Position numbers and translations under genes: made by a program. Positions 1 through 32,415 of a stretch of DNA of 32,415 nucleotides are shown piece after piece; within the stretch, counting starts at the first letter, position 1; each line of letters starts with the position of its first letter. The stretch lies in the NCBI GenBank assembly GCA_003151855.1, contig PLYV01000223.1, positions 1 through 32,415 of the forward strand. The letters are read 5' to 3'. The DNA is from Limisphaerales bacterium (GTDB lineage Bacteria > Verrucomicrobiota > Verrucomicrobiia > Limisphaerales > UBA11358). The notes below the pieces were generated by a model. That model did no database searches. It was not told the origin of the DNA and worked only from the letters and a program-made list of their open reading frames with translations.

Positions 1-3000
1 CGTCCGCAAACGTCGCGGAGGTCACGGAGTTCAACCAGTTCGCCGTTGCGGTATCCCAAGTGCCGTTGACCGCGCCGCTCCAGAACAGAGCCGTCGCCGC
101 CCCGGCGTTCGGCGTCACGCTCGCTTCGGAGGAATTCGCGCTCGCGCCGGCGGCGTTGGTGGCGGACACAACGTAGTAATAGGTGGTGCCGTTCACCAAC
201 CCGCTGTCCACGAAGTGCGGCAGCGTCGCGTTCGCCACGGTCACATAGCCGCTGCCGCTCGTGGTGGAGCGCTTCACGTTGTAGCTGGTTGCCCCGCCGG
301 AAGCGCCCCAGACCAAGGTGGCCTTGGCGTTGCCGGCAACGGCGGTCAGCCCGGCGGGCACCGGCGGAACAAAGGTGGACAGGGCCACGATTTCCCCGCC
401 GCTCAACGCCCGGGCATAGATGCGGAAATCATCCACGCTGCCGGTCAGGTTCGGATCGTTCCACTGCGACTTGCCGATGTAATTTGTAGTGGTGCTGCCC
501 AGGCTCGACGGCGTGAGCGTCATGCTGCTGTTGGTGCCGACGGCCTTGCCGTCAATGTAGAGGATGCCGGTCGTGCCGGACAGCGTCACCGCCAGATGAT
601 GCCAGATGCCGGTCGAAAGCGCCGACGAATTGGTGATCGCCTGTTCGCCACCGCTGCTGGGCGTGAGAATGGCATAACGCACCACGCCGCTGCCATTGAA
701 CGGCGACAGAAACATATAAGTGCCCGTGCCCGAACCGAAGTCGAAAACGCGCGCCCACGTGGCATTGGCATCCGCTTTCACCCAGCAGCAAATGCTGAAG
801 TCATTGAGGGTGCTGACCAATCCCGACGGAAATCTTACATAACCATTGGCCGTGCCGTCCAGATGCACGGCGTTGCTGATGATGCCTGAAATCCACGTTG
901 CACCGCTCATCAGCGTGCCGTTGTTTGCCCGGGCACCGCTGTCGGTCGCCGTGCTGCCGCTGGTTTCGTCAAATTTCCACCAGTCCAACAGGTCGGTCGG
1001 GGTGGCGCTGACTTCCGCCGAGTTGGCACTTTCGCCGACGGCGTTAACGGCGGACACCACATAGTAATACGGCGTGCCATTGGTCACTCCGATGTCGGTG
1101 AAGCTGGTGGTCGCCACGTTTGAAGCAACCGTGAAATAGCCGCTGCCGCTGGTCGTGGAGCGTTTGACGTTGTAGCTCGCCGCATAGGCTGCTGCATTCC
1201 ACTGCACTTGCACGGATAGGTTGCCCGGTATAGCCACGACACCTGCGGGCGTGGCTGGCAAGGGTTGCGTGGTTGCATGGCTTTCGACCGAGTTGGTGCT
1301 CGTGCCATTCGCGTTCGCTGCGGAAACAACGTAGTAATAGGTCACCGCATCAAATAAACCAGTGTTGGTGTAGCCCGTCGCGGTGACGTTGGTGGCGATG
1401 ACGGTGTAAGGCCCGCCGCTGAAATACGAGCACTTGACATTGTAGCCCGTCGCGCCGGCGCTGGCCGGCCACGACAAATTGATTTGCGTGCTCGACACGG
1501 CCGTCGCCGTCAGACTCGCCGGCGCGGGTGGCGCGGTCAATGTCGTGGCGCTGACTTGGGCGGAATTGGTCGCGCCGCCGTCGTTGATGGCAGTGATGAC
1601 GTAATAGTAAGTCTTGCCGCCAATCAAACCGGTGTCGCTGAAATTGGTCTGCGTGAGCGGAACCGAAATCGTGGTGTAAGGCCCACCACTTACGGCCGAG
1701 CGTTTCACATAATAATTGGTCGCGCCATTGGCCGGCGACCAAGTAACATCAATTTCATTGGCCGAAGCCACGGTGGCCACGACGTTCGTGGGCGCGGACG
1801 GCTGCGCCGGATACGCCGCCACCAGCGCCGCGATCTGCGCTGCGCTCAACGCTCCGTTATAGATGCGGAAATCGTCCACCCGGCCGCTAAGATACGGGTC
1901 GGCGGAATATTGCGATTTGCCGAGGTAGTTGGCATTCAGGCTACCCAACTGTGCCGGCGTGATGGTAATGGTGCCTGAACCAACCTGCGCGCCGTCCATA
2001 TAAAGATTGCACGTTGTGCCGGCCAGCGTGACCGCAACGTGATGCCAACCATTGATAGGAACCGCGGATGAGCCGTTAACGGATTGCGAGCCACCGCCGG
2101 AGCCGACGGTAATGCAAAAGGTCATCACGCCCGCAGAGGGTGCCAGAAACATATAGCGCATCGGCACCGACGGAGCCCCGGGGGGGACATTGGCAACCCC
2201 GAAATCAAAGAGGCGCGACCAATAGCCCTGGGTGCCGTTCAAATACACCCACGTGGCGATGGTGAAATCGGCCAGGTTCGTATTGAGATTGTTCGGCAGG
2301 GTCACATACTGGCTGGAACCGTTCATATTCACGCAGTTGTTGCTGTGGCCGGCACTCAGAAACGTCGCGCCATTGAGCGTGGCGGTCTGGCCATTTCCGG
2401 AGGAATCGGTCGCGTTCAAGCCGCTGCTTTGGTTGAATTTGTAAAATGCAATCAACTGCGGCTGCACACTGACCACCGCCTCGTTGCCATTGCCGCTCTC
2501 GCCCAGCGACGTCAGGGCGGAAATGGTGTAGTAATACGTCCCGCCGTTCGTCACGCTCGTATCGGTGTAAGTCAATAGATTGGTCGAGAGGATCTTATTT
2601 ACGCCGAGGTCGGTGTAAGCCACCTGATTGGCCGTGTTGGTGGCGATGGTGGTGTAAGGCCCGCCGCTGGTCGTGGCCCGCTTCACGAGATAATTTGTCG
2701 CATTGGCCGTGCCCCACCACGAGAGGATGTCTTGCTGTTGGCCATTCAAGTTTGCCGTCAAACCACTGGGATTGGAACCGATGACGATTGGATCAAGCGA
2801 ACATGTGAGCGTCGTGAAACCAAGCTGGTCGTAGCCGCCGCTGGTCGAGCCGTAATTGCCGCCGCCGCCTTCGGGTCGCGATCGCGTGGCATAGATCGTG
2901 GACCACGGCGCGGCGAGTCCCTTGAGGTTGACGTAATGGTTGTAAATCAGATCCCAACACGGCCGGTTGTCACCCTGGCTGCTTCCGCCGATGTTCGTTT

Positions 3001-3973
3001 GCGCGGCGGCATCGCAATTGTCGTAGGTCGTATAGGGCACGTTATATCCGAGATTAAATTCGGCGAAGTATTCGCAAAGCGACAACACGCGGTTGTTTTG
3101 GTAGGCGAACAGATCGTCGCCATGGTTGTAAGCCATGGTGCAAAAAATGCCGAGTTGAGCCACATCCAAACCTGAATGTCCCTGGTCGCGGCCCTCCTCC
3201 TGCCCCTGCCCCAGATAACCCGGATACATGATGTAAACGGTTTGTTCAATATTGCCGGCACCCAGGCCATTTTTGAAATACGTCAGCGCCTCGTTGTAAA
3301 TGTTGGTGTCATCACACAGAATCCCAATCGCCATCATCGAGTTCATCGAGCAGAGATCCCAATTAGCCCACGGGTGGGTGGAACAGGCTCCCTGATGCTG
3401 AAGGAGAAAGTTGTGATCCATGGGATACCAGAGATTGACCATCCAAACCTGAAACCGCTGCACGTCTGCCGCCGCCCAGTTCGTGTAGCTGCGCATGATA
3501 TCCCCGGCGATGGCAAACTGGTAACCGTAAATCTCCAGCAGTTGGATATTCGGATCGCCGCACAGGTTCGTGCAAATCGAGGACCATTGGTTCAGGATGT
3601 TGATCGCGGCATCGGCGTAGCGGGTGTCGCCGGTGCCCTTCCAGCGCAACGCAAACTGATACGCCGCCGCCGTGTCATAATACGCGAACTGGTAATTGTC
3701 CGCCGCCAGGCACGCGCCGCCGCCATTTCCGCGTTGTAGGATTCCCTGCGGATGCGTCGGGTAACCCAGATTCGCGGAGGAGTTGTTGATGAGGATGTTC
3801 CAACTGTCAATCCACGGATGCGCGCCCGCCTGCACCTTGGCCTTCATCCGGTCAAAATCCGCCTGCGTGTGCAGCGCGCTGGGATGGTCAAAGGCGCGGA
3901 CGGATTGGGCCACGCCAAAAATCATTAATAGCGAAGCGAAAACGCCCAGCGGGAAACGAAACGTAGTAAACAT
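1..3973 (-). CDS. Secreted alginate-lyase-family protein with FN3, LamG and beta-strand-repeat modules (3' end outside window)
   Basis: I read one open frame without stops from an ATG at 3973 to the left edge (about 1324 codons), so the C-terminus is missing. Residues 1-28 are a signal peptide (MFTTFRFPLGVFASLLMIFG, then cleavage near AFDHP). Residues 29-390 resemble the alginate lyase / heparinase-like (alpha/alpha) toroid fold of PF05426: the opening FDHPSALHTQADFDRMKAKV, a central HPWANWDLCSMNSMMAIGIL and the GQGQEEGRDQGHSGL block are typical. Then follow FN3 (about 400-500), LamG/concanavalin-like (about 504-714), three FN3 domains (about 724-988), LamG (about 991-1196) and FN3 (about 1201-1288). 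The last visible residues, FWSGAVNGTWDTATANW, start an autotransporter-associated beta-strand repeat. It probably cleaves a uronate-containing polysaccharide outside the cell while the LamG and FN3 parts bind or space. The exact substrate cannot be read. An ECF sigma gene lies 218 bp upstream on the same strand. Confidence 0.85.
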   Translation of the reverse strand, partial: MFTTFRFPLGVFASLLMIFGVAQSVRAFDHPSALHTQADFDRMKAKVQAGAHPWIDSWNILINNSSANLGYPTHPQGILQRGNGGGACLAADNYQFAYYDTAAAYQFALRWKGTGDTRYADAAINILNQWSSICTNLCGDPNIQLLEIYGYQFAIAGDIMRSYTNWAAADVQRFQVWMVNLWYPMDHNFLLQHQGACSTHPWANWDLCSMNSMMAIGILCDDTNIYNEALTYFKNGLGAGNIEQTVYIMYPGYLGQGQEEGRDQGHSGLDVAQLGIFCTMAYNHGDDLFAYQNNRVLSLCEYFAEFNLGYNVPYTTYDNCDAAAQTNIGGSSQGDNRPCWDLIYNHYVNLKGLAAPWSTIYATRSRPEGGGGNYGSTSGGYDQLGFTTLTCSLDPIVIGSNPSGLTANLNGQQQDILSWWGTANATNYLVKRATTSGGPYTTIATNTANQVAYTDLGVNKILSTNLLTYTDTSVTNGGTYYYTISALTSLGESGNGNEAVVSVQPQLIAFYKFNQSSGLNATDSSGNGQTATLNGATFLSAGHSNNCVNMNGSSQYVTLPNNLNTNLADFTIATWVYLNGTQGYWSRLFDFGVANVPPGAPSVPMRYMFLAPSAGVMTFCITVGSGGGSQSVNGSSAVPINGWHHVAVTLAGTTCNLYMDGAQVGSGTITITPAQLGSLNANYLGKSQYSADPYLSGRVDDFRIYNGALSAAQIAALVAAYPAQPSAPTNVVATVASANEIDVTWSPANGATNYYVKRSAVSGGPYTTISVPLTQTNFSDTGLIGGKTYYYVITAINDGGATNSAQVSATTLTAPPAPASLTATAVSSTQINLSWPASAGATGYNVKCSYFSGGPYTVIATNVTATGYTNTGLFDAVTYYYVVSAANANGTSTNSVESHATTQPLPATPAGVVAIPGNLSVQVQWNAAAYAASYNVKRSTTSGSGYFTVASNVATTSFTDIGVTNGTPYYYVVSAVNAVGESANSAEVSATPTDLLDWWKFDETSGSTATDSGARANNGTLMSGATWISGIISNAVHLDGTANGYVRFPSGLVSTLNDFSICCWVKADANATWARVFDFGSGTGTYMFLSPFNGSGVVRYAILTPSSGGEQAITNSSALSTGIWHHLAVTLSGTTGILYIDGKAVGTNSSMTLTPSSLGSTTTNYIGKSQWNDPNLTGSVDDFRIYARALSGGEIVALSTFVPPVPAGLTAVAGNAKATLVWGASGGATSYNVKRSTTSGSGYVTVANATLPHFVDSGLVNGTTYYYVVSATNAAGASANSSEASVTPNAGAATALFWSGAVNGTWDTATANWLNSVTSATFAD

Positions 3974-4093
3974 AAATCTTTAAATCATTGTGTCAGCGAA
4001 ACTAGGTTTTATATACCCTGGCAACACCGGTTGTTTGCATAGCTCGGTCACAGGTATTTAATGAATATAGCACCCCGCCCCGCCACTCGCGCC

Positions 4094-4108
4094 CTCTCTT
4101 TCGGATAG
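4094..4108 (-). promoter_or_regulatory. Shared 15-bp upstream motif, copy 1
   Basis: The plus-strand sequence CTCTCTTTCGGATAG (minus strand CTATCCGAAAGAGAG) lies 121-135 bp upstream of the ATG of the alginate-lyase-like gene. An identical 15-mer lies upstream of the giant repeat-protein gene starting at 18059. Both genes are on the minus strand, so orientation and context agree. Next to this copy (4110-4122) is a small palindrome, ATTTCGACGAAAT. It may be a promoter or regulator site; the function is inferred. Confidence 0.45.
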
Positions 4109-4191
4109 TATTTCGACGAAATTCAGTCGTAGACTACAGCAAGGTCATGCGACGTGGATACATGAGATTCCGCCATAAAAATCGCCACCCA

Positions 4192-4748
4192 TCACATTGG
4201 ACCACGGACTTTGTTGAACAGCCACGTCTTGGCGCAAACCCAGTGCCGGTCCACCGAGCGCTCGCAGATGTCGAGGTTTTCCGCAACTTCCTTGTTAGTC
4301 ATGCCGCCGAAGTATTTCATCACCACAATCCGTGCCCGCACCGGATGCTCCCGATCCAACTGCTCCAGCGCGTCATTGACCATAAGAATCTTCGCATCCG
4401 GAGTGGCATCCGCCAGTTCGATATCCTCGATATTCAGCCGTTCCTGGCCGCCGCCATATTTCAACCGTGACTTGCGCCGGGCGTGTTCCACGAGGATGCG
4501 GCGCATCGCCTCCGACGCGGCGCCAAAAAATAGACTCGATTCTCCCAATTCTGTGAGCCGCTTTCGACCAATCGCAACCACGTCTCATGCACCAGCGCGG
4601 TGGGCTGAAGGGTGTGACCGGCCGACTCCCGGAGCATCCGCGCCGCCGCCATCTTCCGAAGCTCGTCATAGACCAGTGATAGCAACTCCTCAGACGCCTG
4701 GTTTTCACCCCGACTGATGGCGTCAAGAACCAGCGTGACATCGCTCAT
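4192..4748 (-). pseudogene. ECF RNA polymerase sigma factor (TIGR02999 / Sigma70_ECF type), frameshifted
   Basis: Two overlapping frames together give one complete sigma factor of about 185 residues, the normal family length. The first part (from ATG 4748) has sigma region 2, with ELLSLVYDELRKMAAARM and the family hallmark HTLQPTALVHETWLRLV. The second part, ending at TGA 4192-4194, has GAASEAMRRILVEHARRKSRL and the region-4 helix-turn-helix (MTNKEVAENLDICERSVDRHW). The frames join at a run of six T on the coding strand (4525-4530) followed by GG. Reading it in -1 gives NRVYFFGAASEAMRRI, the family consensus. This could be a homopolymer sequencing error, a real mutation, or programmed slippage on TTTTTTG. 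Its position upstream of a giant surface-protein gene suggests it controls secreted glycan-active proteins, but no anti-sigma gene is visible. Confidence 0.85.
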
Positions 4749-5180
4749 AATGGCCGGAATTTATCCCAGTTCATCTTTTGCCGCCAACAATTAAGTTGGT
4801 TCCATGAATTAACAGTGCCGCTTTCATTCATGGCGGGAAAGAAATCACTGACCTGTCCTCGATTGGGTGGACAAGTGTTAGGTGATTGTGTGAGCTAGAC
4901 GCACGATGCACCATGAACTAGAGCATCTGCCAAAGCTACGCACCATTGCTCCATACATAATCATTATCTTCGAGCTTCTGCCAAATTGCACCATAGATGG
5001 CGATGAACACAAAGTTCTCGCTCCTTGCAATCCAGGCTGAAGGACTGAACGCCGTTGGTGTTCCGTCTCCCCACAATTCCGCGATAAACCGGTTGCTCAT
5101 TAGTTTTGACGACGTGACGGGCGAGCTGTTTTTGGTGATCTTTACTGACTCAAGCCACCACAAACACAAAGCCACACATA
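4749..5180. other. 432-bp gene-poor spacer between divergent sigma factor and esterase genes
   Basis: This divergent intergenic region should carry promoters for both the sigma gene (minus) and the GDSL esterase (plus), but I see no convincing -35/-10 pair. Two opposed open frames exist (4936-5175 minus, 79 codons; 4997-5257 plus, 86 codons). Neither has a recognisable domain, signal peptide or ribosome binding site, so I do not call a gene. The minus frame contains FVFIAIYGAIWQKLEDNDYV, which could be a fragment of something, but I do not recognise it. Confidence 0.4.
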
Positions 5181-7304
5181 ATGAGAACCCATTCTACCTG
5201 TTTCCGATTTGCCTTTGCCGCTGCGCTCGCCTTTTTCTGCGTCGGCTCGTCGTCTGAAGCCGCCCAGATCGTGGTGACCTGCGTCGGCGACAGCATCACG
5301 GCGGGATACGGCTTGTCGAATCCCGGCACGCAGAGCTATCCGGCCCAGTTGCAGACGCTCTTGGGCAGCGGCTACACGGTGATTAATGACGGGGCCTCCG
5401 GCTCGACTGTGCTGAAGGTATCAGACAATTCTTTTTGGAGCTCGTCCTATTCCTCCTGGGCCTACACCAACAGCATGAATTCCAACCCAAACATCGTCGT
5501 CATGATGTTCGGCGCGAACGACTCCAAGTCGTGGAACTGGAATGCCGCCAATTTCAACAGCGATTACCGCGCGCTGATCGCGCAATACACGAATCTCCCG
5601 ACGCATCCCAAGGTGTTCGTCTGTTACACGACGCCGATGTTTATGCCGACGGCTTTCGGCACGACCTTCGATCCCGTGTTTATCGAGAATACCGTGGAGC
5701 CGGCCATCGGCATCATCTCCACCCAGGCGGGCCTGCAGTTGATTGACAACGACATGATACTGATCGACCGGCCGGACTTGTTCCAGGACGGCGTCCACCC
5801 AACCGTGACCGGTGCCGGCATCGTCGCGCAACGGGTTGCCAACGCGCTGCTGGGACTCACGCCGACGAATCTGACCACCGCCGCGATCACCTCATCAGGA
5901 ACGCCTTCAGTTTATGGCGCGCCGGTGACTTACACGGTCACGCTGACTTCGTCGGCGGGCACGGTAACGGGCGCGGTCATCTTCGCGGCGAACAACGTGC
6001 CATTCAGCACCAACACCCTCTCCGGCGGCACGGCCTCGGTCACCAATTCGCTTTTGCCGATTGGCGCGAACGTCGTCGCCGCGCAATATGTCTCCCAAGG
6101 CAAATACCTCGGCAGCACCCACAGTCTCTATCAAACCGTCTTGGACCCGGCAGCGCCGACCCTCACCGATCTCGGCGGCAGCACGCCCGTTCACGGCCCC
6201 AACGATATTTTCCAACTGTCCACCAGCGGCGACACGACCTGGCCTGACGGAATAAATTATTTTTCCAACAACAATCCGGACGTCGGTCAGACGTTCACCA
6301 CCGGAGCCAACGCGCTGAATCTCGTGTCGGTCGCCATCAAGACGGCGGGATTGAACAACGGCGGCGGTTACGGTTCGCCGTCCAGCACGCCGACGTATTA
6401 CCTGCGCATTTATTCGATGAGCGGCAGCACGGCGACATTGGTCAACACGTTCAGCGCGACCAATCCCGGCTTCACCGACGGCGACTGGCTGAAATGGAGC
6501 GGACTGAACGTGCCACTGGCCACCAACAAAACCTACGCATATTCTTTCGGCATCCCGGGCGGCGGCGGCTGGGCGGCGTTGGCCGTGGCCGGGAACAACA
6601 CCTACGCCGGCGGCGAAATCGCGGTCATTCCCACCAGCGGCGGCACGATCACCAGCGGCGGCAGCCACAGTTTCGACGCGACGTTCGTTCTGGGTTTGGT
6701 CAGCAACACGCCGCCTGTGCTCGCCGCGATCACCAATCGCACCGTCAACGTCGGCCAGACCGTCGCCTTTACCGCCAGCGCCACCGACACGGATTCGCCG
6801 GCGCAGACGCTGACCTTCGCCCTGCTCTCCGGCGCGACGAACGCGACGCTCAACACCAACAGCGGCGCGTTCTCCTTCCGCCCGCTCGTGACGCAGGCCA
6901 ACTCGACCAATAATTTCACGCTGAAAGTTTCCGACAACGGCTCGCCCGTCTTGAGCACCACGCAAAATTTTTTTATCGTCGTCAATCCGCTCACGTCGGC
7001 CGGCATTGGCAATGTTTCTGTCGTCGGCAAACAACTCAGCTTTCAGATCAGCGGCCAGAGCGGGCCAGATTACACGGTTGAAACTTCGACGAACCTGTCG
7101 CAGTGGAGCACGATTCTCACCACCAATTCGCCCCAGCTGCCGTTCACATGGATAGACACCAATTCCGCCGCCGCATCGCAGCGTTTCTATCGCGTCAAAC
7201 TCGGCCCTCTATCGCATTCGCGAAAAACTGCAGGTGCGTTCGCGTTCGCAGGCCGTCGCCAAGTTCACACACATTGCCAACGTCGCCGTTGCGAAATATG
7301 CTGA
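5181..7304 (+). CDS. Secreted GDSL/SGNH-type esterase with Ig-like and cadherin-like domains
   Basis: Residues 1-28 form a signal peptide (hydrophobic FAFAAALAFFCVGSSSEAA). The catalytic domain (about 29-225) carries the SGNH blocks: nucleophile Ser38 in VGDSITAGYG, the glycine in NDGASGST, Asn113 in GANDS, and Asp203/His206 in DGVHPT. After it come a bacterial Ig-like domain (about 232-325), a beta-rich region of unknown family (about 330-510), a cadherin-like domain (about 515-605, starting NTPPVLAAITNRTVNVGQ) and a C-terminal module (YTVETSTNLSQW to RFYRVKLGP, about 620-675). Family members remove acyl groups from glycans or lipids; the substrate here is not readable. The last 30 residues are atypical: past 7206 the DNA reads as a LuxR-family fragment in another frame, so the natural stop after KLGP has probably been lost. 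A sialate O-acetylesterase follows 27 bp later, suggesting an operon for carbohydrate de-esterification. Confidence 0.85.
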   Translation: MRTHSTCFRFAFAAALAFFCVGSSSEAAQIVVTCVGDSITAGYGLSNPGTQSYPAQLQTLLGSGYTVINDGASGSTVLKVSDNSFWSSSYSSWAYTNSMNSNPNIVVMMFGANDSKSWNWNAANFNSDYRALIAQYTNLPTHPKVFVCYTTPMFMPTAFGTTFDPVFIENTVEPAIGIISTQAGLQLIDNDMILIDRPDLFQDGVHPTVTGAGIVAQRVANALLGLTPTNLTTAAITSSGTPSVYGAPVTYTVTLTSSAGTVTGAVIFAANNVPFSTNTLSGGTASVTNSLLPIGANVVAAQYVSQGKYLGSTHSLYQTVLDPAAPTLTDLGGSTPVHGPNDIFQLSTSGDTTWPDGINYFSNNNPDVGQTFTTGANALNLVSVAIKTAGLNNGGGYGSPSSTPTYYLRIYSMSGSTATLVNTFSATNPGFTDGDWLKWSGLNVPLATNKTYAYSFGIPGGGGWAALAVAGNNTYAGGEIAVIPTSGGTITSGGSHSFDATFVLGLVSNTPPVLAAITNRTVNVGQTVAFTASATDTDSPAQTLTFALLSGATNATLNTNSGAFSFRPLVTQANSTNNFTLKVSDNGSPVLSTTQNFFIVVNPLTSAGIGNVSVVGKQLSFQISGQSGPDYTVETSTNLSQWSTILTTNSPQLPFTWIDTNSAAASQRFYRVKLGPLSHSRKTAGAFAFAGRRQVHTHCQRRRCEIC

Positions 7305-7335
7305 GGCGGGGGGGCAGTGGATTTTTGAACCATGA
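7207..7335 (+). pseudogene. 3' remnant of a LuxR/NarL-type response regulator
   Basis: In a frame different from the esterase, 7207-7335 encodes 42 residues that begin like the end of a LuxR-type helix-turn-helix: IREKLQVRSRSQAVAKF matches the recognition-helix end and the following helix of NarL/FixJ regulators. The frame ends at a TGA (7333-7335) overlapping the ATG of the next gene. No upstream part of the domain is present, so it is a fragment left at a recombination junction near 7206. The match is by eye to the family pattern. It is short, but the pattern is characteristic. Confidence 0.6.
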
Positions 7336-9258
7336 AAAAAACAACCAGGATTATTTGCACATTATTTTGCGCTTTCGCCACGGCCGGAATCTCGGCGGAA
7401 CTAAACCCGCTGTTTCAAAACAACGCCGTTTTGCAATGCGACACGCGCGTGCCAGTCTGGGGCAGCGGGCGCGAGGGGGGGGAAATCACCGTGGCGTTCG
7501 CCGGCCAAAAGATTTCCACCATGGCGACGAATGGCGTTTGGAAAATCTGGCTCAAGCCGATGAAACCAAATGCCGCGCCGCAGACGTTGACGGTTGCCGG
7601 CGACACGACCAGCGTCGTCACGAACGTCCTCGTCGGCGAAGTGTGGGTGGCCAGCGGACAATCGAACATGGAACGCCAACTCGGTTTGCGCCCTGGTCAA
7701 CAACCGATCAGCGATTGGGAAAAAGAAGCCGCCGCCGCAAATTATCCGCAAATCCGGCAATTTTATGTGCCGCAGGTAAAATCCTTCACGCCGCAAACGA
7801 CAGTGAAAGGCAGTTGGTCCGTCTGTGCGCCGGAAACGGTGACCAATTTCACCGCCGTCGGTTATTTTTTCGCGCGCGACCTTTTCGCCGCGCGGCACGT
7901 GCCGGTCGGGATCATTCACAGTTCCTGGGGCGGCACGCCGGCGGAAGCGTGGACGAGTGAAACGGGTTTGCAAAAACTTCCCGATTTCGCCGAATCACTC
8001 GCCGGATTAAAAAAACTCGCCGCCGATCCGGTTTTGGCGGAACGCGAAACGCAAGCCCGGCAAAACGTGTGGTATGAAAAAGTGGATCCAGGTTCCAAGC
8101 CGGAGTCCGCGTGGAGCGCGGCGGATTTGGACACGAACGATTGGAAAACGATGACGCTGCCGACGTTTTGGGAAAGCGCCGGCTATCCGGATTTCGACGG
8201 TGTTTTCTGGTTTCGCCGCGCGTTTGACCTGCCGCAAAACTGGGACGGCGGGGATGTGCTGCTGCATCTGGGCGCGATTGACGACAACGACACGACCTGG
8301 GTCAATGGCACACAAATCGGCGCGACGGTTGGCTGGAGCGTGTCCGCGAGTTTATCGCGTGCCGGGCCGTTTGCTGAAGCACGGTCAAAATGTCATCGCC
8401 GTGCGCATGCTCGACACCGGCGGCGGCGGTGGAATGTATGGCGGCGGCGATGCGATGCGCTTGCTGTTCAACGCAAGTGGGACAACCAATTCCCTTTCAC
8501 TCACCGGCGATTGGCTTTGCAAACAAAGCGTTTCGTTAAGAATCACCGGCTGGCCGCCGGCCGATTTCAGCCAGGACCCAAGCGCGCCAACGGTGCTTTA
8601 CAACGGCATGATTGCGCCGCTGCTGCCGTATGCGATTCGCGGTGTCATCTGGTATCAAGGCGAGGCAAATGTCGGACGCGAGCAGCAATATCAAAAATTA
8701 TTTCCCGCGATGATTGCCAATTGGCGGCAGGCGTGGAGCCAGGGAGATTTCCCGTTTTTGTTCGTGCAAATCGCGCCTTTCAGCGGCATGACACCGGAAA
8801 TTCGCGAAGCACAATTGCTCGCGTGGCAGCGCACAAAAAATACGGCGATGGCCGTGACGATTGATTGCGGTGATGCCAATGACATTCATCCCAAGCACAA
8901 ACAACCCGTCGGCGCGCGATTGGCGCTGGCGGCGCGCGCGCTGGCCTACGGCGAAAAAATCGAATTTTCAGGTCCGGTTTTCGATTCGCTGAAGATTGAC
9001 GGCACAAACGTGATTTTGCAGTTTACGCACCTCGGCGGCGGACTTGTGGCGAAGGATGGCGAATTGAAAGGTTTTACTGTTGCCGGTGCGGACAAGGTGT
9101 TTCATTCGGCGCAGGCAAAAATTGTCGGCGAAACGGTCGTGGTGAATGACACCGAAGTTTCAAGGCCTATTGCCGTGCGCTATGGCTGGGCGAATGTGCC
9201 GGAAGGGAATTTGTTCAATCGCGCTGGACTTCCAGCCTCGCCGTTCCGAACCGATTAA
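7332..9258 (+). pseudogene. Sialate O-acetylesterase (SGNH type) with inserted jelly-roll domain, frameshifted
   Basis: The frame from ATG 7332 and a second frame ending at TAA 9256-9258 join into one protein of about 641 residues, normal for the family. Residues 1-22 are a signal peptide (MKKTTRIICTLFCAFATAGISA). SGNH motifs are clear: Ser111 in ASGQSNME, IIHSSWGGTPAEAW, VIWYQGEANVGR, and the C-terminal His (about 519) in DANDIHPKHK. Between these motifs (about 260-385) is a GH2-like sugar-binding jelly roll, as in many Bacteroidota and Verrucomicrobiota homologues (SAADLDTNDWKTMTLP, then GVFWFRRAFDLP). The frame breaks at 8341-8346: dropping one T near 8343 restores GWSVPRVYRVPGRLLKHGQNVIAVR, the expected continuation. 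The product would remove O-acetyl groups from sialic acid or other acetylated glycans outside the cytoplasm. The break is not in a homopolymer, so a true mutation is plausible, but an assembly error cannot be excluded. Confidence 0.85.
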
Positions 9259-9489
9259 ATTTGGAAACTGGTCTTGTCAATCATGCGCCTTGGCTCAACT
9301 AATCCCCGGTTCTGATTGCGTTTTTTAATGGGCTACATTTCTATAAAGAATTAATCCTCGGCGCGCGCAATAGTTGTTGCGACTCTTCTTCCAAGAGTCC
9401 AGCCGCTGCGAATGGTCAAAAACCAGCACGCCAGCCGCCGGGAGTTCCAGATTATCATTGGGCACAGCGAGTGATTGTGCCCGTCAATG
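9259..9489. other. 231-bp convergent intergenic region
   Basis: The sialate esterase (plus) and the putative lipoprotein gene (minus) converge here. I see no strong hairpin followed by a T run on either strand. On the minus strand a stretch without a start codon reads LELPAAGVLVFDHSQRLDSW (about 9445-9386); it may be a fragment of a lost gene, but I cannot assign it. Confidence 0.3.
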
Positions 9490-10116
9490 TCAACGCGGCA
9501 AGCCACCCGCTGTAGCTGGCGTGACAAGCTGGTATTGGTCATCAAATATTTCCTGCGCTGAACCTCCAACCGCAGCCGCTTGATCTCCCGGTTTGAACAC
9601 CGCCGCGAGGGAAAGGACTTTGCCGGCAAACATGGCCTTGGTTGGCGCGTTGTATGCGATCACCTCCACCACCTGCGGCCGCGGCGATGGCAACTGCGCA
9701 ATTTGTGCGGAGGTCAGAAGCGGCACGCCAACAAAGGAAACCAAATAGTCAGCGCTGGAATACTTTTGCAGCAATTCAGCAAACTTACCCGCAGGCAGCG
9801 GTTCAAAGCCAGGCATCAGCACGGCTGGCATGGTCACTGTTTCCGTGGCGCTAATCTGAATTAATTTGCCCAAAGCATTGCGATAGGCGGCAATCGCCTG
9901 GCCAACGGGTGTCGGCTGGTTGTTGTCGCTTTCTCCAACTACCAAAACAATGCTGCCTTTGCCGCCGGACATTTCATTCAGTTTTGCCGCCATCACTACA
10001 CCCAAGGCCGTGTAACGATTGTTTTGAATATTGCTACTCTGGTGTTTGTCGCAGCCGTTCCCGGCCAGCAATGCAAGAATTACCGCGCCAACTTTGATAA
10101 AATCACCGGTTTTCAT
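9490..10116 (-). CDS. Putative lipoprotein of unknown function
   Basis: This 208-residue protein starts with a typical export signal, MKTGDFIKVGAVILALLAGNGC. The cysteine at residue 22 follows LLAGNG, a loose rather than canonical lipobox, so lipidation is possible but not certain. The body alternates hydrophobic strands and helices (SIVLVVGESDN, VIAYNAPTKAMFAGKVL) and could be a small alpha/beta domain. I recognise no family and assign no function. Its ATG lies five bases after the stop of the upstream pseudopilin gene on the same strand, so the two are very likely co-translated and may act in the same envelope process. Confidence 0.7.
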   Translation of the reverse strand: MKTGDFIKVGAVILALLAGNGCDKHQSSNIQNNRYTALGVVMAAKLNEMSGGKGSIVLVVGESDNNQPTPVGQAIAAYRNALGKLIQISATETVTMPAVLMPGFEPLPAGKFAELLQKYSSADYLVSFVGVPLLTSAQIAQLPSPRPQVVEVIAYNAPTKAMFAGKVLSLAAVFKPGDQAAAVGGSAQEIFDDQYQLVTPATAGGLPR

Positions 10117-10121
10117 AGGCT

Positions 10122-10886
10122 TTAACGCGGTTCATACCAGTTAGTGCCCCCGTCCGAGGCGAGCGCGCTTAATTTAAGCCATTTGTCCCAGGTCGCAGAG
10201 CCATCCATCCGCACCACCGCCAATCCTTCGGGATTGGGATGGCTAACACCGTTGTTGAAGGTGCCCGCGTTGCCACCTTTTAAGTGAGGCATATAGGAAC
10301 CCCAACTGGCACCTGCCCCAGGTTGCCAAAGCAAACAGGTCGCCAGCGTTTGAGAACCGGGTGTAAACCGGTCTGTCGTCTTGTGCGGGCGGATATAAGT
10401 AACGGTTCCTCCAAGCGTCATCGGCGCACTGGTTGAACGAATAGGTGTGCTATCAGGAAAAAAATCCCAGCCGATATAGCACCACGGGTTATTACCAGTG
10501 GTAGTCCCATTATCTGACGATACAAGCTCCCCGACGTTATTCCCGAGCAACGCTTTTGATCCACCCGGATAATGCCAGATACATTGGCACGCGAAGGCAT
10601 TGGAAACCATGCCGTATGTCATCATAGAATTAAATATGCCCACAAAAAAATGCGAAACATCATCCCCCCCCGGAGGAAAAGCATCCTTAAAGTCTCCCGC
10701 GTAAATCGTGGAAGCCAAACCAAGCTGGTGCAGGTTGCTCACGTCCACGGTGCGCCGCGCCCGCTCTTTGGCGCTGGCCAGCGCCGGCAACAGCATCGCC
10801 GCCAGTATCGCGATAATCGCAATCACCACCAGTAATTCAATCAAGGTAAATGCCGCCTTTTGTCGAACCATTTTCAGCTTGTTCAT
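10122..10886 (-). CDS. Type II secretion / type IV pilin-like pseudopilin with H-Xn-DG tail
   Basis: The protein is about 254 residues from ATG 10886 ([19 protein letters not shown]). A longer frame reaches 10961, but it would run through the intrinsic terminator at 10907-10944, so the inner start is preferred. The N-terminus is a class III prepilin signal, a short basic leader followed by [20 protein letters not shown]. The residue before the Phe is Ala, where Gly is usual at the prepilin peptidase cut site. A globular domain follows, with the C-terminal [18 protein letters not shown], close to the H-X9-DG motif of Verrucomicrobiota and Planctomycetota pseudopilin-like proteins, although the spacing here is eleven. 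Members of this group are numerous in these phyla and are thought to be periplasmic or secretion-related; a specific substrate is unknown. A putative lipoprotein gene follows directly. Confidence 0.85.
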
Positions 10887-10906
10887 TTTTGACACTTTTA
10901 CTTTTG

Positions 10907-10944
10907 AAAAAAGGTCGCCGCGGCAATGCAAAACCACGGCGACC
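10907..10944 (-). terminator. Intrinsic terminator after the giant repeat-protein gene
   Basis: On the minus strand an 11-bp stem with one G-U pair (10944-10934 against 10923-10913, core GGTCGCCG/CGGCGACC) with a 10-nt loop is followed by six T (10912-10907). It lies 30 bp after the stop of the 2361-residue gene and 20 bp before the pseudopilin ATG. It should end the giant transcript and separates the downstream pair, which then needs its own promoter or read-through. Confidence 0.85.
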
Positions 10945-10973
10945 CCTTTATTTTCCATCAACGCATTCGATGA

Positions 10974-13900
10974 CTAATACTTCAGCCGGTAGAACACCGT
11001 GGGCTTGGCCGGATCAATCGTGATGGTGGCACTCCCATCGCCAACACCCGACACCGGGCTCCAGCCGGTCGGACTCAAACCAGTGGAGAGGTTGTTGGTC
11101 TGCGCCTCCAGCGTCCACCCTTGGCCGGCGGGCCAGGTCAGATGCAGCGAGTTTCCGCTGATGCTGTTGGTGATGACTCCCGGACCACTCGGGCCGGCGG
11201 TCACCACGCTCAACACACCATTGTTGAAGCTGTAGCCCAATCCGCTGCCGGCACTGCCAACCACGGTCAAGGTGCCCGTGCCGCCGCTCGGGAAGAGGCG
11301 GAAGCTGTTGCCCACCGCCAAGGCCGGGCCGAGGTTGTTGACCGTCAGCATGCCGCCGTAGGTCAACGTGCCGCTCACATTGACGAAGTCGTTGGACTGC
11401 GCCGGCGAGAGGCTCCGGTTGAGTTCGACCAGCGTGTTGCCGGACAACGAGAGATTGCCGTTGATGGTCAGCGTGCCGATGGACGCGCCGGGTGACAGCG
11501 TGCCAGCAGAATTGACCGTGACGGAATTGTTGACCGTGCCGGTGCCGCCAAAGGTGCCGCCATTCACCGTCACCGGGCTGGCAATGGTGCCGTTCACCAG
11601 TAATGTGCCGTTGCTGACCGTTGTCGCGCCGGTGTAGCTATTGGCCGTGGACAACAATGTGAGGGATCCCGACCCGACTTTGGTCAGGGCCGTGCCTCCG
11701 GTAGCCCAATCAATGATTTTTCCGGCAAAGGTTGTGCTGGTGCCCAACGCGCCCACTTCAAACGTGGTCGGCGACGCGGATGAGGAACCGCCTTTAAGAA
11801 TGGTATTCGCATTCGTGCCGGAAATACTGCCCATCTTGACCCGGGTGCAGGCAGGGTCTGCCACTTGCGTCACGCTGTAGCCAACGTCTCCCAAGTTCCA
11901 CGCCGTGCCGGAGGCATCAAAGTTGGTCACCTGTGCGCCCGTGCCGCCATCAGAGACACCGCTGTAGGCGATGCCGTTGAACACGAAACTATTGTTGTTG
12001 GCGGCGGAGCCGAGAATGATGGTTCCGTTAAACGTGGCGAGCGGATTGCCATTCCAAATCAATCCGGGCTGGTTGACCCCGCTGTTGTTCTGGAACTTGA
12101 GCGTTCCCGTGCCCGTCCAATTCACGTTGTCACCGGCCACCCACAGGTTGCCGTAGTTGTTCACGGAATCGTCAATCACGTTGGTGGTTCCGGCCGGAAT
12201 GACCAGGCTGTTGCCGAGGTAACAGGCGTTCGCGCTGTTCCAGGAACCGCCGCCGCCGGCTTGCACCACGATGGTGCCGTTGCTGAGGGTGAGCGCGCCG
12301 CCGCTGAAGGAATTGTCGGCTCCGTTGGGCAGGATTACCGAGCCGCCGAGAATCTTGGTGTCACCGGAATAGGTGTTGTTCTTGCTGATGGTGAATGCTC
12401 CCGAACCCACTTTCACCAGCGAGATCGGCCCCAAACTGTTCACGATCATGCCAGCATAGGTCGAACTGGCGTCACCATTCCCGATAGTCACGGTGGAGGC
12501 ATCCAGGCCCAGATTGTCAATAGTGCCCCAATCCGACAGACCGTTCATGGAGACATTGGTGCCATGCACGTCGAGGGTTGTGCCGCTGCTCAGAATCACG
12601 TTGCCCTTGCCCGCGCCACTCGGTATGGCGCCGCTGCTAGCCGCTATTAACATACCAGCGGAGAGGGTCGTATTCCCGGTGTAGGTGTTCGCACCCGCCA
12701 AGGTCACGCTGCCGGAGGAGACCGCCAGAGCGGTATTACCGGACACAGGCCCCGCCAGCGCGATGCCCGCGCCAGAATCGTTGACAATGAATCCAGGATT
12801 CAAAACCACGGGCGTGGAGATGGTTTGCAGATTGGCTGAACTGTTGTTCAGCGGGCCGCTCAAGGTCAGCGATTTGCCGGACGTGCTGCCAATCGTGAAA
12901 ACGTCCGCCGAACCATCAAAGGTCAGGCTCGCCACGTCGTAGTTTGCTTCCAGGTTCGGCGTCAAGCGCGTGCTGCCGGTGAAGATCACAGTGTCACCGG
13001 AATAGCCCGGCGCCAGACCGCCAGACCAGTTGGCATCGCTGCCCCAGTTGTCATTGGCCGCCAAACCGCTCCACGTTTCGGTGGTCGAATTGACGGTCAA
13101 GGTGGCCGCGCCGGTGCCTACCGCCGAACTGGTGTCCGTCGCTGCCACGCCGATGGAATCCGATCCCACCACGGCACCCGGGCCGACGACCACCGGGCCG
13201 TATGAATATTCATAGGTGCTGCCGGAGCTGGTCACCAGCGTCATGGCTTGCGTCGCCGAGCCTCCAATCGCACTTAAGTCCACCGTCACACTGCTGATGT
13301 TGTTCAGCGTTTTTTGCACGACCGCATACGCGGTCACCGACTGACCACGCGTAACCACCGTGGAGCCGTCAGCAACATTGGTGACCGTGACGCTGGTGAC
13401 GATCGGCGGAGGATTGACCGAATAATGCAGAACCACGTTTTTTCCACTGGCTTTGATCCACCAATTTGCGGAGTCGCCGGGCGGCGTGCTGTCAAACACC
13501 AGCACCGGAATGCTGCTCATCGTCAGCGTGCCGGTGACGCTGAAAAGAACATAGTCGCCCGTCTCATCCAAATTACCGCCGCCGGTCATGGCATTGATGT
13601 GAATCGTATCGGCCGTGCCGAGCTTGAGGTTGCCATTGACGACCACTTGGTCATTACCGGTCAGGTGATTATCGCTCAAGTCAAAGGCCGCCGAACCTCC
13701 GGCATTCATGGTCAAGTTGTTCTTGAAGGTCAAGGTGCCAACCACCCAGGCTCCCGCCGGCGAAATCGTCGAACCGCTGTTGGCCGTCGTCACGGCGCCC
13801 GTCACCGTGCCGATGCCGGACAAAGTCTGAGCGCTGCCCAGCGTGTAGGAACTCGCCGCCGAAACGTCGAACACGCCGCCGCTGCCCACGATAATGTTGG

Positions 13901-16900
13901 CGGTGCCGCTGATGTTGCCGCCGCCGCTCAGGGCCAAGGTGCCACCATTGATGAGTGTGTCACCGCTGTAGAGGCTGTTGGCCGTGAAGGTGAGCTTGCC
14001 GGAGCCGGTTGAATTCGTGAGCACCAGACCACCGGAGTTGCTGTTGGGGATGGCCGACGCAAAGGTCACGTTGGTGCCGTTCAAGTCAATCAAGATCGGA
14101 TTGCCGCTGTTGACGAAGTGCGAGGCGTAATCAGCCTGATTGGCCGCCGAGTATTGGAGCATGCCGCCACTGAAGGTAATGGGAGTGTTCGCGCTGAACA
14201 GATTGGCACCGCCAACGTTCAGAATACCATCAGAGATGTTAACGCCGCCGGTCATCGTGCTGGTTCCGCCAGTCAGCGTCAGCTTGCCCGTGCCGACCTT
14301 GTTGAGTGCCATCGTGCCACCGTTATCAAGGAGCCTGCCAGCGAATGTGGAATCCGCGTTAAGCCCGCCCACCTGAACAGTATGGAGTCCCGACCCGTTA
14401 CAGGCGAGGGTTCCCGCGCCACTCAGCGAGCCGAACTCAATCACTCCGCCAACGCCGAAATCAAGCGTCACAAAGCGATCCGGCGCGCCGCCAATGGACC
14501 AGGGAATCCCGGCGTTGCCTGAGGTCGTGGATTTGAACCGGACGACGGTCTGGTTGTTGCCGGTCAGCGGAATCGTGATGCTGCCGCCAGACATGGTGTT
14601 GGCGCTTAAACCGACGTTGAGGGAGTTGATTCCCGGAGACGCGCCGCCGAGGATCAGGTTGCCCGTTCCAGTCAGGCTGCCCCCGACCCAGAAATCGGAT
14701 ACCGCCCCCAGCTTGATGGTGCCGCCGCCAGCGCCCACCACGACATCATTCCACATCCCAACTCCCGCCGAGTTTTGCACGGTGCCGCCATTCAGCGTAA
14801 GAGTTCCCGTGCCGAGCGCTGCGTTGTTGCCAACGCCCACAATGCCGTTACTGATCGTGACGCCGCCGGTGAAGGTGTTCGCACCGGACAATATCAGTGT
14901 GCTGGAGCCGGCCTGGATCAATGAACCGGCACCGGAGATGATGCCGGACATGGTTTGCGCCGCCGTGCTGTTAAACCACAGCGCGCTCTCGACATCAACA
15001 TTGGTAGCATAGTTACCACTGCCCAACTGACCCGCGCCGGCAACTTGCAGCGTGCCGGCGGAAACGGTGACGGCACCGGTGAACGTGTTGGTGCCTGTGA
15101 GCGTGAGCGTATTGTTTCCAACCACGGTGAATCCAGCGCCTGTGTCGGAGACTGGACGAGTGATCGCCACGTTACCCACCGCCAAGCTAATGGTTGGCGC
15201 GCCGCTCAACGTCACCGGCACATCCAACGTCTGCACGTTGGCCGAGTTGTTGGTCAAGCCACCCGTCAGCGTCAGCGTGCTGCTGGAATTGGTGATGTCA
15301 AAGCTGCCAGCGCCACTGTTGAAGGTTAGCGAAGCCATGCTGGTGCTGGCATCCAAGTTGTTGGTCAGCCGGGTCGAACCGTCAAACGTCGCACTGTCGC
15401 CAGCGCCGGGGCCATGCCCCAAATTCCAGTTGCCGCCCGTGCTCCACTTATTGTCACTGCCGCCGCCGCTCCAGGTCGGATTGGAGTTGGCCACCGTGAT
15501 GCCCGTCACGGACCAAGCGGCACTGCCGCCATTATTCTGGTTGACCACACCGCTCACGGTGTAGCTCCCCGTCGCCAAAGTGCCAGACACATTGAACGTG
15601 CCGGTCCAGTTGCCGGCTCCATTGCCGCCCGGACCGGTCAGGGTGACCGGGTCGCCGGCTCCGCCCAAGCCATCCACGCCAACCGTCACACTGGTAATGC
15701 TCTGTCCCGATGCCGGCGTCACGTTCACGGTGATGGTGGTGCTCTGATAATGCACCAACGAACTGGGCGACGCGCTGGCGGAATTGACCGTGGGCGCACT
15801 GATGACCGTCAAGGCCGCACCCGCACCGGTGGTAGTCCCATAACTATCGGTCGCCCGAAGCCGATAGTAGGTGGTTCCTAAAGTCGAGGTGTTCGGCGTA
15901 TAGGTGGCGGACGTGGACGAGCCGGAAGCGTTCGCCCAGGTGTTGCTGTCAGGACTGCTCTGCCATTGGTAAGTTAAACCCGTGCCGGCACTGCTCACCG
16001 TCGCACTCGCGGTCACCGCCGTGTTCAGATAAACCGGACTGACCGGCGAAAAGGTTGTTTTTCCAACAGTGGGAGGAGCGCCCGGGACCTGATAATGAAG
16101 CACCACGGTGGTGGCAGACTTGACGATGCTGTAATAGCTCGAATTCGCCGGTGTGCTGGTGCCCCAAGCCAACGTGGGGGTGCCGCTTCCAGAAATGGAA
16201 CCGGCCGTAAACAGCGTGTAGTCCGCCGTATCAAGAGTGCTGGTGGTGATGGGATTGATCTTGATGGTGTCAGCACTGCCAATGGTGAGGGTGCCGGTCA
16301 CGGCAACCTTGTCATTTGCGCCGGCGGCGGAATTGCTGAGATCAAAGATGTTGGTTACTCCAGAACAGGTGACGTTGCCAGTGCAGGTCAATGTCCGGCC
16401 AGTCGTGGAATTGGTGCCCGGAGACAGAACCGTCGTCGAACCCAAAGACACATTGCCGCCGATGGTGCCCACGCCACCCACCGCAGTGCCGGCACCGCTG
16501 GCTGTAATCGCGTCGGAACCGGCGCCGGTCGCGCTATCCACCAGCAAGGTGCCGCCGCTGACCGTTATTGTGCCACCAGTGAGCGTGCTGGTGCCGGCAA
16601 GCTCCAGTGTCCCCGCGCCGGCTTTCGTAAAGCTCGAACTGCCGTTGGCAACCATTCCCCCCATGACACTCAAATCAATCCCGCCGGGCACCGTGCCTTG
16701 AGCAGTATTGATCGTCAACCCGTCCGCGCGCAGCACAATCGGCGCGTAGATGGTGGAAACAATATTGGTGGCCAGACTGTTGAGGCCGCTGCTCGAACCA
16801 TTGAAATTGATACCGGCCGTGCCCGTGTTGGCAACACTGTTTGTTATCGTGCCGCCCGTCAAATTGAACGTGGTGATCCAACCGTTGTTCCCGTTTTGCG

Positions 16901-18059
16901 CATTGTCCAGCGTGCCGCCGACGATGTTGACGGGCGTAGCCACTGCTCCGGAATTGTAACCCAACGCATCGGCAGCCGTCATCTTCACCGTCGCGCCGGG
17001 ATAGATGGTGAGCGTGTTCCTGACCTCCCCGTTGCCACCGCCAGCCCCCAAGGCCAGAGTTCCCTGATATACCAACGTGCCACCGGTGTAGCTATTTCCT
17101 CCGGTTAAAGTCAAAGTCCCCGGGCCGGCCTTGTAGAGAAGTTTAGCCGTCGAACCGTTATTTTGAATACTTGAATTAATCGTGCCGGTGTCTGGCACAT
17201 AAATGTAAAGCCCGTCATTGTTGGCTTTTAACGGTCCCGAACCATTGATGGTGCCGCCATTTTGAAGAATAATACCCGTGTCTATATAAGTATTGCCACC
17301 GTTATCCGTCAGGGTGGCACCACTCACCAAGAGCGAGGCCCAAGAGGCATTGGGGGACACGGTGGTATTACCAGTAACCTTCACGTTGTGCGCATCCGTA
17401 TTTGCTGCCGTTGTATAGGTAGCAGCCACAATCGTTCCGCCGCTGTTTCCGGCGCTCGCCCAGTCATAGGTATTATTGCCATTGTCGATCACAAACCCCG
17501 GACCCGTCAGCCCGGTATTGGCCACAGCACCAGAACGCCAGTTCCACCCATCGGCAGCGGTCGTGGTCTTGGTGCCGGTGCCTGATATAATCACCATCGC
17601 TCCTGCCGGGCCGTATTGGGTGGGCAAACTGCCAAGGGCGAGCGTGGCTCCTGCCCCCACATTCCATTTCTGGAGACCTGCCGCAGGTGTAATCGCCGCA
17701 TTGATCGTCTCGGTGCCGCTGGTCAGCGCACTGGCATCAATGCCGCCGGTGCCGAGCGTGAGGCCACTGCCGCCAATGGTGAACAAACTCGCGCCACTGT
17801 TGAAAGTCAGTTTATTGACCGTCAGGCCGGAAATGTTGTTGTTCAAGGTCAGGCCGGACGATCCCGCCGCGCCGAACACCAGCGAGTCGCCGTTGGCTGG
17901 TGGCGTGCTGCCGCCGGCCGTGGTCCAGTTGCCGGCCGTGGTCCAGTTCGCGTCGGTATTTCCGCCCCAGGTATCCGTGCCGGCAGCAAGAGCGGAGCCG
18001 GTTGACAGCGCCACTGCCAGAATAGCGCCGAACAGTTGTATGGTTGTTTTTTGTTTCAT
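10974..18059 (-). CDS. Giant secreted protein with autotransporter-associated beta-strand repeats (2361 aa)
   Basis: Residues 1-25 are a signal peptide (MKQKTTIQLFGAILAVALST, ending SALA). Three large homologous modules follow, each opening with a DTWGGNTDANWTTAGNW-like segment: near residues 27, 863 (SGGGSDNKWSTGGNWNLG) and 1658 (WSGLAANDNWGSDANWSGG). Each module contains many PATR units (PF12951) of the form LTLTGGNSYTGGTLVYQGTL, which predict a long right-handed beta-helix. Ig-like segments lie between modules (about 658-756, about 757-860 and again before 1658). The protein ends in a module finishing TVFYRLKY. There is no autotransporter beta-barrel, so classical type V secretion is unlikely despite the repeat family's name. 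It is probably a surface fibre or adhesin; ligand unknown. The sequence is low in charge and rich in Gly, Thr, Ser and Asn. Confidence 0.9.
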   Translation of the reverse strand: MKQKTTIQLFGAILAVALSTGSALAAGTDTWGGNTDANWTTAGNWTTAGGSTPPANGDSLVFGAAGSSGLTLNNNISGLTVNKLTFNSGASLFTIGGSGLTLGTGGIDASALTSGTETINAAITPAAGLQKWNVGAGATLALGSLPTQYGPAGAMVIISGTGTKTTTAADGWNWRSGAVANTGLTGPGFVIDNGNNTYDWASAGNSGGTIVAATYTTAANTDAHNVKVTGNTTVSPNASWASLLVSGATLTDNGGNTYIDTGIILQNGGTINGSGPLKANNDGLYIYVPDTGTINSSIQNNGSTAKLLYKAGPGTLTLTGGNSYTGGTLVYQGTLALGAGGGNGEVRNTLTIYPGATVKMTAADALGYNSGAVATPVNIVGGTLDNAQNGNNGWITTFNLTGGTITNSVANTGTAGINFNGSSSGLNSLATNIVSTIYAPIVLRADGLTINTAQGTVPGGIDLSVMGGMVANGSSSFTKAGAGTLELAGTSTLTGGTITVSGGTLLVDSATGAGSDAITASGAGTAVGGVGTIGGNVSLGSTTVLSPGTNSTTGRTLTCTGNVTCSGVTNIFDLSNSAAGANDKVAVTGTLTIGSADTIKINPITTSTLDTADYTLFTAGSISGSGTPTLAWGTSTPANSSYYSIVKSATTVVLHYQVPGAPPTVGKTTFSPVSPVYLNTAVTASATVSSAGTGLTYQWQSSPDSNTWANASGSSTSATYTPNTSTLGTTYYRLRATDSYGTTTGAGAALTVISAPTVNSASASPSSLVHYQSTTITVNVTPASGQSITSVTVGVDGLGGAGDPVTLTGPGGNGAGNWTGTFNVSGTLATGSYTVSGVVNQNNGGSAAWSVTGITVANSNPTWSGGGSDNKWSTGGNWNLGHGPGAGDSATFDGSTRLTNNLDASTSMASLTFNSGAGSFDITNSSSTLTLTGGLTNNSANVQTLDVPVTLSGAPTISLAVGNVAITRPVSDTGAGFTVVGNNTLTLTGTNTFTGAVTVSAGTLQVAGAGQLGSGNYATNVDVESALWFNSTAAQTMSGIISGAGSLIQAGSSTLILSGANTFTGGVTISNGIVGVGNNAALGTGTLTLNGGTVQNSAGVGMWNDVVVGAGGGTIKLGAVSDFWVGGSLTGTGNLILGGASPGINSLNVGLSANTMSGGSITIPLTGNNQTVVRFKSTTSGNAGIPWSIGGAPDRFVTLDFGVGGVIEFGSLSGAGTLACNGSGLHTVQVGGLNADSTFAGRLLDNGGTMALNKVGTGKLTLTGGTSTMTGGVNISDGILNVGGANLFSANTPITFSGGMLQYSAANQADYASHFVNSGNPILIDLNGTNVTFASAIPNSNSGGLVLTNSTGSGKLTFTANSLYSGDTLINGGTLALSGGGNISGTANIIVGSGGVFDVSAASSYTLGSAQTLSGIGTVTGAVTTANSGSTISPAGAWVVGTLTFKNNLTMNAGGSAAFDLSDNHLTGNDQVVVNGNLKLGTADTIHINAMTGGGNLDETGDYVLFSVTGTLTMSSIPVLVFDSTPPGDSANWWIKASGKNVVLHYSVNPPPIVTSVTVTNVADGSTVVTRGQSVTAYAVVQKTLNNISSVTVDLSAIGGSATQAMTLVTSSGSTYEYSYGPVVVGPGAVVGSDSIGVAATDTSSAVGTGAATLTVNSTTETWSGLAANDNWGSDANWSGGLAPGYSGDTVIFTGSTRLTPNLEANYDVASLTFDGSADVFTIGSTSGKSLTLSGPLNNSSANLQTISTPVVLNPGFIVNDSGAGIALAGPVSGNTALAVSSGSVTLAGANTYTGNTTLSAGMLIAASSGAIPSGAGKGNVILSSGTTLDVHGTNVSMNGLSDWGTIDNLGLDASTVTIGNGDASSTYAGMIVNSLGPISLVKVGSGAFTISKNNTYSGDTKILGGSVILPNGADNSFSGGALTLSNGTIVVQAGGGGSWNSANACYLGNSLVIPAGTTNVIDDSVNNYGNLWVAGDNVNWTGTGTLKFQNNSGVNQPGLIWNGNPLATFNGTIILGSAANNNSFVFNGIAYSGVSDGGTGAQVTNFDASGTAWNLGDVGYSVTQVADPACTRVKMGSISGTNANTILKGGSSSASPTTFEVGALGTSTTFAGKIIDWATGGTALTKVGSGSLTLLSTANSYTGATTVSNGTLLVNGTIASPVTVNGGTFGGTGTVNNSVTVNSAGTLSPGASIGTLTINGNLSLSGNTLVELNRSLSPAQSNDFVNVSGTLTYGGMLTVNNLGPALAVGNSFRLFPSGGTGTLTVVGSAGSGLGYSFNNGVLSVVTAGPSGPGVITNSISGNSLHLTWPAGQGWTLEAQTNNLSTGLSPTGWSPVSGVGDGSATITIDPAKPTVFYRLKY

Positions 18060-18274
18060 GGGTTGTTTAATGGGTTGCGTTTGAAAAATTAACGATTGAC
18101 GAACGACTACAGTCGCCGTCGAAGAGAAATCATATGGATTAGCTGCACTGTCTGGGACGTTTTGATGTTGGTTTGAATTGCTTAACTGACGGCAAAAACA
18201 AAATCATGGGGACGCTTTGGTTAAATTGTTTGGCTGTATGCCTCACTTTCCCACCAGTGCGACCAGCCTACAAA

Positions 18275-18289
18275 CTCTCTTTCGGATAG
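18275..18289 (-). promoter_or_regulatory. Shared 15-bp upstream motif, copy 2
   Basis: CTCTCTTTCGGATAG on the plus strand (CTATCCGAAAGAGAG on the minus strand) is identical to 4094-4108. It lies about 216-230 bp upstream of the ATG at 18059, in a 280-bp divergent spacer (18060-18339) that holds no gene. It could also serve the truncated fucosidase gene starting at 18340, but the orientation shared with copy 1 favours the minus-strand giant gene. Confidence 0.45.
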
Positions 18290-18339
18290 ATTTTGAATTA
18301 CTCCTCGCAAACCAAATTAGTTGAAACTATAAAGCTTTC

Positions 18340-18747
18340 ATGCCTCATCCATCACCTTTTGCCCGCCTGCCCTGGCCGCATCTGAATACCGCCCGCCGAT
18401 TTGGCGCGGGCCTGGTGGCCGGATTGGCACTGGTCGCCGGTGACAAGATTTTCGCTGAAACAACGGACAACGGCGCAATCACCCCCGACAACCCAGCCGT
18501 CGCCACCACCAGCCAGCCGTCCAATCCCGAACGTCAGGCCGCGCTGGCGACGTGGCAGGCTGCGCGATTCGGGCTGTTTCTGCATTGGGGTGATTATTCC
18601 GTCTATGGCGGCAATTATCACGGCAAGGATTTGTGGAGCGCGGAGTGGATTCAGGAAAACGCGCGCATCAGGCTTGGTGTGACGGTGTGGACTTGGACGT
18701 TGAACGATTCGGCCAGACGGTCAAGCGCGGCGGCAATCTGTTTCTGA
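18340..18747 (+). pseudogene. Truncated GH29 alpha-L-fucosidase (N-terminal part only)
   Basis: From ATG 18340 the frame gives a signal-like segment (RRFGAGLVAGLALVAGDKIFAE) and then the start of a GH29 catalytic domain: ATWQAARFGLFLHWGDYSVY and GKDLWSAEWIQENARI are characteristic of this family. Homology stops at about 18670, residue 110, where the DNA continues as an integrase gene on the other strand. The remaining 25 or so codons are read-through to a TGA at 18747. GH29 enzymes are usually 450-600 residues, and the nucleophile region is absent, so the product cannot be active. It likely removed fucose from glycans before it was cut, fitting the esterases and lyase nearby. Confidence 0.85.
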
Positions 18748-19220
18748 CGCCACTTGGATTTGCCGTCGGTGATGATTTGCCGCTGCAACTGTTGGTTTGC
18801 ATCCGCGACGGTGATTTTCGGCAACAGGACGGCGTTGCGCTTCACCCATTCTCGGCAGGCTTCGATGATGGACGCCTTGCCGTCGAGGATTTGCAGGGCG
18901 TCGGCATATTCACGGCAGGCGGTGTCAATCGGAACCCCGACGGGCGACACGGCTTCCACGGCCCGGACGTAGGCCATCCGGTCAGCGTCCCGCAATTCGA
19001 GCGACGATTGATCTCCGTTGGCAACTTTATTGCAGGCATCTTGAGCAACGGTTTTCGCTTCGTCGAGATCGGAACGCCATACTCGTTTGCGTCTGCCAAA
19101 AAGGGTGAATTCTACGACGTAAGCATCATAATTTTTCCCGGCCTTGGATTGCGAAGCCTTTCGGATTTTTGCTGAAACGCCCTTCTCTGTAACCGTCAGA
19201 GGGAACTTTTCGGTTTTCAT
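18651..19220 (-). pseudogene. Truncated site-specific (tyrosine) integrase next to tRNA-Pro
   Basis: From ATG 19220 (MKTEKFPLTVTEKGVSAKIR) the frame encodes about 185 residues resembling the N-terminal arm-binding and SAM-like core-binding region of Verrucomicrobiota phage-type integrases (FTLFGRRKRVWRSDLDEAKTVAQDACNKVANG; later WRQKQIAAALDRLAESFNVQVHTVTP). The catalytic domain with the R-H-R-Y residues is missing; similarity ends at about 18670, where the antisense of the fucosidase begins. The gene starts 81 bp from the 3' end of tRNA-Pro and points away from it, the usual place for an integrase of an element inserted at a tRNA 3' end. I infer it is the remains of such an element after a deletion that also removed most of the fucosidase gene. 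An upstream start at 19244 is possible. Confidence 0.75.
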
Positions 19221-19300
19221 GGTCAATAAAGACCTGACAGTCACCTTTCTGGAAGGAATCTGTCAGGAACGATTGACCCTATTGAAAAACCCTTTAAAAA

Positions 19301-19378
19301 TGGTCGGGGCGGGGAGATTTGAACTCCCGACCTCTTGCACCCCAAGCAAGCGCGCTAGCCGGGCTACGCTACGCCCCG
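19301..19378 (-). tRNA. tRNA-Pro (anticodon GGG)
   Basis: The minus strand folds as a full cloverleaf. The acceptor stem CGGGGCG (19378-19372) pairs with CGCCCCG (19311-19305). The anticodon stem CTTGC/GCAAG encloses the loop TTGGGGT, giving anticodon GGG. The T arm is GGGAG-TTCAAAT-CTCCC. Discriminator A is at 19304 and an encoded CCA lies at 19303-19301. It is flanked on both sides by decayed integrase genes, so it appears to be an integration site. Confidence 0.95.
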
Positions 19379-19419
19379 AACCATAAATTCATTGGCCTTT
19401 TTCGACATTTCAATGCTCA

Positions 19420-19434
19420 CAGATTGACAATCTG
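19420..19434. repeat. Small inverted repeat upstream of the second integrase remnant
   Basis: CAGATTGACAATCTG is a perfect 7-bp inverted repeat around one base, between the tRNA-Pro 5' end and the start of the plus-strand integrase remnant. It could be an operator or a recombinase arm site; nothing else supports a role. Confidence 0.3.
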
Positions 19435-19445
19435 ATACTGAAACC

Positions 19446-19883
19446 GTGAACGCACAGAAACAGCCGGATAAAGCTTCCGATTGGCAAAAGCCGACCTTTG
19501 TAAATCTGCTGCGCTACAAGCCTTCACAGGTTTATTTTGCCTGATTGAAAATTAAGGGCAAGCTCATTCGCCGGAGTTTGAAGACAAATCAAATCACCGT
19601 CGCCAAACTTCGCCTGGTCGATCTGGAGAAAATCGAGCGCCAGAAGGCGCAAAGCGTCAATGCGATTTTTAACGGCAAAATGACCTTTGGAGAAGCATTG
19701 TCGGTATTCCAGAAGCGAATGCAGGAAAACTCCGCCGTCAAACCCAAGACGAAGGAGTATTACAAATTTCGCGTCATCGCCCTGCTAAAGTCGTGGCCGG
19801 GACTGGTGGGCAAAGACGTGAGCCGTATTTCAAACACCGAATGTCTGGAATGGGGCGTGAAGAACGCCCGGACGAACAGCTAG
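19446..19883 (+). pseudogene. Decayed second integrase (N-terminal part, two in-frame stops)
   Basis: A frame starting near GTG 19446 reads through WQKPTFVNLLRYKPSQVYFA, meets TGA at 19542-19544, then continues in the same frame with KIKGKLIRRSLKTNQITVAKLRLVDLEKIE and a SAM-like core-binding segment (MTFGEALSVFQKRMQENSAVKPKTKEYYKFR). This is the pattern of tyrosine integrases common in this phylum, in which an Arg follows YFA; TGA is one transition from CGA. The frame ends at TAG 19881-19883, after which a few residues (HNHTVSLLSA) may still belong before the neighbouring gene is reached. No catalytic domain is left. It is a different integrase from the one on the other side of the tRNA and points the opposite way. 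Confidence 0.75.
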
Positions 19884-19907
19884 TCATCCCACAACCACAC
19901 CGTCAGC

Positions 19908-20591
19908 CTACTCTCTGCCGCTGTTTCGCAGTCTGATTTGACGGAAACGCCAGAGCAGAAACGCGCCGGACACGACTAGCAACAAGGGTTCCGGTTCCGG
20001 AACCGTGGTGATTTGCAGGCCCCAGTTCACCAACACGGTTGGTTCACCGTCGCTCGACAGATCGGCCACGAACAGTGTCCAGGTGCCGTTGGCCGGGCGG
20101 TCGTTGAATTGGTTCAGCAGGGCCGTTGGATTCACGGTTTCGTTGACGCTGCCCGGATCCACAGCACGTCCGTCAGGCTGCCAGGTGCCGAGCAGACGGC
20201 CGCTGGCGTCGAAGGTGGGGCTGAACTGTTCATACCAATGCACGTTGTTCGCGGCCCGGTCATCAAGCGTGATGTTTAGGCCGGGCGCGCCGTAGCCAAA
20301 CGGGTTGGTTGAAGCCATGCCGACACAATTCAGCAGCACGGAAAACTGGCCGTCAAAGGTCAGATAGGCGTAAAGGTCGGCGTTGCGCGGAACGTCCAGG
20401 CTGATGTTCACGTTCAGGTCGGAGATCGCGCCCTGCGTGCCGGCGACGGTTTGCTGGTTGATCATGCCGCTGGAGTTGCCGTCGGGCACGGCACCGTCCA
20501 CGGCGAAACTGAAGACGTAAGCATTGGTTTGACCCAATGCCGTCGCGACCATGGCGGCGGTGAAAAGCGCCGTGACTACTGCTTTGATCAT
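19908..20591 (-). CDS. PEP-CTERM protein with P-domain-like fold
   Basis: Starting at ATG 20591 (MIKAVVTALFTAAMVATALG) rather than the TTG at 20603, the protein has about 227 residues. A signal peptide is followed by a beta-sandwich of the proprotein-convertase P-domain type: ISDLNVNISLDVPRNADLYA, then LLGTWQPDGR, FNDRPANGTWTLFVADLSSD and VNWGLQI. The end is a PEP-CTERM sorting tag: VPEPEP, a hydrophobic stretch LLLVVSGAFLLW, and a basic tail RFRQIRLR. Such tags are recognised by exosortase in species that make an exopolysaccharide, so the protein should be processed at the envelope. The longer protein at 20866-23973 has the same P-domain-like fold but a different C-terminus. The gene's 3' end abuts the integrase remnant. 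The repeat element at 20631-20798 starts only 40 bp upstream of its ATG. Confidence 0.85.
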   Translation of the reverse strand: MIKAVVTALFTAAMVATALGQTNAYVFSFAVDGAVPDGNSSGMINQQTVAGTQGAISDLNVNISLDVPRNADLYAYLTFDGQFSVLLNCVGMASTNPFGYGAPGLNITLDDRAANNVHWYEQFSPTFDASGRLLGTWQPDGRAVDPGSVNETVNPTALLNQFNDRPANGTWTLFVADLSSDGEPTVLVNWGLQITTVPEPEPLLLVVSGAFLLWRFRQIRLRNSGRE

Positions 20592-20630
20592 TTTCAATTT
20601 CAAGTTTTTAGCTGGAACAATGTAGTTCGA

Positions 20631-20798
20631 TTAACCACGAAACACACGAAGCACACGAAAAAGGAGGTGAAAGAAAGTTTGCTCGACGGCGGGCGAGAGG
20701 CGCCTAATGGCGGGCGACATCCGGGGAATGGACGTTGGCACATCCGGCCTGTTTTGCCTCTGTGTTTCATTCGTGGGTTTCGTGTGTTTCGTGGTTCA
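20631..20798. repeat. Inverted-repeat element with CCACGAAACACACGAA arms
   Basis: The left arm AACCACGAAACACACGAA (20633-20650) is the exact reverse complement of the right arm at 20779-20796, an 18-bp perfect match, extended by further GAAGCACACGAAA-type repeats on the left and TTCATTCGTGGG on the right. The roughly 128-bp interior has no gene. Sequences of this kind are recalled as a dispersed intergenic repeat in several environmental bacterial phyla, often mistranslated as THKTHKTHKK-like peptides. It may be a non-autonomous mobile or REP-like element; no transposase is nearby. Confidence 0.75.
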
Positions 20799-20818
20799 AA
20801 AGAATCGTTCCGGTTAAG

Positions 20819-20850
20819 ACGGGGCTTCGCCGGATCCGGCGAAGCCCCGT
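20819..20850 (-). terminator. Perfect 32-nt palindrome after the MBG-repeat gene
   Basis: The sequence is fully self-complementary with 16-nt halves (core GGGGCTTCGCCGG/CCGGCGAAGCCCC, BamHI-like centre GGATCC). It begins 16 bp past the stop of the 20866-23973 gene, so on the minus strand it can form a strong terminator hairpin. The following bases are GTCTTAACC rather than a pure T run. It may instead be a dispersed palindromic repeat or act in both directions. Confidence 0.65.
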
Positions 20851-20865
20851 TTGACTGCCTCTGGT

Positions 20866-23800
20866 TTACGGATAGACGGTGCGGTAGAACCGCATCGAAG
20901 AGCCGGACGTATCCGTGTATTGGAACGCGCCGACGCTGTTCGCCGTCACACTCTCAATATCCTGCCAGACAAACGGACCGGTGACGTCCGAGTATTGCAG
21001 GCGATAGGTGCGGCCGGGGATGCCGTTGCCGTCAATGCGGAAGGAACCGTTGTCCAGATTGACGATGACCAGGTTCTGGCTCGGCGCGTTGTCCACCTTG
21101 ATGGCGACTGTCACGGTGCCCGTGGCGCTGCCGCCGTGGCCGTCCGTGACGGTGTAGGTGAACGAATCCGCATTGGTGAAGCCGGGAACCGGCGTGAAGA
21201 ACACCCAGGCACCGCTGACGGTGACCGTGTTGTTGCTGGCGCTGGTCGCGCTGACGGTGATGGTAAGTGTGTCGCTGTCCGCATCGCTGGCCTTGCCCAG
21301 CAGTTCCGCGAGCCGGACTTTCACGCCTTGCGCCGGATAGCGCTCAATGGTGTCGCCGCCGGCGACCGGAGGCGTGTTGATGACCTGGCTTTGCGCCAGC
21401 GTGTTGGTGACGCCGGCGAAGTTGGCGTTGCCAGCATACTCAGCCACGATGGTGTGCGAGCCGTGCGCGAGGTTGTTGGTGGTGAAGGCAGCCTGGCCAC
21501 CGGACAAACCGCCGGTTCCCAGGACGCTGCCATCCGCCTTGAAGGTCACCGTTCCGTTCGGCGTGCCGACACCGGGGGCGACCGCGCTGACGGTCATTGT
21601 GAACGTCACGTCCGCGCCGGGCAGCGCCGGGTTGGCCGAGGAAACCAGATCGCCCGAGGTCAGCGAGTTGGTGATGGTGAGCGTGCCGTCAACATAGTTG
21701 AACGAGTAGTTCGCACTCGTTGCGCCGCTGGCGGTGATGGGATAGGTGCCGGCACTGCTGCTGGCCGTGGCCTCGGTTGTGATGGTCGCCAGACCGGTCA
21801 GGTCATTGGTGCCTTGATTGAGCGCGAACCCGCTATAAGTCGCCGTGAAGACCGGCAATGCCGCGCCATACGCCTTGCTCTTGTCCTGGGCGGTGACGGT
21901 GATGGTAACCTGGCCGACCGACAGGGTGCCGGTGTTGGTGGTGACGGTGTAGTTGGCCAGCTTGCTGCCCGGATCGCTCAAGACTGGCGTGATGGCGTAG
22001 CCGCTCACCGGACTGTTGATGTCAGCCGTCGTGACAAACGTGGCGGTGATGTTGTCGCCATTTTGCTGGCCGGTCACGCTGCCGGTGAAGGCCGGATTCG
22101 CCGCGCCGTAGAGGCGGTTGGTATTGTCCGCCGTGACGATCAAGCCCGCAGACGTCACTGTCAGCGTGCCGTTGGTGAAGTCAAACGCGTAATTGGTGGA
22201 GCTGAGGCTGCCCACGCTCGCCGTAATAGTGTAGTTGCCCACAACGCTGTTGGTGTTGGCGCTCGTGGTCAACGACGGACTGCCGCCCAGCACGCTTTGG
22301 GATTCTCCATCCACAAAGCCGCTGTAGCTGGCCGTGAAGGTTGGATTGGCCGCGCCATAAACGCGGTTGGTGTTGTTGGCCGCGACGATGATGAGGGCTT
22401 TGCCGACGGTCAACGTGCCGTTGGTGAAGGCAAAGTCATAGTTGGTGGCACTGAGGCTGCCCAGGCTTACCTCAATGGGGTAGTTGCCCACAACGCTGTT
22501 GGTGTCGGCGCTCGTGGTCAATGCCGGGCTGCCCGAAAGCACGCCGGCAGTTTCGCCGTTGACGAAGCCGCTGTAGCTGGCTGTCAGCGTCAGATTCGTC
22601 GCGCCGTAAATGCGGCTCTGGTCATCCGCCGCCACCGTCACCGTGGCTTTGCCGACAGTCAACGTGCCGTTGGTGAAGGTGAAGCTGTAGTTGGCCGCGA
22701 TCAACGAGCCTGCTCCCGCTGTGATTGTGTAATTGCCCACGACGCTGTTGGTGCCGGCGCTCGTGCCCAACGCCGGGCTGCCCGAAAGCACGCCGGCAGT
22801 TTCGCCGTTGACGAAGCCGCTGTAGCTGGCCGTGAGCGTCGGGTTGGCGGCACCGTAAATGCGGTTCTTGTTGCCAGCCGCGACGGTGATGGAAGCCTGG
22901 CCGACCGACAGTATGCCGGTATTGGTGGTGACGGTGTAGTTGCCCAGCTTGCTGCCCGGATCGCTCAACACGGGCGTGATGGCGTAGCCGCCCACGGGAC
23001 TGCTGGTGTCAGCCGTCGTGACAAACGTGGCGGTGATGTTGTCGCCATTTTGCTGGCCGGTCACGCTGCCGGTGAAGGCCGGATTAGCCGCGCCGTAGAG
23101 GCGGTTGGTGCTGTTCGCCGTGACGATCAATGAAGCGTTCAGGACGTTGATGGCGACATGATTGGTGACTGGCAGAAAGCTGCTTGCATCCGTGGGAGTG
23201 AAAATCACCGTGAGCGTCTGGCTCGATCCCGCGTTCAACACCGTGCCAGCGGCGGGCGAGTAAGCAAAGGTGCCCGGCACGTTCGTTGAGTTGTAAGTCG
23301 CCGTCGCGTTCAACTGCGTTCCGCCGAGCGCCGTGCCATAGGTGATGTCCGCCGGGTTCGCCCATGTCAGCGTCGGATAGGCTCCGCCGGAAATTTGCAG
23401 TGACCATTCGGTGAGCATGTTCGTGCCGCCGGATTCAACATCGGAAACATAGAGTGTCCATTCCCCAGCGGCGTTGAGGCCGTTAAAACTGCTCAACGCG
23501 GTGGCGCGCGCGGCGGCGTCGGTGACATTCGCGGGATCATTCGTGCGGCCATCCGGCTGCCAAGTCCCCATGAGCGGCGAACCGTCGGCGAGGTTGGTGA
23601 CGCTCTGATAAAGATGCACGTCGCCATTCGCCGCGCCGTCCTGGAAGGTCACGTTGAAACCGCTGTCGGCATAGCCGGCGGCGTTCCCGGCGGTTTTCCC
23701 CGGACGGTTGAGCAGCACGCTGTAGCCGCTGGAATGGCGAAGATAGACATAGAGGTCGCCGTTGAATTCACCGGTGAGTTTGAAGCCCACCTTCAGCGAC

Positions 23801-23973
23801 GTGATGTTGCCGATGGCGGAGCTGATGTTTTGCACGTCGCTCAGGCCGGCGGCGTTGCCGTCGGGCACCAGGCGGTTGGTGGTGAACGTGTAGGTTTCGA
23901 TGGTTTGCGCCTGGAGGAGCGGCGTTGCCGCCCACAGGCATACCAGCATGATGGCTGCTATTAGTTTTTTCAT
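20866..23973 (-). CDS. Secreted protein with P-domain-like fold, six MBG repeats, Ig-like and cadherin-like domains
   Basis: The frame is open from 24072, but a signal peptide begins at ATG 23973 (MKKLIAAIMLVCLWAATPLL), giving about 1035 residues. Order: P-domain-like sandwich (about 25-200; LTGEFNGDLYVYLRHSSGYS, GTWQPDGR, NAAGEWTLYVSDVESGGTN), an Ig-like unit (about 202-282), six MBG-type units (about 283-770; each with NRIYGAANPTLTASYSGF or similar and a YTITAG... NYSFTFTNGTLTV end), a bacterial Ig-like domain (about 771-868), a cadherin-like domain (about 869-961) and a C-terminal module (IPGRTYRLQYSDVTG to MRFYRTVYP). It lies just after the 2390-residue gene on the same strand with no terminator between, so they probably form an operon. 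It is likely a surface stalk or adhesin. Repeat units are close at DNA level, so recombination may change their number. Confidence 0.88.
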   Translation of the reverse strand: MKKLIAAIMLVCLWAATPLLQAQTIETYTFTTNRLVPDGNAAGLSDVQNISSAIGNITSLKVGFKLTGEFNGDLYVYLRHSSGYSVLLNRPGKTAGNAAGYADSGFNVTFQDGAANGDVHLYQSVTNLADGSPLMGTWQPDGRTNDPANVTDAAARATALSSFNGLNAAGEWTLYVSDVESGGTNMLTEWSLQISGGAYPTLTWANPADITYGTALGGTQLNATATYNSTNVPGTFAYSPAAGTVLNAGSSQTLTVIFTPTDASSFLPVTNHVAINVLNASLIVTANSTNRLYGAANPAFTGSVTGQQNGDNITATFVTTADTSSPVGGYAITPVLSDPGSKLGNYTVTTNTGILSVGQASITVAAGNKNRIYGAANPTLTASYSGFVNGETAGVLSGSPALGTSAGTNSVVGNYTITAGAGSLIAANYSFTFTNGTLTVGKATVTVAADDQSRIYGATNLTLTASYSGFVNGETAGVLSGSPALTTSADTNSVVGNYPIEVSLGSLSATNYDFAFTNGTLTVGKALIIVAANNTNRVYGAANPTFTASYSGFVDGESQSVLGGSPSLTTSANTNSVVGNYTITASVGSLSSTNYAFDFTNGTLTVTSAGLIVTADNTNRLYGAANPAFTGSVTGQQNGDNITATFVTTADINSPVSGYAITPVLSDPGSKLANYTVTTNTGTLSVGQVTITVTAQDKSKAYGAALPVFTATYSGFALNQGTNDLTGLATITTEATASSSAGTYPITASGATSANYSFNYVDGTLTITNSLTSGDLVSSANPALPGADVTFTMTVSAVAPGVGTPNGTVTFKADGSVLGTGGLSGGQAAFTTNNLAHGSHTIVAEYAGNANFAGVTNTLAQSQVINTPPVAGGDTIERYPAQGVKVRLAELLGKASDADSDTLTITVSATSASNNTVTVSGAWVFFTPVPGFTNADSFTYTVTDGHGGSATGTVTVAIKVDNAPSQNLVIVNLDNGSFRIDGNGIPGRTYRLQYSDVTGPFVWQDIESVTANSVGAFQYTDTSGSSMRFYRTVYP

Positions 23974-24075
23974 ATGTGTTGACTGTTGAGGTTTGTTGCG
24001 CAGGTGGACGAAATCGGTTCGCGTCTGCGCAAGCATCGGACCGAAATTATTTGAGGTGATTTTAGTTTTCATAAG

Positions 24076-27000
24076 TTATGGATAGGTTGAGCGATAGAAT
24101 CGTGCCGGCAGGTTGGTGCCGGGTGAATCGGTGTATTGAAACTGTCCGGTGGCATCCGCCGCCGCCGTGCCCAGGGATTGCCAGTTGGGTGTGGCCAGGT
24201 TGGTTGTGTATTGGATGGTATAAGTGCGCCCAGGTATGCCAAAGAAACTCGTAAGCAAGCTGCCGTTGCCGAGGTTTTGGGACAGCTCGGTGTTTTGCGC
24301 CGCATTGGTGTCGGAAACAATCGCCACCGTCACCGAGCCGGTGGCTTGCAGGCTGCCGTCAGTTATAACATAGGTAAAGCTGTCCGCATTCGTGTAGCCG
24401 GCGGGACGCGTGTAAAAAACCCAGCCGTAGTTGGTCGTGACGGTGCCGCCCTGCGCGCTCGCGGCATTGACAGAAATAAGCGAGATGGCATCGCCATCCG
24501 CATCCGTGTCGTTGGCGAGCAGCGATGTCACGCGCATCTTCGCGCCGGTGGTTGGGTAGCGTTGCAGCGTGTCGCTGCCGGCGATGGGCGCGCTGTTGAT
24601 TGCCTGATTGGAGCCAAGCGTGTTGGTGCTGCCGGCGAAATTCCCGTCGCCGGCATATTGCGCCGTGATGACGTGCGTTCCATGCGAAAGTGAATTGGTG
24701 GTCAGGCTGGCGATACCGCCGCTCAACGTCGCCGGTGCGCCGAGCGCGGTGCCATCGGCCAAAAATTGAACCGCGCCCGTCGGTGTGCCGCTGGCCGGCC
24801 CCACCGCCGTCAAGGTGGCTGTAAAAGTCACATTAGAACCGGTTGGTGCCGGATTGGATGAGGAAGAAACGACGTTGGTGGAACTGGCTTTTGTAATGGT
24901 GAGCGAGCCGTTGTTGAAAACAGTGAAGCTGTAGTTAGTCGCAGTCAAACTGCCCACCAACGGTGTAATCACATAGCTACCGACCGGACTGCTATTAGTG
25001 GCGGACGTGCTGAAACCCGGCGTGCCGAGCACAACACTGGCGGTTTCGCCATTGACGAAGCCGCTGTAACTGGCCGTTAACGACGGGTTAGACACGCCGT
25101 AAATGCGGTTGGTGTTGTTCGCCGTCACCGTCAGGGCAGCCGCCGTCACCGTCAGCGTGCCGGCATTGGTGGTGACCGTGTAGTTGCCCAGCTTGTTGCC
25201 CGGATCGCTCAAAACCGGCGTGATGGTGTAACTGCCCACGGGACTGTTGGTGCCGGCTGTCGTGGTGAAGGTGGCGGTGATGCTGTCGCCGTTTTGCTGG
25301 CCGGTCACGCTTCCGGTGAACGTCGGATTGGCCGCGCCATAAACGCGGTTGGTGCTGTTGGCGGTCACGGTGAGCGTGGCGGCGGTGATGTTCGCGGTCA
25401 GGCCCGTCGGCGGCGTCAGCGTGTAGTTGCTCGCCGCGCTGCCCGTCAATGTCAGCCCGCTCACCGTCACCGTCTTGCCGGTGCCAACCGCCGCGCTCGA
25501 AAACGTCGCGCCGTATCCATTCGTCGAAAGCACCACGTTGCCGGAGTCGCCTGCGACCACGCCGCTCAAGACCACGCTGTTCGAGTTGATCGTCGCCGTT
25601 GTCGTGCCGTTGTAGGTTTTGCTGTTGGCCGTGATGCCGGAAGCCACGGTCACGACCGCCTGGTTGACGTTGAAGGCGAGCGCGGCAGACGTGCTGGCCG
25701 TGTTGGTGACGTCGCCGGCATACACCGCCGTGATGGAATGTGAACCATAGGCAAGTGTGCTGATGCTGAAGGCGGCGACCCCGGCTGAAATCGTTCCCGT
25801 TCCCAGCGTGGTTGCGCCGTCCTTGAAAGTAACACTCTCGCCATTAGTGGGAGCGGGACTGATCGTGGCGGAGAAAGTGACGGAGTTGCCGTAGGTGGAG
25901 GGATTGCTGCCGGAAGTCAAAGCTAGGGTATTTGTAGTAACATTCTGAACGGTCAGGTTAAGGTTGCCGCTCGAAACAGAAATGGAGGCGGTCGTTCCGG
26001 CAGCGATGCCGGAGCCGGAAACAACAACCGGCGTGGCGTTGGGCGTGCCGGAAATGGAGCCGCTGGAGCCGTTGCCGACTTGAACGAGGCGGTAAACGCC
26101 CGCGCCGAGCGGAGTGGCGGCGGCGTTGGTGATGGTGATGCCGTTGTTGTTCAGCGTGAGCGAGGCGTTGGTGACCAGCAACGCGGGATGGGTGGTATCG
26201 CCGCTGAACGAGACGGGTGTGAAATTGAGGATGATGGAATTAGTGTTCAGGTTGACCGTGCCGCCGCCGTTGATGGTGGCGGCGGTGGAGCCGGGAGCGG
26301 TGCCGGTGCCACGGGCTTGCAAAACAGTGTTACTGCTGAGGTTGAAGGTTGATACAGCCGACACATCAAAGGTGCCGCTGGCGGCGAGAAATATATTCGC
26401 CGAATTACTGATGGATCCGGTGTTGCTCAACGCCAGGGTGCCGGCGTTGACTACCGTGCCGCCGGTGTAGGTATTCGCACCGGACAACGTCAGGGTGCCG
26501 GAGTTGAGCTTGGTCAAGCCGCCGTCAACTGCGTTGTCGCCGGCAATGCCGCTATGAACCAGCGGCTGGCTGATCGTGATGTTGAATCCGGCACTGTCCA
26601 CCACTGCGCCGCCATTGCGCACGTTCGCGGTCTCTCCACTGCTGGGAAGAAAGTCCGTGCGGCTGGCGCTGGCCGCCAGCGTGCCGCCGTTAAAATTGAT
26701 TACCTCCATGCCGCCACCGAATCGAAACAGCAGCGGCGTAAGACGACCGCCATTCAGATTGAGCGTTGAGTGTCCGTTGCCCTCACTCATGGAAAGGCCA
26801 AGAGTGCCGGTATCGTTCACCAGGACGCTGCCGCTGTTGATGGTCAGCGCGGCGTCGCCGTTGCGGGCAACCTGGAAACCATAGTTGTTGGTAACGATGA
26901 ATGAGCCGCCGGCGATGGTCATGTTGTTTGTGGTTCCCGCGGTGTCGCCCAATGGGAACCAGGCACCACCGTTGCCGGAACCCACGGCGAAAACAGCGTT

Positions 27001-30000
27001 GCTGCCGATGGTCACATTCGCGCCCTGGTCAAACTTGCTGTTGCCGTTGTTTTGGAACACCACAAAACTGCCGTTGGTGATCAGCAAATTGCCGCCGAGA
27101 CTGCTGTTCCCCGCGAAAAAGTAGTTGAAGGTGTTTGTGCCGGAGAGCACCAACAAACCTTGATCCCGCACAATCAATCCAGGGAAAGCCGGGCCAGCCG
27201 ACGGATTCATTTGAAGCTGGGCCGTCCGGTTGGTCAGCGTGTCCACGATCACGCTTCCGGTTCCACTGGCACCGTCGGCTCCGCCACTCAAGGTTGTCGC
27301 TTGCGGGCTGGTCAGGTTGGCGGCGACTTGCAAAACAACGCTGGTGGCGTTGGAGGCCAGGGTCAACAGGTTGGCAGCGGCCCCAAGCGCCGCCGCGTTG
27401 GAAACGACCAAGGTGCCGGCGTTGACCACTGTGCCGCCGGTGTAGGCGTTGTTGCCTGACAGCGTCCAGGTGCCGGTGCCGTTTTTCACGATGGTGGTCG
27501 CGCCGCCGCTGCCCGAAATATTTCCAGCGATTTCGCCCGCGCCGCTGGTTGAACCTTGAAGAATGAGGTAATGGGCGCGAACGCCGCCCTGACTCAGACT
27601 GCCGGTAAATTTCAACAAGCCGGACCCTGACTGGTCAATGACCTGGTTGGGTTCGTAGTCGGAACCGTTGGCAGCGGTGTAACTGATGACGCGATCCGAT
27701 GTTTCCCCGGTGCCGGTGTAGAACAATGTTCCGTTAGCCCAGGAGCCGCCCAGGTTGATGTCCGACACATTTCCCAATGCCTTGCTCACGGATGAAACGT
27801 TCAAAACGCCGCCACCGACGACTTTCGTTTGTCCAGAGAACGTATTCGTGCCGGAAAGCGTCACGGTGCTGCCGCTGACCTGCAACAAGCCGCTCCCCGA
27901 AATCGGGCCATCCAATGTCTGGGCCACAGACGAACTAAAAGTCATGGTGCCGCCATTGCTGATCGCGCCCGAATACGAGCCGGCGCCCAGCGAACCGGAA
28001 CCGCTGATGGACAGTGTGCCAGCGTTGACTACCGTGCCGCCGGTGTAGGTGTTCGTGCCGGAAAGCGCAAGCGCGCCCGGTCCAGCCTTGGTTAAATTAT
28101 ATCCAGAACCACCATCACTGATCGCGCCCGAAATATTCAGGTCAATTCCACTGGGCACCGTTCCAGCCGCAGTGGTAATAACCACCCCGTTTGTCCGGAG
28201 CACAACGGGACCGCTGATGGTGGAAACGATATTTGTGGCTAGACTGTTGATGGCGCTTGATGAACCGTTGAAATTATAGCCGCCACCACCGGTGGAACTC
28301 ATCGTGCCGCCGGTCAAATTGAATGTGGTGATCCAGCCGTTATTGGTGCTCGTGCTGTTATCCAAGGTTCCACCCACGATGTTGACGGGCGAGGCCACTG
28401 CTCCATAGCCAAGCGCATCTTGGGCACCCAAACTCACAAGGGCGCCTGAATTGATAGTGAGCGTTCCGAGAACACACGCAGACGAGCCACCCACAGCCAG
28501 CGCCAGCGTTCCACCACTGACAACCGTGCCACCGCTATAAGTGTTGTGACCGGAGAGCGTCAGATTGCCAGCGCCGGCCTTGGTCAGTGAGTAACCGCCG
28601 CCAATCGCCCCGCCGACGGTCAGCGTGTTGGTGCTGACGGTGACTTGCCGGTTTCCACCCAGCGTCACCGCGCCGGGGCCGAGGTTCAAACTTTGTGAGC
28701 CGACAAATGTGAAATCTGAGTTCCAGTTTTCGGGGTTGACGTTGCCATTCACCAGATTCGCCAGCGAACAATCCAGATTGCCGCCGGCCAGGGTAAGGGT
28801 GCTGGTTCCATATAATGCGTTTGTGCCGCCAAATACCAGCGTGCCGGAGTTCACTGTGACAGCGCCAGAAGAACCACCGGCATACACAGAGCCATTATTC
28901 GTTCCATCAAGTGTCACTGCCCCAGTGCCATTCAAATTCAAGTAAAGGTTTCCGCCCGACCCGGCATTGGTGAATTGAATGCTGTTTCCAAACAGCCAGT
29001 TTCCAGAGCCATACAAGTCCAACTCATGATTGCCACCACCACCGCTCTGCCACGAGGAATTAAGGAAAGACACGGTTGAAGCTGAATTATTCGTCCAGTA
29101 GTGGTAATAGTCATTTCCTATGTAAAGATTACCACCGTTGACACCCGAAAAGGTCAACGCACCAGCGCCAGAAGATACTGACAACGCCGGCCCAATTCGA
29201 AAATCCGAGTTCAAATAAATGGTTACCGGGTTCACCTGTCCAGATGTCAGGTTTAGGTTGACGCCGGGAGGACCAAAAGTGGTGTTGTTTGTTATTAACT
29301 GCGGATTATTTGCCGTTGTGCCAATCCATTGCAGCGTGTCGCCAGCGGCAGGAGTCACCTGTGCCCCCGTGCTGTTGGTCCAGTTGGCGGAAGTGTCCAC
29401 ATAATGGTCGCCAGCCGCATTTGTCCAAGTGTCAATGCTCACGTTGACTGTCAACGCCGCCGTGTTTGATCCCGTCAGCGGCGTCTGGTCCATGGCCGTC
29501 ACCGTCAGATTGTAATTATCGGCGGCGGTGGAAGGTGCCATGGTGAAAGTATTGGTGTAGAGACTCGAACTGTTCGACTGCACCAGCGTTCCGGTGCCAC
29601 CGCCAATGGCCGACAGGTTGACCGTCACATTCGTCACCGGCGCGCTGCCGGCCGTCACCGTCGCGGCAATGGTGACGTTTTGGTTGCGCAGGGCCGGCGA
29701 CGGGCTGGCCGTGGCGGTGAGCGTCGGAGCGGCCGGAGTGCAATGCAACTGCACGTTCGTGCTGGTGACAACCACCGAGAAATAAGAATTGTTGAAGGGC
29801 GCAACATCGAAGACGGCGGAAGCCGATCCGGTCACACTGGCCGCCCTGGCCAGAATGTAGTTGTGCGCGAAGTCCAGATAATCGGAGGTGCCCGGCGCCC
29901 GCAGATGAAACACCGTGCTGTTGAGCGCCAACGTGCCGCCCACGACGATTTGGTCGTTGGTCCCGTTGTAGGCATCTCCCAAATTCATATAGACCGTCGC

Positions 30001-31248
30001 GCCGCTCACATTGGTCAGGTTGTTGTTGTAAGTGTTGGTGCCATAAACGCCGGCAACGCCGTTGTCGGCGTAAATCTTGGAACCGGAGGTTGTGTTGAAC
30101 GAGCCGTTGACGGTGCCGCTGCCATACAAGATTTGACTGCCGCCCAGTGTATAACCCGCGACCCCTGAAACGTCGAAAGTCGCGCCGTTGGAAACCGTGA
30201 TGTTGGGCGAATTGTTAATTGAACCGCCGCTCAAGGCCAGCGTGCCGGCATTGATGGTCGTGTTGCCGGTGTAGATGTTCGCACCGGAAAGTGTGAGCGT
30301 TCCGTTGCCCGCCTTGGTCAAAGAGTAACTCCCACCGATGACACCACCGACGGTCAGCGTGTTGGCGCTGACGGTGACTTGCCGATTTCCACCCAGCGTC
30401 ACCGCGCCGGTGCCGAGATTCATATTTTGCGAGCCGACAAACGTGAAGTCCCCGTTCCAGTTCTGCGGGTTGACATTGGCGTTGACCAAGTTGGCCAATG
30501 AACAGTCCAGATTGCCGCCGGCCAGGGTAAGGGCGCTGGTTCCATATAATGCGTTTGTGCCGCCAAATACCAGCGTGCCGGAGTTCACTGTAATGGTTCC
30601 AGCCGATCCGCCATAAAAAGTGCCGTTGTTCGTGCCATTAAGTGTCACTGAACCGGAGCCATACATGGAGAGATTAGACGCGCCGGAATTTGTGAACTGA
30701 ATATTGTTCCCAAACAGCCAGTTTCCTGTGCCATACAAGTCTAGCTCGTGATTACCGCCACCGCCACTTTGCCATGAAGAATTAAGAAAAGACACGGTTG
30801 AAGACGAGTTGTTCGTCCAGTAGTGTGCATAGTCATTTCCCATGTAAGGGTTTCCGCCAGTGTTGCCGTTGTAGGTCAATGCTCCGGCTCCTGATGCAAC
30901 ATTGATGCTGACAAACCTCATGTTTGAACTACCGTAAATGGTTACCGGGTTCACCTGTCCGGCAGTCAAATTGACACTGACACCCGGAGAGCCTTCAGCG
31001 ACGTCGTTTGTTATCAACTGCGGATTATTTGCCGTCGCGCCAATCCATCGCAGCGTGTCGCTAGCGGCAGGAGTCACCTGTGCCCCTGAACTGTTGGTCC
31101 AGTTGGCGGAAGTGCCAACATAATGGTTGCCGGCCGCATTTGTCCAAGTGTCAATACTTTGCCCCAGAGCCACCCCGGCACCGGAAAGGCCGGCGCATAT
31201 TGCGAGCAGGCTCAAATACCTGAAAAATATTTTGGGGTCAGCGCGCAT
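24076..31248 (-). CDS. Giant secreted protein with autotransporter-associated beta-strand repeats, MBG/YDG and Ig-like domains (2390 aa)
   Basis: The signal peptide is in residues 1-30 (FFRYLSLLAICAGLSGAGVA, then LGQ). Residues 31-330 and 603-905 are two close copies of one module beginning IDTWTNAAG and including HYWTNNSSSTVSFLNSSWQS and GNHELDLYGTGNWLFGN. PATR units (TLSGANTYTGGTVVNAGTL type) fill up to about 1770. Then come an Ig-like domain (about 1772-1862), a YDG-type unit (about 1866-1956), two MBG units (about 1957-2117), an Ig-like domain (about 2119-2216), a cadherin-like domain (about 2217-2316) and a C-terminal module (IPGRTYTIQYTTNLATPNW to ARFYRSTYP). There is no autotransporter barrel. 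The tail half closely parallels the protein encoded just downstream. Its ATG overlaps the stop of a 116-residue gene by 11 nt, so translation may be coupled. A long surface fibre or adhesin is the likely role. Confidence 0.9.
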   Translation of the reverse strand: MRADPKIFFRYLSLLAICAGLSGAGVALGQSIDTWTNAAGNHYVGTSANWTNSSGAQVTPAASDTLRWIGATANNPQLITNDVAEGSPGVSVNLTAGQVNPVTIYGSSNMRFVSINVASGAGALTYNGNTGGNPYMGNDYAHYWTNNSSSTVSFLNSSWQSGGGGNHELDLYGTGNWLFGNNIQFTNSGASNLSMYGSGSVTLNGTNNGTFYGGSAGTITVNSGTLVFGGTNALYGTSALTLAGGNLDCSLANLVNANVNPQNWNGDFTFVGSQNMNLGTGAVTLGGNRQVTVSANTLTVGGVIGGSYSLTKAGNGTLTLSGANIYTGNTTINAGTLALSGGSINNSPNITVSNGATFDVSGVAGYTLGGSQILYGSGTVNGSFNTTSGSKIYADNGVAGVYGTNTYNNNLTNVSGATVYMNLGDAYNGTNDQIVVGGTLALNSTVFHLRAPGTSDYLDFAHNYILARAASVTGSASAVFDVAPFNNSYFSVVVTSTNVQLHCTPAAPTLTATASPSPALRNQNVTIAATVTAGSAPVTNVTVNLSAIGGGTGTLVQSNSSSLYTNTFTMAPSTAADNYNLTVTAMDQTPLTGSNTAALTVNVSIDTWTNAAGDHYVDTSANWTNSTGAQVTPAAGDTLQWIGTTANNPQLITNNTTFGPPGVNLNLTSGQVNPVTIYLNSDFRIGPALSVSSGAGALTFSGVNGGNLYIGNDYYHYWTNNSASTVSFLNSSWQSGGGGNHELDLYGSGNWLFGNSIQFTNAGSGGNLYLNLNGTGAVTLDGTNNGSVYAGGSSGAVTVNSGTLVFGGTNALYGTSTLTLAGGNLDCSLANLVNGNVNPENWNSDFTFVGSQSLNLGPGAVTLGGNRQVTVSTNTLTVGGAIGGGYSLTKAGAGNLTLSGHNTYSGGTVVSGGTLALAVGGSSACVLGTLTINSGALVSLGAQDALGYGAVASPVNIVGGTLDNSTSTNNGWITTFNLTGGTMSSTGGGGYNFNGSSSAINSLATNIVSTISGPVVLRTNGVVITTAAGTVPSGIDLNISGAISDGGSGYNLTKAGPGALALSGTNTYTGGTVVNAGTLSISGSGSLGAGSYSGAISNGGTMTFSSSVAQTLDGPISGSGLLQVSGSTVTLSGTNTFSGQTKVVGGGVLNVSSVSKALGNVSDINLGGSWANGTLFYTGTGETSDRVISYTAANGSDYEPNQVIDQSGSGLLKFTGSLSQGGVRAHYLILQGSTSGAGEIAGNISGSGGATTIVKNGTGTWTLSGNNAYTGGTVVNAGTLVVSNAAALGAAANLLTLASNATSVVLQVAANLTSPQATTLSGGADGASGTGSVIVDTLTNRTAQLQMNPSAGPAFPGLIVRDQGLLVLSGTNTFNYFFAGNSSLGGNLLITNGSFVVFQNNGNSKFDQGANVTIGSNAVFAVGSGNGGAWFPLGDTAGTTNNMTIAGGSFIVTNNYGFQVARNGDAALTINSGSVLVNDTGTLGLSMSEGNGHSTLNLNGGRLTPLLFRFGGGMEVINFNGGTLAASASRTDFLPSSGETANVRNGGAVVDSAGFNITISQPLVHSGIAGDNAVDGGLTKLNSGTLTLSGANTYTGGTVVNAGTLALSNTGSISNSANIFLAASGTFDVSAVSTFNLSSNTVLQARGTGTAPGSTAATINGGGTVNLNTNSIILNFTPVSFSGDTTHPALLVTNASLTLNNNGITITNAAATPLGAGVYRLVQVGNGSSGSISGTPNATPVVVSGSGIAAGTTASISVSSGNLNLTVQNVTTNTLALTSGSNPSTYGNSVTFSATISPAPTNGESVTFKDGATTLGTGTISAGVAAFSISTLAYGSHSITAVYAGDVTNTASTSAALAFNVNQAVVTVASGITANSKTYNGTTTATINSNSVVLSGVVAGDSGNVVLSTNGYGATFSSAAVGTGKTVTVSGLTLTGSAASNYTLTPPTGLTANITAATLTVTANSTNRVYGAANPTFTGSVTGQQNGDSITATFTTTAGTNSPVGSYTITPVLSDPGNKLGNYTVTTNAGTLTVTAAALTVTANNTNRIYGVSNPSLTASYSGFVNGETASVVLGTPGFSTSATNSSPVGSYVITPLVGSLTATNYSFTVFNNGSLTITKASSTNVVSSSSNPAPTGSNVTFTATLTAVGPASGTPTGAVQFLADGTALGAPATLSGGIASLTTNSLSHGTHVITAQYAGDGNFAGSTNTLGSNQAINSAPIAGSDTLQRYPTTGAKMRVTSLLANDTDADGDAISLISVNAASAQGGTVTTNYGWVFYTRPAGYTNADSFTYVITDGSLQATGSVTVAIVSDTNAAQNTELSQNLGNGSLLTSFFGIPGRTYTIQYTTNLATPNWQSLGTAAADATGQFQYTDSPGTNLPARFYRSTYP
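28550..29438 (-). repeat. Intragenic direct repeat, copy 2 (about 0.9 kb)
   Basis: This stretch encodes residues of about 603-900 of the 2390-residue protein and is highly similar in DNA to 30284-31157. Several runs are identical, for example around CCATATAATGCGTTTGTG at 28807 and 30542. Offsets of 1734 and 1719 bp at the two ends show only small indels. Confidence 0.85.
30284..31157 (-). repeat. Intragenic direct repeat, copy 1 (about 0.9 kb)
   Basis: This is the N-terminal copy of the duplicated module, just after the signal peptide. It differs from the 28550-29438 copy most in the segment around 30600-30700 and 30880-31010, while other blocks are nearly unchanged, a patchy pattern that suggests gene conversion or recent duplication. 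Confidence 0.85.
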
Positions 31249-31588
31249 AACCCTTGGCTAGATTTCCCCAAGTCACCGGCGTGTAACCGCTGTTGGCCAC
31301 GGCATTCACCACGCCGCTGACGGCAATATCGCTTGCCGCACCTGATCCGCTGATGGCCGACCTCTGTTTGCTTGAACCCAATGTCAAACCCACTCCAAGC
31401 ACTGAACCGCTCCAAGTAGCCATATCGTTGGAGCCTGACGAAATGAACGGTGCCAACCAGCTTGCGCCAGCGGTGAGGTCGGTGCCAACGGGCGCCTTGG
31501 TGACGGTCGCGGCAAAAGCGGATGGGGCGCTCGCAGCGAACAAGCTGAAGCACACAACAAATTTGCCGATTGTGGCATTGCAGCTCAT
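31238..31588 (-). CDS. Short secreted protein, apparent truncated N-terminus of a beta-strand-repeat protein
   Basis: The 116-residue frame has a signal peptide (IGKFVVCFSLFAASAPSAFA) and then TKAPVGTDLTAGASW and ATWSGSVLGVGLTLGSSK. This is how many PATR proteins of this phylum begin: a threshold phrase for a DLTAGASW unit followed by ATW and LTLG strands. It then stops with NLAKGYAR after about 90 mature residues, far short of any repeat protein. The stop TGA (31238-31240) lies inside the start of the 2390-residue gene (overlap ATGCGCGCTGA). It may be a remnant whose 3' part was replaced, a small leader protein coupled to the big one, or a real small exported protein. I think a remnant is most likely. 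Confidence 0.6.
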   Translation of the reverse strand: MSCNATIGKFVVCFSLFAASAPSAFAATVTKAPVGTDLTAGASWLAPFISSGSNDMATWSGSVLGVGLTLGSSKQRSAISGSGAASDIAVSGVVNAVANSGYTPVTWGNLAKGYAR

Positions 31589-31993
31589 TTATGAGTTTCA
31601 AGCGCGGCGCTCAACCATCGTTTTATTAAACTTTGGCTACAAGACATCTGTCAGCAACGGCTTGCGACCGTTTTTGGCCAATCAACATCAAGCATCCCAC
31701 TTGCCTGCCGTGACACACAACGGCCACACTTAAAAGTGATCACAATCACCATCGGCAAAAATGCCAAGGTGCTTAAGCTAAATTCATGGATTAGTGCCTG
31801 GTCGGAAACGCAACGAAGCGCAGCCGTCGGCCCAAAGCGAATTGAGCCGGGGTCGATGTCGTGGCGACCTTTGCCCCGCGCGCCAAACGCAGCCGGGGCG
31901 GTCGCACGCCATCACCCAATTGCGCGCGACTCAATAAGGGGCCGCATTTATTTGTTTTTTACTTTTGAATCCGCATAATCTGCGGCTGCAACC
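31589..31993. other. 405-bp divergent spacer before uppS
   Basis: No convincing gene is present; an 80-codon plus frame (31736-31978) has no domain and runs into the uppS leader. Near its right end TTGTTT (31952-31957) and CATAAT (31974-31979) are 16 bp apart and could be a sigma-70 promoter giving a very short uppS leader. The -10 overlaps a small hairpin CCGCA/TGCGG (31971-31985). The left end must carry the promoter of the minus-strand surface-protein genes, which I cannot place. Confidence 0.35.
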
Positions 31994-32415
31994 ATGAGCC
32001 CCGCCGCATCCAATTTAAGTGCCGAAGCCGCCGCCAATCTCCCGCGCCACGTCGCGGTGATCATGGATGGCAACGGGCGCTGGGCCAAGTCGCGCCACCT
32101 GCCGCGCATCGAGGGCCACCGGCGCGGCGCGGATTCGGCGCGTGAAATCATCCGCACGGCGGGCGAACTGGGCATCAAGTATCTCACGCTCTACGCGTTT
32201 TCCGCCGAGAACTGGAACCGGCCCAAGGACGAAGTGGACGCGCTGATGAAGTATCTTGTCCACTACCTCAAGACCGAGACGAAGGACCTGAACAAAAACA
32301 ACGTCCGGCTGGAAGTCATCGGCCAGATTCATCGCCTGCCGGACAACGTGCAGGAGCAGCTCGCGAAAGCCATCGCCACGCTCTCCAAGAACAACGGCCT
32401 GACGCTCATCATGGC
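31994..32415 (+). CDS. uppS: Isoprenyl transferase (undecaprenyl diphosphate synthase), 3' end outside window
   Basis: From ATG 31994 the frame is open to the right edge (140 codons of a usual 230-260). It has the cis-prenyltransferase signature: HVAVIMDGNGRWAKSR with the catalytic Asp, then EGHRRGADSAREIIRTAGEL, and YAFSAENWNRPKDEV with the conserved FSxENWxRP block. The enzyme adds isopentenyl units to farnesyl diphosphate to make the C55 lipid that carries peptidoglycan and polysaccharide units across the membrane. It is a cytoplasmic or membrane-associated housekeeping enzyme and marks the return to core genome. The missing third includes the RxGGxxRxSxFLxWQ substrate-binding region. Confidence 0.95.
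   Translation, partial: MSPAASNLSAEAAANLPRHVAVIMDGNGRWAKSRHLPRIEGHRRGADSAREIIRTAGELGIKYLTLYAFSAENWNRPKDEVDALMKYLVHYLKTETKDLNKNNVRLEVIGQIHRLPDNVQEQLAKAIATLSKNNGLTLIM

Follow-up and report, generated by a model that had tools for sequence, protein, structure and literature searches.

A proline tRNA gene of a Verrucomicrobiota draft genome lies between two decayed integrases, one from a family that appears to take tRNA 5′ halves

Mobile elements that integrate at tRNA genes usually do so at the 3′ end. In the Islander collection, 3760 of 3919 islands are of the 3′-end kind and 159 have a 5′ tDNA fragment (Hudson, Lau and Williams, PMC4383910). Integration into 5′ halves is described as seldom met in bacteria in a review (PMC8371274). 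The pTN3-like integrases of Thermococcales use the 5′ half of a tRNA gene as attB, with 41 shared bp that include the anticodon (PMC8371274; Cossu 2017, PMC5495485). According to the same sources, pTN3 integration parts the tRNA from its native promoter and splits the int gene. Integration into 5′ halves is already known (pTN3, Islander) but rare in bacteria, and what is unexpected at the locus described here is that the family of its 5′-side relic appears to take 5′ halves as a rule.

The window, i.e. the whole stretch of DNA analysed, comprises bases 1–32,415 of a 35,488-nt contig (C201) of an uncultured Verrucomicrobiota bacterium, the draft genome of which has 331 contigs and is 69.7% complete. 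The original prediction, made from the sequence alone, placed a tRNA-Pro(GGG) gene between two unrelated, decayed integrases. One integrase remnant is confirmed on each side of the gene, termed int1 on the 3′ side and int2 on the 5′ side (Table 1), and the ends of homology to kin (18672 and approximately 19913) are close to the limits first proposed, 18670 and 19912. The int1 remnant was said to start 81 bp from the tRNA 3′ end; the adjacency holds, and the distance from the likely ATG at 19220 is 80 nt by the present count. The int2 remnant begins with a GTG 67 nt from the tRNA 5′ end and points away from the tRNA as claimed, and the two in-frame stops ascribed to it are located at 19542–19544 and 19881–19883. 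Its homology at the DNA level to an intact relative in genome G037 begins at the repeat unit at 19428. Profiles built exclusively from relatives match the window beyond chance, with E values of 6e-59 for int1 and of 5e-30 plus 3e-5 for int2.

Table 1. Features around the tRNA-Pro(GGG) gene (window coordinates)
Feature	Position	Strand	Basis
alpha-L-fucosidase gene, 5′ fragment	18340–18669	plus	cut at end of int1 homology
int1 remnant, N-terminal part of tyrosine integrase, catalytic half lost	18672–19220	minus	homology to intact kin
inverted repeat upstream of int1	19233–19268		sequence; also beside the G037 int1 remnant
tRNA-Pro(GGG), shared target	19301–19378	minus	tRNA call and Rfam tRNA, 62.3 bits
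tRNA nt 52–78, part displaced in 3′-type islands of relatives	19301–19327	minus	predicted for the window from 3′ fragments in relatives
tRNA nt 1–41, part that int2-type elements would carry and displace	19338–19378	minus	predicted for the window from 5′ fragments in relatives (nt 1–41; nt 1 to 37–42 in nine complete elements)
divergent region, tRNA 5′ end to int2 start	19379–19445		layout and length class as in 77 int2 loci
13-bp arm-type repeat, surviving copy	19428–19440	plus	intact relative in G037 has two
int2 remnant, N-terminal part of tyrosine integrase, catalytic half lost	19446–19907	plus	homology to kin; two in-frame stops

Because their catalytic halves are lost, searches of Pfam, NCBIfam and PHROGs with the remnants themselves gave no match to an integrase family. 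Both appear to be tyrosine integrases, an assignment that rests on their intact kin, which match PF00589 (Phage_integrase) at 4.5e-19 (L007), 4.1e-18 (L053) and 9.7e-9 (L059). The description of the two as unrelated applies to the surviving parts; in the catalytic domain, intact kin of the two are 25% identical over 131 residues. The original prediction missed that the two sides of the tRNA were invaded by different integrase classes, the one on the 5′ side being unusual.

The tRNA-Pro(GGG) gene is very probably an integration site that was entered from both ends, by an int1 element via the 3′ part and by an int2 element that replaced the 5′ half, both of which have since decayed. The int1 element would have used the 3′ part of the tRNA gene for recombination, with its integrase gene coming to lie just past the tRNA 3′ end. 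The int2 element would have recombined in the anticodon stem-loop and replaced tRNA nt 1 to approximately 41 together with everything upstream, and the int2 gene would be left divergent from the tRNA 5′ end. Decay of both elements would leave N-terminal integrase remnants and a scar in the fucosidase gene. The truncation of this gene does look like the scar of a deletion or rearrangement. A search for the missing half in the rest of the draft gave 11 fucosidase-domain matches, 10 near-complete and one short and partial, none of which was assigned to it.

The window has an int2 remnant and not an island: the distal tRNA fragment is absent from the contig, as expected of a decayed element. A search of the contig gave no convincing att copy of a tRNA fragment, and att repeats inside the window are not above the level of other matches. 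The int2 element of the window, the distal end of which is lost, presumably entered by 5′-half replacement. The divergent region between tRNA and int2 is probably the int-side end (P′ arm) of that element.

Within the family group, 34 of 49 genomes (a set that includes the own genome) have kin of int1. Of 29 loci checked, 23 have a tRNA or tmRNA, and the integrase faces its 3′ end in all 23; judged by this placement in its kin, int1 fits the classical 3′-end type. Displaced tRNA 3′ fragments on the same contig and strand are found in relatives at approximately 60 kb (G047:C45) and 29.5 kb (G032:C185). The inverted repeat upstream of int1 is a possible operator or Int site. In addition, an int1-family integrase on contig C272 of the own genome (L003) starts approximately 60 nt beyond the tmRNA 3′ end, and four int1 loci of relatives also adjoin tmRNA.

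Kin of int2 are found in at least 47 of the 49 genomes (own genome included), with up to 15 per genome among the matches listed. From among these, 94 matches that cover the integrase N-terminus were checked, with other short N-terminal matches left out. A complete tRNA was called in 78 of these loci; its 5′ end faces the start of the int2 kin in 77, and one is in reverse. The 16 matches with no called tRNA include tRNAs cut by a contig end or by an NN join, lone 5′ halves, and 3′ halves with a degenerate 5′ half. Targets include tRNAs for Leu, Ser, Arg, Lys, Met, Phe, Tyr, His, Pro, Val, Ala and Thr. In a species-wide scan, the best 80 of 406 relatives give 64 of 67 loci that are 5′-facing and three in reverse, with 13 having no tRNA. 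This set overlaps in part with the 94 matches (L177 is G037:C55), and approximately 63 of its titles name Verrucomicrobiota, nine read 'bacterium' only and eight name other groups. The four parallel exceptions across both sets are all at tRNA-Arg(acg or tcg). Two integrase families that are found in the same genomes on opposite sides of tRNAs provide an internal control.

These counts bear on the view that tRNA-Pro(GGG) is an ordinary 3′-end hotspot only, and that int2 stems from an unrelated element that ends beside the tRNA 5′ end by chance. The Islander proportions given above lend it some weight, as does int1, which shows this tRNA in use as a 3′-end site. It is nonetheless highly unlikely, and for the family as a whole already contradicted, as relatives of int2 keep the 5′ geometry in both sets of loci and at many tRNA species, and complete int2 elements hold 5′-half copies at their far end.

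The latter copies are what entry on the 5′ side leads one to look for: where an element replaces the tRNA 5′ half, the host 5′ half is expected at the far end, on the same strand. Such a distal copy (nt 1 to 37–42) was found in nine of 72 int2 elements searched in relatives and the own genome, at a distance of 3.4 to 9.6 kb in eight of the nine; one copy is split by a small shift. In the other 63 elements no distal 5′-half fragment was found, and many of the contigs or stretches examined end early. The same search gave two opposite-strand fragment matches, of other make-up. In the set of named relatives, three of 62 have the distal copy, one being the same element as in the set of 72. The configuration described for Islander, i.e. 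an intact tRNA with a same-strand 5′ fragment upstream and an integrase between them, is present in the nine elements and at tRNA-Pro(GGG) of G037, where a copy of nt 1–41 is 43.7 kb upstream of the gene and an intact int2 flanks the gene (G037:C55). The locus at tRNA-Ser(cga) of G025:C95 (L138) is a tandem 5′-side array: displaced 5′ halves are found at both 1.7 and 18.7 kb, and behind one such half, beyond the element next to the tRNA, is an older int2 remnant.

The end of the displaced repeat falls within the anticodon loop or slightly beyond it, as it does for pTN3, and it seems fair to place strand exchange in that loop. Because the displaced far-end copy in the nine complete elements is the tRNA 5′ half, int2-type elements are predicted to recombine so that this half and all upstream DNA are replaced. 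The integrase gene itself is not disrupted by integration, and 71 int2-family frames of at least 320 aa are open beside a tRNA. The complete elements of 3.4–9.6 kb are small integrative elements with a mixed cargo: an HTH_17 protein, which we take to be excisionase-like, a G2P-type replication protein, a D5/DUF5906 protein, a type IIG restriction enzyme, and an AbiE-like pair (weak matches).

One element with both ends present, 5.5 kb in length, is found at tRNA-Val(gac) on contig C87 of the own genome. The flank it displaced matches the sequence directly upstream of an intact tRNA-Val in G042:C38, with 89% identity over 153 nt, made up of 72 nt of flank, the tRNA and approximately 6 nt beyond. 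This shows a leader of the native type, although the locus is perhaps that of a paralogous tRNA-Val, because a 78% match to this stretch is also present in the own genome, on contig C218. In an empty-site comparison for the element at tRNA-Leu(tag) of G010:C58, the match in G035:C12 is confined to the tRNA with a portion of its 3′ flank and does not extend to the displaced flank.

In some int2 sub-clades the tRNA 3′ half is intact but the 5′ half to which it is joined is degenerate (L150, L154, L155, L250 and L252, on the side that resembles tRNA-Arg(cct), and L006, L129 and L133). These appear to rebuild no working tRNA. For L155 there is an intact tRNA-Arg(cct) on the other strand within the stretch examined, perhaps a spare copy as in tRNA-dependent lysogeny.

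Short direct repeats are a further signature of the int2 family. A repeat with at least 9 of 11 bases matching is present between tRNA and int2 in 62 of 77 loci, compared with two of 77 shuffled sequences (one shuffle each). In 56 of the 62, the pair is spaced at exactly 13 bp, and most pairs are approximately 50 nt from the tRNA. The repeat unit differs among int2 subfamilies. It recurs in the same orientation 124–215 bp from the distal fragment in all eight elements compared, with one mismatch allowed and no shuffle control; five have two or more distal units and three have one, and spacings are 11 to 13 bp. Repeats at both ends have the layout of arm-type sites that flank a core and, with the tandem insertion, support replacement of the tRNA 5′ half. 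In several subfamilies the second unit, read by eye, resembles a −10 hexamer, with a TTGAC-like −35 located 17 bp before it. If this unit is a −10, the integrase could repress itself.

The tRNA-Pro genes of relatives were searched for insertions, as the hotspot proposal had called for. The comparison covers 38 tRNA-Pro(GGG) genes, drawn from 52 loci of which 51 have a called tRNA-Pro; further GGG genes of the 49 genomes, such as one in G023 with int1, are outside this set, and three of the 38 (L092, L097, L098) have less than 200 nt on one side. Neither family is present within 400 nt in 27 genes, int1 only in five, int2 only in three and both in three (the window, G039:C19 and G011:C727); G037:C55 is tallied as int2 only, yet it carries an int1 remnant. 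Thus int1 is on the 3′ side in eight genes and int2 on the 5′ side in six, and 11 of the 38 are occupied by one or both. Displaced pieces of tRNA-Pro are present, among them duplicated 3′ ends, which the hotspot proposal also suggested looking for: nt 1–41 at four places (G037:C55, G042, G015, and elsewhere in G037 at 90%), nt 52–55 to 78 at 11 places and nt 29/30–78 at two.

In a closest-kin comparison of 158 tree rows and the int1 set, int2 best matches the intact int2 at tRNA-Pro(GGG) of G037 (78%), followed by those at tRNA-Pro(CGG) of G037 (70%) and tRNA-Pro(GGG) of G003 (55%). The two best matches of int1 (approximately 50%) are both at tRNA-Pro(GGG). Because the closest kin of both relics use this same tRNA, the hotspot reading stands; together with the variable occupancy in relatives, the sequences support tRNA-Pro(GGG) as an insertion hotspot.

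The remnants might instead have been inherited from one ancient, doubly occupied locus, with no recurrent hotspot in the lineage. The int2–tRNA–int1 sandwich is also seen in G039, G011 and G037, which fits with such inheritance, but int1-only, int2-only and doubly occupied states all occur, most GGG genes have neither family, and no flanking genes are common to the window and the tRNA-Pro loci of relatives save for one weak autotransporter-repeat match. Common descent of the sandwich is therefore improbable. A chimeric assembly that wrongly joined the two flanks of the tRNA is scarcely credible. The draft is fragmented and incomplete, has NN joins inside other tRNA genes, and the fucosidase gene is abruptly cut; however, the sequence is continuous through the tRNA, and the same arrangement recurs in other assemblies.

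With regard to the evolution of int2-type integration at two ends, a FastTree phylogeny of the 158 rows, 17 of which are the int1 outgroup, indicates that, in the int2-like rows that have a tRNA (111 of them 5′-facing, nine 3′-facing), the side changed at least five times and the tRNA target at least 45 times; the program gave long-branch warnings. With few changes of side and many of target, the two lend themselves to separate study. In a phylum-wide sample of 194 genomes, 18 (own genome included) have relatives of int2 at E 1e-30 or better; the 21 such loci checked outside the own genome comprise nine that are 5′-facing within 300 nt, seven 3′-facing and five with no comparably placed tRNA. 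The 5′ habit is strong in the lineage of the window and mixed outside it.

A swap of the tRNA 5′ half swaps the promoter as well, and because of this, 5′-half integration should be costly. Native tRNA flanks show a sigma70-like signal, with a mean of 8.04 hexamer matches vs 7.11 in shuffled sequences (57 flanks, one shuffle per sequence). On the int2 side, a sigma70-like tRNA promoter was not detected, the mean being 7.60 vs 7.66 (77 flanks, one shuffle each). This counts against the 5′-half reading, as do the missing distal att of the window, the 63 elements with no distal fragment found, the limits of the two empty-site comparisons, the sub-clades with a degenerate tRNA 5′ half and the mixed sides in more distant relatives. 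Either the element supplies another type of promoter or the tRNA relies on other transcription. The present 5′ leader of the tRNA would seem to be element-derived and to drive the tRNA.

A broader and tentative proposal, which we consider possible but on balance doubtful, is that of a Verrucomicrobiota integrase family specialised in capturing tRNA 5′ halves. Insertion would exchange the native promoter for a short divergent region with arm sites and so couple tRNA expression to integrase control, and dependence of the host on the leader would preserve the DNA beside the tRNA after the element had died. The tRNA-Pro(GGG) gene would then be a mosaic of a 5′ half contributed by one element, a 3′ end contributed by the other and approximately 10 host nt between. 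If true, leader dependence would explain the N-terminal integrase stubs beside tRNA 5′ ends. This raises the testable question of what drives the tRNA after promoter replacement, and whether integrase stubs persist for that reason.

Several other features of the window and draft should be pointed out. Two autotransporter-repeat (PATR) proteins of 2361 and 2390 aa flank the tRNA region (10974–18059 and 24076–31248). A P-domain protein at 19908–20603 appears as a paralogue, at 37%, of a portion of the adjacent protein at 20866–24072. A 27-nt inverted repeat (20633–20659 and 20770–20796) has arms that are 93% complementary and 110 nt apart; its core was found in no examined locus except those covering the window. 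A SASA carbohydrate-esterase-like gene (7332–9258) appears to be split over the overlapping frames 7332–8864 and 8200–9258, which would reflect a frameshift or else an error of assembly. Two tRNA genes of the draft are interrupted by NN joins, at approximately 2050 of L002 and 1256 of L007, and because of such joins some tRNAs of this genome are overlooked or misrepresented by tRNA callers.

A search of the open literature gave no report of a 5′-half integrase family in Verrucomicrobiota or of a bacterial family devoted to 5′-half integration. Here a bacterial family appears to carry out 5′-half integration as the rule in one genome group and at many tRNA species, and its complete elements, tandem arrays and decayed copies offer ready-made comparisons. 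Elements of the int2 type would escape any island search in which integrases are sought solely beyond the 3′ ends of tRNAs.

The Islander islands with 5′ fragments are alike in that an intact tRNA has a displaced 5′ fragment on its 5′ side, on the same strand, with the integrase between. They differ in being a minority across genomes, whereas int2 is one family in which facing the 5′ end is the rule in its genome group. A case at tRNA-Thr of Caldiarchaeum (PMC3293823) also has a 5′-half fragment upstream of an intact tRNA and a recombinase gene in the insert, but is a single archaeal case. Actinobacteriophages with tRNA-dependent lysogeny (PMC10865867) have pairs of putative arm-type sites that flank the core, and some sub-clades of int2 may resemble them in not rebuilding the tRNA; the phages, however, use the 3′ half and carry a spare tRNA, whereas most int2 loci leave a complete tRNA.

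As in pTN3, the int2 fragments of nt 1 to 37–42 would put attB in the tRNA 5′ half. The pTN3 system is archaeal and its int gene is split on integration, whereas int2-family genes stay open; kin of int2 match PF00589 and give no match to PF16795, the domain named in the review (PMC8371274). Thus, at the level of sequence, the int2 family appears to resemble pTN3 integration in its target and not to be a member of the pTN3 family. Classical 3′-end tRNA islands accommodate int1 and its kin, and int2 is their mirror image.

Follow-up and report, generated by a model that had tools for sequence, protein, structure and literature searches.

A large C-terminal domain family on diverse exported proteins of Limisphaerales and its possible role in protein targeting

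Verrucomicrobiota abound in soil and water, where they degrade polymers; to our knowledge, how they place very large exported proteins outside the cell is largely unknown. This question is raised by the locus analysed here, a stretch of 32,415 nucleotides (the window) corresponding to contig C201 of a Limisphaerales genome of 3.82 Mb (331 contigs, estimated to be ~69.7% complete), which, among named genomes, is closest to those of uncultured Verrucomicrobia subdivision 3, Limisphaerales and Pedosphaera. From the sequence, four of its genes had been predicted to encode secreted proteins with different N-terminal domains and a similar C-terminus, possibly a sorting or attachment signal. Are these tails members of one family, are they bound to the end of the protein, and could they target their carriers?

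All four tails were recovered and verified in the DNA (Table 1). The N-terminal regions differ as described (GDSL lipase; PATR; P-domain with MBG/Big domains; PATR with Big/MBG domains), yet the tandem genes 20866-23973 and 24076-31248 have an Ig/MBG stalk in common, and similar tails. Three of the four proteins stop with 0 residues after the tail. The claim that the tails lie at or close to the end thus holds for these three and fails for the esterase 5181-7304, which continues for 31 residues past RFYRVKLGP. Paralogues of this gene on contigs C43 and C38 end in RFYRIKLGPPLP or RFYRVKLGPPLP, directly followed by the stop codon. Since these paralogues stop right after the tail, the 3′ end of the window gene looks altered: at 7204-7304 (+ strand), the expected GPPLP-stop ending is replaced by unrelated residues, suggestive of a frameshift, a rearrangement or an assembly join. 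A LuxR-type fragment fused to this 3′ end, an idea formed by eye, received no Pfam support.

Table 1. Module copies, carrier proteins and PEP-CTERM genes close to module genes
Feature	Position	Strand	Description
Module copy 1	6996..7208	+	ends RFYRVKLGP, 31 extra residues after; HMM 97.8 bits
Module copy 2	10977..11186	-	ends VFYRLKY at stop; HMM 109.7 bits; AlphaFold model
Module copy 3	20869..21081	-	ends RFYRTVYP at stop; HMM 111.4 bits
Module copy 4	24079..24285	-	ends RFYRSTYP at stop; HMM 107.3 bits
Carrier	5181..7304	+	signal peptide, GDSL lipase/esterase, Big_3_5, module copy 1
Carrier	10974..18059	-	signal peptide, PATR repeats, module copy 2; no autotransporter barrel match
Carrier	20866..23973	-	signal peptide (start 23973), P-domain, MBG_2, Big_3_5, Big_9, module copy 3
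Carrier	24076..31248	-	signal peptide, PATR, Big_3_5/YDG/MBG_2, Big_9, module copy 4; no autotransporter barrel match
P-domain protein	19908..20603	-	PEP-CTERM-type end instead of module; P-domain 41% identical to that of carrier 20866..23973
PEP-CTERM/module adjacency set	contigs C43, C310, C312, C321, C38, C56, C76, C222, C293; window 19908-20603		

The four window tails have little pairwise similarity (16-24% relative to the first row). Their real kinship became apparent with an HMM built from them, which added 54 loci of this genome to the four, many with E values of 1e-23 to 1e-6 (58 loci at E ≤ 1, 55 at E < 0.01, window copies included). A DNA pattern derived from the four tails was too narrow and gave 4 matches in this genome, while a profile built from 52 of the tails found raised the count to at least 74 loci. 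The likeness noticed in the window therefore extends, through the HMM, to a genome-wide set, and the carriers (59) account for 5.9% of the bases of the genome. Across 54 aligned tails, the Trp following the TNL motif is invariant (54/54), and the FYR motif is conserved as Phe in 50, Tyr or Phe in 54 and Arg in 50.

The position of the module within its carriers was then considered. Read in frame one by one, 53 of the 58 copies in this genome lie 0-5 residues from the stop codon. The carriers are usually large and end 3-8 residues past the FYR Arg; this distance is 4 residues in 30 of 53 tails of the genome, nearly all the others falling within 3-8, and 4 residues in 50 of 57 tails from named species. 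The final residue is Pro in 37/53 and 53/61 tails of these two sets, respectively. Each carrier has exactly one module (58/58, HMMER --max), and simple hydrophobicity and charge criteria point to a Sec signal peptide in nearly all carriers whose N-terminus is complete. Five copies of the genome are not terminal: that of the window esterase and those on C97, C221, C313 and C205:3609. On C313, two related proteins, L110 (C313:3563-10826) and L225 (C313:1-5000), carry an internal module followed by ~145-160 residues of MBG-like repeats ending in NQ, and form a subfamily that breaks the terminal rule.

The same position was observed outside this genome, with 64 of 68 closed matches terminal in other species (57 named Verrucomicrobia subdivision 3 loci) and 31 of 32 module matches terminal in other lineages of the phylum. 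The seed does not account for the terminal position, which recurs in other species and lineages with a profile that holds no stop-codon information. Frequent internal hits, the outcome proposed beforehand as speaking against a terminal signal, were thus not what the HMM returned in any of the three sets. Within the order, 77 of 78 genomes carry the module, most with 20 to at least 74 copies. In a sample of the phylum 39 of 115 genomes were positive (E ≤ 1e-3), some with 20-49 copies. No relatives of the module were found in plasmid and viral collections.

Comparison of 52 tails with Pfam and NCBIfam gave no consistent match and no model covering the module, in line with the earlier statement that no named sorting system was known for it, and no paper naming this domain was found in the open-access literature. 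In particular, none of the 52 tails matched the T9SS CTD models (TIGR04183/PF18962, TIGR04131/PF13585) or the fn3 profile (PF00041). The module, about 70 residues long, represents a large C-terminal domain family without an earlier name.

To which fold does it belong? A profile search against solved structures gave weak matches only, to a chitosan-binding module (E 0.01), Ig chains and FN3 domains. AlphaFold2, run with 47 relatives, predicted a confident 66-residue sandwich (pLDDT 91.8, pTM 0.73), which was also modelled in context. Compared with known structures, the predicted module resembles FN3 and cytokine-receptor domains at Z 4-6, a level that may reflect merely a common arrangement. 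Its predicted topology follows FN3 (PF00041) up to strand F, with the B and C strands lining up, but the structural alignments stop 15-20 residues short of the ends of single FN3 domains (e.g. 8..74 of 93 for 4lpw_A). The module therefore appears to be an Ig/FN3-like sandwich without the last FN3 strand (G), as read from the predicted structure and from where the FN3 alignments stop. It further differs from FN3 domains in being missed by the fn3 model and in being terminal rather than internal. An ordinary Ig/FN3 structure had been named as an argument against a sorting role; the predicted fold is indeed Ig/FN3-like, but it does not decide the matter because the CTDs of the type IX secretion system (T9SS) are Ig/FN3-like too.

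We consider it fairly probable that the module ('FYR-CTD') acts in C-terminal targeting. Most likely it serves in sorting or anchoring and adds a new kind to the known class of C-terminal sorting domains. Judged from sequence, its terminal position, single copy, association with signal peptides, exchange as a cassette between proteins (see below) and lineage-wide spread would fit a sorting or attachment signal and give the original suggestion partial support; no dedicated secretion or processing enzyme was found. As with sorting signals in the sense of Haft, we found a C-terminal homology domain that occurs many times per genome, on diverse signal-peptide proteins, and is restricted to some genomes. 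When a cognate enzyme was sought by co-distribution, in the same sense, exosortase alone came forward, with an association that is confounded by phylogeny and has counterexamples.

A mechanism can be proposed on this basis. The carrier would first be exported by Sec, after which the module would adopt a small Ig/FN3-like sandwich fold. The final strand (FYRLxYP-COOH) would be left as an exposed edge, since strand G, normally the seventh, is absent. An envelope component might then recognise this open edge strand together with the free C-terminus, and recognition would result in the carrier being moved across, or fixed to, the outer membrane or the exopolysaccharide layer. The module could act like a T9SS CTD, in which the whole domain is the signal, or like PEP-CTERM, a signal swapped among proteins. 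In its most specific form, this proposal would involve a separate Verrucomicrobiota pathway of outer-membrane export and attachment, operating through edge-strand addition to the FYR strand of a C-terminal Ig/FN3 domain lacking strand G, and serving, in some genomes, more than 70 proteins alongside the exosortase/exopolysaccharide system; we regard this form as unlikely.

The main rival explanation, which we hold to be possible if rather doubtful, gives the module no sorting role. It would be an Ig/FN3-like domain of the ordinary kind, which caps repeat stalks or binds to carbohydrate or exopolysaccharide; its end position would be structural and historical, and carriers would be exported by a general route, e.g. 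type II. Its nearest folds being FN3 and Ig domains, the weak match to the chitosan-binding module, carriers that are often polysaccharide-active or repeat-rich, and the five internal copies are all consistent with such a domain. Secretins, found in 111 of the 115 genomes of the phylum sample, would provide a general route, but are uninformative because they are near universal in the phylum. Binding modules usually occur in tandem or at varied positions. In contrast, in three independent sets >90% of the present modules stand alone at the end of their protein, at a near-fixed spacing to the C-terminus, and the module is carried by unrelated N-domains, even in proteins without repeat stalks. 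In addition, the fn3 domains of the same carriers sit internally and have an unlike profile (hhalign probability 0.9% against the module profile). These features argue against the rival.

Could the targeting domain be that of a known system? T9SS CTD proteins have a signal peptide and a 70-80 residue Ig-like C-terminal domain, present in one copy on diverse exported proteins and with conserved last residues (PMC10202324). The module resembles type A CTDs on these points: it too is predicted to be Ig-like, lies in single copy at the extreme C-terminus of signal-peptide proteins with diverse cargo and has a conserved end. The Foldseek list also includes the T9SS cargo CTD 5hfs_A (TM 0.53/0.54 over 63 columns), which at an E value of 2.1 is a lead only. 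However, by sequence the module is not a T9SS CTD: its motifs are TNL, the invariant W and FYRLxYP, it has fewer predicted strands, and its tails matched neither Pfam nor NCBIfam CTD models. It also occurs in a different phylum, CTD proteins being restricted to Bacteroidota (PMC10202324). The SprA translocon (TIGR04189) was unmatched in the 115 genomes, a result that leaves its absence unproven as the positive control was silent too. That the Bacteroidota type IX system has a branch in Verrucomicrobiota, with these tails as its CTDs, is in our judgement very improbable.

The second known system is PEP-CTERM/exosortase (PF07589, PF09721), first described from a verrucomicrobium (PMC1569441). 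The coexistence of two routes, suggested by the P-domain protein of the window, was supported: the genome encodes about 16-17 PEP-CTERM proteins and three exosortases. The PEP-CTERM end of 19908-20603 taken alone is below the Pfam cut-off (E 0.11), and three homologues in the genome are above it. The PEP-CTERM proteins of this genome are all small (< ~410 aa), most module proteins being large. The two types of tail have much in common, both being C-terminal, present in many copies per genome, exchanged on the same N-domains and found in the same genomes and gene neighbourhoods. They differ in nature: PEP-CTERM consists of ~25 residues with a PEP motif, a transmembrane helix and a basic tail, whereas the module would be a folded soluble domain, and these three elements were absent from all 54 aligned tails. 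The module is thus not a PEP-CTERM either.

Could the tails nevertheless be degenerate PEP-CTERMs processed by exosortase? Co-occurrence is strong. In the phylum sample, exosortase was detected in 38/39 carrier genomes versus 42/76 others (Fisher p 9e-7), and in the order in 72/74 genomes with at least 4 copies versus 0/4 with 0-2 copies (Fisher p 1e-5). Since these four low-copy genomes fall in two families only, the association does not stand for a large number of separate events, and it would arise as well if all surface genes had been lost together. The link is suggestive, confounded by phylogeny and short of proving dependence; the co-distribution suggests that the module belongs to the same surface/exopolysaccharide programme as exosortase. 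Adjacency is also marked in this genome, where 11 of 17 PEP-CTERM genes lie ≤2.5 kb from a module gene (p ~1e-8), 7 of them within 500 bp. Against these points, exosortase was not detected in two carrier genomes, G157 (90% complete, with 60 copies) and G123 (57% complete, with 19 copies). PEP-CTERM adjacency gave 2 matches at 57 related loci, one of which looks spurious, and was accordingly rejected as part of the module system. The exosortase genes of the genome sit, by eye, among what seem to be exopolysaccharide genes, with no module gene beside them. In view of the composition of the tails, the two carrier genomes and the related loci, exosortase processing of the module is a highly unlikely explanation, even though anchors of the two types replace each other. 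This swap is best seen between neighbours on C310, whose N-domains are 71% identical over 243 aa, one ending in PEP-CTERM and the other in the module; it was also observed for the P-domain and a third family at ~40-50% identity.

Exchange is not limited to PEP-CTERM partners. The carriers include kumamolisin-type proteases, alginate and rhamnogalacturonan lyases, a rhamnosidase, a GH core, CotH, LRR, Ig arrays, propellers and PATR proteins, and tails up to 88% identical were found on proteins whose N-termini show no detectable homology. That one protein family simply expanded through duplication, with a tail that is not selected as a module, would account for the carriers that are N-terminal paralogues (e.g. 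the window esterase and its C43/C38 relatives) but is scarcely credible, being already contradicted by the 50 of 66 tail pairs with ≥50% identity that show no detectable homology in their N-terminal 400 residues, these N-termini forming 15 clusters.

Among the PATR proteins of the genome with an intact 3′ end, 21 finish with the module, one carries it internally and one is ambiguous. Many module carriers share PATR repeats (PF12951) with type Va autotransporters. They differ in that no autotransporter barrel (PF03797) was found in the PATR proteins scanned against Pfam, and the module takes the C-terminal place.

A single profile marks a large share of the exported set of these bacteria, in which proteins of 500-3000 residues comprise polysaccharide lyases, proteases and PATR or Ig-repeat proteins. 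It also provides a handle on the machinery, as a gene-by-gene comparison can be made between genomes of the same order with 0-2 and with >50 copies. For the exosortase link, G157 constitutes a useful test case.

Several other features of the window were observed. On the - strand, 2-3973 encodes the start of a giant secreted protein cut by the contig end, which resembles an alginate-lyase-like/LamG/fn3/PATR carrier on C310 and, by analogy, probably also finishes with the module. A sialate O-acetylesterase-like gene at 7332-9258 (+) lies in two overlapping frames (7332-8864 and 8200-9258) and is apparently frameshifted. At 18340-18747, an N-terminal alpha-L-fucosidase fragment runs into a 197-aa ORF of no assigned identity on the opposite strand (18651-19244), itself adjoining tRNA-Pro (19301-19378); the region 18340-19378 is possibly the edge of an inserted element. 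Finally, genes for ECF-type sigma factors adjoin module genes twice, at 4192-4581 (-) in the window and at L231 on contig C76, and could regulate the carriers.
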